Assembly (NCBI GenBank): GCA_903879715.1
Contig: CAIRMR010000097.1
Span: 1-64,000 of the forward strand
Length of the DNA stretch: 64,000 bases
Source: an uncultured Bacteroidales bacterium
GTDB taxonomy: Bacteria > Bacteroidota > Bacteroidia > Bacteroidales > UBA4417
Direction: 5' to 3'
Part shown: piece by piece, positions 1-64,000 of the stretch
Layout of the letters: each line of letters opens with the position of its first letter
How positions within the stretch are numbered: the first letter of the stretch is position 1
Translations under genes and position numbers: made by a program
The notes under the pieces: model-generated
What the model was told of the DNA's origin: nothing
What the model saw: the letters and a program-made list of their open reading frames with translations, nothing else
The model's database searches: none

Positions 1-110
1 CAGCCCAAGATGAGGCTTCCTTTAAGGGTCGTTGTAGACTACGACGTTGATAGGCTGCAGGTGTAAAGCCAGTAATGGCAAAGCCGAGCAGTACTAATTA
101 CCCGTAAATT
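1..110 (+). rRNA. rrl: 23S ribosomal RNA, 3' end (partial)
   Basis: The first ~110 bases match the conserved 3' end of bacterial 23S rRNA: the segment with GGGTCGTTGTAGACTACGAC, then GATAGGCTGCAGGTGTAAAG, and the closing CCGAGCAGTACTAATTACCC. The gene is cut by the left edge. The order 23S then 5S on the plus strand shows the 16S gene lies off the window to the left. The exact mature 3' end is estimated. Confidence 0.95.
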
Positions 111-216
111 TTCTGTTGACGTTAGATACCTTCATCTCGCTATACTATGTATTTTCTTTCTTTCAATTGTCAATTTTTTTTCTTGCTTTATAGAAAAACC
201 AAAATATTTAAAACCT

Positions 217-325
<109 letters not shown>

Positions 326-333
326 TTTTATTA

Positions 334-366
334 CCCCGCTTACGAAAGTAAGTGGGGTTTTTTTTC
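334..366 (+). terminator. Rho-independent terminator of the rrn operon
   Basis: A 10-bp stem (CCCCGCTTAC at 334-343 with GTAAGTGGGG at 348-357, one G-T pair) has a GAAA tetraloop and is followed by nine T residues. It ends the 23S-5S transcript. Confidence 0.9.
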
Positions 367-678
367 GCCCCATTTCTAAGGACTTATCTACATCACACTT
401 GTTTCTGATAGATAAAACGGATCAAGGACCAAAGTTTCCTTACGTAAAAATAATGGACCTTCTTCTGTCAGATTTAAAAGTATAGTTAATTCTAAATAGG
501 CTCGATTAATCCCGGGAAGATCAATACACTTAACATTGATATATTAAACAAATCATTTACTGTTATAATTCAGTTTCCTATATAATTCTGCATTCTATTC
601 CTTCTACATAACTATTATTCTTGAGCAGGAATAACAGTCAGTTTTGAATCCAAATGAAATAAGAGCAAAATAAAAAAT
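367..678. other. Gene-free spacer between rrn terminator and IS element
   Basis: AT-rich DNA with no open reading frame of credible length on either strand, no tRNA signature and no recognised regulatory motif. I see nothing to annotate here. Confidence 0.6.
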
Positions 679-1930
679 GGGAGATACTTTTATCAAGAAT
701 CTAGGTATAATGGACAAAAATGGTGTTTTTTTTTAGACGATAGTCTCTAATGGACAAAAATGGTGCTGTTTATTTTATGCTTTTTATGATGCAATTAAAG
801 TTTATTCCGATTTTTGTTGAATCAAGCCAAACGGAAGCAGGCTCTGCTGGAGAGCAACCTGCCAGGGATAAACTTGATGGCTGACGAAAATGTCAACAAT
901 GGGCTGTCTGTATGGGCAGCCCATTGATATTTTCAGAAGCCTTTATGCCTTCAAAAACTCATCAATAAATTTCATTTTTCTTTTCATTGATAAGCCATTG
1001 TGGTTTCTGAGTTTATTTTTTAAGTCTGCAAAATGCCCATCAATTGCAATGGTCGTATTGGGTATTCCTAAACCAAACCTGTCGTACCATGTAAACAACC
1101 ACGGCAAGTTTGTTTTGAGACTTCTGTAAGCACTTCTTAGTTTTTTGTGAACATATCTTTTTTTGCCATTTACGTCTATTCTTCTTTCGTTTAGAAAGTC
1201 CTCCCAGCCAAGCTGCAAGTCCTCCTTCAAAACTTTCTTTATCGGTATGAGCCAAGATCAGCGTCAACACCCATAACTCTTTACTTGCCTGCATCTTCGG
1301 CTTTTTTGTTAGATACCGTCTAATAATTGCTACTTGATGAAAGTTGCACATTTGTACTGGGATAGTAGGGAACAGTTGTAATAATCCTCTTCGCCCATCA
1401 CACACTATGGCCAGTACAGTAAAGCCTTGTTTCAGCAGGTATGCTACACCTTGGGCATATTGTTGGTTAGTTTCTGTTTTTACATAATCCTTATACAAGT
1501 TTACGCCACTAGACGCATCCTTAAACAACATCACGCCAAATCCTCTGCCAAAGTAAGTGGTGTCCATAAGAACAATAACCTCTTTTGGTCTGATAGAGAA
1601 AACAGTAAGTGATGCTTTGTCGATTCGCCTTTGGATGGTTCTTGTAGAACAATGATATTTCGTAGCTAATTGAATATATGTTTGCTTCCCTTCAATATAT
1701 TCCTGCCAAAGAACTTGATTGTTTAGACGCTCTCCACCGATAAACCGTTTGCCACAAGCAGCACATTTATATCGCTGTTTTCCATCAAAAACCCCATTTT
1801 TACTTACGACTTTGCTTCCACAATAAAAGCAGTTTTTTTATTCATAGTCTTTCATTTGATGCAAAGCTAACAATAGCAACGGGTATAAAGCATTTTAACA
1901 CCATTTTTGTCTATAAAGCCAGAATCTCCC
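679..1930. mobile_element. Decayed IS256-type insertion sequence (Zn-binding variant, IS1249-like)
   Basis: A single broken transposase gene (943-1845, minus) is bracketed by imperfect inverted ends. The left end (GGGAGAT at 679 and ACAAAAATGGTGTT from 714) reappears in reverse complement at the right end (AACACCATTTTTGT at 1897-1910 and ATCTCCC at 1924-1930). The sequence TAATGGACAAAAATGGTG occurs twice at the left end, at 708-725 and 748-765, so the left terminus was partly duplicated or a second end was captured. I find no clear 8-bp target duplication. A perfect 10-bp hairpin (897-906 with 917-926) lies just after the transposase stop. The right end sits 40 bases past the stop of the giant gene at 1971. 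Both the boundaries and the family are inferred from the protein and the ends, not from a database match. Confidence 0.7.
943..1845 (-). pseudogene. IS256-family Zn-binding-variant transposase, frameshifted twice
   Basis: Read through its lesions, the protein of about 300 residues starts MNKK, has a zinc ribbon (CFYCG, then CAACGKRF), a helix-turn-helix-like segment, and a DDE-type core with MDTTYFGRG, the IVCDGRRGL motif and QMCNFHQ. It ends with GIPNTTIAIDGHFADLKN, which matches the catalytic-Glu region of this variant family. The first lesion is a run of seven A residues on the coding strand (1833-1839): the ATG at 1845 is in frame with the rest only if there are eight. The second is a frameshift near 1200-1215, where DKESFEGGLAAW must change frame to continue as WEDFLNERR. 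A stop follows at 943. The first lesion could be suppressed by polymerase slippage on the A run; the second makes the gene almost certainly dead. Confidence 0.8.
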
Positions 1931-1970
1931 ACATCATCTTGGTAATTTTCATTACCGGATTTTGAAACCT

Positions 1971-4900
1971 CTATTTTTTTAGAACAATTATTTTCTTGAT
2001 TATTTGCTGATTACTACTATTTATCATAAGTAAATAGACTCCATTTGACTGGTTTGAAAGGTTAACCTGGAATTGGGTGGCATCAATATTTTCTTTATGA
2101 TAGATTTCTGCACCCAGGGAACTAATGACTGAGATTCCTGTTCTTGCCATTGTTCTCTTACTTGTCTCAATATTTACTATGCCTGTAGTAGGATTTGGGT
2201 ATATCCTGACCAGTGATGTTTCCTGATTGGGAATTCCAACCAACGATGAATTACGGACAGTAACTTTCACGGTTACAGGATCTGAATTCACAATTCCATC
2301 GTTAACTACCAGGCCAAAGATATACTGTGTTTCCATATTTATATATGGAGCAGTAAATGTTGGATTTGCAGTGTTTGTTGAACTTAGCGTTATTCCGCTT
2401 GGTGCTGTCCATTTGTACGTTAGTTGATCGTTGTTTGGATCAGATGATTGGCTTCCATCAAGGGTAACCAGTTGCGCTTCATCAACTGTTTGGTTAGTTC
2501 CCGCATTGGCAACAGGAGTCTGGTTTATACCACCAACTGACCATTGGGCTTTGAGATCTGATATACCCGGTTTTCCACTGCTATATTTTAGGAGCTTCGT
2601 TAAATCGATTGAGATTGAATAATTCCCTTCAGTATTTCCGGCAATGTTCATTCCCTTCAATACATAAACCTTATCAGAAGATTTGCTGACAGTTATATTC
2701 GCAGTTCCGATAGAGAGTCCACCACGCTCAAACTTCAGGTAATCTTTCAGCTTGGTATCATCCAATATCTTATCGAAGAATTCCAGTACCAATGAATCAG
2801 GTTGCACAGACTGAGCCTTCTGCGGTACATTCTTCCAACTCGCTAAAAGTGCTACATCATCAATAAATACAGGAAGTTCAGTGATAGCTTCATTTTTATA
2901 GCTATCCAGACAATGTGCTTCCAGAATGAGGTTTCCGACAATTGTAAATTTGACTGGTAAAATCAATGAACCAGTTTTTACATTTGAAGAATCAGCCAGT
3001 AAAGTCCTGTTTCCTTTATCATTCTGATAAATCTGGATTCGTGAGTCAGGCTCATTTACAGTCATAACAGCTGACACTGTTCCAGTTGAAGTTAACGCAT
3101 CATTATCCGAGAAGCCTAGGTCGGGAGTAATCTTTAAGCCTGTCACAGCTTTTGGAGTAGTCCTGTAAACCGTCCAACTTTGTTCAACAATACCTGAGGC
3201 AATATTCCCGGAAATATCAGTAACCCCATCCATAATAACTTTTAAAGTATACGTGCCTTCATAATAGGTGAGAAGGCGGAACTGTGTAAACAGGTATTCG
3301 CTTCCTGAAACTTTAGTCAGCGTTAATTGCGACAAAGGCTGCCTGGTTCCGTCCTTCCACAACTCGATGGATGGTAATCCAAAGCCATTAACAGCTTCGC
3401 TAAGCTGAATATCTATAGCGGTGATATGTTGTAAGTCATATCCACCGTCGTTTTTCAGAGTTATTTTACTTACCGAAGGAGGTGTCTGGTCAATTTCCCA
3501 TTCTACCGATTGTGCCAGGATGCCGTTCACTCCGTTAATTGTGGCGATATTTGGCAAATCAACTGTAAGTGAATACTTTGCGTCATCCGACAAAAACGCC
3601 TTCAACCCTGAAACCTGGAATAGTTTACCATCAACATCCATAGGAGTGATAGTGACTGAGCCTGAAACAACTGTTCCATTTTTTTTCCAGGTTAACCGGC
3701 CGGATAAAAGTGTTGTATTGTCAATAGGCAAATTGAACCGGAGCATTATGAAATCCATAGGAGCACCTATATTATTATCAGGCAAGCCTATAAACTCACT
3801 TACTGCGGGTACATTGATATATTGTGTCCAGGTTGCCTGTTTGCCGGTTAGCCCGTTGGTGCCTGTTGTACTGCTGATCTGGCTGGCCTGCACGGTTAAT
3901 ACATAATATCCATTTTGGATTGACTTGCTAGTCAAATCAATTTTAAAGGTAACCGGATCGATTTGTGTAACTTTGACTGTACTATCCATTACATCAGCAC
4001 CAGCCTGAATACGAAGGGTCATATCTTCGTAATTGAAGGTAGCAGGATCGATCGGTTTGTTGAATACAACATTTATGGAGGTTACAGGCGAGGTTACAAC
4101 TGAAGTTGGAACATTATTAAAGCTAACTACTTCAGGAGGATTCTGGTCTTTAGCTACAAACTGTATTGTATATTTCTGTGGGTTTGCTGCTGCAAAAACA
4201 TCCAGGAAATGCATCATATTTTCATAAACAGGTTCCTTACTATCGGGCAGTGTGACGAAAGTTTGCCATACATTGTCCAAAGGAATTACCTGGCCATCTT
4301 CGCGTGTTACACTGGCAATTTTATAGATGCCGTTTCCAGGATCGTTGAATTTAATATAATTCCAGCCAATCTGCTTTGGTGTAACAGTCAATTCAATCTC
4401 ATGATTTCCTGAAGCTATTGAACCTGTTGTATTTTCCATTGGCGCAGGATAAACATCAAGCGTACCACCATTGGAAAGATAAATAATGTCTGGCAACTCT
4501 TTGGCATCCTGAACTTCGTTGACCAGGAAATCGTGAATACCATCTTCGACGCCGGAATATACATCAACACTCCGAATAAGCTCGTGAAGAGTAGCTCCGC
4601 TGATCAGGCTCAGATCGGGATTGCCGCGGCTATCCAGGTGACTGACTTTGGCTTCGTACGAAACAAAGTGACCTAACAAATCGCTGGTAAACCACCATTG
4701 CCCGATGGCAGCGGTCTTAGGTGCAATATTGCCGAAATCGATATTTGTTAAACCTAACTGACGAGGCTGACCATTAAGGTTCGAACCGATCAAGGCAAAA
4801 TTGATGGCGAGCCCTTTTTTGTTTTCAACAATTTTTGGCTGGGCACTTTCAATTCGTACGCCCTGGGCCGTACCATACCCATTATTTTGAACCATCACAG

Positions 4901-7900
4901 CGAATTCGGCTGGAACGATTGGTTCAATAGGAACAGTCAGCGGATCATCGCCTAATATATCACGCTGCATAAAATAATGCAGATATATATCCGGACTTGG
5001 GTTTACATCGAGTGTAACAGGGAACAATGGCTTGGTTACTATTACACCGGTAAAAGGATCTAGGTAAGAGAATGAGCCTCCGAAAGAATAGCTTTTGGGA
5101 ACTGTTGGAGCGGCTCCTTTTTCAGGGATAAACAATACGGTTGCGCTTCCCTTTCCCTGGGCAGCAAGTGTTCCGGTACCATCAATTCCTGTGAGTATCG
5201 AAAGTGACTTGGTATCGATCTGGAAAAGGTCGTTGCTTAAAACGCCGTATTCGTCTTTAATTTCCAGGTTCAGTTTTATTTCCTTCATATCATCGGTAGT
5301 ATGTCCGTTGAAGATGGTAAGTGTACCTTCAAAAGCTTCGCGCGTCATAACCACTTTCTGCGTAATGTTAATTGAAACAGAAGCGCATACTGAGCTCCGG
5401 CCGGCATCAACTTGTTCTTTGGTGGTAGCCAAAGCAACATTATACATTTCCATAAAATTGTCATATCCCCGGGAAATAGCATAATTCTGAGCTGTATCAA
5501 TTTTCATAATATACTTTTTCATCTTTACTTTATCAATCATATCCGGATGATCAATAGTAGGGGAATAAACCTGCAGACTCCATGCGTTTATCGTATTGTT
5601 CCACCTGGTTGTAAAAATGTGGATATCTGAACTGCTGATATCAGTTCCAGCCATTTTAAGTTCAAGAGCAGTAATATCTGTAGGATAGAATGGTTTGTTT
5701 TGTTTTATAAACGGATCTGTTTCAACATTAAAGTCCTTCAAGCTGGCTTTTGATCTCCAGTCCCAATCCCCATATATTTCGGCTGATAAACTATCCAATG
5801 CTCCGTGAGCGGCTACAGCATATTCGAGATCTAGTATCGATTGCCTTAAAATGGGTGGCATTGTTGGTTTCGAACCTTCGGGGGATTTGGTAAAAATAGG
5901 TGGGTTTTCATAACAATCCATAGCTGAACGTGCAAGTCCATATGCACAGCCGATTTCTCCTAAATCAACAGCAAGGCCTAGTCCTGTCATACCACAATCG
6001 GCAAGATCCATCCTGGTTACTTCCAGATCTGCCAGGCTTAAAATACAACCAAGAATACCGGCAGCATTTGTAATCATAGGACCTAATATCGGGAAACATC
6101 CAATTCCATTTAATGCCAATGAGATCAAACAAGGTTCACAACCAGCAGTTGATGAACCCACAGTTGGAATGCCAAGTGTGGGATTGTACCAATAATAGCC
6201 GCCACCACCTCTTTGTGGCACATTTCCAAATGCCCAGCCATTCCACCAGGGAGTGCCTTCGGGACCGGTAGTGCTAGGGCCGGGCGATCCAATGCATATT
6301 CTACCGCTGAATGAGAAGCTATTCTGTGAATGACCCCACTGCCTGTCGGGGCCACATTGCCATCCATAAATAGTAGCTGCAAAACTGACGCAGGTGCCGC
6401 CAGAAGTAGCTGATTTTAATCCGGCTCTCCGTTTCATTACAACCGGAAACTGGATGGATTGCTGTGCCAGCAGATCCATTGTAGTGAAATTAGTCACAAA
6501 CTCGTATTCCGGATCATCCTGGGGAAAGTTGATCTGAACATCTCTTGCTGTTATCAATCCTTTGTTGGTCATGGTAACCATGAAAGGGTAGGTTTCGTCA
6601 TTAAACAGTTGTGGCATTTCCTTAGGCATTTCAACAATTACAACAGGTACAGGAACACTGGTTTCGTATTTCATTACCAGCTGAACTTCATAGTTATCCT
6701 GGATCTGAGTCGGAACTACTTCCCATGTATAGGTGATTGCCTGGAAACTTATAAAAACACTTTGCTCGTTTATACGTCCCGGATCAATGGTAATAGTAGT
6801 CTGGAAGCCTTCGTGTTTATCAGCTTCCACATTCATTTTATATGAGCCTTCGGGTAGGCTGTCTACTGCGAAAATTCCGTTTGCGTCAGTAAATCCATCG
6901 GCCATGATTTTCCCCGAAAAAGGATGACGTACCACGACATGCGCATTTTTAACATGTGGCTTATCTTCAGTAAAGTAGGTGTACTCATCGATTACATCCA
7001 CTTTTAAACCACCTTTTTCTTCTGAAACTACTTCAAAGCGGTAAGGAATCTGAACACCGTTTCCGTTAACACAGTTTGCAGTAATATTTCCTGAAATCGG
7101 CGTATTAAGAGGAACATCGGCAGTTGGCGCAAGGTTTACAATTACAGTTACTGTATCCTGAGGTGAAATATTTGTGAGCGTGTCAGGACTGATCAGATTC
7201 ATCCAGCCTACATTTGGCAAACTGATGGTTACTTTCCCTGATTCACCTGCCCCGTTATTGAAGATGTGAAATTCATAGAGCCTCGGTTTCCCCTTTGTCA
7301 TTGTAGTATTGATGCTTACCGGGTTAGATTTTAACTGCGCCTGTAAAGCCTGGCAATAGTAATATGCCGGGAAATCAATGGTGATTCCTTCGGCGGATTC
7401 AACATGGAAATTTATCTTTTCATAATTACTTCCAATAGTTAATTGAGTTGCCTTCAATGTAAAATTGAATTCTTTGGTTTGATTTGCCGAAAGAACTGCT
7501 ATTGTATCAAACTTAAGTTCACATCCTGCAGGAAGCTTATCAGCCAGTATTACAATATGTTTTAAAACTGCTTCACTTGTATTTTTCAAAGCTATTTTCC
7601 CTGTAATCAACTGGCCAAGCTTCATATCCCAGACTATGTTGGAATTGTTTTCTCTGACTAATCCTGGGATGTCGAACTTATCCTGTTCAATACTGAGATT
7701 CTGTTTTGGATAGCAGGCGCCTATTGAGTAATGTCCTGATTCAAAAATACTGGGTACAAAATCAACAGAATATTGCCCGAGGCTATTGGTTTTAGCTTTT
7801 AATTCCCGACGGATACCGGCAGTTATAATATATATATCTACATCAGCATCAGCGACAGGAGCATTTTTGGAATTTATCGCTGATCCATGAATGGGTACAG

Positions 7901-10900
7901 TGGTTTTGGGCAGGTAAATGGCATTATCAGTAATTGCTGTTGCAGTATATTCAGGTGCTATAGTGATGCCGACCGCATCAGAAACATTATTGAAATACAC
8001 CAATTCGGTAAGGCTCTCAGTAGGATTAATTTTGGCAAGGATATAGAAATCACCCGTTTGGGCTGGAATTATAACTGCCTTTGTGAAATTAGCTGTTGCT
8101 GCCTGGCTGATAGGTGAAGGGAATTCATATTCACCTAACACTATATCATTGGCATCGAGTGTTTTATCTTTCGAACAATAAAAAGCGATTTTCATTGCGG
8201 AAGGAGCTGTCGAAAAACCAATATTGCCGGCTGTTCCCGAAATTTCGATAACATCATTGGTAGCAGGTGTGCTGTCGCTGACAGCAATTTTTGTAATTAC
8301 CAGATCAGGTTTATTGAGGTCGGTTACAAAAACATACCCAAAGCCTGAAGAGAAGGTTGGTGCACTGGCCTGTATGGAAACCATCTGTGTACCATCTTCA
8401 ATATTATCATTAATTGAGTTAATCGGAACCTGGACGGATTTTTGACCGGCAAGAATTGTAGCCGTAGTTTGTATGCTTACTTCGGTTGGGTCGTTGTGCG
8501 AGATATTGACCAGCAGTGCATTATCGGTTGGTGTGTTTCGGGTAATGGTGAGTGTGCCGGCATTCAATTTGCCTTCAGGAAGTGAAACAGGGTTAATCAG
8601 AAGTGAAAGAGTAGGACCATCATTATCGGCAATTACCAGATTTGCGGAAACAATTCCTCCATTTTCGGCTGAAGTTCCGCAATTACAGGACGAGATATAC
8701 ACTGAACCTGAAAGGATTACTTTCCGGTATCCATCTACATCACCATTGTCAACTAATCCTATATTGAATTTCTGTTCCTGTACACCTTTAGGCAAACTAA
8801 GGCTGGCAGGGAAAAAGAGCGCGCCTGGCAAACTGGAAGTTAAATTCACAGTGATAATTCCATCTCCTGATATTCGTTTGAGCAAGCCCCAGGTGGCATA
8901 AACCCCGGCCGATTCCGATACCGTATCAGCAAGCAATTCAAGGCTAACCTGTGGAACATCATTATCAACAATGCTGGCGGTTACCGTGCCGGTAGTAATT
9001 CCGGCAGAACTGGCATAAATAATTGCGTCGTTGGTCAGTTCCGGCACATTGTCATCGGTAATATTGATGCTAACCTTTGCGGAAGCACTATTTGCCAGTA
9101 TCACCAAAGAGGTTGGGAATGTCCATTGCGAAGGCTTATTGGTAGTAAGGCTGACCGTTAAAGGTTGGTTTGTAACCAGGTTTCGACTCACAGTCAAGGT
9201 AATCGTATCACCTTCAATAGCAGTAGTTTTATTTAAAACAGCTGTCAGTGAAGGAATTTCATCATCCAGTATAGTAATGGTTTTTGTAGAATTGCTGTAT
9301 TGAGCGGCAGTTGCAGTAATCCAGATATTTCTCTGGCCATCAATCAATGCATTATTAATGGTATTCAGATTAAACACCACGGAAGACTGGTTGGCAGGAA
9401 TCGTAATTGTTGCAGGGATTGTAACCTGCCCGGCTACCGAAGCTGAAAGTGAAACAATTAAATTCGCTGAGTAGTCGCCACTACGTGTTACAATGCAACG
9501 TACCGGTGAGGATAGGTTTTCGAGCAAGGATGTTTCCTGAATATCAAGCGTGAGAATATTCCCAACGGTAATCTTGCCTACAGATAAAGCAACATTGTTG
9601 GCTTTATTGGCTGCGTATTCTATGAGTTCTGCGAATGGAACCAATTCTACCTGTATATGAGCATCACCCGAAAAACGGAGGATATCCGCCATTTTAATCT
9701 TTCTGCTACGGTTAATGGTAGTCCCGGCAGGCAGTGGCAAAGTGTATTCTGTATTCGGATCAATCGAAAGATTCAATCCGGTAACCGGCACGATAGTAAT
9801 CCTTTCTGCCCAACCTCCGGTTGCAGCTACTCCGCCAATGTTTTCAACTTTCCAGCTGATCGTTATGGAATCGCCGGGATTTATATTTACTTTTTCAGCA
9901 GCAATCTCTTTTACCCGGATGTCAGGAAGTGATTTTAACGTAATGTGCGACGCGGATGCCGTTTTTCCCAGGTTGTTAATATCCGAAAATTCAACGACAG
10001 AATTTGTATTATCAGTCTTAACCAGGAAATAATAATTCCCGGTGAAATCTATCGGGAGTGAAATTGAAGCGGATTGTGTATAGGAACTATCTGGTTCAAG
10101 TTGCGTAACATTTGTTTTGGTCGACAGCAGTATGTCATCATTACTCCAGGTTTGATCGGTTGAAGCATACACAGCATCATACCATTGAGCACCTGCAGTG
10201 TTGCCAGCACCTGTGTTTTTAACTGTGAAACTGATATTTAAATTGGAGCCTGATTCAATATTTGCCGGAGCAGTAACGCTTGATACACCCAGGTCCGGAA
10301 GCAGCCTTGTTTTTAATGTCTGAACACCACTTTCGGCTGAGGAACAATCGTTAATTGATCCTATTTTCCAGCGATAAACCTGGCCATATTTCAGATTATA
10401 AAGCCTGAATGTTGTGCCGGAAATATTGGCATTTGTAGGCGTGGCAGGCATAGTTGTGCCATCTTCCCAAAAATACAGATTGTATGAAGTAGTATTAGGC
10501 GAAGGCTGCCAGTATAAATCCAGAGTTGTATTCAGGTTTTCAGTTGCATTTCCCGGAATCAAACCGGTAACTTTATCAATGGGTTTACAGTAAGCAGTCA
10601 GAATAGTTGGATTGGCATAATCCGGAACCAGATTGGGAATAAACTCTATTTTCTCCGTGATGTCGTAAATTTTTGAAGAGAAGATGTCGTAGTATTTAAA
10701 AGTTATGGTATCACCCGATGATTTACTATCGAAGACAAGGACTTTATACACATTAACTCCTGTGGGCGGATAAAGAACCGAAGCGGTTTGAGCGCCACGG
10801 ATCTCACCATTAATGTAGGCAATCAGGGCACCGCTGGGCAGGAAGGTATTTCCCACCTTCACCCTGAAAATCATTTCGGTACTCAGTTCGAAACGCTTGG

Positions 10901-11060
10901 CCAGGCTGCTGTTGCTTGGAATAGCCGGCAACATTAACTGGGCGCTTGCAACCACAGGTAGCCAAATCATTAAAGTAAAAACTGTAATTCGAAGCAATTT
11001 GTTGCTTTCGAACCTGTATTTGGTACTCCTGAATTTATCCTTGATTCCTGAATGATTCAT
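1971..11060 (-). CDS. Giant secreted CARDB / Calx-beta / Ig-like protein with T9SS sorting domain
   Basis: A protein of about 3,030 residues. I chose the ATG at 11060 over in-frame ATGs at 11090 and 11111 because it puts a normal-length N-region before the signal peptide (hydrophobic ITVFTLMIWLPVV, cleavage after ASA). Domains in order: a fibronectin-like segment; two CARDB domains (from about residue 255); four Calx-beta-type repeats ending in DDE/DND-type turns; a third CARDB; carboxypeptidase-regulatory-like folds; a Cys/Gly/Trp-rich insert (about residues 1550-1720) with a long hydrophobic stretch; more CARDB-like folds; several Big_5-type Ig domains; a PKD domain; and a T9SS type A tail with IYPNPTTG and a Lys-rich end. 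It is probably a cell-surface or released adhesin or scaffold. No catalytic domain was recognised. It is the last gene of the three-gene minus-strand cluster, 120 bases after its neighbour. A small hairpin (GGTAAT/ATTACC, 1941-1956) follows the stop. Confidence 0.85.
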   Translation of the reverse strand: MNHSGIKDKFRSTKYRFESNKLLRITVFTLMIWLPVVASAQLMLPAIPSNSSLAKRFELSTEMIFRVKVGNTFLPSGALIAYINGEIRGAQTASVLYPPTGVNVYKVLVFDSKSSGDTITFKYYDIFSSKIYDITEKIEFIPNLVPDYANPTILTAYCKPIDKVTGLIPGNATENLNTTLDLYWQPSPNTTSYNLYFWEDGTTMPATPTNANISGTTFRLYNLKYGQVYRWKIGSINDCSSAESGVQTLKTRLLPDLGVSSVTAPANIESGSNLNISFTVKNTGAGNTAGAQWYDAVYASTDQTWSNDDILLSTKTNVTQLEPDSSYTQSASISLPIDFTGNYYFLVKTDNTNSVVEFSDINNLGKTASASHITLKSLPDIRVKEIAAEKVNINPGDSITISWKVENIGGVAATGGWAERITIVPVTGLNLSIDPNTEYTLPLPAGTTINRSRKIKMADILRFSGDAHIQVELVPFAELIEYAANKANNVALSVGKITVGNILTLDIQETSLLENLSSPVRCIVTRSGDYSANLIVSLSASVAGQVTIPATITIPANQSSVVFNLNTINNALIDGQRNIWITATAAQYSNSTKTITILDDEIPSLTAVLNKTTAIEGDTITLTVSRNLVTNQPLTVSLTTNKPSQWTFPTSLVILANSASAKVSINITDDNVPELTNDAIIYASSAGITTGTVTASIVDNDVPQVSLELLADTVSESAGVYATWGLLKRISGDGIITVNLTSSLPGALFFPASLSLPKGVQEQKFNIGLVDNGDVDGYRKVILSGSVYISSCNCGTSAENGGIVSANLVIADNDGPTLSLLINPVSLPEGKLNAGTLTITRNTPTDNALLVNISHNDPTEVSIQTTATILAGQKSVQVPINSINDNIEDGTQMVSIQASAPTFSSGFGYVFVTDLNKPDLVITKIAVSDSTPATNDVIEISGTAGNIGFSTAPSAMKIAFYCSKDKTLDANDIVLGEYEFPSPISQAATANFTKAVIIPAQTGDFYILAKINPTESLTELVYFNNVSDAVGITIAPEYTATAITDNAIYLPKTTVPIHGSAINSKNAPVADADVDIYIITAGIRRELKAKTNSLGQYSVDFVPSIFESGHYSIGACYPKQNLSIEQDKFDIPGLVRENNSNIVWDMKLGQLITGKIALKNTSEAVLKHIVILADKLPAGCELKFDTIAVLSANQTKEFNFTLKATQLTIGSNYEKINFHVESAEGITIDFPAYYYCQALQAQLKSNPVSINTTMTKGKPRLYEFHIFNNGAGESGKVTISLPNVGWMNLISPDTLTNISPQDTVTVIVNLAPTADVPLNTPISGNITANCVNGNGVQIPYRFEVVSEEKGGLKVDVIDEYTYFTEDKPHVKNAHVVVRHPFSGKIMADGFTDANGIFAVDSLPEGSYKMNVEADKHEGFQTTITIDPGRINEQSVFISFQAITYTWEVVPTQIQDNYEVQLVMKYETSVPVPVVIVEMPKEMPQLFNDETYPFMVTMTNKGLITARDVQINFPQDDPEYEFVTNFTTMDLLAQQSIQFPVVMKRRAGLKSATSGGTCVSFAATIYGWQCGPDRQWGHSQNSFSFSGRICIGSPGPSTTGPEGTPWWNGWAFGNVPQRGGGGYYWYNPTLGIPTVGSSTAGCEPCLISLALNGIGCFPILGPMITNAAGILGCILSLADLEVTRMDLADCGMTGLGLAVDLGEIGCAYGLARSAMDCYENPPIFTKSPEGSKPTMPPILRQSILDLEYAVAAHGALDSLSAEIYGDWDWRSKASLKDFNVETDPFIKQNKPFYPTDITALELKMAGTDISSSDIHIFTTRWNNTINAWSLQVYSPTIDHPDMIDKVKMKKYIMKIDTAQNYAISRGYDNFMEMYNVALATTKEQVDAGRSSVCASVSINITQKVVMTREAFEGTLTIFNGHTTDDMKEIKLNLEIKDEYGVLSNDLFQIDTKSLSILTGIDGTGTLAAQGKGSATVLFIPEKGAAPTVPKSYSFGGSFSYLDPFTGVIVTKPLFPVTLDVNPSPDIYLHYFMQRDILGDDPLTVPIEPIVPAEFAVMVQNNGYGTAQGVRIESAQPKIVENKKGLAINFALIGSNLNGQPRQLGLTNIDFGNIAPKTAAIGQWWFTSDLLGHFVSYEAKVSHLDSRGNPDLSLISGATLHELIRSVDVYSGVEDGIHDFLVNEVQDAKELPDIIYLSNGGTLDVYPAPMENTTGSIASGNHEIELTVTPKQIGWNYIKFNDPGNGIYKIASVTREDGQVIPLDNVWQTFVTLPDSKEPVYENMMHFLDVFAAANPQKYTIQFVAKDQNPPEVVSFNNVPTSVVTSPVTSINVVFNKPIDPATFNYEDMTLRIQAGADVMDSTVKVTQIDPVTFKIDLTSKSIQNGYYVLTVQASQISSTTGTNGLTGKQATWTQYINVPAVSEFIGLPDNNIGAPMDFIMLRFNLPIDNTTLLSGRLTWKKNGTVVSGSVTITPMDVDGKLFQVSGLKAFLSDDAKYSLTVDLPNIATINGVNGILAQSVEWEIDQTPPSVSKITLKNDGGYDLQHITAIDIQLSEAVNGFGLPSIELWKDGTRQPLSQLTLTKVSGSEYLFTQFRLLTYYEGTYTLKVIMDGVTDISGNIASGIVEQSWTVYRTTPKAVTGLKITPDLGFSDNDALTSTGTVSAVMTVNEPDSRIQIYQNDKGNRTLLADSSNVKTGSLILPVKFTIVGNLILEAHCLDSYKNEAITELPVFIDDVALLASWKNVPQKAQSVQPDSLVLEFFDKILDDTKLKDYLKFERGGLSIGTANITVSKSSDKVYVLKGMNIAGNTEGNYSISIDLTKLLKYSSGKPGISDLKAQWSVGGINQTPVANAGTNQTVDEAQLVTLDGSQSSDPNNDQLTYKWTAPSGITLSSTNTANPTFTAPYINMETQYIFGLVVNDGIVNSDPVTVKVTVRNSSLVGIPNQETSLVRIYPNPTTGIVNIETSKRTMARTGISVISSLGAEIYHKENIDATQFQVNLSNQSNGVYLLMINSSNQQIIKKIIVLKK

Positions 11061-11180
11061 TTTGGATATTGTATGTATCAATAGTTTCATATTCGGTAAA
11101 GTTTTGCACATTAATAAATCATTGTTCCAACAACTAAATGAATTTTACCGGTTGCCCGGGCAAGTTTGATTTGTCGCTTA

Positions 11181-14100
11181 TCATTTTGTTGATTTAACCA
11201 GTTTCCGGACGATTGTTCCATTTGATGTTTCAACTTTCAGGAGATACAATCCCGGGGCTAGGTTTCGGGTATCAATAGCTACCATATTTTCAGAAATATT
11301 TGATCTGCAGAGAATGGAATTTCCTGTTAAGTCAGAAATAGTGACGGAAGAAATTTTGTAGCCGGATCTGATTTGAAACTTGTCTGTTGCCGGATTTGGG
11401 TAAACTGATATGGATTGTTCATTTCCGGAACCATTCAGGCCAGTTGCATTTAATAGTTGAAGAGGATATGGATTCATAGATTGTCCAAACACCTCATTGC
11501 TGACAAAAGTCACTTCATCCGAAATTTCCTTCTCAGAATTGTCATCAATCGTTTTCAACTTAAAGCTCATCTTCTCCTGGTTCAGATTCGAGAACAGGGT
11601 CAGAATGAAAATATACCGGTTTAAATCAGGTACAAAACGGGCTTCAGTAACACCTCTGCGGGCTGTTCCTACGTAGGCAATCAGAATATCACCTTGATGA
11701 ATTATATTTTGGCTGTTTTCATTAACAATTTCTCCGATAAGGGTAGCTGAATTTTCAAAATCTGCAGGATTGATGTTATAGAGTGTGTATAAATCATCCT
11801 GGGTGGTAAGCAATTTCTGTACTGATTTAACTTTGGCTCCACTGGCTTTGTATTTAATATCGCTGCCTGAAACCGTTTTCATCATATATCCGTTCAATAC
11901 TCGCATTGAATCCAGGTCACCTATCCATCCCGAACCCGGGTAATATATGGCGGACGCTGTTTTGCTTTTCAGCAGAATGTCACCCGTCGGCAAGGTTGTT
12001 GGATCAAAAGCCTGGTTAATTGCGGCATTCCTTTTCATGATATAACCTATACGGTTCCATCCTGAGGAAACTGGAATAGATGTAAGTGTAGGATTAATTT
12101 CTTTTCCGGATATTGTGAAAAGTCCCGCAGTTGATTTTTTAAACATAAGCATATCCAATTGAGGCAGAGTACTTAAATCACCAAACCAACCGGAAGCTGT
12201 GTAATATACTGCCGATGTTGTTGCCGATTTAATATAGTCGAGGTTGGCTAGTGAAAGACCACCTAAAACTGTTCCTACATTCATATCAGCCGGAGTTGCG
12301 CTTAATGAAATCCAGTTCCACCCGGAAGATAGGCTCCTTTTGAGGCTGACTGTCGGAACAAAAACCTTTACCAGGAAAACTTTTTGAGTTAAGCCATCTT
12401 CGGCAGTAATGGTATATGAAACCGGTGAAGTGAAATTCTGTACGGTTCCACCAGGCGGAGAAACTGAAGCTTTGGGTGACAGCTGGAAAGTGGGCGCGAG
12501 GGCACGGATGTCAGCGCCATAAGGCATATAAAGTGTAACCTGCTGTGCAACCTGATCCACTTTTGTTGAATCTGCGCCTGTAAGGGTGGTTTTTATAATT
12601 TGGGCAGCTGTACTTAAAATATCCAGGTTTTTGATAGTGATAGAAACCTGGTCAGCATTTGAACTCGCATGCCCGTCGTGCACAACAAGCGAAATAACAA
12701 TCACCGAATCTCGATGTACCATTGGAGCGGTAAATGTTGGTTTATTTGCAGTGTATGATGATAAAACAACGATAGACGGTGCTGTCCATTTGAAAGTTAT
12801 CGGTTCGTTATCAGCATCCGACGAAAGGGATCCGTCAAGTTGAACGAGTGTTCCTTCATTCACTGTCTGATCGACACCTGCAAAAGCAAGCGGGATTTTA
12901 TTCACATTCACAACGTTAATTTTAACCGTATCAGGAAAAGAAGTAAGCACGCCATCCGAGACTTCCAGTTTGAACCGGTATATTTTGTTGGCACTCACTT
13001 GTGGCACAATAAAAGAAGGAGTCGGACCAAGGGCATCAAACAGAATTATTCCATCAAGCGAGGTCCATTTGTAAGAGATAACATCCAGGTCGGGATCGTA
13101 GGAAAGACTTCCTGAGAGTGAAACCGAACTTCCTTCGTTGTAACTGATATCCGAACCGGCATCAGCAACCGGTCTTTTATTTACCTGAAGAACAGTTATC
13201 GTTACTGTCGATGGATCGGAATTGGAAGTGCCATCATTTACCACCAGGGTGAAAATGAGATTTGTATTTACTTTTACATCAGGAGCAACAAAAGTTGGTT
13301 TTTTCAACGTGCTGTCATTCATGTGAATTCCTGTCGGTGCCCGCCACGAAAACGTAAGTGGATTTGCATCAAGGTCGTATGATTCTGATCCGTCGAGTTG
13401 AACTGTTTCGCCTTCAAGAACTGATTTATTCAAACCTGCTTTGGCAATAGGCCGATAGCTTACCTGAATTACCCTGGTAATTTTTCCGCTCGAAATTGTA
13501 GAATGTAAAGTAGATTCATTTGCCGAGAGTGAATTGAGTGTTATCGGAGTTTGTTGGTTTAATGCAACCGTGTTCTTAAGTTTAAACTTAAGGTAACAGA
13601 TTATCCCGGACTGAATTCCTATGCTGCTAGCCCCAACAATATGAACTATGTTTCCGGTTATGGAGTAGTTAACCAGCATATTCGCGTCAACCGGTTCTAT
13701 TCCTGTAAAATCAAGATCATTCTGGTTAAATGATACAGATCCGTCAAAATCATACACTGCTTTTCCTGCCGGAAGCAGCGAGGTCGAAATCGGGACACGC
13801 GTAACACCATCAAGAACGCCATCCATATTAACGACCGAAAATTGGTTATCAAGAATTAAAAAATCGCCGCTGGTTTTAGTTGCACCGTGAAAATCGGTTG
13901 CAGTAACTTTAACATTTCCACCCGATAACCCTTTCAGATTGCCCTGCACATCAATTGATGCCAATGTTGGATCTGAAACTGTATAAACCATTGGAGGTGT
14001 TCCATTTGTAACAATTATTTTTTGAGTGGTTCCCCACATCATTGTGCCGGTATTGGGCGAAATTGTCAAAGTAGGCAAGTAATAAACTTCCACATATTCG

Positions 14101-15167
14101 GTGCTTGTAAATGCCCTGAGGACTTCATCAAATTGCAGGTTCTGAAAATTAAAATAATGGTTCCCGCTGTTTAAGGCTTTAAATCCCAGGTAACACAGAA
14201 TCCCGCTACCGGTAATTCCTGAAACGGAAGCAAACGAGATGCGCATTACATTGGTACCCGTATTGTTTTGAATAGAAATATCGAAATCTCCTGCTTTAAC
14301 GCTTTGTTTAATTCCCGCTAAATTCCCATTGTAAGTGATCTCGAAATATCCGGAACGAACTTTGGTCCCGGGAGCAATCTCAATTTTCACAGGCAGGTAA
14401 AATGTGTCCTGTGGCCATGCATTTACTCGCATAACACTCATTTTGATAGCTCTTACATCAATATTCCCAGTCATGTATGATTTATCGCCATTTTTATCGG
14501 TAACAAATACTTTGGTATATCCGGGTGCTTTTGCTTTCACAACACTCTGGCTGCTCATAATGGCAATGGATGTGTCAGCTGTTGCATAAACAAATGGCGC
14601 AGTTCCGCCTGAAGTATACATCTGCGCCTCAGCGCCGACAAATAACTGGATATCATCAGGATAAATATCAGGGTACGAACGGGCATTCGCCTGAATATAG
14701 ACAGAATTCATAGTCATTGCAGGCAAACCTTCGTTCAGCAGGCTAATTCCAGAATTATAGTTTATGTATGTGCCACCAGGCTGTAAAGCCTTGAAACGGA
14801 GGTAAAACATTTTTCCTTTACTTGTAAGAGGGGAGGAGCCGGCTCCTGCAATAATTATGGAGCCCCTGGTAGTGTTGCTGAAAGTAGGCATTCCCCAATC
14901 ATACAATACTGAACCAACGGAATCAATATTCTGAAATTCAAGATAATCGGCGTTGAATGTAAATGCAAAGCGGAAGGCATAAATTCCTTTCCCGGTTAAA
15001 ACAGTATCTGCTTTTACCGCGATGGTAAACGTGTTTTTCTCGAGAACAGTCGCCCCTTCGATGCTAAAGCCTATCTTGGATTGTGCTGTTACGGTACCTG
15101 AAATGAGGAGCGTAAAACACCAAGCCCAGAAGCAGGAAGCAATTATATATCTGATCAGTTTCTTCAT
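11181..15167 (-). CDS. Secreted protein with three cohesin-like domains, PKD repeats and T9SS tail
   Basis: A 1,328-residue protein with a signal peptide (cleavage after VTAQ). Three cohesin-like modules (about residues 30-150, 240-350, 450-560) are separated by Big_2-like Ig domains; each has the pattern of a potential carrier fold, with an Ala/Gly-rich beta segment ending in a YLRFKAL, YLGFKAL or YLKFKLK strand. Three PKD/cadherin-like repeats follow (about 575-860), each starting near AGxxxxVxEGxxVxLDGS. Then come a DUF5018-like domain, a duplicated GWNWISLS / SGWNRIGY module with GSGWIGDL motifs, and a T9SS type A domain with VYPNPATDK. The last PKD repeat is closely related to the one in the giant gene downstream. 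The upstream neighbour carries a dockerin, so the natural inference is that this protein is a receptor for it. Cohesin assignment is by pattern and is less certain than the T9SS and PKD calls. Confidence 0.82.
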   Translation of the reverse strand: MKKLIRYIIASCFWAWCFTLLISGTVTAQSKIGFSIEGATVLEKNTFTIAVKADTVLTGKGIYAFRFAFTFNADYLEFQNIDSVGSVLYDWGMPTFSNTTRGSIIIAGAGSSPLTSKGKMFYLRFKALQPGGTYINYNSGISLLNEGLPAMTMNSVYIQANARSYPDIYPDDIQLFVGAEAQMYTSGGTAPFVYATADTSIAIMSSQSVVKAKAPGYTKVFVTDKNGDKSYMTGNIDVRAIKMSVMRVNAWPQDTFYLPVKIEIAPGTKVRSGYFEITYNGNLAGIKQSVKAGDFDISIQNNTGTNVMRISFASVSGITGSGILCYLGFKALNSGNHYFNFQNLQFDEVLRAFTSTEYVEVYYLPTLTISPNTGTMMWGTTQKIIVTNGTPPMVYTVSDPTLASIDVQGNLKGLSGGNVKVTATDFHGATKTSGDFLILDNQFSVVNMDGVLDGVTRVPISTSLLPAGKAVYDFDGSVSFNQNDLDFTGIEPVDANMLVNYSITGNIVHIVGASSIGIQSGIICYLKFKLKNTVALNQQTPITLNSLSANESTLHSTISSGKITRVIQVSYRPIAKAGLNKSVLEGETVQLDGSESYDLDANPLTFSWRAPTGIHMNDSTLKKPTFVAPDVKVNTNLIFTLVVNDGTSNSDPSTVTITVLQVNKRPVADAGSDISYNEGSSVSLSGSLSYDPDLDVISYKWTSLDGIILFDALGPTPSFIVPQVSANKIYRFKLEVSDGVLTSFPDTVKINVVNVNKIPLAFAGVDQTVNEGTLVQLDGSLSSDADNEPITFKWTAPSIVVLSSYTANKPTFTAPMVHRDSVIVISLVVHDGHASSNADQVSITIKNLDILSTAAQIIKTTLTGADSTKVDQVAQQVTLYMPYGADIRALAPTFQLSPKASVSPPGGTVQNFTSPVSYTITAEDGLTQKVFLVKVFVPTVSLKRSLSSGWNWISLSATPADMNVGTVLGGLSLANLDYIKSATTSAVYYTASGWFGDLSTLPQLDMLMFKKSTAGLFTISGKEINPTLTSIPVSSGWNRIGYIMKRNAAINQAFDPTTLPTGDILLKSKTASAIYYPGSGWIGDLDSMRVLNGYMMKTVSGSDIKYKASGAKVKSVQKLLTTQDDLYTLYNINPADFENSATLIGEIVNENSQNIIHQGDILIAYVGTARRGVTEARFVPDLNRYIFILTLFSNLNQEKMSFKLKTIDDNSEKEISDEVTFVSNEVFGQSMNPYPLQLLNATGLNGSGNEQSISVYPNPATDKFQIRSGYKISSVTISDLTGNSILCRSNISENMVAIDTRNLAPGLYLLKVETSNGTIVRKLVKSTK

Positions 15168-15286
15168 CTGTATAAATTTTATTTTAGTGTCTGGCTTTTC
15201 CAGTTTTGCATCTTTGCCTATTTAATCTATTTGGTTTAGATATCTTCGGCTGAATGCGATTGCATCTAAAATTGAATAATCCGTTG

Positions 15287-15317
15287 TCAGGATTTTGCTT
15301 ATTCAGCAAAATCCTGA
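15287..15317 (-). other. 13-bp perfect hairpin between two cluster genes
   Basis: TCAGGATTTTGCT (15287-15299) pairs perfectly with AGCAAAATCCTGA (15305-15317) around a 5-base loop. It lies 13 bases after the stop of the beta-helix gene, in the transcribed direction. No T-run follows on the minus strand, so it is more likely an mRNA-stabilising or partial-attenuation structure than a full terminator. Confidence 0.65.
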
Positions 15318-15329
15318 TTAACAGATGGT

Positions 15330-18300
15330 TTATTTTATCAGAAGTTTTTTCGAATAACTGAATTCTTCTCCCCTAATGGAAAGGATATAGACACCGCTGT
15401 GTGGATTTTCAAGATCAGTATAATTGAGATCAAGATTATGAACGCCTGAACTTAGATTTTTAACGGATCTCCGGTAAATAATCCTGCCTGTCATATCCAC
15501 AACCTGAACCTGGATATTCTGATTGGATATGGATAAGTTAAATATGGCATGAATACCATTCTGATCCGTGTAAGTTAATGGTTTCGCACTGTTCTGCAGG
15601 TTTTCAATGCCTGTTATACCCGAATTGCCGCTTATCTGGGCGATTGGAGGCAAATTGTTCAGGTAATAGTCGTTTGCCATGCCGAAAGTCAGTCCAAACT
15701 GAGATTCTGTTATACCTGAATCCTGGAATTCGAATTCAAGAACAAACGACTGGTTAACCAGGTTCAGATCGTAAGCTGATGCCATTGAAATCGTGATTTC
15801 ACTTTTCTGATCATCAAAACCGGTTGCAATTGAAAAATCTGCCGGTAGTCCTGATTTATTAAGTTGGATGAATTTAATATGATTTTCATCGATGGCAAAT
15901 TTCAAATCCAGCGCTTTAATTCCCTGAGCTGTTGAAATAGTTACAGGAATTTGGAATGTCTTCGTTGCAGGTTCGCTGATCTGGTCAGGATACGAAAATG
16001 TTGCAAGGTCATTTGCTAAAACAGATTTCTTGCCTGCCTGGGGATCAAAACGACTGATTAAACCGACGCTGTATTGAAGTATAAGCGATGCATCAAATGA
16101 TGAAACAACTCCATTTCCGCTAACATCGGCAACGCTTTTCTGTTTCGTGCTCAGAGTAATGTTGCCGGCGGCATACTGTAAAACAAGGGAAGCATCGTAA
16201 GGTTTAACTTCACCATTCATACTAACATCGCCCAATACTGGTTTAGCCAATTGCGTTGCCCAGGGAGTGAAAGTTACATAATCGGAAACGCGTTCTCCCG
16301 TTCCTGCTGGATTCGAAGTATGTTTAGGACCGGTATTACTGTTCCACCAGCAATTGATAGCAGTTACTGTATTAGTTGCAGTCTGATTATAAATTCCGTA
16401 ACCATTAGTTGGGTCAGTGCCAACAAAGTCGCAATTCGTAATTTTAGGTAACGAAGTATTACGCGCGATAATTCCATAGTAATTGCTCTCAAAAAGACAG
16501 TTTTTAATGGTAGGTGAAGAGTTGTCCAATGTTATAGCGCCTCGGTCGTATTGGGGATAATAATTATAATAATAGTTATACGTACCATCTTTCAGAATGC
16601 AGTTTTCGAGCCAACAGTTCTCATCAATCGACTCGTTTAAAAAATAGATTCCCTGCCAGTAGGATTTGTTTGGCAGGTTAGCGTCACCATCGCCATAAGT
16701 ATCGCCACCATAAAAATCATCGCGGTCAGCCGTAAATACAATTGTACTGTCTGTTGTGCTTCCTCCCTTGGCAATTAATCCGTTTTGGATATTGAGATAT
16801 CCGCTCGACATAAACTTGCAAACCACTCCGGGTTTAATCGTTAGTTTAGCACCGGTACCAACCGTATAATTCTGAAAAACATAAGGAATGTTTGCTTTTC
16901 CGGCAAAATCACGTTTAGGTAAGATAACATCCTGGGTTAGTGTTTCATCGGTGACACGAATAGCCCTGCCGGTTGTGCCGGAGATTATATTCCCTGTTGA
17001 AACTGAAGGATAGGTTACCAGTGAAGTTGTGAACGGGAAGGAAATATTGTTGAATGTACATCCTGTAATAGCTGGAGCACTCGATCCGGAAAGCGAAATC
17101 CCGGAATAGATAAGGTTTTCGAAGGCCGAATTCTGTATTTTGGGTGATGCATTGGTAAGCTGGATAGGAATGGCTGGCGAATACCTGAATAAAGCATGGT
17201 CTATTGTGCTCAGGTCATTTGATTCATCGTAAAAAACAAAATAAGCTCCGGAATTACTAAGTGCTGAATTCCCGTTTTGCTGCAAGTCTTTTGGATTTCC
17301 GTAGGCATCATCTTCCTGGGTGGTAAATACAACAGGTTTCAGTGCGGTTCCCTGTATTTCAAGTCTTCCTTTTATATACCAGATTCCGGGACCTTTAAAT
17401 GTAACTCCGGCAGGAATAGTCAGCTGATTGGTAACAGTCATTGCTTCTTCGGTGATGTATGTAATTGTATCATAACCTGCAAAACTTCTGATTGGAACCG
17501 TTCCCTGGATAGTCTGGCTGCGGATTAATAACCCGATCCGAGGGGTATTGGCAATTTTGTTTCCTGCGCCTGAAAAAACAGGACTCGAAAACATATCCAT
17601 ACATATAGGAGCATTAGCCAGGTTGTAGAACTGGCTGTTTGTAATTACCGGGTTGGCAGTGCCAAAAATGCCGAGGGCACAGGAATTGCTGAAGTTCACT
17701 TTAACTGAGTCAATACTCACTTTGCAATCGGTAATCCGTATGGCTCCTTTTGTGCCGTAGTAATAATAATTACCTGAGTAGCGTATTTCGAAATTCTTCA
17801 AAATGTTATTAACATCGCTTGCTGTTCCTGAATAATCAATTCCATACCAGTCACCCGAGGCAGGTGTGGTAGCAGTGCCGTTGTTGTTGCTGTCACCTGA
17901 AGCTGAATCATCTTTTGTAGAGGTAAAAATGATTTTGTTATTTGCTTTTCCTACAGCTTTCAGAGCTCCATTCACCACCAATAATCCATTGGATGTATAT
18001 TTTACAACAACTCCGGGATCAATGGAAACAACATCTCCCTCAGGAATAGTTTGCGTATTTTCAATTATGTAAGCCACGTTGGTAAACCCCGCAAAATCAA
18101 ACGATTTCAACGTAGGCGAATCTGTTCCGAATGAACCAATAATTATTCCTATATTCCCAACATTTGCTACCGTGTTTCCTATTAAAACAGGCGTTCCTTG
18201 ATTTACATTTCTTCCCAGTGGGTAAGCGTCGATATTAATAAATGAATTATTCAGAATCTGTGCGTTGTCACTAAAATTGACTGCACGAAAGGCGTTTTTG

Positions 18301-19877
18301 ATTTCACATTTACTTACGATATTGCCACTTGCAACAGATATAGCCCAATACCCAACATTGTCGCCAGGATATCCCCCGGCATACTGCATTTTCCAGTTTT
18401 CAATTTTTGATGTTTTTTTGCCGAAAAGATCAATCCTGCCGGCGCTGGAATGACTAACGGATTGAACTCCATCATTCTGTGAATCGAGTGGGTTTCCATA
18501 ATTATCATCGGCAATACTGGTAAATATTATAGGTTCCAGATCAGTTCCAAGGCCTGTTAAAGTACCGTTTGCAGTAATTCTGGCATTATAATCGCGGCAT
18601 TTTATTACCACTCCCGGATCAATAATGAGAGTTGCCGTATCAAGTACCGTTGTTAGACCACTGAGGCAATAACTTGGATTGTCAAGATTTTTGAACGATA
18701 ATTTTTTCAGACGGGCATCGTCAATCACATTTGAAGCCATAATTTTGACTGCCCTTATCTCTTTGTTATTAAATTTGATTGAGTCATTAGTAAAAACAGG
18801 AGCAGCATCCATACCCATGCTGATATTAAAACATTCACCGGATACTATTGAGGATACGTCGAAAGTACTGTTGGTAAAAATTGGCTTGCTCAAACCGTAA
18901 ACAACCAGGTTCCGGCCGTTATTTGTAAATTTACAGTTATCGATGCTTGGCGATGCCGAATTGATTTCCATCGCCGCATATTGATCATAGTCGTATGCAT
19001 AACTGTTTTTAAAGTTGCAGTACTTGAAAATACAAGCCGTATCAATTGAACTGGGGGTTACATTTATTCCAAGCCAATAGGATGCATTGGGTGATTTATC
19101 GAAGATAATAGGTTTGGCTGCTGTTCCGATTGCTTTAATTTTTCCACTGATATTAATTTCAGTATTAACAAGTCTCAATTCAACACCAGGTGAAATAAAA
19201 AGAGTACCCGTTTGGGCAACATTTAAAGTACTACAATAGTACGGTATTCCAATTTCCGGCAAATAAAAATTGCCTGGAATTTCAGAAAAATTCACGTAAA
19301 CATAATCACTGGTATTTCCTGTAAACTGGTTATTTATTCCAGTTTTAAGTTCACCCGGCCCATAGAAATAGATTGGATAATTGGTGTTTTTAATAGTTGT
19401 ATTTTCAATAAATAATTTGCCTGCGCCCGAAATCTGAACCCCATAATTGCTGAAATTGTTCAGGGTACATTTTTTTAAATTCAACTGCCCTTTCCTTGAA
19501 TACAAGTTGCTTGCATATTCAACAGTGCAACTGTCGAGAGTTACGCTACCGTTAAAACTGTATCCTTCGTACGAAACATAAATACCATCCCAGAAACCTT
19601 TTGTAGTGGAGGCATTGGCTGTAAATTTAACGCCCTTGGCATTTAAGGTTCCGAAAACCTGTAAATACACGCCTGAGTTAAACCTGATTTCAACCCCTTT
19701 TTCAATGGTAACAGTAGCCGTGCTACTAACATCCTGGTTTCCAGTTATAATATACGGACTGTTAGCTAATGTTAAAGTCCGGTCAACAGTAAAATAACCG
19801 CCAGGAATTGTGGTTTGTGCAAGTGATCCGAAAGTAAAAAGGAATGCACAAATGAGTAAAAGGGTAAACTTTTTCAT
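15330..19877 (-). CDS. Secreted beta-helix protein with dockerin, cohesin-like domain and T9SS tail
   Basis: A 1,515-residue protein with a signal peptide (cleavage after GSLAQ). Residues 25 to about 1200 are repeats of right-handed parallel beta-helix type, with recurring phrases such as GVVVKYTSNG, NGTLTGLGT and SPTIKNC that mark successive coils; this fold is typical of polysaccharide-binding or lyase-like surface proteins. At about residues 1214-1270 there is a type I dockerin with two F-hand loops, GDVSMNGEVKPYDASLVLQY and ADVSGNGVVSSFDASLILQY, each with Asp at loop positions 1 and 12 and Asn at 5. A cohesin-like domain follows (about 1285-1400), then a T9SS tail ending YSKKLLIK. It is the first gene of the cluster read leftward. 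The downstream gene carries three cohesin-like domains, suggesting a surface complex. No catalytic residues are claimed. Confidence 0.86.
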   Translation of the reverse strand: MKKFTLLLICAFLFTFGSLAQTTIPGGYFTVDRTLTLANSPYIITGNQDVSSTATVTIEKGVEIRFNSGVYLQVFGTLNAKGVKFTANASTTKGFWDGIYVSYEGYSFNGSVTLDSCTVEYASNLYSRKGQLNLKKCTLNNFSNYGVQISGAGKLFIENTTIKNTNYPIYFYGPGELKTGINNQFTGNTSDYVYVNFSEIPGNFYLPEIGIPYYCSTLNVAQTGTLFISPGVELRLVNTEINISGKIKAIGTAAKPIIFDKSPNASYWLGINVTPSSIDTACIFKYCNFKNSYAYDYDQYAAMEINSASPSIDNCKFTNNGRNLVVYGLSKPIFTNSTFDVSSIVSGECFNISMGMDAAPVFTNDSIKFNNKEIRAVKIMASNVIDDARLKKLSFKNLDNPSYCLSGLTTVLDTATLIIDPGVVIKCRDYNARITANGTLTGLGTDLEPIIFTSIADDNYGNPLDSQNDGVQSVSHSSAGRIDLFGKKTSKIENWKMQYAGGYPGDNVGYWAISVASGNIVSKCEIKNAFRAVNFSDNAQILNNSFINIDAYPLGRNVNQGTPVLIGNTVANVGNIGIIIGSFGTDSPTLKSFDFAGFTNVAYIIENTQTIPEGDVVSIDPGVVVKYTSNGLLVVNGALKAVGKANNKIIFTSTKDDSASGDSNNNGTATTPASGDWYGIDYSGTASDVNNILKNFEIRYSGNYYYYGTKGAIRITDCKVSIDSVKVNFSNSCALGIFGTANPVITNSQFYNLANAPICMDMFSSPVFSGAGNKIANTPRIGLLIRSQTIQGTVPIRSFAGYDTITYITEEAMTVTNQLTIPAGVTFKGPGIWYIKGRLEIQGTALKPVVFTTQEDDAYGNPKDLQQNGNSALSNSGAYFVFYDESNDLSTIDHALFRYSPAIPIQLTNASPKIQNSAFENLIYSGISLSGSSAPAITGCTFNNISFPFTTSLVTYPSVSTGNIISGTTGRAIRVTDETLTQDVILPKRDFAGKANIPYVFQNYTVGTGAKLTIKPGVVCKFMSSGYLNIQNGLIAKGGSTTDSTIVFTADRDDFYGGDTYGDGDANLPNKSYWQGIYFLNESIDENCWLENCILKDGTYNYYYNYYPQYDRGAITLDNSSPTIKNCLFESNYYGIIARNTSLPKITNCDFVGTDPTNGYGIYNQTATNTVTAINCWWNSNTGPKHTSNPAGTGERVSDYVTFTPWATQLAKPVLGDVSMNGEVKPYDASLVLQYAAGNITLSTKQKSVADVSGNGVVSSFDASLILQYSVGLISRFDPQAGKKSVLANDLATFSYPDQISEPATKTFQIPVTISTAQGIKALDLKFAIDENHIKFIQLNKSGLPADFSIATGFDDQKSEITISMASAYDLNLVNQSFVLEFEFQDSGITESQFGLTFGMANDYYLNNLPPIAQISGNSGITGIENLQNSAKPLTYTDQNGIHAIFNLSISNQNIQVQVVDMTGRIIYRRSVKNLSSGVHNLDLNYTDLENPHSGVYILSIRGEEFSYSKKLLIK

Positions 19878-20456
19878 ATTTGTAGAGATTTATTTATGAT
19901 TTGGGGTTTTAGGTATTTATTAAAATTCAACAATAGTAACTTGCATTTCATTTTCAGAAGCAGGACAATTTAAGTGCCTAGAGCAAAGGGAGCAAGACAG
20001 GAAAAATAAAAGTCAATATAGATATCAGGCGAAAAGTGCTCTTTTTAATTTAGAACGTTTCAAAATTATAACTTTGAAATTATCTCCGCAATAACACTAA
20101 AGTGTTATTTTTAATCTCAGTTTGCATAGGCGCAAACATTTTAAGAATGAATATTTTGTTTATATAAATAGCTTACAAATTTGAATTTGGCTATTTTTTG
20201 CGCCTTTTACTGAATTTTTCGATTATAAATTGTCATCCATTGAATTTCATAAAACTATGAGGAACATGCTAACCTGGAAAGTTGAATTGTTTATTTCTAA
20301 AACTCTAACAACAATGTGTTATTTAGATTTCAATACTGTAAAACATTAATTGTCCGAATGCTGATTAATGAAAACCCGAAAGGTCTTTCCTTGTTAAAGA
20401 CAAGATTTTTAGAACAGGCTCTATTCTGATAAATTGAAAACAGGTAGGAATAAAAA
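19878..20456. other. Intergenic region upstream of the secreted-protein cluster
   Basis: AT-rich DNA between two minus-strand genes, presumably holding the promoter of the three-gene cluster. I find no convincing TAnnTTTG box, hairpin or open reading frame in it. Confidence 0.5.
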
Positions 20457-20491
20457 AACGATTATGACTTCAGGAGTAAGCCATAATCGTT
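20450..20491 (-). terminator. Rho-independent terminator after tdh
   Basis: On the minus strand AACGATTATG (20491-20482) pairs perfectly with CATAATCGTT (20466-20457) and is followed by a run of T residues. It lies about 95 bases after the stop of the threonine dehydrogenase gene. Confidence 0.85.
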
Positions 20492-20583
20492 AAAATATGA
20501 GGAGTAATCATACAAACTCCTGTAAAACAATCAGATTATCAATATTTCTATTTAGCCTGTAAGATAGTTTAGGGCTTTTTCGA

Positions 20584-21609
20584 TTATCCCCAATTCAAAA
20601 TCACTTTCCCGCATTCGCCGCTTTCCATTACATCAAACCCTTTCTGGAAATCGGCAATTTCGAAGCGATGTGTAATTACCGGTGTTAAATCAATGCCGGT
20701 AATCAGCATCTGCTCCATCTGGTACCAGGTTTCCCACATTTCGCGGCCGTAAATGCCTTTCAGTGTTAAGGCTTTGAAAATTATTTTGTCCCATTTTACA
20801 GTGGTGGTGTTAGGCAAAATTCCCAGGAGCGCAATTTTGGATCCGTTGTACATGTTTTCAATCATGCTTTCAAAGGCAGTTGGTGATCCTGACATTTCCA
20901 GCCCGATATCAAATCCGCGCATATGCAGGTCTTTGATTGCCTGCTCTATGGTTTCACCTTTCAGAGGATTGATACAAAGTGTGGCTCCCATTTTTTTAGC
21001 GATATTCAGGCGGTAATCGCTCAGGTCGCTCACAACAATATTTCGGGCTCCTGCAAAACGACAAATAGCTGTCGCCATTGTACCGATCAATCCTGCACCT
21101 GTTATCAGCACATCCTCGCCAATCAACGGAAAGGATAACGCTGTATGAGTTGCATTTCCAAACGGATCCATAATAGAAGCCATTTCGTCGGAAATTCTCG
21201 CATCCAGGTGGACAACATTTTCGGCTGGTAATGAAAGGAATTCGGCAAAAGCCCCATCCCGGTTTACACCTATTCCAACTGTATTTTCGCATACATGCAG
21301 TTTCCCGCGGCGGCAGTTCCGGCAATGTCCGCAGGCAATATGACCTTCGCCTGTTACGCGGTCCCCAATTTCAATATTTTTTACACCACGACCTTTGTCT
21401 ACAATTACGCCAACATATTCGTGACCGATGGTCATAGGTGTTTTAATGGTTCTTGCCGACCAGTCATCCCATTTGTAAATATGCAAATCGGTGCCACAAA
21501 TGGCTGTCTTTTTAATTTGAATCAATACATCGTTTATGCCTATTTTTGGAACAGGAACATCTTCCATCCAAATTCCCTTCCCGGGACGAAGTTTTACCAG
21601 TGCTTTCAT
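20584..21609 (-). CDS. tdh: L-threonine 3-dehydrogenase
   Basis: A 341-residue cytoplasmic zinc alcohol-dehydrogenase-family enzyme that oxidises L-threonine with NAD+ to 2-amino-3-ketobutyrate, the first step of threonine conversion to glycine and acetyl-CoA. Visible features: the catalytic zinc site with Cys in AICGTDLHIY and GHEYVG, the structural zinc cluster in CGHCRNCRRGKLHVC, the Rossmann motif GAGLIGTMA, and the Tdh signatures DPFGNATHTAL and GIYGREMWETWYQME. The length is the family norm. No kbl gene lies next to it in this window, so its partner is elsewhere. It is transcribed alone and has its own terminator. Confidence 0.95.
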   Translation of the reverse strand: MKALVKLRPGKGIWMEDVPVPKIGINDVLIQIKKTAICGTDLHIYKWDDWSARTIKTPMTIGHEYVGVIVDKGRGVKNIEIGDRVTGEGHIACGHCRNCRRGKLHVCENTVGIGVNRDGAFAEFLSLPAENVVHLDARISDEMASIMDPFGNATHTALSFPLIGEDVLITGAGLIGTMATAICRFAGARNIVVSDLSDYRLNIAKKMGATLCINPLKGETIEQAIKDLHMRGFDIGLEMSGSPTAFESMIENMYNGSKIALLGILPNTTTVKWDKIIFKALTLKGIYGREMWETWYQMEQMLITGIDLTPVITHRFEIADFQKGFDVMESGECGKVILNWG

Positions 21610-21798
21610 AAAATATTTGAATTTAGTATCAGTTTAATATGCTGAATATGAGTTGGATGATACTTGTTATAGTTTGTTTTGCCAAACGTCTAACAAGTGG
21701 CTAAATTATCATATTTTTTTATCATTGGTTGGCTTAAATTTAAAATTCATAATACAACTTTATAGGAATATAATTATCCATTGTTGAAATTGATATTC

Positions 21799-21843
21799 AA
21801 AAAAAACTCCGGGTTAAAAACCAAATTTGATTTTTACTCCGGA
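21799..21843 (-). terminator. Terminator after the NarL-type two-component operon
   Basis: On the minus strand TCCGGAGTAAAAA (21843-21831) pairs with TTTTTAACCCGGA (21820-21808), with two mismatches in 13, and is followed by eight T residues. It lies 27 bases after the response-regulator stop. Confidence 0.8.
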
Positions 21844-21869
21844 AATTAAAACCCTAATTAGTTCTGAGT

Positions 21870-22487
21870 TTAGATTAAATTGTACTGAGCAGCAAGTTTG
21901 ATAAGATTAGCGGTATTTTTGACATCGAATTTCGAAAGCAGGCTATTCCTGTGAGTATCTACAGTTGTTGTGCTGATAAATAGTTTTTCAGCAATTTCTT
22001 TATTAATTAAGCCTTCGGCAATTAATTGCAGCACTTCCTTTTCCCTGCGTGTAATAACAGGTATTTGGGCATCTTTGTTTTCGCGCATAGTAACTGAGGC
22101 TTCGGAACTTAAAAACGTATCACCATTTATAACACTTTCGATAGCACTGACAATTTCCTCCCGGGAAGCATTTTTTAAAACATAACCCGAAGCGCCGTTC
22201 TGCATCATTTTCTGAATGTAGCTCTGCTGATTGAATGAACTTAATCCTATTATCAGAATTTCCGGGTATTTTTCTTTGATTTCCTTGCATAAATCTATTC
22301 CGCTTTTATCTGGCATATTGATATCAAGCAACAGTACATCCGGTTGTTGCTGATACAAAAAAGCCATACATGATGCGGCATTCATAGCATGACCCATCCA
22401 TTCAATATTCTTCTCTTGTAGCAGCATCGACCGTATGCCCTCCACTACCATATAATGATCGTCAGCAATAAATATTTTAATAGCCAT
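21870..22487 (-). CDS. NarL/LuxR-type response regulator
   Basis: A 205-residue cytoplasmic transcription regulator. The receiver domain (1-120) has the acidic pair D9-D10, the phospho-acceptor D55 in LLLDINMPD, and the conserved Lys in YVLKNA. The LuxR-type helix-turn-helix (about 140-205) has TRREKEVLQLIAEGLINKEI and FISTTTVDTHRNSLLSKF. It follows the kinase gene by 15 bases in the same orientation, so the two form an operon. The kinase should phosphorylate D55; the target genes are unknown. Confidence 0.93.
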   Translation of the reverse strand: MAIKIFIADDHYMVVEGIRSMLLQEKNIEWMGHAMNAASCMAFLYQQQPDVLLLDINMPDKSGIDLCKEIKEKYPEILIIGLSSFNQQSYIQKMMQNGASGYVLKNASREEIVSAIESVINGDTFLSSEASVTMRENKDAQIPVITRREKEVLQLIAEGLINKEIAEKLFISTTTVDTHRNSLLSKFDVKNTANLIKLAAQYNLI

Positions 22488-22502
22488 CTGAATATCTGTA
22501 TG

Positions 22503-24473
22503 TTAAAAGTACAATTCTATCTGAACCGAAGTTCCTTCTCCTATTGCAGAACGTATATCGAGTTTTCCTTTTAAAAATTCAACACGGTTCTGAATGTTTA
22601 TCCATCCTATTCCTTTGTTTGTCTTCAGCATGTTTGTGTCAAATCCTTTGCCGTCATCTTCAACAGTAACCGAAAGCTGCCCGTTGGATTTTGTAATCTG
22701 GACAATAGCAGATGTGGCCTCGGCATGTTTCATTGTATTGTTTATCAATTCCTGAACAATCCGATAAAGCGTAATAGCCACAGTCTGATCTATTGCAACA
22801 CCTTCCAGTCCAATGGATTGGTAATTGATTTTCAACGCGCCGCTTTGATTTATGTCGTTACAAAAATCGTTCAGGGCGGTATCCAAACCGAATCGTACCA
22901 GTGCTTCCGGCATCATATTATGAGCCACTCTGCGCATTTCCCTGATCGAACTGTCAAGCATATCCATGCTGCGTTCAAAAGCCTGATGATTTTCAGGCGT
23001 CATTACTAAATTGCCTTTCATAGTATTGAATGAATATTTAATTCCGCTGAGCATACCTCCCAATCCATCGTGAAGATCTTTTGCCAGGCGGGTACGTTCC
23101 TGCTCTTCGCCTTTCACTACTGCTTCCGCGGCTTCCAGTTGTTTTTCTGTCTCAAGTTCACTGATGCGTTGCTGCTGTAATTTTTGCTTTTGTTTGATGT
23201 TGCGGTATGTAAGCAATGAAATAATCAGCAATGTAATTGCGCTGGCTAGTAAGAAATAATTGAGCGTGTTTTTATGATGTATGGTAAGGGCCTGAATTTG
23301 CTTGTCTATTTCCAGCTGATTAATTGCATCCTGTTGCTTTTCATATTTATATCGGGCTTGCCTGAATTCAAGTTGTTTGATATTATCCTCCTGGTATAAT
23401 AATTCTTTTATCACTCCCACCGAATCTTTGAATGCGAATGCTTTTGTGAAATTCCCCAGTTGTTTGTATACTTCAGCATAATTTTCAAAATACATTTGTT
23501 TGGAAACACTTGGTTTTGAGAAATCAAGATATTTGGCTGAAGAATCCAGGTGAGCAGCTGCCTGACGGGCTAATTTTAATTCAGCTTCGTTTCCTGCAAT
23601 GTTGAGGAAGTTATTACCAATATCAGGTGTAGAATTGTATTTTTTCGCAAACTCCAGGCAATTAGTATAGTATTCAATAGCCTTGCGATATTGTTTGGTA
23701 TTATAGTAATACATAGCCTTCATAAAATCAGAGGAGTAGATTATACCAGGTTGATTCATCTCAATTGCCATCTGCTTTGATGAATCCAATACGGCAAGCC
23801 CTTCGGTTCCTCGCTTTGCGGTTACAAGGTTGCCACCATGGGCATACAAGGCATTCATAAGGTTTATTCTGTCCTTTCCTTTTCGGGCCCTATCAAGACC
23901 TTTCCTGCTGTAAATAAGCGCTTCGTCATATTTATTAATCGTACCGTAAACAATAGAGAAATTGCTGTAAAGTATTGCCAGATCAGCGCTATTAGGATCG
24001 TTTTTCATGTAATTATCTTCCGCCTTCATATAGTAATAGATGGCAGTTTCAGAATCGCCATTTCGATAATGTATTAGGCCAAGGTTGATATACGCTGAAC
24101 TGAGGGAGAGTGTTGCCCTGCGATTAGCCGGATATTTTGAAAATATTTTTATAGCTTTTTCATAATTGGTAATTGCCTGGAAAGGTTGTTTATCAATGTA
24201 CAGAGTTGCAGCCAGGAAATATGCCTGTCCCAGGAAAAACTCATTGCCGGTTGCCCTGGCAATACGTAAAATTTCTTTCTGATGTTGCCAGCTCTCAATT
24301 GTATCAGTTGTCCTGATCCTGTTGCCTAATTGAACCAGCATGCGGACTTTTTCAGTATCGTTCTTCTCGACCTGGATTTTAGTCCTGAGACTATCCAGAA
24401 ATGAGTTTTGACTAAAAGCAATATTCTGGGAAATGATTAAAAACAGGAATAGGCAATACTTGAAGTTCTGCAT
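22503..24473 (-). CDS. TPR-containing sensor histidine kinase (HisKA_3 type)
   Basis: About 656 residues. The ATG at 24473 is preferred because it begins directly with a signal peptide (cleavage after IAFSQ); a longer reading frame starts at a TTG at 24593. A sensor region of tetratricopeptide repeats (about 60-330, e.g. LINLGLIHYRNGDSETAIYYY and ALIYSRKGLDRARKG) is probably periplasmic. It is followed by a coiled region, a transmembrane helix (LNYFLLASAITLLIISLL), the HisKA_3 dimerisation box with the phosphorylated His in AKDLHDGLGG, and a HATPase domain with N-box QELINNTMKHA and G-boxes DDGKGF and GIGWINIQNR. This TPR-HisKA_3 architecture is common in Bacteroidota. It partners with the regulator 15 bases downstream. 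The signal sensed cannot be told. Confidence 0.92.
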   Translation of the reverse strand: MQNFKYCLFLFLIISQNIAFSQNSFLDSLRTKIQVEKNDTEKVRMLVQLGNRIRTTDTIESWQHQKEILRIARATGNEFFLGQAYFLAATLYIDKQPFQAITNYEKAIKIFSKYPANRRATLSLSSAYINLGLIHYRNGDSETAIYYYMKAEDNYMKNDPNSADLAILYSNFSIVYGTINKYDEALIYSRKGLDRARKGKDRINLMNALYAHGGNLVTAKRGTEGLAVLDSSKQMAIEMNQPGIIYSSDFMKAMYYYNTKQYRKAIEYYTNCLEFAKKYNSTPDIGNNFLNIAGNEAELKLARQAAAHLDSSAKYLDFSKPSVSKQMYFENYAEVYKQLGNFTKAFAFKDSVGVIKELLYQEDNIKQLEFRQARYKYEKQQDAINQLEIDKQIQALTIHHKNTLNYFLLASAITLLIISLLTYRNIKQKQKLQQQRISELETEKQLEAAEAVVKGEEQERTRLAKDLHDGLGGMLSGIKYSFNTMKGNLVMTPENHQAFERSMDMLDSSIREMRRVAHNMMPEALVRFGLDTALNDFCNDINQSGALKINYQSIGLEGVAIDQTVAITLYRIVQELINNTMKHAEATSAIVQITKSNGQLSVTVEDDGKGFDTNMLKTNKGIGWINIQNRVEFLKGKLDIRSAIGEGTSVQIELYF

Positions 24474-24593
24474 GTATGAAAATAAATTCAAGGGTGGATT
24501 ATTCTCAGTTCTGAGCTTGAAGTTGGAAAGGAATTTGCGCATGTTTTTTCTCATTTTCCAGATATGAATGTAAACTGTATTTCCACTATGCAA

Positions 24594-25100
24594 ATTAAAC
24601 CATTACAGAAAAAGCAAGCCTCCCCTTTTTCCATGATTTTGAGTTGCTTAAACAAATATCATGTTTTTACACGATATCGAACCTACTAAGATAGCTAGAT
24701 ATTTGCATTCAACATTACAACAGGGAATAAATGAAAAAAGTAATCTCTTTTTCTTTGGTAAATAGGTCATCGCGTTGTTGCTTTAAAAGGATAAAAACTA
24801 CGGGCTTGCTGAACAGGCCATTCTTGAAATATAAAAGATTCAAAAAAGTTTCCCGAACCTTAAATATGGCCTATAGTGAGCCTTTGATTGAAACACCTTC
24901 ACTGATTGCTTTCTATCTGGCCTGTGTAATAAAACAATGAAACCATTAATTGTTCAGTAATAGCTTGTTAGTGTTGTTCAAAGTTTTAATAAGAAGCATT
25001 AACAATAATATGCCAAATATAGGAATACAAGTGAAACTATTAGAACAGAAGCGCATAGTTCCCTTGGAAAGTTAAATAAATCAAATAATAAATGTGTAAA
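24594..25100. other. Intergenic region between divergent genes
   Basis: AT-rich DNA that must contain promoters for the leftward kinase operon and the rightward secreted-protein pair. No terminator, clear promoter box or RNA gene was recognised. Confidence 0.5.
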
Positions 25101-25105
25101 TTTTA

Positions 25106-25114
25106 AAAAGGAGG
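25106..25114 (+). promoter_or_regulatory. Unusually strong Shine-Dalgarno sequence
   Basis: AAAAGGAGG lies 5 bases before the ATG at 25120. Bacteroidota genes rarely carry such a full anti-16S complement, and no other gene in this window has one, so this gene is probably translated at a high level. Confidence 0.6.
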
Positions 25115-25119
25115 AAAAA

Positions 25120-25623
25120 ATGAAATACAAAAGATTGAAATTAAGTGCAATTCTATTGCTAGCAATAGGGCTGTCAGAACTAAGGGCACAGGAAACCATT
25201 CCTGCAGCAGGTGGCAATGCTGCCGGAAGCGGAGGCTCGGTGAGCTTTACTGTCGGGCAGGTAGTATTTACTTCCGGCACAGGAACCAGTGGTTCCGTAG
25301 CGGCAGGTGTTCAGCAACCATATGAAATATCGGTTGTAACCGGACTTAATGATGACCCTGGGATAAGTCTTATTTGTTCTGTGTATCCAAATCCTACAAC
25401 GGATTTCCTGATACTCAGCATCGAAGGAGATTTGCCGACTACTTACACAGCATATCTCTATAACTCAAACGGCATGCTTTTGAAAAAAGTGAAAATTGAA
25501 ACCAATGAAACAAGAATTGATGTGAGTAACCTGGTTATTGCTTCTTACTTTCTGAAAATTGTCAATACAACGAAAAAATCAACCTCACAAGAAGTCAAAA
25601 CATTTAAAATCATTAAAAACTAA
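25120..25623 (+). CDS. Small secreted protein with T9SS sorting domain
   Basis: A 167-residue protein: signal peptide (cleavage after LRAQ), a Gly/Ser/Ala-rich segment (AAGGNAAGSGGSVSFTVGQ, about 27-45) repeated in style at GTGTSGSVAAGVQQPYEI, then a T9SS type A domain with VYPNPTTDFL and a Lys-rich end. Proteins of this layout are common in Bacteroidota and usually sit, as here, directly before a tail-fibre-like protein (5 bases separate the two). It is probably a surface or appendage component; there is no biochemical role I can support. The start is fixed by the strong ribosome binding site. Confidence 0.85.
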   Translation: MKYKRLKLSAILLLAIGLSELRAQETIPAAGGNAAGSGGSVSFTVGQVVFTSGTGTSGSVAAGVQQPYEISVVTGLNDDPGISLICSVYPNPTTDFLILSIEGDLPTTYTAYLYNSNGMLLKKVKIETNETRIDVSNLVIASYFLKIVNTTKKSTSQEVKTFKIIKN

Positions 25624-25628
25624 ACTCT

Positions 25629-26672
25629 ATGAAAAACATATACACCCTATTTGCAACTATATTATTATCGGTTAACGTTTTCGCCCAGGCACCACAAAAA
25701 ATGAGTTTTCAGGCTGTGGTCCGTGATGCTGGAAATTCCCTTGTTAAAAATCATTCAGTGGGAATGAAAATAAGTATTTTACAGGGAACAACTCCTGTTT
25801 ATGTTGAAACACAAACTACTTCAACCAATGCCAACGGGCTCGTAACATTGGAAATCGGCGGAGGAACAGTTGTTTCGGGTAATTTTTCGACCATCAATTG
25901 GAATAGTGGAACTTATTCTGTAAAAACAGAAACTGATCCGGCCGGTGGAACCAATTTTACTATTTCAGGCACAAGCAAGTTACTTAGTGTGCCGTACGCA
26001 TTAAACAGCGGAGATAATAAATGGTCGTCTAACGCATATGGAATAAATAATAATGCCGGACATGTTGGAATTGGAACAAATTTGCCAAATACTCAATTAC
26101 ATGTTAAGTCAGCTTCGGCTAACCTTGCCACTTTTGATGGAGGGAATAGTTTATGGGTAACATTGGCTGAAAACGGAATAAACAGAGGATATATAGGTAG
26201 TTTTGCCGGAAATCCTGAAGATGTCGATTTTGGAACTTACGATGGAAATACAATTGGTTCTGTTCATCTAACAACAAATGATGCTCCCAAATTAACAGTA
26301 ATCAATAATGGTAACGTTGGTATCGGAACAACTACCCCAACCACAAAACTTGAAGTGAATGGAGCCACCAAACTGGGAACCGATGCCCCGGCAATTAAAA
26401 TGAAAAAACTAACAGGAACTACAAGTGCTACACAAGGAGGGCAAACAAGTATTGCGCATGGTGTAAATAGTGCTAAAATTCTGGCTGTAAATGTGCTTGT
26501 ACAGTATGTAAATACTGTTGGGAATGATGTCCCTTCATCTTACAATGCAAATCCAGGTTATGAATTTGATTATTATATTTCTGCTACTGATATAATAGTT
26601 TGGCCCAAAACAGGGAACTCTGCAAATATTTTGTCGAAACCAATTAAGATATTGATAAGCTATGAAGAATAA
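25629..26672 (+). CDS. Secreted tail-fibre-like protein with GNVGIGTTTPxxKLxV repeats
   Basis: A 347-residue protein with a signal peptide (cleavage after NVFAQ). The N-terminal part (about 20-130), beginning PQKMSFQAVVRDAGN and reaching LLSVPYALNSGD, is a conserved Bacteroidota module. Two phage-fibre-type repeats follow, GHVGIGTNLPNTQLHV and GNVGIGTTTPTTKLEV, around a beta-rich segment; such repeats normally precede chaperone or trimeric fibre domains. There is no T9SS tail. It is probably co-transcribed with the small T9SS protein just upstream and may form a surface fibre with it. The function is inferred from the architecture only. Confidence 0.82.
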   Translation: MKNIYTLFATILLSVNVFAQAPQKMSFQAVVRDAGNSLVKNHSVGMKISILQGTTPVYVETQTTSTNANGLVTLEIGGGTVVSGNFSTINWNSGTYSVKTETDPAGGTNFTISGTSKLLSVPYALNSGDNKWSSNAYGINNNAGHVGIGTNLPNTQLHVKSASANLATFDGGNSLWVTLAENGINRGYIGSFAGNPEDVDFGTYDGNTIGSVHLTTNDAPKLTVINNGNVGIGTTTPTTKLEVNGATKLGTDAPAIKMKKLTGTTSATQGGQTSIAHGVNSAKILAVNVLVQYVNTVGNDVPSSYNANPGYEFDYYISATDIIVWPKTGNSANILSKPIKILISYEE

Positions 26673-26726
26673 TAAGACTTCAACTGTTACTGAAAACTCA
26701 AATTGAAAAATTGATTACCATGAATC

Positions 26727-26763
26727 AAGAACTGCTGAATGTAATTATATAGCAGTTCTTTCC
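26727..26763 (+). terminator. Probable terminator after the fibre-like gene
   Basis: AAGAACTGCT (26727-26736) pairs perfectly with AGCAGTTCTT (26751-26760) around a 14-base loop. The T-run after it is short, so termination may be partial. Confidence 0.6.
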
Positions 26764-27151
26764 GGTTATAGTAAACTGGTTTAGAATGTAAATACATGAT
26801 TTGTAGCATTTAAAGCGTTTTTGGCTTTATTTTAGTAATCAATTATCTGAAAATATATTCGAAATCAGGTAACGAAATGTAAGAATGTGCAAATCTGATA
26901 TACCGGATAAATCTGCAGCTTTTATGCTTCAATTTAATGACTTCGAACAAATATAAGGTAGGTTGACTACCAGGATTTAAATGGTTTTAAGAATTTCAGA
27001 ATTCATTATTGGATTTGTATTCAGATAAGCAGATTTGATATATGCTGATATACAGCTATATAGGAACAATTCAGGTTTGCTGCTCCAAAATTGACTATTT
27101 TTACAGTGAAATAATACCGAAGCATTAATTATCTCTCAATCTTCTGGTTGT
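26764..27151. other. Intergenic region
   Basis: AT-rich spacer with no gene. A weak promoter-like pair (TTTG at 27076, TATTTTTA at 27096-27103) lies 48 bases before the next ATG, but the spacing is shorter than usual. Confidence 0.4.
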
Positions 27152-29086
27152 ATGAAACGAATCTTTCTCAGGAATTACCGGCATATCATTATTCTTCCTT
27201 TCCTTTTACTTCCTTATGCATTATCAGCACAGACATTTAATTTTGGATGGACCGGTACAGAACTGGTGCTTAAAGCCACATTTCTGAATCCGTCAAACTG
27301 GACCACTAATGTCGCTAATACAGGCTTAGGTGATAAGAGTGTTGTTTCTGTGAGTGTTGACACATTAAAGCTAAACTGGACCTTTGGCACAGGTAACCGG
27401 GCTAAATGGGCACAGTGTTATCTTCCTTTGAATCAGACTATTTCGCTTGTAGATTACGATCTTTTTTGTTTTGATCTGAAAGGTTTGCCAAACAACGGTT
27501 ATGTGGGCTTCGAATTGAAATTTGAAGATGGTACTTATCAGGCAGTGGCTCGCTGGGATGGTCTTGCCGGGCTCAACCGATGGGCTGAAAAAATTTCTGT
27601 GGCAAAAAAGCAATTCGAAAATTCAGCCCTTATGGATTGGAGTAAGATCCGGGTTATTTCACTTGCTGTTTATGCGCAGGCTTCTGCTCAGTATGTTAAT
27701 ACCGATCTGGGTTCAGTAAGTATCCATAACCTGGTTGGCACTAAGATGGCTGACTGGCAGCGCGGAACTTCCCGGGAATTTATTAATCCGAATGATTATG
27801 TTACAATTAAAAATAATGCCATAAGCGCGATAATCAACCGGCAAAAATCTACCGGGCTCCTTACTACATGGAACGAGGATAATTCTTCCTGGCTTTATGG
27901 GCAAGGTTTAGCCTTGAAGGCTCTGTGTTATGAGGGGACATGGAGCCAGGGGATAGCCAGCAATGCAGCTGCTATAGCAGCCGAAAAATTAGCAGTCTTC
28001 CTACTCAATCACCAGCAACCGGAAGGATACTGGCCACGGGCATGGAATTCAGTATCCGGAGCAATTACCGTCCTTCGGGAAGCAGACGGAACTGTATGGA
28101 TGGGAGATTTTCCCTGGATAATAACCGGGTTACAGGCATATTATAAAAAGAGCGGCGATCAACGGGTTATACCATCAATAAATAAGGCTCTAGATTTTCT
28201 TAAAGGATTGATTAATCCCGATGGAAATTTCTTTACTGTGAATCCCCAAACCGGTATTAAGAATGAGGTGGCGAGTTGTGAAGCTTATGCCGCTGCAATA
28301 CTTAGTCTTTATGAATCCGGCGAAACAGCGATTGCCAGTAATATGTTCAGCTTTATAAGTACTCATGGCTGGGATTCAGAGTTGCGCTGCTGGCGCGAAG
28401 CCACTTATTCTGACCGTATAGTTCTCTTTGCCAATACCTGGATGTCGTATTACAATTTTCAGAACGGAGATATACAAAAGGGTTTAGATGCTCTTTCACT
28501 TGCTGGAAAAGTACTATACACCCATGGAAACGGTGAACTTTATGGAATGGATGGCATAGTTCCGTTAGCTGTTTGGTACGAGGGAACACTCACTTACATT
28601 GCTGCAGGTGGTCCCGGAAGTATTGCTTTGTTTGAAGAATTGCGAACTCATATTAATTCCGATGGAATGGTTTCTCATTACAACGAAAACCTGGGAGGAA
28701 TGGGTGGTATATGGGCTGTTGACTGGCATAGCCTCGATGGAACTTCCTGGCTTTATTTCACAACTGCAGGAAAATCACCGTTTGATGTAATGGAGGGTAT
28801 TCCAGTTCAAGTACAACCACTTCAAGCAGCTGAGAATAAAAGAAATTTCATTATTTCTGTTCCACGCTCCGGAGAACTGCTTATCAAGCCAATAAAACTG
28901 ATCCGCAAAAAAATGATTATCCGGGTAATACAATCGGATGGCAGGATAATTTCAGAAAGCAAAGTCCCAGCTAATTCAGGCGAGATAACTCTTGAGATTT
29001 CAGCAGGAAAAACTGCGGGTAGAGTTGTTTTCATTCAAATTGTCAGCAATGATCTAATTGAATGTTATCCGATGTATTTACACTAA
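27152..29086 (+). CDS. Secreted alpha/alpha-barrel glycosidase-like protein
   Basis: A 644-residue protein with a signal peptide (cleavage after ALSAQ). Residues 25-195 form a beta-sandwich resembling a carbohydrate-binding or galactose-binding-like module (VDYDLFCFDLKGLPNNGYVGF). Residues 210-550 are rich in paired amphipathic helices with repeats such as WLYGQGLALKALCYEG, HQQPEGYWPRAWNS, WITGLQAYYKKSGD and NTWMSYYNFQNGD, the pattern of an (alpha/alpha)6 or six-hairpin glycosidase barrel. The closing WAVDWHSLDGTSWLYF would complete it. The C-terminal 85 residues look like a beta domain related to T9SS tails but lack YPNP and end in CYPMYLH. I do not recognise the GH family and name no substrate. 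It is flanked by long gaps, so transcribed alone. Confidence 0.72.
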   Translation: MKRIFLRNYRHIIILPFLLLPYALSAQTFNFGWTGTELVLKATFLNPSNWTTNVANTGLGDKSVVSVSVDTLKLNWTFGTGNRAKWAQCYLPLNQTISLVDYDLFCFDLKGLPNNGYVGFELKFEDGTYQAVARWDGLAGLNRWAEKISVAKKQFENSALMDWSKIRVISLAVYAQASAQYVNTDLGSVSIHNLVGTKMADWQRGTSREFINPNDYVTIKNNAISAIINRQKSTGLLTTWNEDNSSWLYGQGLALKALCYEGTWSQGIASNAAAIAAEKLAVFLLNHQQPEGYWPRAWNSVSGAITVLREADGTVWMGDFPWIITGLQAYYKKSGDQRVIPSINKALDFLKGLINPDGNFFTVNPQTGIKNEVASCEAYAAAILSLYESGETAIASNMFSFISTHGWDSELRCWREATYSDRIVLFANTWMSYYNFQNGDIQKGLDALSLAGKVLYTHGNGELYGMDGIVPLAVWYEGTLTYIAAGGPGSIALFEELRTHINSDGMVSHYNENLGGMGGIWAVDWHSLDGTSWLYFTTAGKSPFDVMEGIPVQVQPLQAAENKRNFIISVPRSGELLIKPIKLIRKKMIIRVIQSDGRIISESKVPANSGEITLEISAGKTAGRVVFIQIVSNDLIECYPMYLH

Positions 29087-29646
29087 CTTAAACATAATCT
29101 GTATTTTAACAGTTGAAAAGCATTCGCCTGTAATGCTTATTTCGACTGTCAGGTATTTATTATTAAAATTTTGTTAGGATTTGTTGCTGTCAAATTTATC
29201 TGCCTGCAGTTGTTTCTGGTATCTGTTATACTCCAGAACTAGAATCTCATCAATAAGCCTTGCTAGAATCGATTATTTATTGTCAAATGCAAAACTCCTG
29301 TCAATTTTAGGGTTATGCCTTGATCAGGTGTAAAAACTTAATGTCTGGTAAAGAAAGTAAAAACAAGTTGAAAATTATTCACAGATTTTGAGAGAATATG
29401 ATGATTTTATTTTTTCATTTTAGATGTCAGTAATTTTCAGTTTTCCTGAATTAGTAATAATTGGGATTTGATTGAAGGATCAGTTTATGAAAACAGTTTA
29501 GAATGCTGTCATACCTGATAAACTGCATTTTGTTTCTTTAATTTAGAATCAAATCATCGAAATTGGAAGAAAATCATGAAATATTGATAATTTATCACTT
29601 TTTTTCTAAGTCAATTCTCCTGTTTCTAAGCGTTAGCCGGAATAAG
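29087..29646. other. Intergenic region, left part
   Basis: About 560 bases of AT-rich DNA with no open reading frame or RNA gene recognised. The regulatory signals of the next operon lie in the last 235 bases before its ATG and are listed separately. Confidence 0.5.
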
Positions 29647-29663
29647 TGTTGATATAATCAACA
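29647..29663. promoter_or_regulatory. Distal dyad TGTTG-N7-CAACA, candidate activator site
   Basis: A perfect 5-bp inverted repeat with a 7-base centre (29652-29658), centred at 29655. A second dyad with the same arms and spacing is centred at 29744. Both are upstream of a sigma-54-like promoter, where NtrC-type activators usually bind. Confidence 0.55.
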
Positions 29664-29735
29664 ACTGTATATAAAATATACACTACGCTTTAGTAGATTG
29701 ATTAGTAAGTGTTTATATGCCTTATTAAATTAGTG

Positions 29736-29752
29736 TGTTGAATAATACAACA
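29736..29752. promoter_or_regulatory. Proximal dyad TGTTG-N7-CAACA, candidate activator site
   Basis: Identical arms and spacing to the dyad 89 bases upstream, extended by one further pair (G at 29735, C at 29753). It lies about 110 bases before the predicted transcription start. The sigma-54 activator encoded at 36511 is the natural candidate to bind it. Confidence 0.55.
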
Positions 29753-29828
29753 CTATACCTGTAAATAAATTATACATTATATTTTGTAAGGTGCAGATAT
29801 ATAGTTAGTTAAAATTGATTTTTCGTTT

Positions 29829-29844
29829 TGGCACTGTAATTGAA
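29829..29844 (+). promoter_or_regulatory. Near-consensus sigma-54 promoter
   Basis: TGGCAC (-24 element, 29829-29834) is followed after 5 bases by TTGAA (-12 element, 29840-29844). The spacing is exactly that of the sigma-54 consensus TGGCACN5TTGCA; the one departure is A for C in the -12 GC. Transcription would start near 29855, 26 bases before the ATG. Confidence 0.5.
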
Positions 29845-29880
29845 TAGCTAATAGTGTAATGAATTGTAATCCTATATATC

Positions 29881-31560
29881 ATGAAAACAAAAATCGTAAC
29901 ATCAGCCGTAATTCTTCTGATTCTGGTTTGTGGAAGTGTCAAAAGCCAGGAAGTTTCAGGCACAACTGCTGCAAAGCAAACTGAAACATTAACTATTTCA
30001 TGCACTTCTGACCTGTTTCCAATAACTTCGCAATGGGCCAATGTATATCGCAGTCTTAAACCTGAGGTTAAAATCAATGTTAGTACAATTGAAGATAAAA
30101 GCATAAATCAGGGTGAAGGTGACGATTTACGGATTGTAACTAACAACCCGGATGGAAAAATTAATGAAAAGGATTGGAAAATGGTGGTTGGCAGGGATGT
30201 GATAGTTCCGATTATGAATTCAGGGAATCCATTTTTGATACAATTGATGCAGCAGGGCATTTCACCAGAGAAGTTTGCTAAAATATTCAATAATCCTGAT
30301 AAGCAGAATTGGGGAGCATTACTTGCTGATGGACAAAATGCAGTAATTCATATTTATGTGGTTAACGATGAATCTGTGAAGAACGGAATCGCAAAATTCC
30401 TGAAATCAAAACAGATTCCATCAACAGGAATTATCGTTGGAACTAAAGATGAAGTTATTTCCGCTATTCAGAAAGACCCAACTGCAATTGGATTTTGCAA
30501 AGTTGTAAATGTAATTGAACCGGATAACCAGAGCTTGGTTGCCAATATCAAAATGTTGCCTATTGATAAAAACGGGAATGGTACTATTGATTATATGGAG
30601 GATATTTACACTGATGTAAATGCATTCCTTCGTGGAGTATGGATCGGCAAATACCCCAAAGCTTTGTATTCCAATATTTATGCAGTCAGCAAAGTTCAAC
30701 CTGCTAATGAAACGGAAATGGCATTTTTGTCATGGATTATAACTGATGGACAGCAATTTATGAATTCAAACGGATACTGTGCCCTGGTAAATACCGAAAG
30801 TCAGGCGCAGCTAAATAAGATCAGCACTGCAATTGTAAGTGTTTCGCCAGCTACTAACACTACCAGGACTGGTTTGATATTGTTAATCATGGCTTTGGTA
30901 ATCACCATGGGTGTAGTTATCACAGCCGGTGTTCGACGTTACAGAAAACAAGCACCTGCAATCCCTGATTTTAATGATTCATTAACCGGTTTTAACGAAA
31001 ATTCTATAGAAGTGCCAAAAGGTATATATTTTAACAGATCCCATAGCTGGGCATTTATGGAAAAAGACGGAAACGTTTCTATTGGAATTGACGATTTTTT
31101 GCAACATGTTACCGGACCGTTAACCCGTGTCGAAATGAGAAATGCTGGAGAAAAAGTCAAAAAAGGGGAGCTCCTGTTTTCTATAGTTCAATTTGGCAAG
31201 CGGTTGAGTTTGTATTCACCTATTTCGGGAATTATTAAACAACAAAATGAAACACTTATTCAGGATGCATCAAAGATCAATTCTTCACCATATTCTGACG
31301 GATGGATTTATCGGATTGAGCCCTCGAACTGGTTTGTGGAAGTGAATTTTATGGACATGGCAGACAAATATAAAAAGTGGATAAATACTGAATTCTCCAG
31401 AATGAAAGATTTTCTCGCTGCTACTCTAAAACCCGATAGTCTGGAATACTCGCATGTTGTTCTACAGGATGGCGGTATTGTTAAGGAAGGGGTCCTGGCT
31501 GATTTCGGACCAGAGGTATGGGACGATTTTCAAACCAATTTCCTCGAAATTTATAAATAG
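29881..31560 (+). CDS. Binding-protein-like / transmembrane / GcvH-like fusion protein
   Basis: A 559-residue protein. A signal peptide or anchor (1-23) precedes a PstS-type periplasmic binding-like domain (about 35-320) with TLTISCTSDLFPITSQW near its start. Inside it is a canonical EF-hand-like loop, DKNGNGTIDYME (229-240). A transmembrane helix (about 330-350, LILLIMALVITMGVVITAGV) leads to a GcvH-like domain (about 375-485) recognisable by RSHSWAFMEKDGNVSIGIDDF and LYSPISGIIKQQNETL. A Lys (FGKRL) lies near the position lipoylated in GcvH, one residue closer to the SPISG turn. The last 70 residues (LQDGG, W-DFQ-FL motifs) are shared with the second GcvH-like gene of this operon. First gene of the operon; a sigma-54-type promoter precedes it. 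The role is unknown: glycine cleavage is not implied, and phosphate transport is unlikely. Confidence 0.8.
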   Translation: MKTKIVTSAVILLILVCGSVKSQEVSGTTAAKQTETLTISCTSDLFPITSQWANVYRSLKPEVKINVSTIEDKSINQGEGDDLRIVTNNPDGKINEKDWKMVVGRDVIVPIMNSGNPFLIQLMQQGISPEKFAKIFNNPDKQNWGALLADGQNAVIHIYVVNDESVKNGIAKFLKSKQIPSTGIIVGTKDEVISAIQKDPTAIGFCKVVNVIEPDNQSLVANIKMLPIDKNGNGTIDYMEDIYTDVNAFLRGVWIGKYPKALYSNIYAVSKVQPANETEMAFLSWIITDGQQFMNSNGYCALVNTESQAQLNKISTAIVSVSPATNTTRTGLILLIMALVITMGVVITAGVRRYRKQAPAIPDFNDSLTGFNENSIEVPKGIYFNRSHSWAFMEKDGNVSIGIDDFLQHVTGPLTRVEMRNAGEKVKKGELLFSIVQFGKRLSLYSPISGIIKQQNETLIQDASKINSSPYSDGWIYRIEPSNWFVEVNFMDMADKYKKWINTEFSRMKDFLAATLKPDSLEYSHVVLQDGGIVKEGVLADFGPEVWDDFQTNFLEIYK

Positions 31561-31610
31561 CAAAACTATTCTCTTCTGAATTAAAACGTTCATCCTTAAA
31601 AATATAAGAC

Positions 31611-32480
31611 ATGGATTTACATCGTCGTGACTTCTTCAGGTTCATTGGTGCTACAGGATTAACCCTGGCAGTAGGGAAAGAATTGAATGCGGCACCAAAA
31701 GCAAAAAATGATCCGGAGTTGAGAGGCGTTCTGTATGACGCTGCCCGATGCAAAGGCTGCCGTGGCTGCGAATACGATTGCGCTGATGCAAACGGGTTGC
31801 CCGAACCGCCCCCTAACAAAGAAATCAAAGGTTTTAGAAAAACTGATGATAAACACCGAACCGTTGTTAATGAATTTAAAACATCGAAAGGTATTGTGTA
31901 TGCCAAAACGCAATGTATGCATTGCAATGAGCCTGCCTGTGCCGCAGCTTGTCTTACCCAGGCTATGACAAAAACTAAGGATGGACCGGTAATCTGGCGG
32001 AGCGATAAATGCATGGGATGCCGTTATTGCATGGTTTCATGCCCTTTCGATATTCCAAAGTTTGAGTTCCACAGCGCAAACCCGAAAATTGAAAAATGCA
32101 CTATGTGCTACGAAAGCAGGTTGAAAAAAGGTGAACTTCCTGCCTGTGTTGAAAATTGTCCCAACGAAGCCCTGATGTTTGGTACCCGCAGGGAATTAAT
32201 ACAGGAAGCAAGGAGACGTATGTTTGATAAGCCGGACCTGTATTATGACCAAATCTATGGCGAACGCGAAGCCGGAGGAACCAGTTGGCTTTATATATCA
32301 CCTGTGCCATTTAACGAAATCGGATTGAATACAAAAGTTCAAACTGGATCGTACCCTGCACTCACAAAGGGGTTTTTATATACAGTGCCCAGTGTTTTTG
32401 TACTGGTTCCGGCACTTTTATTAGGTATTCAGCAATCAACTAAAAAGGAAAACCACACAAACGATAACGGCGATGAATAG
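31611..32480 (+). CDS. Tat-exported four-cluster ferredoxin (HybA/DsrO-type)
   Basis: A 289-residue Fe-S electron-transfer subunit. The N-terminus HRRDFFRFIGATGLTLAVG is a Tat signal, placing the mature protein outside the cytoplasmic membrane. Four [4Fe-4S] sites are visible: CKGCRGCEYDC, CMHCNEPACAAAC, CMGCRYCMVSCPF and CTMCYESRLKKGELPACVENC. A C-terminal hydrophobic segment (FLYTVPSVFVLVPALLLGI, about 256-274) may anchor it. This layout is typical of HybA, HmcB and DsrO-like partners of NrfD-type subunits. Its last 8 bases overlap the start of the NrfD gene, so the two are translationally coupled. It should pass electrons between a periplasmic partner and the membrane subunit. Confidence 0.93.
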   Translation: MDLHRRDFFRFIGATGLTLAVGKELNAAPKAKNDPELRGVLYDAARCKGCRGCEYDCADANGLPEPPPNKEIKGFRKTDDKHRTVVNEFKTSKGIVYAKTQCMHCNEPACAAACLTQAMTKTKDGPVIWRSDKCMGCRYCMVSCPFDIPKFEFHSANPKIEKCTMCYESRLKKGELPACVENCPNEALMFGTRRELIQEARRRMFDKPDLYYDQIYGEREAGGTSWLYISPVPFNEIGLNTKVQTGSYPALTKGFLYTVPSVFVLVPALLLGIQQSTKKENHTNDNGDE

Positions 32481-33744
32481 CGGTCATTTAATTTCGGCAG
32501 ACAATGATGGGAAACCCATCTGGAAATTCCTGATATGGGAATTGAAACCTAGAGGCAAATGGCTGACCCCTTTTAACATCATTTCCATACCAATCATACT
32601 TTTAGGCATTTTCCTGATAGTAATCCGTTTCTGGAAAGGGATCGGATCCATCACTAATCTTTCACAGGAAATTCCCTGGGGATTGTGGATCGGATTTGAC
32701 GTGGTGACTGGTGTTGCCTTTGCAGGTGGTGCTTACGTGGTTACTTTTATGGTCTATATCCTAAATATGAAAAAGTACCAGTCCATTGTCAGGGTTACGG
32801 TACTTAACGGTTTTCTTGCCTACCTGTTTTATGCGGGAGCCCTGCTTTTAGATCTTGGTCGCCCATGGAATGTGATCAATCCGATTATCGGAAACAATTT
32901 TGGCGTAAGCTCAGTTTTGTTCCTTGTTGCCTGGCATTTTCTGCTTTACATGATAGCTCAGCTGATTGAGATTTCGCCGGCCATTGCAGAGTGGCTAGGG
33001 GCAAGACGTGCGCGGAAAATCCTTTCCGGCATGACGCTGGCGGCGGTAATATTCGGGATTACTTTGTCAACGCTACATCAATCAGGTTTAGGAGCTCTTT
33101 TCCTGATGGCGAAGGAGAAAATTCATCCGCTCTGGTACTCTGAATTTATTCCCATCATGTTTTTTGTTTCCAGCATTTTTGCCGGACTTTCGATGGTTAT
33201 TTTTGAAGGATCCATAAGCGGGAAAGTGTTTGCAAACCAGATCAGTGATAAAAACAAAAAAGCTGAGAACGGAATTATTCATGGCTTGGCCAAAATATGT
33301 ACAGGTACCATGTTTGCTTATTTTTTCCTGCAGTTGCTTGTTTTTATTCATGGTAAACACTGGGACCTGCTCAACACACCAATGGGGCACTGGTTCTTAT
33401 TGGAAATGATTGGTTTTGTGCTGTTGCCGATGATGCTCTATTTTTATAGCTACAGGAAAAACAGTGTATTCCTGATCCGGTTGGCATCCATACTTACGAT
33501 GGTGGGTATAGTATTGAACAGGCTTAATGTAACCGTAATCGGTTTCAGATGGGATATGCCAGTTCGCTATGTCCCGTCGTGGATGGAACTTGTAGTTACT
33601 TTCACTGTCCTGTTTACTGAAATCTGGATCTTCCGCTGGGTAGTTAACCGTATGCCGGTTCTGCGTGAATCGCCTAATTGGGTGAAGGAAGAAAAACAAC
33701 AACAGCAGCAGCCGGCATTTGGGAAACAACATCAGAGAGCTTAA
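32473..33744 (+). CDS. NrfD/HybB-type integral membrane quinone-interacting subunit
   Basis: A 423-residue membrane protein with about nine or ten hydrophobic helices, including FNIISIPIILLGIFLIVIRF, GLWIGFDVVTGVAFAGGAYV, and FAYFFLQLLVFIHG. The pattern and the IPWGLWIGFDV and LDLGRPW motifs are those of the NrfD/PsrC (HybB) family, which exchange electrons with the menaquinone pool. It overlaps the ferredoxin gene by 8 bases. The C-terminus is hydrophilic and Gln-rich (KQQQQQPAF-like). No molybdopterin or multiheme partner gene lies in the window, so the terminal donor or acceptor is unknown. Confidence 0.93.
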   Translation: MNSGHLISADNDGKPIWKFLIWELKPRGKWLTPFNIISIPIILLGIFLIVIRFWKGIGSITNLSQEIPWGLWIGFDVVTGVAFAGGAYVVTFMVYILNMKKYQSIVRVTVLNGFLAYLFYAGALLLDLGRPWNVINPIIGNNFGVSSVLFLVAWHFLLYMIAQLIEISPAIAEWLGARRARKILSGMTLAAVIFGITLSTLHQSGLGALFLMAKEKIHPLWYSEFIPIMFFVSSIFAGLSMVIFEGSISGKVFANQISDKNKKAENGIIHGLAKICTGTMFAYFFLQLLVFIHGKHWDLLNTPMGHWFLLEMIGFVLLPMMLYFYSYRKNSVFLIRLASILTMVGIVLNRLNVTVIGFRWDMPVRYVPSWMELVVTFTVLFTEIWIFRWVVNRMPVLRESPNWVKEEKQQQQQPAFGKQHQRA

Positions 33745-33929
33745 AAAAATATGGTATCAGGAAAATAGAGAAATAGGCAGAAGATCAGTAACTGTAAATG
33801 CTGATTGCATGTAATTAGTTAACTTTTCACTTGTTTTAAGGATGGTAAATAGCCTTTAAGAAACTTAACCTTTATGCCTCTATACCTTTACTTTTCAAAA
33901 TCTAATCATTAATTACAAAACTAAAAATC

Positions 33930-34664
33930 ATGGACGGATTCACTTATACTAATATTTTTGAAACCAAAGGAATTGAGTACCTGGTAATAATAGCCTTCCT
34001 TTTACTGCTCATTCCTTTCTGGGTTTCGCTGAACAGGCAGGTAAAAATAAAAGAACAGATGAGAAAAGCAATGGGTGTTCTTTCGCTTGGTATCTTAAAA
34101 GTTGAGCAGGGAATTTTTTACAGCAGGAATCATACCTGGGCTTATCTTGAAAAATCTGGCAATGCAAAGGTTGGATTGGATGACCTTTTGCTTCATATCA
34201 CCGGCGAGGTGAAAGTCCGCCATTTGAAAAATCCCGGCGAAAGTATCTGTAAAGGCGAATTGTTGGCCGAAGTGGATCAGAATGGGAAATCGCTTCAGAT
34301 ATTTTCACCTATTTCGGGAATGGTAATTGACTCAAATCCGGCTTTGGATGAGAATTACACCTTGCTTAACGAAGATCCATACGGGAAAGGATGGATTTAT
34401 AGCTTAAAACCCACAAACTGGATTGCAGAAATACCTTCGCTGTACCTGGCCGATGAGGCTACCAACTGGATAAAGAAAGAGCTGGAACGGTATAAAGATT
34501 TCCTTGCACTAAACATGGGAAAACATATGCCTGGTAATTCTATAGATATACTCCAGGATGGTGGTGAATTAGCAGATAATTCTTTAGCCGAATTACCAAA
34601 AGAAATGTGGCATGATTTTCAGAAAGAATTCCTGAATCCTCAAAGAGAGCATCTGAACAACTAA
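33930..34664 (+). CDS. Membrane-anchored GcvH-like protein with LQDGG C-terminal domain
   Basis: A 244-residue protein: an N-terminal transmembrane helix (about 15-33, YLVIIAFLLLLIPFWVSL), a GcvH-like beta-barrel domain (about 55-165) with SRNHTWAYLEKSGNAKVGLDDL and FSPISGMVIDSNPAL, and a C-terminal domain with RYKDFLAL, ILQDGGEL and MWHDFQKEFL. The same three-part C-terminal half is found in the first gene of the operon (29881). A Lys (NGKSL) lies at the equivalent of that protein's Lys, one residue off the GcvH lipoyl site. The protein probably faces the cytoplasm and could carry a lipoyl-type arm or be a structural subunit. It is not the glycine-cleavage H protein: no gcvT or gcvP is nearby and it is membrane-anchored. 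Confidence 0.83.
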   Translation: MDGFTYTNIFETKGIEYLVIIAFLLLLIPFWVSLNRQVKIKEQMRKAMGVLSLGILKVEQGIFYSRNHTWAYLEKSGNAKVGLDDLLLHITGEVKVRHLKNPGESICKGELLAEVDQNGKSLQIFSPISGMVIDSNPALDENYTLLNEDPYGKGWIYSLKPTNWIAEIPSLYLADEATNWIKKELERYKDFLALNMGKHMPGNSIDILQDGGELADNSLAELPKEMWHDFQKEFLNPQREHLNN

Positions 34665-34734
34665 GCAAACATTTATAAGGGATGATTTAATTGTATCCCT
34701 GCAACGAATTAGTTGAAAATTTATACAAAAAAAT

Positions 34735-34767
34735 AAAACTGGTGAATTTTTCATCAGTTTTTTTATT
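34735..34767 (+). terminator. Terminator of the ferredoxin-NrfD-GcvH-like operon
   Basis: AAAACTGGTGA (34735-34745) pairs with TCATCAGTTTT (34751-34761), one G-T pair, loop of 5, followed by further T residues. It separates the operon from the kinase gene and rules out the TTG at 34691 as the kinase start. Confidence 0.85.
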
Positions 34768-34828
34768 ATATTGCGTTGATATATATACGAACAGCTATAT
34801 AAGTGTTCAATACTTTAAAAATTGTGTA

Positions 34829-36499
34829 ATGAAAGTCTTTCATAAATCTAAAGATAATCAAGGAAAAGCCGGCGCATCTTTCGGGCGGTATTTGCGTTTC
34901 GGGCGTTCCATTTATGGACGCGTGGTACTTATTATCGCCATACTGTCTGTGTTCCTGTTTGTTTCATTTGGTATTATTTTCCGATCCGTTTACGAACAAT
35001 ACCTGAATACAGTTATCCTGCAAAGCGGAAATAATGTAGGCTCGCTTGTTGAAGGTGCTTTGTACCACTCGATGATGGAAAACGACGAAGGCGCACTCCA
35101 GAATACACTCGATGTAATTCATACACTGCCTGGTATTGACGATGTGAATATGTACGACAGCAACGATAGTCTTATTTATTCTTCTTTTTCACCTGATACT
35201 GCTACTGACATCAATCCGAATTGTAAAAGTTGTCACAAAAACATGGCAACTATGTTTCCCGGTAAAGAGAAATCGTACAAAATTATTAAAGCTGACAGCG
35301 AATGTAAGATGAGTAAAGTGCCTAGTGGACAAAGGCATCTGCTGATCCGTTCACCTATACTTAATTCGAAATCCTGTTACGAAAGCTCATGCCATTATCA
35401 TGCTAAAACCGACAAAATTTTAGGTTCGCTGGTAATTAAAGTTCCTTTGAAAGACCTGGATGCTGCTGTTAAAAAGTCATCCCTCGAATTCTATCTGCTG
35501 GCTATTTTAACAACTCTTTTATTGGCTTCATTTTTAGTGCTCTTCACCCGGAAAGAGATAAAAGATCCCCTGGGAGAACTGATCAAAGCCAGTATTGCAG
35601 TTGCCAGCGGAGATAAAAATACCCGGGTCGAAATAAAACCCAATCAACTGGATGATATGCGGATGGTTTCAGTGGCATTTAACGATATGCTTGATAATTT
35701 GCAGACTGCAACTACCGAATTGGAAAACTGGTCGCAGCAGCTCGAATATAAAGTTCAGAAAAAATCGGAGGAATTGGGAACTGCCCAAAGTGAGTTGATT
35801 CATATCGAACGTCTTGCATCGCTAGGGAAATTGTCATCTTCGGTGGCTCACGAGATAAACAATCCATTGTCAGGAATACTGGTCTATACCAAGTTGGTCC
35901 ATAAGCTTCTTAGTAATCCTGATCTCACAGATGCCAAAAAGGAAGTAATGCTAAAGCATCTGAAAATGATTGAGGCTGAAACCAAGCGTTGCGGTGATAT
36001 CGTTAAAGGCTTGCTCGATTTCTCGAAAAAAGATCAGGAAGATTTTGAACCGAAGCATCTTCACGAAATCCTGCACGAAACCTATGATCTGATGTCGCAC
36101 CCGGTAAAGATTGCGAATATTAGCCTATTGACTGATTTTACTGCAAAATCAGATTTGATCTATTGCAGCCCGAACCAGATTAAGCAAGCCTGTGTGGCAA
36201 TGCTTGTTAATTCAACGGAAGCTATAACGGAGAATGGCGAAATTGTGGTAAGGACTTCAAACCCTGATCAGGATATTATAAAGCTCGAAATATCCGATAA
36301 CGGAATTGGTATTTCGGACGAGGATATACCGCATATTTTCGAGCCTTTCTTTTCAACAAAGCAGCAGGTACGCGGAATCGGGCTGGGACTGCCCATTGTT
36401 CATGGCATTATACAAAGCCATAAAGGGAAAATCCAGGTTAAGTCCGAACCCGGTCAAGGCACTACTATTTCAATCCTATTACCTATAATCAGAAGTTAA
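34829..36499 (+). CDS. Sensor histidine kinase with di-heme-type periplasmic domain
   Basis: A 556-residue kinase from the ATG at 34829. A first transmembrane helix (about 32-52) precedes a periplasmic Cache/PAS-like sensor domain with two c-type heme motifs: C132-K-S-C135-H136 (CXXCH) and C183-x4-C188-H189 (CX4CH, the variant known from cytochrome c3). A second helix (about 220-241), a HAMP domain, the H-box (SSSVAHEINNPLSG) and a HATPase domain with N-box MLVNSTEAI and G-boxes DNGIGI and GIGLGLPI complete it. The domain should sense redox state or a small ligand such as NO through heme. It is followed 11 bases later by the sigma-54 activator, its likely partner. Heme attachment is inferred from the motifs. 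Confidence 0.9.
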   Translation: MKVFHKSKDNQGKAGASFGRYLRFGRSIYGRVVLIIAILSVFLFVSFGIIFRSVYEQYLNTVILQSGNNVGSLVEGALYHSMMENDEGALQNTLDVIHTLPGIDDVNMYDSNDSLIYSSFSPDTATDINPNCKSCHKNMATMFPGKEKSYKIIKADSECKMSKVPSGQRHLLIRSPILNSKSCYESSCHYHAKTDKILGSLVIKVPLKDLDAAVKKSSLEFYLLAILTTLLLASFLVLFTRKEIKDPLGELIKASIAVASGDKNTRVEIKPNQLDDMRMVSVAFNDMLDNLQTATTELENWSQQLEYKVQKKSEELGTAQSELIHIERLASLGKLSSSVAHEINNPLSGILVYTKLVHKLLSNPDLTDAKKEVMLKHLKMIEAETKRCGDIVKGLLDFSKKDQEDFEPKHLHEILHETYDLMSHPVKIANISLLTDFTAKSDLIYCSPNQIKQACVAMLVNSTEAITENGEIVVRTSNPDQDIIKLEISDNGIGISDEDIPHIFEPFFSTKQQVRGIGLGLPIVHGIIQSHKGKIQVKSEPGQGTTISILLPIIRS

Positions 36500-36510
36500 G
36501 GAAACTAATT

Positions 36511-37845
36511 ATGGAAAAGAAAATATCGATATTGATTGTCGACGATGAAGAATCCGTCAGGGAATCACTGAACCTTTGGTTTACTGAAGATGGTTACCGG
36601 GTTGAATGTGCCGAAAACGCAAAACAAGCCCTGTCAATTCTCGAATCGGACGTTTTTGACATCATTCTCACTGATCTCAAAATGCCTGGCATGGACGGAT
36701 TGGAATTGCTCCAGCGGATCAAAACGCTTAACAAGGATTCGATAATTATTGTAATGACGGCTTTTGCCACCGTTGATACAGCCGTCAGAGCATTAAAGGA
36801 AGGCGCATTCGATTATGTCACAAAACCTTTTGATCCGGATGATTTATCACACCTGATCCGGAATGCTACAAAGCAGATTTCGCTGGCACAGGAAAACGAA
36901 ACGTTAAAGAAACGGGTCGACTCATTGGAAAGTGTCGAGGACCTGATTGGCAAAAGTGAAGCTATTAAACTGGTATTAAAAGAAGTTGAAAGCGTGGCTC
37001 CGACAAATTCGTCGGTTATAATTACCGGCGAAAGCGGCACAGGTAAAGAACTTGTCGCAAGGGCTATTCACGCTAATTCGCTTCGCAAATTCTATCCATT
37101 GGTAAGTGTACATTGCGGAGCTCTCACCGAAAGTTTATTGGAAAGTGAGTTGTTCGGACACGAAAAAGGCGCCTTTACCGGAGCATTATACAACCGCAAA
37201 GGCCGTTTCGAGATGGCCGACAGCGGCACTATTTTCCTGGATGAAATTGCCACCATTTCGCAAAAGATGCAGGTTGAACTTTTACGCGTTTTGGAAACAA
37301 AGAGATTTATGCGGGTAGGAGGGAACAAGGAAATTTCTTCCGATTTTCGGGTCATTTGTGCAACAAACCGCGATCTGAAAGGCATGGTTGAGAAGGGAAC
37401 TTTCCGCGAGGATTTGTATTACCGGCTTAATGTGATGAATATTCATGTGCCGCCATTGCGCGAACGCATTGAAGATATTCCGTTGCTTGTCGATTATTTC
37501 ATTAAAAAGTATTGTACATCAATGAATAAGCCGCTCATTACTATTGAGCCGGCAGCGTTGAAACGTATCATAGGATACCAGTTTCCCGGCAATATACGTG
37601 AACTGGAGAATATGATAGAACGCGCAATTGTGGTTGGAAGCGGGAAGAAAATAGTATTGAAAGATTTACCTTTTGGTAAGGATACTATTGATAGTTCAGT
37701 CGAAAGCCTTGATGATTTTGAAAAAGCGTTTATCCTTCAGATTCTGAATAAATACAGCTGGAATATTTCGCGTACGGCTCATGCGTTAAAGGTGGATAGG
37801 GTTACGCTTTATAATAAGATCAAGAAATATGGGCTGAAGGCGTGA
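36511..37845 (+). CDS. NtrC-family sigma-54-dependent response regulator
   Basis: A 444-residue regulator. The receiver domain has D11-D12 and phospho-acceptor D55 in ILTDLKMPG. The AAA+ domain has Walker A GESGTGKE, the sigma-54 contact loop GAFTGA, Walker B GTIFLDEI, and the arginine-finger region. A Fis-type helix-turn-helix ends the protein (NISRTAHALKVDRVTLYNKI). It is activated by its kinase and opens sigma-54 promoters. The nearest sigma-54-like promoter is at 29829, upstream of the Fe-S/NrfD operon, with paired dyads at activator-site distance. It is 11 bases after the kinase gene. Confidence 0.95.
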   Translation: MEKKISILIVDDEESVRESLNLWFTEDGYRVECAENAKQALSILESDVFDIILTDLKMPGMDGLELLQRIKTLNKDSIIIVMTAFATVDTAVRALKEGAFDYVTKPFDPDDLSHLIRNATKQISLAQENETLKKRVDSLESVEDLIGKSEAIKLVLKEVESVAPTNSSVIITGESGTGKELVARAIHANSLRKFYPLVSVHCGALTESLLESELFGHEKGAFTGALYNRKGRFEMADSGTIFLDEIATISQKMQVELLRVLETKRFMRVGGNKEISSDFRVICATNRDLKGMVEKGTFREDLYYRLNVMNIHVPPLRERIEDIPLLVDYFIKKYCTSMNKPLITIEPAALKRIIGYQFPGNIRELENMIERAIVVGSGKKIVLKDLPFGKDTIDSSVESLDDFEKAFILQILNKYSWNISRTAHALKVDRVTLYNKIKKYGLKA

Positions 37846-37860
37846 GGAGAAGGATTTGGG

Positions 37861-37900
37861 GATTAGGTTTTAGGGGTTGGGGTACCAGTACCCCGGGATT
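37861..37900. repeat. G-rich tract and 7-bp perfect dyad
   Basis: After the regulator stop comes a G-rich stretch and GGGGTAC (37879-37885) / GTACCCC (37888-37894) around two bases. There is no T-run. It may be a terminator-like or repeat-derived hairpin; I cannot assign a role. Confidence 0.35.
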
Positions 37901-37995
37901 CCTGTTCAAAATGTCATTCCTGAATGATTTTAACAGAATCAGCATTTTAAATTTATAATTATCTCATCAAAACTCTTAATACTGACTACTTCTGA

Positions 37996-38529
37996 ATGAA
38001 TGCTCCAGCAATAACAATCTTGTCTTTTGGCCGTTTCGAAAGAGGATTTCTTGAGAAGATATCCGAAGTTGTTATGCAGGAATATAACTGCACTGTCACT
38101 ATCAAGGAAGCGCATGTTGATATAAGCGAATATTATGATCCGGTTCGCAGGCAATACAATGGCAATAAGCTGCTTAACGAAGTTGCTTCCCTGAATATAG
38201 CAGGTAATTCCAAAACAATTGGATTATTTAGTGTTGATCTCTTTATTCCTATTCTTACTTTTATCTTCGGGCAGGCGCAATTAGGCGGACGTTCGGCAAT
38301 TGCTTCGCAATACAGGTTGAGTAACGAAAGGTACGGAATGCCTGTGGATGAAAACCTGTTGTTGCAGCGGTTTGCAAAGGAAGTTATTCATGAACTCGGG
38401 CATACTTTGGGATTGATTCATTGCCACACTCCAACATGTGTTATGCGATCAAGTACATATGTGGAGGATATTGATCAGAAAGAGGCGCAGCTTTGTGCAA
38501 AATGCCGTGATGAGTTGATTAAGATTTGA
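37996..38529 (+). CDS. Archaemetzincin-type zinc metalloprotease
   Basis: A 177-residue protein of the archaemetzincin (AmzA) family of small zinc aminopeptidase-like proteins. The catalytic zinc motif H132-E-x2-H136-x5-H142 is followed by a four-Cys structural zinc site (HCHTPTCVMRSS, then CAKC). An early aromatic/acidic segment (VDISEYYDPVRRQYNGNKLL) fits the family's N-terminal strand-helix. No signal peptide, so cytoplasmic. Length matches the family. It is more typical of archaea and sporadic in bacteria. The substrate is unknown. It is convergent with the next gene, with a hairpin between. Confidence 0.9.
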   Translation: MNAPAITILSFGRFERGFLEKISEVVMQEYNCTVTIKEAHVDISEYYDPVRRQYNGNKLLNEVASLNIAGNSKTIGLFSVDLFIPILTFIFGQAQLGGRSAIASQYRLSNERYGMPVDENLLLQRFAKEVIHELGHTLGLIHCHTPTCVMRSSTYVEDIDQKEAQLCAKCRDELIKI

Positions 38530-38616
38530 TTTTTTGATTCAAAGACATTGAAATGATTGACAATCGTAAGCGTCAGAAAATAAGGTTTGCGAATCATGGA
38601 GCTGAAGTCCGAAACG

Positions 38617-38655
38617 CAAAGTGCAAAGCGTAAAATATGTACACCTTGCACTTTG
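38617..38655. terminator. Dyad between convergent genes
   Basis: CAAAGTGCAA (38617-38626) pairs perfectly with TTGCACTTTG (38646-38655) around a 19-base loop. It sits between convergent genes; no strong T-run on either side. It may serve both, or be a fragment of a dispersed repeat. Confidence 0.4.
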
Positions 38656-38704
38656 GGTTTGACCTGATACCAGAGGATAGACTGTTAATATTAAAGCATA
38701 TATT

Positions 38705-40339
38705 TTATTCTAAATGAGCAGATACTTTTATAGCCATAGGAGGGTAGTCAATTGCCTTTTCTCTGTCAACAGGTATAAAATAGAAAATATATACAGCTTT
38801 GAGTTCTTTTTGCTCAACATTTCCTGCATACTCATCATACCCCCAGGTCCAGTTTTCAAGTTTGTAAGCTTTTTGCTCACCTACCTGCTTTATCGCCTCG
38901 GCAAAAGCCTGCTCATAAGGCTTTGATTTAGTGACCCTGATTTTGCCCTTAATTGGCCTCCACACTTTGGAAGCGTTGTACAGTGATCCGTCATTGTTGA
39001 GCTGGACAACTACTTTTCCCCCCTCCCCGACTGTTTTGACCGTATCACGCCCGATCATAATCACCCTGTTGAAAGTAATTGAAACGTTTTTCTGTTCATT
39101 CTGGATTGGCTCTGTACGTTTGCCCGTGTTTGGTACAGATTGGAGCATCATTTTCTGGCCTACAGGTTCCGAAACTTCTTTTTCTGTCCAGCCCTGTTCC
39201 CTTAAAAATTTACCGGCCATATCCAGATATTTCGATTCCCCAAACTGCTTAGCTCCATCTTCAAACATTCTCTCCCCAAATATATATACAGAACCCGATG
39301 CATTATTGATCTTTACCTCAGGAATTCCTCTTACTTTCAGTTTTGTACCTGAATATCTCCATCCTTCTTTGTCCTGAAAGGTTTCTCTCTTATATTTCTC
39401 AGGCCATGGCAACGGGATCAGTTCAAAAACCGGCAGCAATTCCGGAATATGAAGATGGAATTGTGGAACATTGCTTGCAAATCCCGATAAAAACTGAATA
39501 TGAAGGTATGCACCTGAAGGATTTGGCTTATTAGTAAAAGTCTGGTCGAAAAGTGGTGTAGTTGATTTGGAAATGCCGCCCGTAGTAATACACAACGGGC
39601 AGTTGTAGCTCAAACGGTGCAATCCCCATATAAACGCGTCAGCAACATCATAGCCCTGGTTGTTGTAATAGTCCCAGATTTTATTTGTTTCAGTTTCCCA
39701 GCAGTATGCTAAAGTAGAAGAACCGCAAGCCATTCTTAATTCCGGGCTCAGTACCGGGCCCCAGCGTTCATATACATTTCGCATGGCATATGAGTCAGCA
39801 GATCCATCAAAATCTTCAGGACACGTATATGCTTCTGTAGACCCGGTACAGTTCACCGGACCGTGAGCAAATACCTCACAGGAACATTGCCAGAAATATC
39901 TCAATAAGCCATGAGACTTATCATCGCAATTACCCAGCTTCATACTGGGTAGCGTAGCCGAATTTCCTAAGGTGTTAAAAGTTGTCGGATTGCCATGACC
40001 GGCATAGAAGAAAAGCATTGACTGATCAATCCCGCTGCTTGCATCACAATCTTTGCCTGATGTAACTTTACCAATGTCATAATAATTGTTGTTCGTGTTT
40101 GTCGAACCGACATGCATATGCGACTTTGTCCATGTATCAGGACAATAATTACTTGCCATATTATTACCATTCATATCCTTTCCGGTAAGGAACTCTTCTG
40201 CGGTATTAATATGCCAGTCGGTGTTTCCATGAGCTGTTTTCACTGAGTTCAGCTTTGGATTAAGGGGACAGCAGGAGGTATAAAACACTCCCGCAAAAAC
40301 CAATAAAATCGATGTAAGGAAGTTTCCGTTTGTCTTCAT
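38705..40339 (-). CDS. Caspase-like lipoprotein (DUF6345-type)
   Basis: A 544-residue lipoprotein: the N-terminus is a lipoprotein signal with Cys at 23 (FYTSCC). Residues 40-260 resemble the DUF6345 / caspase-like fold family: a hydrophobic strand ending FFYAGHGNP (His115) and later FWQCSCEVFAHG (Cys152/Cys154), the order His-Gly then Cys seen in clan CD cysteine proteases. Many other Cys residues suggest disulfides. Residues 270-544 form a separate Thr/Lys-rich region with no family I recognise. Cell-envelope location is expected. Family membership is from memory of the motif; protease activity is a hypothesis. Confidence 0.65.
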   Translation of the reverse strand: MKTNGNFLTSILLVFAGVFYTSCCPLNPKLNSVKTAHGNTDWHINTAEEFLTGKDMNGNNMASNYCPDTWTKSHMHVGSTNTNNNYYDIGKVTSGKDCDASSGIDQSMLFFYAGHGNPTTFNTLGNSATLPSMKLGNCDDKSHGLLRYFWQCSCEVFAHGPVNCTGSTEAYTCPEDFDGSADSYAMRNVYERWGPVLSPELRMACGSSTLAYCWETETNKIWDYYNNQGYDVADAFIWGLHRLSYNCPLCITTGGISKSTTPLFDQTFTNKPNPSGAYLHIQFLSGFASNVPQFHLHIPELLPVFELIPLPWPEKYKRETFQDKEGWRYSGTKLKVRGIPEVKINNASGSVYIFGERMFEDGAKQFGESKYLDMAGKFLREQGWTEKEVSEPVGQKMMLQSVPNTGKRTEPIQNEQKNVSITFNRVIMIGRDTVKTVGEGGKVVVQLNNDGSLYNASKVWRPIKGKIRVTKSKPYEQAFAEAIKQVGEQKAYKLENWTWGYDEYAGNVEQKELKAVYIFYFIPVDREKAIDYPPMAIKVSAHLE

Positions 40340-40631
40340 TTTTCGTTTTTTTGTTAAATGAAAATAAATTCAAAACCAGGATTGGAGAAAAGATATATTT
40401 GAGCGGGATTTCAGTATGCTTTAAGCAAGTATATAGTATTGCCAGATATGATGTTACTATAAAGTTACAACAAAATTTTATAAATTGGATTTTTTATGTC
40501 ATAATTTATTGGACAAGGCTATGATTCAGATTATTCCTCTGTTTACATAAATTCGAATTTCGTGCCATGATTCCTGACACTTTATAAAACCTTTGCCATT
40601 TCAAAAGTCAATACATTTGGAATTTGTACTG
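40340..40631. other. Intergenic region
   Basis: AT-rich spacer between two minus-strand lipoprotein genes. Nothing recognised in this part; the repeat element to its right is listed separately. Confidence 0.4.
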
Positions 40632-40750
40632 ACGCGGATTATCAGCCTCCGGCTGATGAGATCCCTGCTTGCATCAGGCAAGATATCGCTTAGTTTTCCG
40701 TTTCGCTCATGAGACCGCTGCACTAAGTTCGCAAAGATGCAAATCCGCGC
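40632..40750. repeat. Compact multi-hairpin element
   Basis: About 118 bases bounded by an 8-bp perfect inverted repeat, CGCGGATT (40633-40640) and AATCCGCG (40742-40749). Inside is a perfect 7-bp hairpin (ATCAGCC/GGCTGAT, 40641-40657) and a smaller one (CTTGC/GCAAG) at about 40668-40682. It has the nested architecture of a BIME or MITE-type dispersed repeat. Confidence 0.55.
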
Positions 40751-40831
40751 CAGAAAGGGAGCAAGCAGTTGCTATTAACCGATCGAATATCATGTACTTA
40801 TGGGACATTGGTAGTGAAATTACAAATATTA

Positions 40832-41791
40832 TTAATTTGCGGAAATCTTCTCCTGAGAGAAATAGAACTCTGTGCTGTCAGGCATCGGGAGATACTCACC
40901 TGGCTGGGTTCCCGGCAAAACTCCAAAACTCCGGACTGCCCGAATAGAATAGCTGTGAAATTTATTATTGCAACTCTGCCGGCCACTGCTAAAGTACTGG
41001 GTATATGCATTTAAATAATCACACTCTGAACTACTCCAATAGCTGGCAGTAGTAAAATTCCCAAATCCATTGTTTTTCAAATTGGTATACATTAGTCCCA
41101 ATTCATCCCTGGAAGGTAAGAACCAATCATCAAAACCATTCAAAATCAGGTCATCGCAAAACTTAGCCGCATAGAAACCATTTCCAAGGATACTTACAAG
41201 TGAGCTGGTATTCGTTGACCCGGAACCAATAGCATTACTGGTTGTACCGTAGTAAATGTAACCTTGAGAATACCAGGGAACACTTGTACCCTGGTCGTTT
41301 TGAGCACAAACAAGTCCACGCTGATTTGGGTAGGTTCCACTCAAATAGAAAATAATACCTCCCTGGTATGTATCACCAACAGATAAGGCTGTGGATGAAA
41401 CTGTTGTAAACGCAATATCCGGGCCATAACCGATACCTGCTGAATTTACAGCATAAGCCCTGACATGATACCTTTTGCCAGGTAATAAATCAGTTATATT
41501 ACTTGTAAAAATGCCGGTACCAGTTCCGTCGGAAGTTTTAAAATCAGATATAGCCGGATCGGCTGAAGTAAACCAACAAACGCCTCTTGCTGTAATGGAA
41601 GCTCCTCCATCACTTACAATATTGCCTCCGCTTGTAGCCGAAGTTTGAGTTATACTAGAAATTGCTTCTGTATTTAAAGTTGGTTTCTGAGCTTCAGGCT
41701 TGTTTTGATCTGTTTCACAACTACTGATAAATAATAGCAGTGTAAAAGTCAGGATAAACTGAAAAGTAAAAAAAACAATTTGTTTTTTCAT
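40832..41791 (-). CDS. Lipoprotein with fibronectin-like domain and DUF1566/Lcl-type domain
   Basis: A 319-residue lipoprotein: the signal ends at a lipobox (LLFISSC), then a fibronectin-III-like domain (about 35-130, ITQTSATSGGNIVSDGGASITARGVCWF, a common Bacteroidota module). After it comes a DUF1566/Lcl-type C-lectin-like domain (about 133-290) with GDTYQGGIIFYL, DDWFLPSRDELGLMY and SYWSSSE. Such domains are found in surface proteins of Bacteroidetes and Fibrobacteres and are thought to bind ligands. The exact function is unknown. Confidence 0.85.
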   Translation of the reverse strand: MKKQIVFFTFQFILTFTLLLFISSCETDQNKPEAQKPTLNTEAISSITQTSATSGGNIVSDGGASITARGVCWFTSADPAISDFKTSDGTGTGIFTSNITDLLPGKRYHVRAYAVNSAGIGYGPDIAFTTVSSTALSVGDTYQGGIIFYLSGTYPNQRGLVCAQNDQGTSVPWYSQGYIYYGTTSNAIGSGSTNTSSLVSILGNGFYAAKFCDDLILNGFDDWFLPSRDELGLMYTNLKNNGFGNFTTASYWSSSECDYLNAYTQYFSSGRQSCNNKFHSYSIRAVRSFGVLPGTQPGEYLPMPDSTEFYFSQEKISAN

Positions 41792-42380
41792 AATCTATTT
41801 TCCTGCTATCTAATTGAAGGCTGCGGATTAAAGCAGACTGAAAATTGGTAACGGCTGAGGCTCCCGTTACGCTGGACAAATAATGGCAAGTGGCGGATTA
41901 TTCGGCTACGCACTTGCTGCTTTGTTTGCGCGCGACTCCCGACGCATGACCTTCTACATATATTACCTCATACTCAATAATTGCACTTTAATCCATTCAA
42001 CAATTGTGAATGTTACAAAATACACTTCATCACTATCAACTGTTTTGTCTTTGTCGTATTTAGTTATGCAAGATAAATAAAATAATTATATAAAGGTGAA
42101 TGTTACTGGCACGCGACGGGAGACACGCGTCCAATGCTAATAAGGTAAGGGATTTTATTAAAAAAGTTTTTAACGCAAAGTACGCTAAGGAGGCGCAAAG
42201 TGCCGCAAAGCTATTAATCGCAAAATTTCTTTGCATAACCCTGTCTGCCGCCAGGCAGGTCTGCGAATCGCTCTGCCGTTCAGTTCGGAAGGCTTACTGC
42301 ATCGCTCTGCGGTTCAAATTTTATGCTTTTCCCTTCTAACACGGAAACTATCTCATCGAAGGTAATCCTATCGCGTGGTT
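41792..42380. repeat. Repeat-rich intergenic DNA with REP-like units
   Basis: A G/C-rich patch at 41920-41951 and one at 42110-42132 are variants of one unit, GCACGCGTCGGGAGACGCGC-type; the first is inverted relative to the second. A third copy is at 45933-45953. A degenerate block of AACGCAAAG-like units lies at 42170-42230. No coding capacity is credible here. Confidence 0.5.
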
Positions 42381-42564
42381 TTATAAATCCAAAACGATAA
42401 CATTATCCAATAATCCTTTTTTTTCTCTATAATCCATGGTATTGCTATGTCCATAGTCTTCTGGTCTTAACACCTAGCCTTCTTCAACAGGGTTATTGTG
42501 TATAATCCTGATTATCTCAGTAATTACTTTATTGCTCCACAATTCAATTGGTTTATTATCATGC
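42381..42564 (-). pseudogene. Relic C-terminus of a REP-associated tyrosine transposase (RAYT)
   Basis: On the minus strand the translation reads HDNKPIELWSNKVITEII, RIIHNNPVEEG, a stop, then VLRPEDYGHSNTMDYREKKG and LLDNVIVLDL. This is the conserved end of Y1-type RAYT transposases of Bacteroidota (PIELWS, IHNNPV, PEDY, SxxxxY motifs). The catalytic HUH and Tyr part is missing and one in-frame stop interrupts the fragment. REP-like hairpins lie immediately beside it (42578-42596). Confidence 0.75.
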
Positions 42565-42577
42565 CTCCGGTTCGAGC

Positions 42578-42596
42578 GCGTCTTTATTTCAGACGC
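42578..42596. repeat. REP-like hairpin, left copy
   Basis: GCGTCT (42578-42583) pairs with AGACGC (42591-42596) around TTATTTC. A diverged copy of this hairpin and about 100 flanking bases is at 46440-46500, past the GH10 gene. Confidence 0.6.
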
Positions 42597-42907
42597 TTGC
42601 GGGCACAAATTTTTCTAATATGATTTCAATTCCAGGCTCTCGAAAATTATTTCAAACGGAGCATCTTTTCCGGCATAGTTCCGGGCGGAACTTAGAGAAA
42701 TAATAAGATAGACAGTGTACTTTATTCGGTATCTGTAGTCGCAGACTACGGATAGCTCTTGTTTATTTTTATTTTACGGAAGACTAAGGCCAGCAGGGTA
42801 GCGTGAGGGAGTTTATACCACCATGCGAAAGGATTACTTTCGGTGAGATTGTTCGAGCGGTAGCGGGAGTTTGTTGGTATATTGCATTTTTATCCTTTGT
42901 ATTCCTG

Positions 42908-45652
42908 TTATTGTTTTATAATTTTTATAGCATTCGTTTTTTCGCTTGCATAGGTTTTCAGAATGTAAATACCATCGGGGAGATGCTTAATATTTAATAT
43001 TTCTTTTCCAAATAAATTATTTTTCTCCATCATAACCCTGCCGCTAATATCAAATATTTTCATTGATGAATTTGGCGGCGAAATTAAAGTAAAGTCTCCT
43101 TCAACCGGATTTGGATAGATGAAACAATTAAGATCTTTGTACCCAACGACATTTTCAGGTATGCCATAAGCTGTATCAACAGGGCTAACTACTGATATGC
43201 TATTTGACGGATCGGAATTCCCGAATTTATTAAATGCCCTAACCCTGTATGTGTATTGTGTGTTATAAAGTTCAACCTTATCAGCTAAAGTTAATATGTT
43301 AACTCCTACGAAGGCATGTTCTTTCCAAATGCTGTCATTCGTTTTCCGCTCTATTACGAAACCGTCTGAGTTATTACTTTGGTTTATCCAGGTTAATTTC
43401 ATTATCAATCCTTCGATTGAAACTGATAATTTTAATGGACAATATGGAACTATATTCCGGGTATAGCTGGCCTCTTCAATAGTTGTGCTATATAATTTCA
43501 CTTCATCAATAATGCCTCCAAAAGCAGAAGTGCCATCATTTTTAGCCCCAATCACAAGTTTTACAAAATTTTGAATTGAACCTTCACCATTTAGTACCGT
43601 ATTGGCAGAATCAATATATAAACTATAAATATTGTTATCTCTGCGAAGTGCTATAAAATGCCAGGTTCCATCGTTAACAGGTTTATTGCTTACCAGATCG
43701 GAGTTTAATCCGGCTTCAGATCCGTTGAGATAAATATTGCCTTTGGTATTAATTCCGATTTTCAATCCGGAAATTTCTGTTTTGGCAATATCTGCAATAA
43801 TTCCTGGTTTTGTAGTTGATGTTTTAATAAAGCATGAAAAACTAAAATTACCTGAAATACTATCTGATAAATTACCTGTCGAAATAAAATCATCAATTCC
43901 ATCAAATTGTAAGGCTTTTGATTTAAATCCATTCACAAATACAGGTGTTCCAGAATTGTGTATCGATCCGTAATTATTATAACTCATTACATCGGGCATC
44001 AAATTATTTTGAGTGTTTTCCATTTCCCAAAACAAGATATGGCTCATATCGGTAAGCGCTTCCTTAATCCCATAATACGCTGGTTTCGGCTCAAATGCAG
44101 TAGTATATGGCAATGGATTTTGACCAATTCTAAAGCTATAATTATCATTAAAACCCCATGTTTGAAATTGACTTGCTCCACCTTTTATTGCTGCCGAAAC
44201 CAGCCTGTAGTACATCATTTTCTGCAAATTGGCTTTATCATCCGACCAGCTTTTATCTACATCTCCAATATCAACTTCAGGGATATAAACATCATAACCC
44301 AGGCGTTTGTATCTCTTTATGTTGTTGGTGTATGCATCCCAATCGTAAATATTCTGCAGATCGAGGTGAGTTTGAAAAGCTATCACATCAACAGGTGCGC
44401 CAACTTTTTTAAGGTGTACTGCCAACTGATAAAAAGCTGCGTATTTGCCGTCACCCGGGAATTCGAAACCTGACTCACGAAGTTCAAGTTTTTTGCTGGT
44501 AAATTTACGGGCATATTCAAACGATCTGCGAATGTAAACAGGATGTTTGGGATTGACGAACATATTGCCTGTTAGTCCAGACAAGTCTGTCTCGTAGCCA
44601 ATTTTTTGCAGTTTACATGCATTCAAATGATCGGGATTACTTTCGGGCCAATAACCGCCTTTTCCATCCCAGCTGATAGATTCGTTCACTATATTCCAAA
44701 TATCAACCAGGGAATCGTTTCCTTTATATTTGATAATGTCTTCAATCCAGGTTTTCATTAAATACTCAAGGGTATCGGCCGGGAAATCATTGTTCCTGTA
44801 CCATACAGGAAAATATTGGTCCCATGCAAGAAGCGTATGGGCTGTAACGTTCATTTTATGCCTTTTCATCTCTGCCACTTCAAAATTAAAATTGTCGAGA
44901 TGAAAAGTATTGCGCAAACTTTCATCCCAACGCCCACCAGGATAACACTGCACAGTAGCAGCATTGCAATCGGTTAATACCTGGGATTTCGCCTTTGAAT
45001 TAGTAAAATAATTAATACTTCCGTCGGTTACTACTCCACCAATCAACATAGTTGATTTAATGTCTTTAAGACCTTTCCCGATTTTTACACTGCTGGTGTC
45101 GGCATTTGGCCCCATTAATTGCACATCGTCGATGAGATAATCAGAAAAAGCTGTACCCGCCTTCTCAGCTTCGAAATAAAGATTGGCACTCTTTAAGTTA
45201 CCGGTCCAGGAAATTGTTAAACTATCGTTATAAAACACATATAAACCACTTATAGGATTTGCAGTCCATGAACAAAATTTATAAGAATTTACCCCATCTA
45301 TGTTTAAAACAATTGTCGCCCTGTAATTTATTGAAGGATAAAGAATTTTTACCCAGGCACTTAGTGTGTATTTCCCGCCATTTACAAGTTTGCTTGTTAT
45401 ATCCTGAACTACTGCACCCCATGAATTATTTCTGTTGCTCACTAATACGGAAAGGATTCCGGAGTGTGCTTCAACTGAGGTGGAAAGGGAAGCTCCCCAT
45501 ACTGTCCAACCTATAGTACCTTCTTCGAAGTCACCATTTCTCAGTAAATTGGTTTGCGAATAACCTGAACTGATGGCAAACATAAGTAAGGTAATTGTAT
45601 ATAATTTTATTTTAGCAGCCCTGATAATCGATTTCTGCTGTGCAGTTCTCAT
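42908..45652 (-). CDS. Secreted multidomain GH10 endo-beta-1,4-xylanase
   Basis: A 914-residue enzyme: signal peptide (cleavage after SGYSQ), a CBM4/9-like module (about 33-180, LLRNGDFEEGTIGW), then a GH10 barrel (about 190-560). Acid/base Glu324 lies in WNIVNESISW and nucleophile Glu459 in YIPEVDIGD. HTLLAWDQYFPVWY is the GH10 motif near the start of the barrel, and the last strand has QFQTWGFNDNYSF. A LamG/concanavalin-like module (about 590-740), a fibronectin-III-like domain (to about 825) and a T9SS tail (YPNPVEGDF, ending AIKIIKQ) follow. It should cut xylan-type backbones outside the cell. The gene stands alone between two related blocks of REP-like repeats, with no SusC/SusD genes. 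Confidence 0.92.
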   Translation of the reverse strand: MRTAQQKSIIRAAKIKLYTITLLMFAISSGYSQTNLLRNGDFEEGTIGWTVWGASLSTSVEAHSGILSVLVSNRNNSWGAVVQDITSKLVNGGKYTLSAWVKILYPSINYRATIVLNIDGVNSYKFCSWTANPISGLYVFYNDSLTISWTGNLKSANLYFEAEKAGTAFSDYLIDDVQLMGPNADTSSVKIGKGLKDIKSTMLIGGVVTDGSINYFTNSKAKSQVLTDCNAATVQCYPGGRWDESLRNTFHLDNFNFEVAEMKRHKMNVTAHTLLAWDQYFPVWYRNNDFPADTLEYLMKTWIEDIIKYKGNDSLVDIWNIVNESISWDGKGGYWPESNPDHLNACKLQKIGYETDLSGLTGNMFVNPKHPVYIRRSFEYARKFTSKKLELRESGFEFPGDGKYAAFYQLAVHLKKVGAPVDVIAFQTHLDLQNIYDWDAYTNNIKRYKRLGYDVYIPEVDIGDVDKSWSDDKANLQKMMYYRLVSAAIKGGASQFQTWGFNDNYSFRIGQNPLPYTTAFEPKPAYYGIKEALTDMSHILFWEMENTQNNLMPDVMSYNNYGSIHNSGTPVFVNGFKSKALQFDGIDDFISTGNLSDSISGNFSFSCFIKTSTTKPGIIADIAKTEISGLKIGINTKGNIYLNGSEAGLNSDLVSNKPVNDGTWHFIALRRDNNIYSLYIDSANTVLNGEGSIQNFVKLVIGAKNDGTSAFGGIIDEVKLYSTTIEEASYTRNIVPYCPLKLSVSIEGLIMKLTWINQSNNSDGFVIERKTNDSIWKEHAFVGVNILTLADKVELYNTQYTYRVRAFNKFGNSDPSNSISVVSPVDTAYGIPENVVGYKDLNCFIYPNPVEGDFTLISPPNSSMKIFDISGRVMMEKNNLFGKEILNIKHLPDGIYILKTYASEKTNAIKIIKQ

Positions 45653-45889
45653 TTTGTTTCTATGGCTATGTAAACCCTTATTAGAAAAGATATGTATTTA
45701 TGTGCTTTGGCTGTAGCTCCTGCTCCCGTCTGTTTCCCGAAACTGGATGATACATTTCGATTGACTTTCCTTACCACATACTCTATAATTCTACTTAAAT
45801 CAATTATTCCTTTTCTATGTACCTGGAAGCAGAACTAAATTAGTATTCCCATCTCAATAAATTACAATTCATTTGACAGATTTAGCGAT
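45653..45889. other. Upstream region of the GH10 gene
   Basis: Probable promoter region of the xylanase gene. No clear -7 box or operator was found. Confidence 0.4.
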
Positions 45890-46610
45890 GCAAGATAATG
45901 AAAAGAATTATTCAAAGGTTTAATGTTACCGGCACGCGTCGGGAGACGCGCGCCAAAGAAGCCTATCGAGGGTGTTACAAACGCGCGCCAGCCTAGGGGT
46001 TTAGTTGTTTTCATCGCTATTTTGCTGATTAATTGTTTTACTGATTAAATAGAATCACACGATTATTTATAAGCATTGATTTATTTTTATTTCGACTGCA
46101 GGAAGAGTCAGGGGCAGGAAACAGCAATTGTTCGAATCGCATACTAGTAGCTTCTGAACTTTCAATCCGGTGGTTGAGTTCTTTTAAATTTTTCTGTTGT
46201 AGCTCGTTATACAAACAGTTAGTTAATACAAATATAACCGAGAATGCAATTCTTTACAATATATCAGGTAAATAAGTTCATATATAGCCAAATGACACTT
46301 TTATTAGTAATAAAAATATACATATTATATTCCAATAACCAGTATGGGACCTGCCATATCATTAAGTTTATAAGCAGGAAATCGAAAAAAAAGTTCAGGA
46401 AATTGATAAACTGCCACCGGGTTTCGCGGGAAGAATTAGACCTTTTTCGCGTGCGTCTTTATTTCGGACGACTGTGAGCACAATTTGTTTAATTTGATTT
46501 TAATACCTGGCTTTTCGCGCATGCGTCAAAAAAATAAGATGCGCGCGAACCAGAGATAAATTTATCAATTTTTCCAGCGCGCGTCTGAAAATAAGATGCG
46601 CGCGAACGGG
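45890..46610. repeat. Block of REP-like repeats, right of the GH10 gene
   Basis: The stretch 45890-45960 (ATGCAAGATAA, then the CGCGTC-GGGA-GACGCG hairpin at 45935-45950) matches 42067-42132, and 46440-46500 (GTGCGTCTTTATTTCGGACG, then GAGCACAATTTGTTTAAT) matches 42573-42640. Two further hairpins with GATGCGCGCGAAC lie at 46516-46550 and 46576-46606. The related pieces keep their order and roughly their spacing on both sides of the xylanase gene. Confidence 0.6.
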
Positions 46611-47050
46611 GACAATCCACAATTACTACTACTTTTCAGCCGCGCAGACTTTCGCATTCAACCCCTACAAATTACCCTTTACTAAGTTGCATTTTTATAT
46701 TCACTTTTTATCACCCTGAGCAGCCTGCACTGAGATTGCTAAAATGAAGGGTGCTGATAACTTATAATTTATAAGAGTGTAAATCAGCGTTACATCATAT
46801 ATAATTTTTGGTAAATCCTGAAATAACTTGCTAAAACTTTGGTAATTGATTAAATTTACACTGATCTTAATCAATAGATCAAAAACATTGTGATAAACGA
46901 ATTATCAGTTGCCGCAGTTTAATTTTACCACAGCAGTACAAAGTTATACGACAGGCTATGACATGATATTAGCAGGCCTTGCTCTTGGATTCTAAATTTT
47001 GTTGTTTTTAAATGCTTGTGCGAATTTTAAGAATTTTTTAATCCATGGTC
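46611..47050. other. Intergenic region
   Basis: AT-rich DNA before the next gene. Nothing recognised. Confidence 0.4.
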
Positions 47051-47053
47051 TTT

Positions 47054-48511
47054 ATGAAAACAATTTATACGCTTGCCCTGGTATTCCTGGTATTTTACGG
47101 CGCTGTCGCTCAACAGGCCGAAGTGGTAGTATTTAAGCATGAACTGCGATGGACCGATGAAACCAGGTTCCCAAACTACCTGAAAGTACCCGCAATACGC
47201 GATTCAGTTTTCAGCGAAACAAAGCAGGAACTGATGAATTACCTTGAAGTGAATGACGTTAAATTACCCGGACAAATTGCCTATAAAATTACCAGCGGAT
47301 TCGGAAAGCTGAAAGTTGAAATGCCGCCAAACAATAATGGGAATGCGTCCACAATCGGAATTTTCTCTTTTATTACCAGGGCAACCAGCGGATATGCCAT
47401 GTTCTGGAATTTCACGGTTATTATTCAGCAGAACAATAAAACCATATTACAAAAGGAAGTATGCCATGAACTTGAATATTTTAATGTTTCAGGTTATACG
47501 GAAGCAAAACGATGGATGTCGGCCGAAAAATTCCAGGAAATATACAACAGGATGCTCCATGAAGCCCTAGGTGTGATTCCAACCACGGACGAAAAGATAG
47601 TCCTTGGCAAAAAGGAAGAAGAGGAAGAAGAAGCGCGCAGGCTTTTGTACCAGGAAGCACAGGAAAAAGAATCGCGTTCGTTGTTGACAGAACCCGAACG
47701 AAATATGCTTAAATTAAACGGAGCGTGGACCTCAGCCGGTAATTTTGCCGCAATTCTCTTATCGCCGGCTGACACCGTTTTTTCCTTTCATTTTAAAGAA
47801 GGCTGGACCTGGGAATTAGCAAAACCTTCGTTCGGATCTGTGCTTTCTTCGTTATTTACCGAAGTTACAGGGTTTGGGATTGAATATGATCAGAAAGTGC
47901 TGTACCAGAAAAAAGGAACTATGATATTTGAAGATGGGCAAAAGTTCGCCATTAAACTAAAATGGATTGAAATAGCGACAAGAACATCTTTAAATGATGA
48001 TGTTCTGTCATCCAGGATAATGGCGCCATTGGTAGCTGAAGTGTACGACGAAAAAGAACAGGTTGGGTATTTTTTGTATACACGTTTGCAGGAATCGCGA
48101 TCGGCGGTCGGGATAAAGGATTCTGTCGGCAATTCTGGCGGGAATCCGGATATAAACAATATAGGTTATGATCTGGTACACCATATCGAAGGTTCATTAT
48201 TAGGGAAACCCATTTTTGCCGAATATAATGAGGGCAGGGGGATTATAAAGATAAAGTCGGGTGATGAAATACTGGGTGTGATGGTAGTTGTAAACTGTAA
48301 CCCGGTTAACCGTTCGGCCGGGAATGTTTCGCTTTCGAAAAACAAACGAATTATGACTTCTTCGGGTCAGAATGTCGTTAAGCCTTCATTGGAAAATGAG
48401 AAATATGTTGAATGGTACCCGGTTTATTTTTCAGCTAATGCTACTAATGAAGCGCGGGAAATCTGCGTTGAGACTTTGGTTTGTTTATTTTTTGGGATTG
48501 GGAATATGTAA
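47054..48511 (+). CDS. Secreted protein of unknown function
   Basis: A 485-residue protein. I prefer the ATG at 47054 to the one at 47045 because it begins the signal peptide directly (KTIYTLALVFLVFYGAVAQ). Residues 20-165 are a mixed alpha/beta region with no family I recognise. A charged, acidic helix (KEEEEEEARRLLYQEAQEKE, about 190) links it to a beta-rich C-terminal half (215-485) that contains GTMIFEDGQKFAIKLKW and GSLLGKPIFAEYNEGRGIIKI. There is no T9SS tail and no lipobox, so a periplasmic location is likely. It is convergent with the MORN gene. Confidence 0.75.
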   Translation: MKTIYTLALVFLVFYGAVAQQAEVVVFKHELRWTDETRFPNYLKVPAIRDSVFSETKQELMNYLEVNDVKLPGQIAYKITSGFGKLKVEMPPNNNGNASTIGIFSFITRATSGYAMFWNFTVIIQQNNKTILQKEVCHELEYFNVSGYTEAKRWMSAEKFQEIYNRMLHEALGVIPTTDEKIVLGKKEEEEEEARRLLYQEAQEKESRSLLTEPERNMLKLNGAWTSAGNFAAILLSPADTVFSFHFKEGWTWELAKPSFGSVLSSLFTEVTGFGIEYDQKVLYQKKGTMIFEDGQKFAIKLKWIEIATRTSLNDDVLSSRIMAPLVAEVYDEKEQVGYFLYTRLQESRSAVGIKDSVGNSGGNPDINNIGYDLVHHIEGSLLGKPIFAEYNEGRGIIKIKSGDEILGVMVVVNCNPVNRSAGNVSLSKNKRIMTSSGQNVVKPSLENEKYVEWYPVYFSANATNEAREICVETLVCLFFGIGNM

Positions 48512-48682
48512 AGCCAGAAATACTAAAATCTTCATTTTGAGGGAAAATACGAAAAGGGAGAAATAATGAGCTTCCTTGCTGCAAGCTGATGAGGTATCAT
48601 AAAAAGGATTTCTTTTCAATTTAGCCCTAAGGGGCGAGGTATAAAACCTGGGAGATCCCTCGTCTTCGCTCGGGATTAGTTC

Positions 48683-48725
48683 GACTAAATAATTTCAGTT
48701 CACTATCGTTCCTGAAATTATAGTC
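48683..48725. terminator. Hairpin between convergent genes
   Basis: GACTA-AA-TAATTTCAG (48683-48698) pairs with CTGAAATTA-TAGTC (48712-48725), 14 pairs with a 2-base bulge. It lies 9 bases from the stop of the MORN gene and 170 from the other stop. T-runs are weak; it may terminate the leftward transcript. Confidence 0.55.
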
Positions 48726-48733
48726 TCACTGAC

Positions 48734-49432
48734 TTAATTATTCGAAATAAAAACCTCGATTTTACCTGGTTTATAAATCGTAAATGCGAGATTGCATTGC
48801 CTTACTCCTCCTGTAATCGGGATTGTGAAATGCAAGTCGCAGTTTACAGGGAAATTATAATTCTGAATAATTATTTTCTTGTTTTGCTCAATTTTATATC
48901 CTGAAGATAAGGTAACTTCCAGGTCGCGGGGGACGTACTTTTTATTTACTTTTTCAAATGAAATTTCAATGAAGTTCTGGTCACCTTTCACATTCTTTAT
49001 CGTATAGTTTTCGATGGCAGTGAGCTTGGTAATCCTGTATTCTTCGTCAGGTTCTGAAATTCCGGCATAATCTCCGTCTTTCCAATAGCCTTTGATAACC
49101 GTAGCTTTGCCGTTAACCAGGCTTTTAAATTCTCCTTTGCCATTTTTAAGCCCGTTTTTCCAGTAACCGGAAAACATGTTGCCGTTTTTATATTTATAAA
49201 CACCTTTGCCTTCGGGTATACCGTTCAGAAAAGCGCCGGTATATGAATCTTCTCCGGTGGCAGTGCCTTTACCATTGGCCAGCCCGTCCTTGCAATCGCC
49301 TTTGTACGAACCGGAAATTTCTTTTAATAACACTTTGCATTCAGCGTCGGCTTGCTGGGAATATGAATAAGGGATAAAGGAAATCAGAAGCAGAACTAAC
49401 AACCGGATTTGTTTCGAAATAGCGAATTTCAT
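48734..49432 (-). CDS. Secreted MORN-repeat protein
   Basis: A 232-residue protein with a signal peptide (cleavage after YSYSQ). About four MORN repeats occupy residues 40-125 (GDCKDGLANGKGTATG, YTGAFLNGIPEGKGVYKYKN, FSGYWKNGLKNGKGEFKS and a final GYWKDGDYAG). The remaining 100 residues are beta-rich with no recognised family. MORN proteins form elongated beta-meander surfaces; the partner is unknown. Confidence 0.88.
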   Translation of the reverse strand: MKFAISKQIRLLVLLLISFIPYSYSQQADAECKVLLKEISGSYKGDCKDGLANGKGTATGEDSYTGAFLNGIPEGKGVYKYKNGNMFSGYWKNGLKNGKGEFKSLVNGKATVIKGYWKDGDYAGISEPDEEYRITKLTAIENYTIKNVKGDQNFIEISFEKVNKKYVPRDLEVTLSSGYKIEQNKKIIIQNYNFPVNCDLHFTIPITGGVRQCNLAFTIYKPGKIEVFISNN

Positions 49433-49504
49433 AATTGGATATTTATTAATAGGGGATTCAAATGTACGTCAAACCATGATCTGTAAAAAAAAATAATTTC
49501 TCAA

Positions 49505-49760
49505 AGAAATATATTCCGTCCCTTCTACGGGACTATGATCTGTGTTTTTTATTAATTTCTACCAATATTTCGTCCTTACAGGACGATTCTTCAGACTATT
49601 TGAATAAGCAAAACGAAAATTTGCGTCAAAGAATTTTCCTTGTTTGAACCTGGTCGCGGAGTTTATTTGAGCAAGCAAATGGCATGTTGGTAGAATTAGA
49701 AAGCCGATAAAAACCGTCAAATCCCGTAGAGATGATTTGTATTCCTTTAATGGAATACCT
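49505..49760. repeat. Hairpin-rich dispersed repeat
   Basis: About 255 bases between MORN and ydeI-like genes. It contains three perfect small hairpins: GTCCC/GGGAC (49518-49533), CGTCCT/AGGACG (49571-49585) and GTATTCC/GGAATAC (49739-49758). A longer inverted pair joins TTTCTACCAATAT (about 49556-49568) to TGTTGGTAGAATT (49685-49697). Stretches of this kind, with TTAATTTCTACCAATATTTCG, recur between genes in Bacteroidota. No coding capacity. Confidence 0.55.
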
Positions 49761-49769
49761 GATCTGAAT

Positions 49770-50372
49770 TTACATATGGAATTTCTCTTCTCTTCCCAGC
49801 ATCTCAAGAATCTCTTTCATTCGCTTCTCCCTGGTTTCAGGCCTTTTAGCGGTTTGGATCCGCCAGGCGATGGCGTACTTATTGTCTTTATTCAGGGATT
49901 CATAAAAGGCAAATGCTTTTTCATTTTTTAAAAGTACTTCCTGGAAATCAGAAGGCAAGCTCATCGTTCCCTGCCCGTCGTAGGCAACTTCCCAGCGACC
50001 ATCGGCTTTTGCTGCTTCTGCTTCCCTGATGCCGGCGGGTTTCATTCGCCCTTCATTTGTGAGCCGGGCAATATGCTCGATATTCCGTTTTGACCAGATA
50101 CTCCGTGGTCTTCGGGGTGTAAACCGCTGCATATACGAAAGCTCATCGATAGATTTCAATTGGCCATCGATCCAGCCATAACACAGGGCAACATCCAATG
50201 CTTCAGCATAGTTGACAGAGGCAATGCCTGAACTCTTTTTGAACATCTGCAGCCAGATACCCTTCGAAATTGCGTGGTTTAGCTCAAGCCATTGTTCCCA
50301 TATTTGTTGAGAAGCAAAAGGAATGATTGGTAAATCCGGTTTATCAGAAATGTTGTTATTACTTGCGGCCAT
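49770..50372 (-). CDS. YdeI/OmpD-associated family protein
   Basis: A 200-residue cytoplasmic protein of the YdeI/OmpD-associated family. Typical features are the early W-x-x-WL segment (QQIWEQWLELNHA), GIWLQMFKKSSG, the core motif ALCYGWIDGQLKS, then RFTPRRPRSIWSKRN and the C-terminal Bacteriocin-protection-like helices (FYESLNKDNKYAIAWRIQTA, KRPETREKRMKEIL). Length fits the family. The molecular role of the family is poorly known. Nine bases separate it from the small membrane protein upstream, so the two are co-transcribed. Confidence 0.9.
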   Translation of the reverse strand: MAASNNNISDKPDLPIIPFASQQIWEQWLELNHAISKGIWLQMFKKSSGIASVNYAEALDVALCYGWIDGQLKSIDELSYMQRFTPRRPRSIWSKRNIEHIARLTNEGRMKPAGIREAEAAKADGRWEVAYDGQGTMSLPSDFQEVLLKNEKAFAFYESLNKDNKYAIAWRIQTAKRPETREKRMKEILEMLGREEKFHM

Positions 50373-50381
50373 TGATCTGGA

Positions 50382-50690
50382 TTAAAATTCCCGGGCTTGA
50401 CTTATTGTATTTTCACTGGTTTCAGAATCCTTAACTGGTAAAGGAACTGTTTTCTTTTTGAACCAGTTCTTTGGGTTTAAATAGGATTTGTATTTGGTGA
50501 GAAGTTCTTTCCCAAGCAATATACTACCAACCCAGAAAGTTATTTCACCCAGTATAACGGCTATTGTGCTGAAAGTAATTTTCGTTTTTCCTGCAACATC
50601 CAAAAACGGAACCGCAAGCAAAGAAGTAAATAGTAAGGTGGAAAGGATAATTAAAAATATTCCTGTTTTGAATTTCCAGTTTTTCTGCAT
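50382..50690 (-). CDS. Small two-helix membrane protein
   Basis: A 102-residue protein from the ATG at 50690 (an upstream TTG at 50789 is less likely). It has two transmembrane helices (about 9-28, GIFLIILSTLLFTSLLAVPF, and 38-60) and a basic, Lys-rich tail (PKNWFKKKTVP). It resembles the family named transporter-suffix-domain proteins; I assign no function. It precedes the ydeI-like gene by 9 bases. Confidence 0.75.
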   Translation of the reverse strand: MQKNWKFKTGIFLIILSTLLFTSLLAVPFLDVAGKTKITFSTIAVILGEITFWVGSILLGKELLTKYKSYLNPKNWFKKKTVPLPVKDSETSENTISQAREF

Positions 50691-50767
50691 TTTGAACCTT
50701 TTATAAATAAACCAATGCAAGAGAATATTGTTTGCTACCTGAATAATAGGATGGAAAATTAAATTCC

Positions 50768-50866
50768 AAATTTCAAAATCACAATTCAAAAATCACAATT
50801 CACAATTCAAAAATCTTTTCTCCTTGTCACCCTTCGCCCCATCGCCCCATCGCCTTGTCACCCCCA
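50768..50866. repeat. Short imperfect tandem repeats
   Basis: 50768-50815 has repeated AAAATCACAATTC-like units. 50820-50866 has repeated CGCCCCATCGCC and CCTTGTCACC units. Both look like degenerate low-complexity intergenic DNA. Confidence 0.55.
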
Positions 50867-50881
50867 ATACCTAATAAAACC

Positions 50882-52063
50882 CTATCTCTCCCAAATCCAC
50901 GTCAACCTATGCCAAATCCCCTCCAGCGGTCCATGCGTATGCGATTTCATCCACCAGCGGCAAAAAGTAATTTGAAGGAGAAAAAGAGTAATTCCAATAA
51001 GCAGGCTCATGGTTGCTCCTGTGTACTTATACATCCCCAACCCAAATCCATAATAAATAAAGGAACCAACGATAGATTGCATCACATAATTAGTGAGGCT
51101 CATCCTGCCAAATACTTCCAGTTTGGTTAGAACGCGATGAACTGCATTTTTCTGAAACATCAATACAAAGGCAGAAACCCAAACAAACATAAACGCAAAA
51201 TTTGCCAGGCTGGTTATGATTATAATCAGTTCACCGGCAGTAGCTTCCCCGGGAATTAAGGTTGGAACGATCATTTTAGCAGCAAACAGCACCGCAAAAA
51301 TGGAAACAGCAAAAACCAATATTTTTTTCCAGAAATTTTTGCTTGCCTCAGAAGGAGCGAACAGATTATTCCGGCCAAGCAGCATACCCAGCATAAAAAT
51401 AGCCGGTGTCTGAAGGATTCTTCCGTTTTCGTAATTCCATAAAATAACCGCGGTTTTTCCGTTGATAAGATTCCCTTTAACAATTTCCAGGAACGAGCTT
51501 CCTGTAATATATCCTTCCATTTTTCCAAAATAAGTCCATGATACAGGATCTGTTGCCACAAACGAAGGATCATTCGCAATCTGCGCCAGCTTAATCCATT
51601 CAAGTGGCTGCAGCAGAAGTATAATGGCTGTTATCAGAACTGTTTTATCGTTCCATTTACAAACCACTACCAACGACACACCCAAAACCGCGTAAAACAA
51701 AAGTATATCGCCCTGGTAGAACATGGAGTTTATTACTCCGAATATGAACAGAAGAAATGATCTCCAGAGAAATCGTCCCCTGAAATCTTTTCCTTTCTTT
51801 GCCTGGTTCGAAAACATGATGTAGAAAGTAAAGCCAAAGAGCAGGGCAAAAATAGCGTAGGTTTTCCCTGAAAACAGGAAAAACAGCGTATCCCAGATTC
51901 CTTTATCCAGAACTTTCATCCAGCCTGGTAAATATTCTGGTGAATAATAGAAATCGAAATGCTCGAGATTGTGCAGCAACATAATTGCCATTATTGCAAA
52001 ACCGCGAAGGGCATCAACAACTTCCAGCCGTGGCAATTTGGATAAGGGTAGGGTAGTGGTCAT
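50882..52063 (-). CDS. DUF418-family multi-spanning membrane protein
   Basis: A 393-residue integral membrane protein with about 9-10 helices. The N-terminus has RLEVVDALRGFAIMAIMLLHNLEHF, which is the acyltransferase-3/DUF418 entry motif, and the C-terminal half has the DUF418 core, EVFGRMSLTNYVMQSIVGSFIYYGFGLG and GPLEGIWHRLTW. DUF418 proteins (YeiB type) are related to membrane acyltransferases; no substrate is known. It stands alone, with a low-complexity region downstream. Confidence 0.93.
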   Translation of the reverse strand: MTTTLPLSKLPRLEVVDALRGFAIMAIMLLHNLEHFDFYYSPEYLPGWMKVLDKGIWDTLFFLFSGKTYAIFALLFGFTFYIMFSNQAKKGKDFRGRFLWRSFLLFIFGVINSMFYQGDILLFYAVLGVSLVVVCKWNDKTVLITAIILLLQPLEWIKLAQIANDPSFVATDPVSWTYFGKMEGYITGSSFLEIVKGNLINGKTAVILWNYENGRILQTPAIFMLGMLLGRNNLFAPSEASKNFWKKILVFAVSIFAVLFAAKMIVPTLIPGEATAGELIIIITSLANFAFMFVWVSAFVLMFQKNAVHRVLTKLEVFGRMSLTNYVMQSIVGSFIYYGFGLGMYKYTGATMSLLIGITLFLLQITFCRWWMKSHTHGPLEGIWHRLTWIWER

Positions 52064-52175
52064 AAACAGGATTTGGCGTGCAAGTTACGGAAATAATGTT
52101 TTTCCGTATGGCAGAAAATCTATTGAGTGCCTAGTTTTGTTGGGTCAGAGACTGATTTAGTGCTCTAAATTCTGA

Positions 52176-52497
52176 TTATTCGAATTTTGGGTTTTCACTC
52201 TGTCTCTCGAGTAAAATTGTATTTCGACATTTGTTAACCAACCTGGCAACTTTTTCTTTAAAGCCAATAATCCTTAAACCAAATTTCTCGTGAAGTTTAA
52301 GCGTGGCAATATTTTCCGGGAATATACTTGAATTTAATGTCCAGATGCCATGCTCTTCTGAGGCTGTTATCACTATTTCCATAAGTTGGGAACCAATTCC
52401 TTGCGAAATAAAATGAATGTTGCGTTTCGGGTATAAATTCCATTTTTAAGATTTCAAGAACCTTTGTGCAGTCTTGTGCAGTCATTGGTCTGATCTT
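52176..52497 (-). pseudogene. GNAT-family acetyltransferase, truncated and frameshifted
   Basis: The start (IRPMTAQDCTKVLEI, about 52497-52453) matches the N-terminus of phosphinothricin-acetyltransferase-like GNAT enzymes. The 3' part, in another frame, reads ISQGIGSQLMEIVITASEEH, then IFPENIATLKLHEKFGLRII, the conserved acetyl-CoA-binding and C-terminal GNAT motifs. The expected 80 or so residues between them are missing. A deletion plus a frameshift near 52390-52410 has destroyed the gene. Confidence 0.8.
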
Positions 52498-52545
52498 ATT
52501 TTTTTGTTTATGCCAGGCAAATAGTGATTTTGGTTGTATCCAATT

Positions 52546-53019
52546 TTATCCCGTTTTTGATTTATCCAAATCATCAATAGTACACCAAACAACGTTATCT
52601 ATTCCCCGCACAACCTGGTAGTTTTCAACTTTAACCAGGATGAGGGCGCAATCCGGCTCACTCGTGAAACTTTGCAGCTCCGGGTATTTTTGAAGATGAG
52701 CCTGTAAAGCTGTATTATTTGCAGTTAAATTAATTTCTTCCGCAACACCGTAAGCAGTTATCACGAAGCCATTCTGAATACCTGACTTTTCTTCATTTTT
52801 ACCTTCGATAAGAACTGCAACTTTGCTGTTAAGCGCCAGGTTACGAAACTTGCGTGTGTTGCGATATGTTGCAAATATCAGTTGGCGGAAACCCTCAAGT
52901 GGTGTAAAGGCAATCAGGCTTGCGTGTGGCTGATCATCGCCAACAGTAGCTAAAACTGCGAGCTGGTTAGTTTGAAGCGCGTCTTCTATATACTTCCAGA
53001 TTGGGATTGGATTTTTCAT
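52546..53019 (-). CDS. Pyridoxamine 5'-phosphate oxidase-like FMN-binding protein
   Basis: A 157-residue cytoplasmic split-barrel protein. Motifs include NQLAVLATVGDDQPHASLIAF, IFATYRNTRKFRNLALNSKV and VLIEGKNEE, the pattern of PNPOx-like flavin reductases and heme-degradation relatives. Length is usual for small members. The substrate is unknown; the family includes FMN-dependent reductases and F420/FMN binders. It lies downstream of guaC in the same direction, but a terminator separates the two. Confidence 0.85.
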   Translation of the reverse strand: MKNPIPIWKYIEDALQTNQLAVLATVGDDQPHASLIAFTPLEGFRQLIFATYRNTRKFRNLALNSKVAVLIEGKNEEKSGIQNGFVITAYGVAEEINLTANNTALQAHLQKYPELQSFTSEPDCALILVKVENYQVVRGIDNVVWCTIDDLDKSKTG

Positions 53020-53062
53020 GCTTCTTAGGATTTAACGAACTTATAACTTCCTATTCATATTA

Positions 53063-53104
53063 AATATTTTAAAAATCCCCGTCACTTTTCAGTCGCGGGG
53101 ATTT
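53063..53104 (-). terminator. Terminator after guaC
   Basis: On the minus strand AAATCCCCG (53104-53096) pairs perfectly with CGGGGATTT (53081-53073) around a 14-base loop and is followed by TT and an AT-rich tract. It lies about 40 bases after the guaC stop. Confidence 0.8.
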
Positions 53105-53144
53105 AACTGTTTTCGATATACTTTTTTCTTTTTTCTATTAACGA

Positions 53145-54194
53145 TTAACCATTATCCTCCGTATACACCCTGTTTTCCTGTTCGGCAACCCGGATAAAAG
53201 TTGTCCTTTTCGTTAGTTCTTTCAATTGGGAAGCTCCTACATAAGTGCAGGTACTTCGTATACCGCCTAATATGTCGAGCAATGTATTTTCAACTTGCCC
53301 GCGGTATGGTACTTCAACGGTTTTGCCTTCGCTGGCGCGGTAATCAGCAACTCCGCCGGCATGTTTATCCATGGCGGTTGTGGAACTCATTCCATAAAAC
53401 TGTTTGACTTTTTTACCGTTTTTCTCGATCAGTTCGCCTCCGCTTTCGTCGTGCCCGGCCAGCATGCCGCCAAGCATAACAAAATCGGCACCTGCGCCGA
53501 AAGCTTTAGCTACATCGCCGGGAGTGCTGCAACCACCATCACTGATAATCTGACCTCCCAGGCCATGGGCTGCATCGGCACATTCAATAATTGCGGAAAG
53601 TTGCGGGTAACCCACGCCGGTTTTTACCCGGGTTGTGCATACCGATCCCGGACCAATTCCCACTTTGATAATATCAGCTCCGGCCAGCAAAAGCTCTTCA
53701 ACCATTTCACCGGTAACTACATTCCCGGCAATAATCACTTTATCATGAAATTTCACCCGTGTTTTCTTAACAAAAGCAACAAAATGTTCGGAATAGCCAT
53801 TGGCAACATCAATGCAAATAAACCGAAGCTGTGGGTTAGCGTTAATAACCTGGACAATTTTTTCCAGATCATGAGTTCCGGTTCCTGAACTTACGGCAAT
53901 AAAGTTTTCAATTCCTTTTGGAGCCTTCGTCATAAAAGTATTCCATTCAGCCAGGGAATAGTGTTTATGGATAGCTGTAAATAATTTCTTGTCGAACAAT
54001 GCCAGCGCCATTTCAAAAGTACCCACAGTATCCATATTGGCAGCCATTATAGGGACTCCTGTCCACTCGGTATTTGTGTGTTTCAGCCTGAAAGTGCGTT
54101 CGAGTTTTACCTGCGACCTGCTGCTCAGGGTTGAGCGTTTCGGCCTGAACATCACATCTTTAAATCCTAATTTTATATCGTATTCTATTCGCAT
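53145..54194 (-). CDS. guaC: GMP reductase
   Basis: A 349-residue cytoplasmic enzyme of the IMPDH/GMPR family that reduces GMP to IMP with NADPH, part of purine salvage. Motifs: [32 protein letters not shown], the phosphate-binding [11 protein letters not shown] with catalytic Cys, IISDGGC, and [12 protein letters not shown] near the flap. There are no CBS domains, as expected for GMPR rather than IMPDH. Length is the family norm. It has its own TAnnTTTG promoter (54216) and terminator (53073). Confidence 0.95.
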
Positions 54195-54215
54195 TTTATT
54201 TTTGGTTTAACAGTG

Positions 54216-54223
54216 CAAAGGTA
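54216..54223 (-). promoter_or_regulatory. Bacteroidota -7 box of guaC
   Basis: On the minus strand TACCTTTG fits the Bacteroidota -7 consensus TAnnTTTG exactly. It lies 22 bases before the ATG at 54194, so the leader would be only about 15 bases, too short for a riboswitch. No clear -33 TTTG was found. Confidence 0.5.
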
Positions 54224-54463
54224 TTGCTTTTTGCGAATTGGGGCAGATTTTGTAATGGCTCATTGGTAGTTCAAAATGTAAAATTCAAAAAGCAAAAAGC
54301 AAAATCAGATAAATGCTTGTCTACAATAAGCCCCTTCAGGGGTTTTGGGTCACTTGTCAACTCAAAAATAATTAGACTATAACCACATCACAATTTTACC
54401 ATTTAGAACTTGCGATTCCTCTATCTCAACTTTTTCTTCTACTTTTACCTCAAAAATTTCCTG

Positions 54464-56206
54464 ATGGTAAAACGTTTTATACTGATCTCAATTTTCGTCA
54501 ACAGTCTTGTTGGTTTTACGGGTTTACTGGCCTGTACCAATTTCATAATCACAAAAGGTGCCAGCAGCGATCGTTCCGTAATGATCACTTATGCTGCTGA
54601 TTCGCACACCCGATACGGAGCGCTGGATTTTTACCCGGCTGCCGATCATAAACCCGGGGATATGCGCGAAGTTTATCATTACGAAAATGGTAAATTCCTG
54701 GGCTCAATTCCTGAAGTCACTCATACTTATTCGGTGGTTCAGTTGATGAACGAGTACCAGGTTGCAATTGGCGAAACAACTTTTGGTGGACTGGATTCAC
54801 TCAGCCGTCAGCCGGATGCTTTTCTTGATTACGGTTCGCTGATGAAAATCGGGCTACAGCGCTCGAAAACCGCACGGGAAATGATTAAAGTAATAACGGA
54901 GTTAGTTGAAAAATACGGTTATGCTTCCGGTGGAGAATCTTTTTCAATTTCAGATGCCAACGAAGCCTGGATCATGGAAATTATCGGAAAAGGGAAATAC
55001 GAGAAAGGAGCCGTATGGGTAGCCCGCTTAATTCCTGACGGATATATCAGTGGACACGCCAACCAGGCGCGCATCACAACTTTTCCTTTTCAGAAAACCA
55101 ACACTTGGAGCGATCCGAAACAAACTGTTTATCATTCAGCAGATGTTATAAGTTTTGCAAAGAAATTCGGTTTTTATAAGGGAAATGATGAGTCTTTCAG
55201 TTTCTCTGATGTTTTCAACCCATTAAACTTTGGCGGTGCCCGTTTTTGCGACGCAAGAGTGTGGTCATTTTTCAGGCAAATAAATAAGGGAATTCGCGAA
55301 AGCCCTGATTATACAAAATATGTACTTGGCCAGTTTTCGCATAACACCGTTTTGATGGATGGAAGTAAGAATCCTAACAGTTTTGTATCCAACAGGCTGC
55401 CGTTGTGGGTGAAACCTGATTCGCCGGTAACACTTCAGCAGGTGAAAGATGCCATGCGCGATCATTACGAAGATACGCCACTGGATATGCGCAACGATCC
55501 CGGAGCCGGTCCGTTCAAGCTTCCTTATCGTTGGCGGCCTATGGAGTTTGAAGTGGATAGTGTGATGTATCTCAACGAAAGAGCAGTGGCTACGCAGCAA
55601 ACAGGTTATAGTTTTGTCGCTCAGTCGCGTAGCTGGCTTCCTGATCCGGTTGGAGGTGTTTTCTGGTTTGGTGTTGATGATGCCGATGGATGTGTTTATG
55701 CCCCGATGTATTGTGGAATTAATGAGGTTCCGAAAAGCTATGCGGTAGGCAACGGTTCAATGGTTACATGGTCCGAAACATCCGCTTATTGGACATTCAG
55801 CATGGTGAATAACTGGGCTTATACCCGCTACAATCTTATTCATCCGGAAGTTGAAAAATACCAACAGCAGCTCGAAAAGCAGTATGCCGTGGAGGTAGAT
55901 GTTGTTGATAAACAGGCCTCAGAACTGAATAAACAAAATTCGTCAGCTGCCCGGGAATACATTACCGGGTATTCAGTTTTTACCGGCAATAAGCTGGTCA
56001 GCGACTGGAAAATATTTTACCAGTACCTTTTTATGAAGTATATTGATGGCAATGTGAAAAATTCAGAAGGATACAAATTACTTGACAACGGGAATGGTAA
56101 AAACATCCCTAAAGCGCCTTCACAACCCGGTTATGGAAAGGAATGGGAACGGATTATGATACAGGGAACAGGAGAGAAACTAAAAGTCCCAGCAAACAAA
56201 GAGTGA
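54464..56206 (+). CDS. Secreted C69-family dipeptidase
   Basis: A 581-residue peptidase from the ATG at 54464. The signal peptide ends just before the mature N-terminal Cys24 (GLLAC-TNF), the catalytic nucleophile of this Ntn-hydrolase family (PepD/U34). Other C69 features: a conserved GGESFSISDANEAWIMEIIG strand, RIPDGYISGHANQARI and a long C-terminal half containing DNDPGAGPF-type substrate-pocket residues. The family cleaves dipeptides. Whether the Cys is processed as a lipoprotein or freed as the nucleophile cannot be told. Transcribed alone. Confidence 0.9.
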   Translation: MVKRFILISIFVNSLVGFTGLLACTNFIITKGASSDRSVMITYAADSHTRYGALDFYPAADHKPGDMREVYHYENGKFLGSIPEVTHTYSVVQLMNEYQVAIGETTFGGLDSLSRQPDAFLDYGSLMKIGLQRSKTAREMIKVITELVEKYGYASGGESFSISDANEAWIMEIIGKGKYEKGAVWVARLIPDGYISGHANQARITTFPFQKTNTWSDPKQTVYHSADVISFAKKFGFYKGNDESFSFSDVFNPLNFGGARFCDARVWSFFRQINKGIRESPDYTKYVLGQFSHNTVLMDGSKNPNSFVSNRLPLWVKPDSPVTLQQVKDAMRDHYEDTPLDMRNDPGAGPFKLPYRWRPMEFEVDSVMYLNERAVATQQTGYSFVAQSRSWLPDPVGGVFWFGVDDADGCVYAPMYCGINEVPKSYAVGNGSMVTWSETSAYWTFSMVNNWAYTRYNLIHPEVEKYQQQLEKQYAVEVDVVDKQASELNKQNSSAAREYITGYSVFTGNKLVSDWKIFYQYLFMKYIDGNVKNSEGYKLLDNGNGKNIPKAPSQPGYGKEWERIMIQGTGEKLKVPANKE

Positions 56207-56298
56207 TAAAAGTGAAATGGAAACTCAAATCGCTACTTCCTGATAAGGAAAACCGGTGAAATGCTTATTTCGTTGAGCAAAGTATTTCGATGATAATT

Positions 56299-56306
56299 TA
56301 TTTTTG
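56299..56306 (+). promoter_or_regulatory. Bacteroidota -7 box of the GH31 gene
   Basis: TATTTTTG matches TAnnTTTG exactly and lies 16 bases before the ATG at 56323. A GTTG (-33-like) is at 56272-56275, 23 bases upstream. Confidence 0.5.
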
Positions 56307-56322
56307 ACTTTTAAAATTGACA

Positions 56323-59300
56323 ATGATGAACAAACTCATCCTTTTTATTGTGATGTTATTCCTGAGTGTTCAACTTCATGCACAGGATTCTCAGAAATTG
56401 GCAGACAAAGTTTTCTGGAAAGAAGATTTCTCATCAGGTAAACTTCCCGAAGGATGGATAAATAAAGCTTTAAACGATAGCAGCATTTTGTGGGATTGTA
56501 CCAATCAGCCTTTCCCCGGATCGTATGGTCGCGATCAGCAGGCACCACCCGTGGCGTCCAAAAGCGGTGGTTTTCATATGCAGTATGCTGCAGGTGCCAG
56601 GGTTGAGAAAGCGTATCGGAAATGGGAAAAAGCTGGCATTTGGCCGGATGCTTATTTCCAGACTTCAGCCATCGATTGTTCAAAGAAAGGTTCCGTAGTT
56701 CTGAAATTTCAGCAGAATTTTATGTGGAACGATTGGGGAAAACTGCGTAAGGATGGAGGATTATTTGTAGGAGTTTCATCTAACGGCGTGGATTGGAAAG
56801 AATACGAAGTGCGCAATGGAATTGCTTCCGAAGCCGACTGTTCCAACCCTATGAATGTGGAACTCAACATTACTTCCGTAGCTGCTTTTCAACCGAAAGT
56901 GTTTCTTCGTTTCCAATGGCGAGGTATTTATGCATGGTACTGGATGGTTGATGATATTGAGCTTTCCGAAGCGCTGGATGTAGATTTGTCGGCATCGGCA
57001 TTGGTTTCGCATCCGCAATCAGGGAATTCTTTTTCAAACACCGATGTTTTTAAATTCAATGTTGTAAACCTTAGCTCAGGCGCAATAAAAAAGCCATTTG
57101 ATTGCTTTCTGATTATTGACAACAGGCCGTCAATTAAAGTTACTGTTCCATTCTCGGATAAAAAAAACCTGAAGATTGTGGACACCGTTGTTGTTGCATT
57201 CCCTGCCGCCGATCTCACCGATTATGGCATTCATAAAATCCGGTTTTATACTTCGCTTCCCGAAGATAACCGGAAACAGAACGACACACTTTCGATGGAA
57301 TTGTACTCAAAGGCTTTTGAATTGGGATCTGTCACAGGGTTCAACAATTCAGGAAGCAAATTCACCTTTGATTGTAATCATGCAAAAGTGCAGGTCGATT
57401 TTTCCCGCGATGATATTTTCAGGATACAGATGTCGTATAACGGTGAATTTACAAATCCTGCAGGAACCGACATTGTTATAAATCCTCCAAAAGAAAATGT
57501 GAATGTAAAATTTACGGATATGGGCGGTTATTACCTGATGTCAACATCAAAAGTCTCATTAAGGGCTTACCTGCATCCGCTTCGTTTTGCTATGTATAAA
57601 CCCGAAAATAAAACCCTGGTTTGGGAAGAGAAAAAGGGCTTGACTTATGGAAAAGAAACTGTCCAATACCTGGCACGAGGTACAAATGAATATTTCTATG
57701 GCGGAGGTATGCAGAACGGCCGGTTCTCGCACCGGGATAAAACCATCCTGATGCGCATCGACTGGAACTGGGAAGACGGCGGCGCGCCAAATCCTGCTCC
57801 GTTTTACATGAGCACTAACGATTACGGCGCTTTAAGAAATACGTACGCCCCGGGTGAATACACATTTACCGATACTTTAAGATTGCAGCATTCCGAGGCT
57901 CGTTTCGATTGCTATTATTTTGCCGGTGAATCGCTCAAAGATATTTTAAATGCTTACACCGATATTACAGGCAAACCGTTCCTGCCTCCGCGCTGGGCAC
58001 TGGGAATGGGCGACGCAAACTGTTACAACCGTGGTGCTACAAAAGGTAAAAATACAACCGGTTACAATGGTACAACTCCGGATGTAATTCATCTGATCGC
58101 CGATAAGTATATTGAGAATGATATGCCCAGGGGCTGGATTTTGCCAAATGACGGTTATGGATGTGGCTATACTAAACTGGATTCGGTTGTGAAAGAATTA
58201 AGCAAACGTGGTTTCCGCACCGGGCTTTGGACTGAAAATGGCGTAGAGAAAATTGCCCGTGAAGTCGGCGAATATGGCAGTCGCCTTTGTAAAATTGATG
58301 TGGCCTGGGTTGGCGAAGGATATAAATTTGCTATCGACGGCTGCAAAGCCGCTTACAATGGAATTGAGAACAGCAGTGATGCGCGTGGTTTTCTCTGGTC
58401 AGTTTGCGGCTGGGCAGGTTCTCAGCGAAATACTGTAATGTGGACCGGCGACCAGAAAGGAAGCTGGGATTACATCCGCTGGCATATACCAACTGTGATC
58501 GGCTCTGGACTTTCGGCTCAGAACTGTGCGACCGGCGATATTGATGGAATTTTTGGCGGAAGCGATAAGACTTTTACACGTGATCTTCAATGGAAGTGTT
58601 TTACGCCGGTTTTAATGTCGATGTCGGGCTGGGCGCCAAAAGATAAACAGCCTTATGTTTATGGTGAGCCATATACTTCGATTAACAGGAAATACCTGGA
58701 TTTGAAATTGCGTCTAACTCCTTACATGTACACCTTGTGCAACGAAGCATATGAAACCGGCACACCAGCCGTTCGCGCCCTGGTTCTCGAATATCCGAAT
58801 GATACGGTTGCGCTGGGTACTACAACACAATATGAATTTTTACTTGGAAAGAATTTCCTTGTGGCCCCGGTGTACAGCGATACAAATGTCCGTGATAATA
58901 TCTATCTGCCCGAAGGGAAATGGTTCGATTTCTGGGACGGAACTGTTTATTCAGGAAATACAACTTTGAACGGATATTCCGCGCCGCTTGATAAACTCCC
59001 GCTGTTTGTTAAAGCGGGCTCAATTATCCCGATGTATCAGCAAATGAAGTATGATAACGAACGTCCGGCAGATACAATTACGCTGGATGTTTATCCCGGA
59101 CCAGGTGCCAATTTTGAAATGTTCGAGGATGAAGGCTCAAACCGCGATTACAGGCAGGGGAAATTTTCTAAAACCCGGTTCATAGCTTTATCGGACGGTG
59201 ATGGTACTAAGATTAAGGAGCTAAGCATTTCGACTGCCAAGGGTGGTTTTATAGGCAGAATCCTTAACAGAACTTATATCTTCCAGATCCATGGTACTGT

Positions 59301-59478
59301 TCTGCCAAAGAATCTGAATGTACAGGGATCCAAACTGAAAAAATACAAGAAATCTGAAGATTTCAATAAGGCCGCAACCGGGTGGTACTTCAATCCGGAG
59401 GATAAAAATGGAATAATTTTCATTAAAACTGCAAAATTGCCGACAGATAAAGAGGTGTCAGTCAAATTGAATTATTAA
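56323..59478 (+). CDS. Secreted GH31 glycosidase with N-terminal adhesion module
   Basis: A 1,051-residue protein: signal peptide (cleavage after QLHAQ), a jelly-roll/MAM-like module of the kind called cleaved-adhesin (about 25-215, FWKEDFSSGKLPEGW), a CARDB-like domain (about 225-330), then GH31. The barrel spans about 500-900; the catalytic nucleophile is Asp659 in CKIDVAWVGEG and the acid/base Asp710 in WTGDQKGSW. Surrounding motifs GWILPNDGYGCGY and PVIGSGLSAQN support GH31. The C-terminal beta domains (FEDEGSNRDYRQGKFS) complete the fold. It probably acts on alpha-galactoside or alpha-glucoside residues; the specificity cannot be read. There is no T9SS tail, so a periplasmic location is likely. 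Confidence 0.92.
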   Translation: MMNKLILFIVMLFLSVQLHAQDSQKLADKVFWKEDFSSGKLPEGWINKALNDSSILWDCTNQPFPGSYGRDQQAPPVASKSGGFHMQYAAGARVEKAYRKWEKAGIWPDAYFQTSAIDCSKKGSVVLKFQQNFMWNDWGKLRKDGGLFVGVSSNGVDWKEYEVRNGIASEADCSNPMNVELNITSVAAFQPKVFLRFQWRGIYAWYWMVDDIELSEALDVDLSASALVSHPQSGNSFSNTDVFKFNVVNLSSGAIKKPFDCFLIIDNRPSIKVTVPFSDKKNLKIVDTVVVAFPAADLTDYGIHKIRFYTSLPEDNRKQNDTLSMELYSKAFELGSVTGFNNSGSKFTFDCNHAKVQVDFSRDDIFRIQMSYNGEFTNPAGTDIVINPPKENVNVKFTDMGGYYLMSTSKVSLRAYLHPLRFAMYKPENKTLVWEEKKGLTYGKETVQYLARGTNEYFYGGGMQNGRFSHRDKTILMRIDWNWEDGGAPNPAPFYMSTNDYGALRNTYAPGEYTFTDTLRLQHSEARFDCYYFAGESLKDILNAYTDITGKPFLPPRWALGMGDANCYNRGATKGKNTTGYNGTTPDVIHLIADKYIENDMPRGWILPNDGYGCGYTKLDSVVKELSKRGFRTGLWTENGVEKIAREVGEYGSRLCKIDVAWVGEGYKFAIDGCKAAYNGIENSSDARGFLWSVCGWAGSQRNTVMWTGDQKGSWDYIRWHIPTVIGSGLSAQNCATGDIDGIFGGSDKTFTRDLQWKCFTPVLMSMSGWAPKDKQPYVYGEPYTSINRKYLDLKLRLTPYMYTLCNEAYETGTPAVRALVLEYPNDTVALGTTTQYEFLLGKNFLVAPVYSDTNVRDNIYLPEGKWFDFWDGTVYSGNTTLNGYSAPLDKLPLFVKAGSIIPMYQQMKYDNERPADTITLDVYPGPGANFEMFEDEGSNRDYRQGKFSKTRFIALSDGDGTKIKELSISTAKGGFIGRILNRTYIFQIHGTVLPKNLNVQGSKLKKYKKSEDFNKAATGWYFNPEDKNGIIFIKTAKLPTDKEVSVKLNY

Positions 59479-59510
59479 TGAATATTGACCTGGCTTTAAA
59501 TTCAATTATT

Positions 59511-59837
59511 TAGAGTTTGCTGAAAAACATTTATCACACATGAAATCAGCAGAATAGCATTTTCTATTTATGAATCAAATGCAAGGCAAACGCGCATTAT
59601 ATGTCAAAATCCGTGCAGTAGAGATTTCGGTGCGCTGCACCTTTTGTTTTTATTTTATACTTTTATTTTAATTATTTCTGTGCTCTGCCCCTTCATTTAT
59701 TGCAATAAAGGAATTCAAATGAAGCCACAGAGTGACGTAAAAATTGTGGTCAGGGACAAAGGAGCAGTAATTTAAGGTGCAAAGCACCGGAATATAAAGC
59801 CAATCAAAGTATGGTGTGAGTTTTTCAGCAGACTCTA
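59511..59837. mobile_element. MITE-like element with 18-bp terminal inverted repeats
   Basis: TAGAGTTTGCTGAAAAAC (59511-59528) and GTTTTTCAGCAGACTCTA (59820-59837) are inverted, with one mismatch, and both ends carry TA, consistent with a TA target duplication. The interior is noncoding. It holds a second, nested inverted pair: CGGTGC-GCT-GCACC (about 59628-59641) and GGTGC-AAA-GCACCG (about 59776-59789), each a hairpin itself. No transposase is present; the element would need one in trans. Confidence 0.7.
59629..59656 (+). terminator. Hairpin with T-rich tail inside the MITE
   Basis: GGTGC/GCACC (59629-59641) around GCT, followed by TTTTGTTTTTATTTT. Though part of the repeat, it is positioned to end the GH31 transcript. 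Confidence 0.5.
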
Positions 59838-59927
59838 TTTAAAGCGGAAATTCTGTCATCGAAGGAATCGGTATTAATATGTTCCTTTGCGAACTAAAAA
59901 AGCCAAGTGAATTAAGCTGATAATATT

Positions 59928-60455
59928 CTAATTCATTATTAAATCCAGGCATTTCTGCGAAGCTTCATCAATACTGATTTCATCTGTATTAATTGAATTT
60001 TCGAAACTGACCGGCTCCTCAAAAGGCGAACTGATTCCTGTGAAATCAGTGAGGTTATGCATTTTTGCTTTTAAATAGTGACCTTTTACGTCTCTTTTGA
60101 TGCATGTTTCCAATGAGGCCTGGATAAAGACCAAACTCAAATTCATACCGCTGTTTATCTTTTCTACAAGTTCTCTTAATTCCCTGGTTGGAGTAACAAA
60201 AGAACAAACCACCCAATAATCCTGCTTTGCCAGTATTTTAGCCAATTCTGAAACTCTCCTGATGTTTTCATGCCTATCATCCAGGGAGTAACCTAAATCG
60301 CTGTTAATCCCGTTGCGAAGGTCATCGCCGTCGAGAATAATAACAGATTTACCTCTGTTTTTTAATACTTCGGCAACAGAACCCGAAAGTGTGGTTTTCC
60401 CGGAACAGGGGCGTCCGTATAGCCATATTATTTTTCCGGCAGAAATTTGTGTCAT
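59928..60455 (-). CDS. cysC: Adenylylsulfate kinase
   Basis: A 175-residue cytoplasmic kinase that phosphorylates adenylylsulfate (APS) to PAPS with ATP in sulfate activation. Motifs: Walker A GRPCSGKTT, LDGDDLRNGINSDLGYS with the DD pair, and the RxENIRR segment DRHENIRRVSELAKIL. The ATG at 60455 is preferred to the upstream TTG at 60485. No cysD, cysN or sulfotransferase lies in this window, so its partner genes are elsewhere; a role in sulfated glycan synthesis or assimilation cannot be separated here. Confidence 0.93.
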   Translation of the reverse strand: MTQISAGKIIWLYGRPCSGKTTLSGSVAEVLKNRGKSVIILDGDDLRNGINSDLGYSLDDRHENIRRVSELAKILAKQDYWVVCSFVTPTRELRELVEKINSGMNLSLVFIQASLETCIKRDVKGHYLKAKMHNLTDFTGISSPFEEPVSFENSINTDEISIDEASQKCLDLIMN

Positions 60456-60521
60456 AAAGTATTTAAATAGTTTCTTTCCCTGCAAAAATAGTGAAATCGT
60501 GCTGATAATTCAATCCTCCTT

Positions 60522-60556
60522 TTTGTTAACGGTTCATTGGATATCTTTTATCTTTA
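60522..60556 (+). promoter_or_regulatory. Probable promoter of the GH35 gene
   Basis: TTTG (60522-60525) and TATCTTTA (60549-60556) resemble the Bacteroidota -33 and -7 boxes, 23 bases apart, one mismatch in the -7 box. The ATG is 25 bases further. Confidence 0.4.
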
Positions 60557-60580
60557 CGACAAATTTTATAAGTAAAACCT

Positions 60581-62440
60581 ATGAAGAAAGGGATCATTCT
60601 CGTTTTTCTGATTACCAGCATTCTTTCATTTGCAGATGCCCAGCCCAAACATGCTTTTGCTATCAATGAAGGCGAATTTTTGTATGATGGCAAGCCATTT
60701 AAGATATATAGCGGAGAAATGCATTATGCGCGTATTCCTCATGAATACTGGAGGCATCGCCTTCAAATGATCAAAGCCATGGGTTTAAATTCGGTTGCCA
60801 CCTATGTTTTCTGGAACTTTCACGAAACAGCGCCAGGAGTATGGGATTTTACCAGTGGTGACCGCAATATCCGTGAATTTATTAAACTTGCCGGTGAAGA
60901 AGGACTGATGGTGATACTTCGTCCAGGTCCATACGCGTGCGCAGAATGGGAATTTGGCGGTTATCCGTGGTGGCTGCAAAAGAACAAGGATTTAGTTATC
61001 CGAACTAATAATAAACCATTTCTTGATTCGTGCAATGTGTACATAACAAAGTTTATTCAACAAGTTAAAGATCTGCAGGTGACAGAAGGCGGACCGGTGA
61101 TCATGATACAGGCTGAAAATGAATTCGGGTCGTATGTGGCACAACGAAAAGGTATTCCGCTGGCAGAGCATAAAAAATACAGCCATGCTATCAAAGACCA
61201 GCTTATTGAAGCCGGTGTTGAAGTTCCTTTGTTTACTTCAGATGGAAGCTGGTTATTCGAAGGCGGAACTATCGAAGGCGCCATGCCGACTGCCAATGGT
61301 GAGGATGATATTGATAAACTGAAGAAAGTTGTAAATCAATACAATGGTAACAAAGGTCCTTATATGGTGGCTGAATTTTACCCCGGATGGCTCGATCATT
61401 GGGTTGAACCATTTGAGAAGGTTTCAATCGAAACGGTTGTAACCCAGATGAAAAAATACCTTGAAAACGGTGTGTCATTTAATTTTTATATGGTACATGG
61501 CGGAACAAATTTCGGATTTACCAGCGGCGCCAATTATGATAAAAATCATGATATACAGCCGGATATAACCAGTTACGATTACGATGCTCCGATCAGCGAA
61601 GCAGGCTGGGCAACCCAAAAATATATGGCTATCCGTGAAGAACTTAAGAAGCATGTTGGTTATTCCGTTCCTGAAATTCCCGCAGCTTACCCGGTAATTG
61701 CTATTCCTTCTATCAAATTATCAAAAGCATTTGATATTGCTTCTCTTAAAGATAAAATCAAACCGGTTATTAATGATAAACCATTGACTTTCGAAGAGCT
61801 TAAACAGGGACATGGATATGTTTTGTACAGCAAAAAGTTTCAGCAACCTATAAGTGGTAAACTCGAAATTAATGGACTGCGGGATTTTGCGACCGTATAT
61901 GTAAATGGTGTGAAAATCGGTGAATTGAACCGCTATTTTAATAGCTATTCTGTAGGTATCGATGTTCCGTTTAATGGAACACTCGAAATCCTGGTCGAAA
62001 ATATGGGACGTATTAATTACGGCTCAGAGATCATTCATAACCTGAAAGGTATTATAAGTCCTGTCGTTATTAATGGGGTTGAGATTGTGGGTAACTGGCA
62101 GATGTACGGATTCCCGCTTGATAAAAAACCGGATCTGGGCGAGTTCACTGATAAAAACATAAAAGGCCGGCCTGCATTTTATTCCGGAAGTTTTACACTC
62201 AATAAAACCGGTGATACATTCCTTGATATGCGTAATTGGGGTAAAGGCATTGTGTTTATTAACGGGCATAACCTGGGCAGGTATTGGAATCTAGGTCCGC
62301 AGCAAACCTTATTTGTCCCGGGAGTTTGGCTGAAAACCGGCAAGAATGAAATTGTTATTTTCGAACAACTGAATGATGAAATTCAATTGGAGGTAAGCTG
62401 TATTTCCACGCCTATACTCGATGAGTTGAAAAGTAAGTAA
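60581..62440 (+). CDS. Secreted GH35 beta-galactosidase
   Basis: A 619-residue enzyme: signal peptide (cleavage after ADAQ), then the GH35 barrel (about 25-345) with GEMHYARIPHEYWRHRLQM, PGPYACAEWEFGGYPWWL, acid/base Glu181 in IQAENEFGSY and nucleophile Glu265 in MVAEFYPGW. The TFGxxSGANYDKNHD-type end of the barrel is NFGFTSGANY. Two jelly-roll domains follow (about 390-510 and 530-615). It should cut terminal beta-galactosyl residues from oligosaccharides. The signal peptide and lack of lipobox suggest a periplasmic enzyme. It is transcribed alone; a strong terminator follows. Confidence 0.95.
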   Translation: MKKGIILVFLITSILSFADAQPKHAFAINEGEFLYDGKPFKIYSGEMHYARIPHEYWRHRLQMIKAMGLNSVATYVFWNFHETAPGVWDFTSGDRNIREFIKLAGEEGLMVILRPGPYACAEWEFGGYPWWLQKNKDLVIRTNNKPFLDSCNVYITKFIQQVKDLQVTEGGPVIMIQAENEFGSYVAQRKGIPLAEHKKYSHAIKDQLIEAGVEVPLFTSDGSWLFEGGTIEGAMPTANGEDDIDKLKKVVNQYNGNKGPYMVAEFYPGWLDHWVEPFEKVSIETVVTQMKKYLENGVSFNFYMVHGGTNFGFTSGANYDKNHDIQPDITSYDYDAPISEAGWATQKYMAIREELKKHVGYSVPEIPAAYPVIAIPSIKLSKAFDIASLKDKIKPVINDKPLTFEELKQGHGYVLYSKKFQQPISGKLEINGLRDFATVYVNGVKIGELNRYFNSYSVGIDVPFNGTLEILVENMGRINYGSEIIHNLKGIISPVVINGVEIVGNWQMYGFPLDKKPDLGEFTDKNIKGRPAFYSGSFTLNKTGDTFLDMRNWGKGIVFINGHNLGRYWNLGPQQTLFVPGVWLKTGKNEIVIFEQLNDEIQLEVSCISTPILDELKSK

Positions 62441-62473
62441 TCCGATATTTGAATTGTATTTTGATAAAAGAGT

Positions 62474-62503
62474 AGAGGCTGCCAAAATCTGGCAGCCTCT
62501 TTT
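62474..62503 (+). terminator. Strong terminator after the GH35 gene
   Basis: AGAGGCTGCC (62474-62483) pairs perfectly with GGCAGCCTCT (62491-62500) around AAAATCT, followed by T residues. Confidence 0.9.
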
Positions 62504-62566
62504 AGTTCAGAATGTGGCAGTAACACTTTTAGTTTACACCAAGTTTATATTAAATTTATTTGTGGA

Positions 62567-63370
62567 TTATTCACCTAAGTATTCTGATTCAGGATTACTT
62601 TGAGCAGCGTATTTGTTTACATCGAATTTGAGATTTGTGTATTCATCTACAGGAAGTTCAAATATTTCGGTTGAGGTTACTTTATTGCTGTCAGCGAATT
62701 TTGAAACATCGAATTTCAGGTAATTATATTCATTTACAGGTAGATCAATTGCATTGAAATCAGTTAATTCAGTGCTTCCTGCATATTTCATTACATCAAA
62801 TTTCAGTTTTATTGTTTCGTTGACGGGCATTTCAATTTCATCCGTGGAAGACAGATTTTCATTGTATTTAGTTACATCAAATTTCAAGGCTGAATATTCG
62901 TTTTCGGGTAATTCGATTTCATCTGCATCAGTCAGTTCCGTGTTTTCTGCAAATTTAGTTACATCAAACTTTAAGTTTGCAAATTCGTTTACAGGTAATT
63001 CAATAGCATCCGGGGCAGTCAGCTCAGTGTTTTCAGAATATTCAGTTACATCAAATTTGAGGTAATCGAAGGATTCTTCAGTTGTTACTTCCGATGCCAT
63101 CTCATTGTTTTCCGAATAGTCGGCAACATTAAATTTAAGGTTACTGAAGTCATCAACCAGTTTTACACCAGGTTTAATGTCAGTGTATATTTTGTTACTT
63201 CCTGAAAGCTCATCTGCCGGAGCAGTATAAACAAGGTTAGATGGTATGTAATACGTATTGCTGGCCGAAGATGAATTGTTGCTTTCAGTATTGCTGCGTT
63301 TTGGTGCTTCTGCGAAGGTTAGAAGAAGACAAATTGCTGCGGTTCCCGATACTAATATTGATGTTTTCAT
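62567..63370 (-). CDS. Secreted tandem-repeat protein (seven LKFDV repeats)
   Basis: A 267-residue protein with a signal peptide (about 1-22). From about residue 65 to the end there are seven tandem repeats of 28-34 residues. Each holds a near-constant LKFDVxKY/FxEN core, separated by a TELTxxDxIELPVNEY-type linker: cores read LKFNVADYSEN, LKFDVTEYSEN, LKFDVTKFAEN, LKFDVTKYNEN, LKFDVMKYAGS, LKFDVSKFADS and LKFDVNKYAAQ. The repeats are acidic and should form a regular extended or beta-solenoid-like structure. It has no T9SS tail and no family I recognise. The DNA repeats have diverged to different codons, so the array is old. Confidence 0.8.
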   Translation of the reverse strand: MKTSILVSGTAAICLLLTFAEAPKRSNTESNNSSSASNTYYIPSNLVYTAPADELSGSNKIYTDIKPGVKLVDDFSNLKFNVADYSENNEMASEVTTEESFDYLKFDVTEYSENTELTAPDAIELPVNEFANLKFDVTKFAENTELTDADEIELPENEYSALKFDVTKYNENLSSTDEIEMPVNETIKLKFDVMKYAGSTELTDFNAIDLPVNEYNYLKFDVSKFADSNKVTSTEIFELPVDEYTNLKFDVNKYAAQSNPESEYLGE

Positions 63371-63753
63371 GGCTTTTGATTTTTATGCTCTTTCGAGGTT
63401 TTTTGGTTTTTGGTTTATCATCTGGTTTTCGAACATATGACGGCGGTGGTTTGGAAATGTTACACGCAAAAACGTTAAAGAAAGTTTAAAATCGGTTAAT
63501 CAGGGATAAGTATCGGTGAACCATGCCGTTTTTTAGTTAAATATTTAAGAAAAAATGTAACCATTCCTGATTGATTCTTAATCATTCAAACCTCTAATTC
63601 CAACAGCTGTTTTGTTGGGACTTTCAAAATACTGTTCCCCATTAAAGGCACTTTCACGTTGGTTTTTATAGTAATTTTGGGGTTTCCCAATGATGTTGGG
63701 CTTCCCCACTTCAAACTTATACAATTGTAATCCATAAGTTTAAAAGTATCATT
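63371..63753. other. Intergenic region between divergent genes
   Basis: Contains the promoters of two divergent genes. A GGGGTTT/AACCCC-poor, T-rich interior; the only notable sequence is GTTTCCCAATGATGTTGGGC (63684-63704), a weak dyad. Nothing firm. Confidence 0.4.
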
Positions 63754-64000
63754 ATGAAAAAGTTACTTCTAATACTAGGTATGATGATTCCGATACTATC
63801 AAATGCTCAAAATGAAGCGCCTAAAACAGCGCTTCTCATAATAGATATCCAGAATTTCTACTTTGCCGGCGGATCGTCGGAACTGGTGAACCCTGTTCCG
63901 GCAAGTCTGAACGCACAGAAGCTCTTGCTCAATTTCCGGAAAACAGATCAACTTGTAATTCATGTTAAGCATGGTGATGGAAATGGTGCTGAAATACATT
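63754..64000 (+). CDS. Secreted isochorismatase-like cysteine hydrolase (5' part)
   Basis: The first 82 residues, cut by the right edge. Signal peptide (MKKLLLILGMMIPILSNAQ), then the entry strand of the isochorismatase family, KTALLIIDIQNFYFAGGSSEL, with the catalytic Asp in IIDIQN, and HVKHGDGNGAEIH near the cut, where the family's xHxxxxGAE-type segment occurs. Export of an isochorismatase-like hydrolase is unusual but known in Bacteroidota. The catalytic Lys and Cys would be in the missing part. Confidence 0.82.
   Translation, partial: MKKLLLILGMMIPILSNAQNEAPKTALLIIDIQNFYFAGGSSELVNPVPASLNAQKLLLNFRKTDQLVIHVKHGDGNGAEIH

Follow-up and report, generated by a model that had tools for sequence, protein, structure and literature searches.

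The open reading frame at positions 29881 to 31560 of a contig from an uncultured Bacteroidales bacterium encodes a real and conserved joining of a PstS-like domain, a membrane helix and an H-protein-shaped domain, and is the first gene of a conserved seven-gene operon in Bacteroidales. The operon order is the fusion, an HmcB/HybA-like FeS protein, an NrfD protein, a second transmembrane (TM)-anchored H-protein, a histidine kinase, an NtrC-type regulator and an archaemetzincin. We favor, at a probability of about 0.5, a reading of the whole as an NrfD/FeS complex that is linked to quinone, in which the fusion spans the membrane as a subunit and haem-driven positive feedback acts on the operon's own promoter; the complex is far less certain than the operon, the loss of both active sites and the architecture of the promoter. 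The features lie in the window, i.e. the whole stretch of 64,000 nucleotides that was analysed:

29647-29663, no strand: distal palindromic site TGTTGATATAATCAACA, proposed regulator-binding site, at fixed spacing 181 bp upstream of the sigma-54 box
29736-29752, no strand: proximal palindromic site TGTTGAATAATACAACA, putative regulator site, at fixed spacing 92 bp upstream of the sigma-54 box
29827-29843, + strand: sigma-54 type promoter TTTGGCACTGTAATTGA; this box recurs in 58-59 of the 75 homologous upstream regions, against fewer than 1 expected, a partly circular count, as the final pattern was taken from the window and then applied to the others
29881-31560, + strand: fusion protein, 559 aa, with signal peptide, PstS-like domain, TM helix, non-lipoylated H-protein domain and helical tail
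29980-30840, + strand: PstS-like periplasmic domain, residues 34-320, phosphate-site residues lost (fold match; alignment with standalone PstS)
30565-30600, + strand: EF-hand-like loop DKNGNGTIDYME, residues 229-240, conserved and common to standalone PstS
30865-30945, + strand: TM helix, residues 329-355, ending near RRYRK (AlphaFold2 model; sequence)
31006-31392, + strand: H-protein-like domain, residues 376-504, with Gly439 at the lipoyl Lys position (fold match; alignment)
31393-31557, + strand: family-specific helical tail, residues 505-559, with LQDGG motif (QDGG in 74 of 77 fusions)
31611-32480, + strand: 4Fe-4S protein, HmcB/HybA-like, bearing a Tat signal and a hydrophobic anchor at the C-terminus (NF045715, E 3e-97, under the cut-off)
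32473-33744, + strand: NrfD/HmcC-like integral membrane subunit (PF03916, E 2.5e-15; NF045714, E 5e-119, below cut-off)
33930-34664, + strand: second TM-anchored H-protein-like protein, 244 aa (PF01597, E 3e-21), lipoyl Lys absent
34829-36499, + strand: histidine kinase with predicted Cache-like periplasmic sensor, CxxCH and CX4CH (motifs in homologues; fold neighbours)
36511-37845, + strand: NtrC-type sigma-54 response regulator (profile matches)
37996-38529, + strand: archaemetzincin (peptidase M54) with HExxH and Cys4 zinc signature (PF07998, E 5e-23)

Architecture and distribution of the fusion

The translation of 29881-31560 runs without a stop for 559 aa, and two Pfam models pass their cut-offs on it, PBP_like_2 at residues 28-289 (E 4e-10) and GCV_H at 383-501 (E 2e-22). 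The AlphaFold2 model, built on a 65-sequence homologue alignment, has a mean pLDDT of 81 and a helix at 329-355, and its fold matches were obtained with Foldseek and VIA-align. The frame, coordinates and domains given in the sequence-only reading of this DNA are thus correct, and its proposal that a PstS-like part outside the membrane is genuinely fused to an H-protein-like part inside agrees with Pfam, the model and the fold matches alike. The RRYRK stretch at the helix end, together with the positive-inside rule, suggests that the C-terminus lies inside.

Full-length fusions are present in 37 of 393 genomes of the order Bacteroidales, with identities of 33-57% outside self, and a few further fusions in the same genomes are partial or split by contig ends. 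The distribution was surveyed within Bacteroidota, where a scan of named genomes yielded 80 fusion loci, all in metagenome-assembled genomes and many in genomes titled Bacteroidales or Prolixibacteraceae. The earlier reading had named a misassembled fusion as one of the outcomes that would undo it. Misassembly or chance read-through of unrelated genes is vanishingly improbable and was ruled out, because the identical architecture recurs in the 37 genomes of the order and in the 80 named loci. The architecture had also been called non-standard, and indeed the fusion is a member of no known family tested: it departs from them in the lipoyl Lys, the PstS residues, HmcA and the HmcB/HmcC cut-offs.

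Directly upstream of the fusion, at 27152-29086, is a gene for a 644-aa secreted protein, which is found upstream in close relatives only and has no match in Pfam at E 1 and none in NCBIfam. Elsewhere in the window, two adjacent secreted-protein genes on the - strand, at 11181-15167 (cohesin domains) and 15330-19877 (dockerin domain), both carry Por secretion tails.

Two folds without their usual site residues

Residues 376-504 superpose on H-protein 3a8j_E with Z 21.9 and an rmsd of 1.4 A over 127 residues, in a hybrid-barrel fold. The domain is thus like GcvH in fold and in its Pfam model, and differs from it in the membrane anchor, the LQDGG helical tail, the missed equivalog cut-off (TIGR00527, 67.2 bits against 115.85) and the replacement of the lipoyl Lys by Gly. 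This column is Gly in all 77 readable fusions and Gly, Asp or Asn, never Lys, in 63 second H-proteins. The replacement rules out a standard GcvH, and the alignment predicts that the domain is not a working GcvH. Lys440, the neighbour of the lipoyl residue, does not vary among the fusions of Bacteroidales, and the corresponding residue in distant relatives is Lys, Arg, Asn or other; Lys440 of the fusion could conceivably carry an unusual modification. The C-terminal LQDGG tail is common to both H-proteins, with QDGG in 59 of the 63 second ones.

A PDB sequence search with the periplasmic binding-protein (PBP) half gave no match, whereas the fold search did: in the AlphaFold2 model, residues 34-320 align with the phosphate-binding protein 4jwo at Z 23.0 and 4.0 A over 266 residues, so structure prediction, which the sequence-only reading had proposed as a check, returns a binding-protein fold. 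We aligned 41 fusions with 27 standalone Bacteroidota PstS-like proteins, some encoded beside permease genes. The 27 standalone proteins keep S40-G41-A42 at a strand end, the GGxGKG loop, S87, R161-S-D and G166-A167, and in the same alignment S40-G41-A42, GGxGKG, S87, R161 and G166-A167 are not conserved in the fusions, where G104-R105, C206, RGVWIGK at 251-257 (W254 and its surroundings) and E306 are newly conserved. This residue conservation rules out a standard PstS, and the domain is predicted not to be a working one. The fusion shares with PstS the fold and the D-x-N-x-N-G-x-I-D-x-x-E loop, but has lost the oxyanion-site residues, is membrane-anchored and has no pst transporter genes adjoining. 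Since the oxyanion residues are lost, a phosphate-type signal through the domain is unlikely. The proposal that the layout could carry a signal across the membrane to a GcvH-like effector therefore survives in part: the layout is able to couple both sides of the membrane, but a usual GcvH effector and a phosphate-type signal do not fit these substitutions. Locus L219 encodes a standalone PstS-like protein of 322 aa with MWLGKFP and an altered GGAGKG loop, features that lie between a normal PstS and the fusion domain, and this protein is a possible intermediate.

In the loop at 229-240, D229, N231, N233 and E240 are invariant among 65 fusions, and the 12-residue pattern was found in 73 of 77. 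Pfam EF-hand models hit residues 228-240 below their cut-off (E 0.04-0.06), and in the AlphaFold2 model no helix enters the loop and the following helix begins only at 246; the low score and the missing flanking helix indicate a Ca-loop-like motif and not a helix-loop-helix EF-hand. The residues D229, N231, N233, G234, D237 and E240 are conserved in both the fusions and the standalone PstS-like proteins, so the loop is inherited, and a fusion-specific device is ruled out. The EF-hand-type sequence and its position had been read correctly; the loop is no peculiarity of the fusion.

The operon, its putative haem-type kinase and its promoter

Gene-neighbour clustering across 81 loci recovered the six neighbours of the fusion in fixed order; per-gene counts (e.g. 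FeS in 46 loci) are lower bounds, since the greedy ORF calling sometimes took an antisense ORF in place of a gene and some contigs stop short. That the fusion gene opens a redox and two-component operon with a sigma-54 promoter of its own had escaped the sequence-only reading. At locus L135, the kinase, regulator and protease sit upstream instead. The FeS and NrfD proteins match HmcB/HmcC and HybA/HybB models, with HmcB and HmcC best, at 325 of 420 and 398 of 550 bits, which fall short of the equivalog cut-offs. Like the Hmc complex and HybA/HybB of hydrogenase-2, the operon encodes a multi-cluster FeS protein, exported by Tat, and next to it a membrane subunit of NrfD type; unlike them, it has no hydrogenase or HdrD-like subunit and adds two TM-anchored H-proteins, a kinase, a regulator and a protease. 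No HmcA multihaem cytochrome or catalytic subunit was found in the conserved operon. The archaemetzincin scores 169 bits with NF033823 (cut-off 145), and the signature HExxHxxGx3Cx4CxMx17CxxC (PMC4681839), with the last gap allowed to be 15-18, is present in 58 of 60 homologues. A literature search for GcvH with NrfD, Hmc, archaemetzincin or response regulator, largely outside subscription journals, returned no paper on the operon, which is apparently undescribed so far: its parts are known, and the assembly is not in the literature searched.

The kinase ORF opens at 34691, and homologue lengths favor the ATG at 34829. Its periplasmic part contains CxxCH in 68 of 68 homologues and CX4CH in 67, both motifs occurring together in 67 of 68. 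The predicted sensor (model pLDDT 74) has WalK and GSU0935 as fold neighbours. GSU0935 and GSU0582 are described as c-haem sensors (PMC3460858), and haem-Cache domains fused to signaling modules are reported to bind NO (preprint PMC12889525). The kinase may resemble these c-haem Cache sensors (sCache_heme, PMC12889525) in its predicted Cache/PAS-like periplasmic fold with CxxCH, and differs in the additional CX4CH and in not matching the Pfam haem-Cache model (DUF3365). By analogy, redox state or NO is a plausible input.

The two upstream palindromes read TGTTG-N7-CAACA. At least one strict copy is present in 46 of 75 homologous upstream regions (block-shuffled sequences, ~0), the spacing to the sigma-54 box is 91-93 or 179-183 bp in nearly all regions, and with one mismatch allowed a palindrome stands at those distances in 54 of 58 regions with the box, counts that overstate independence because the motifs were first read in the window or near relatives and the loci are kin by descent. 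Spacing is independent of the circularity in the box pattern; a first pattern, TGGNA-N7-TGC, was found in only 6 of 75 upstream regions because the -12 element here ends TTGA. A wider regulon was ruled out in this genome, in which the palindrome occurs 16 times and only the operon's copies are intergenic and beside a sigma-54 box. Across 198 genomes, composite patterns hit the fusion promoter in five and, apart from that, only one site, before a truncated fusion remnant. Most likely, as the simplest reading, the operon autoregulates through its own regulator, which is predicted to bind the palindromes. The remnant (L237:8082-8582, genome G425) is a decayed copy that keeps the promoter motif ahead of a PBP fragment of 167 aa, and no other part of the operon was found beside it. 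At L144 and L145, an extra TGTTG-N7-CAACA precedes the kinase gene by ~68 bp, unaccompanied by a sigma-54 box.

Relatives and the proposed redox-signaling complex

Ten genomes of the order (among 393), and others across the phylum, carry this operon with no PBP domain. A second type of module combines FeS and NrfD with a protein bearing 13 CxxCH motifs, the kinase with its two haem motifs and two H-proteins joined to receiver (REC) domains; it was seen at L168, L171, L172, L176 and L178-L182, often beside 16- and 19-haem proteins, with L180 having no 13-haem protein. In the NrfD tree, 37 PBP rows form one supported clade, which includes one member lacking PBP, and three other PBP rows group with long branches, so the PBP domain was possibly gained once or twice. 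The H-protein partner in relatives is none, PBP or REC, which marks the N-terminal partner as exchangeable and suggests an input role for it, and the fusion of REC to both H-proteins in the distant module ties the H-proteins to phosphorelay.

Such exchangeability is what would be expected if the PstS-like domain were a ligand receptor acting on the haem kinase in the manner of ArrT, with the H-protein passing the message inward and the NrfD complex as regulated output. PBP-dependent two-component systems exist (ArrT with ArrS/ArrR, PMC5492636), in which, as here, a binding-protein-like partner is encoded with kinase and regulator, and the newly conserved GR 104-105, C206 and RGVWIGK 251-257 could form a new ligand site. 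However, the binding-protein domain here is anchored to an H-protein domain alongside an NrfD complex, the operon also occurs without it, the kinase already owns a haem-type sensor and the canonical PstS ligand residues are lost; we consider this receptor role rather unlikely. An energy-conserving respiratory complex, in which NrfD and FeS mediate electron exchange of quinone with periplasmic cytochromes, the H-proteins stand in for the cytoplasmic Hmc subunits and the two-component system merely induces it, would suit the best matches to HmcB and HmcC and the multihaem cytochromes that often adjoin relatives (L148, L152, L174; the 13-CxxCH protein of the second type). It appears still more doubtful, as the cytochrome is absent from the operon, the equivalog cut-offs are missed and the REC-H-protein fusions are left unexplained.

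In the reading that we prefer, the fusion would span the membrane as a subunit of a redox complex that is linked to quinone and also contains NrfD and the FeS protein exported by Tat; electrons may flow through this complex. Its PstS-like domain would act as a periplasmic adapter or sensor without the usual phosphate binding, perhaps for another ligand, with the Ca-type loop as a structural element that may bind Ca2+, and the H-protein domains of the fusion and of the second H-protein would form a cytoplasmic scaffold with no lipoate in the normal place. The kinase would sense redox conditions in the periplasm, or a gas, for example NO, via a putative c-type haem, and the NtrC-type regulator would then switch on the operon's own sigma-54 promoter; the archaemetzincin, co-produced, may process or turn over a component. 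This reading draws on the conservation of the operon, the Hmc/Hyb matches, the Lys-to-Gly change, the oxyanion loss, the box-palindrome spacing, the kinase haem motifs with their GSU0935-like fold and the REC-H-protein fusions; the missing catalytic subunit and multihaem cytochrome, the unmatched haem-Cache model and the invariant Lys440 count against it. Only tentatively, we suggest an undescribed class of transmembrane redox-signaling complex, in which non-lipoylated H-proteins would be a reusable cytoplasmic adapter linking an NrfD/FeS quinone module to a c-haem kinase, with exchangeable inputs (none, PBP outside or REC inside).

Many NrfD-type complexes have unknown partners, and the present analysis defines a complete conserved cassette together with the logic of its promoter, so that its function is addressable by one deletion or reporter experiment. 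In its first gene, PstS and H-protein folds, both without their usual ligand or cofactor residues, are joined across the membrane. Should the H-protein domain serve as the adapter that links the redox complex to the kinase, its fold would acquire a new function beyond glycine cleavage and lipoate chemistry.
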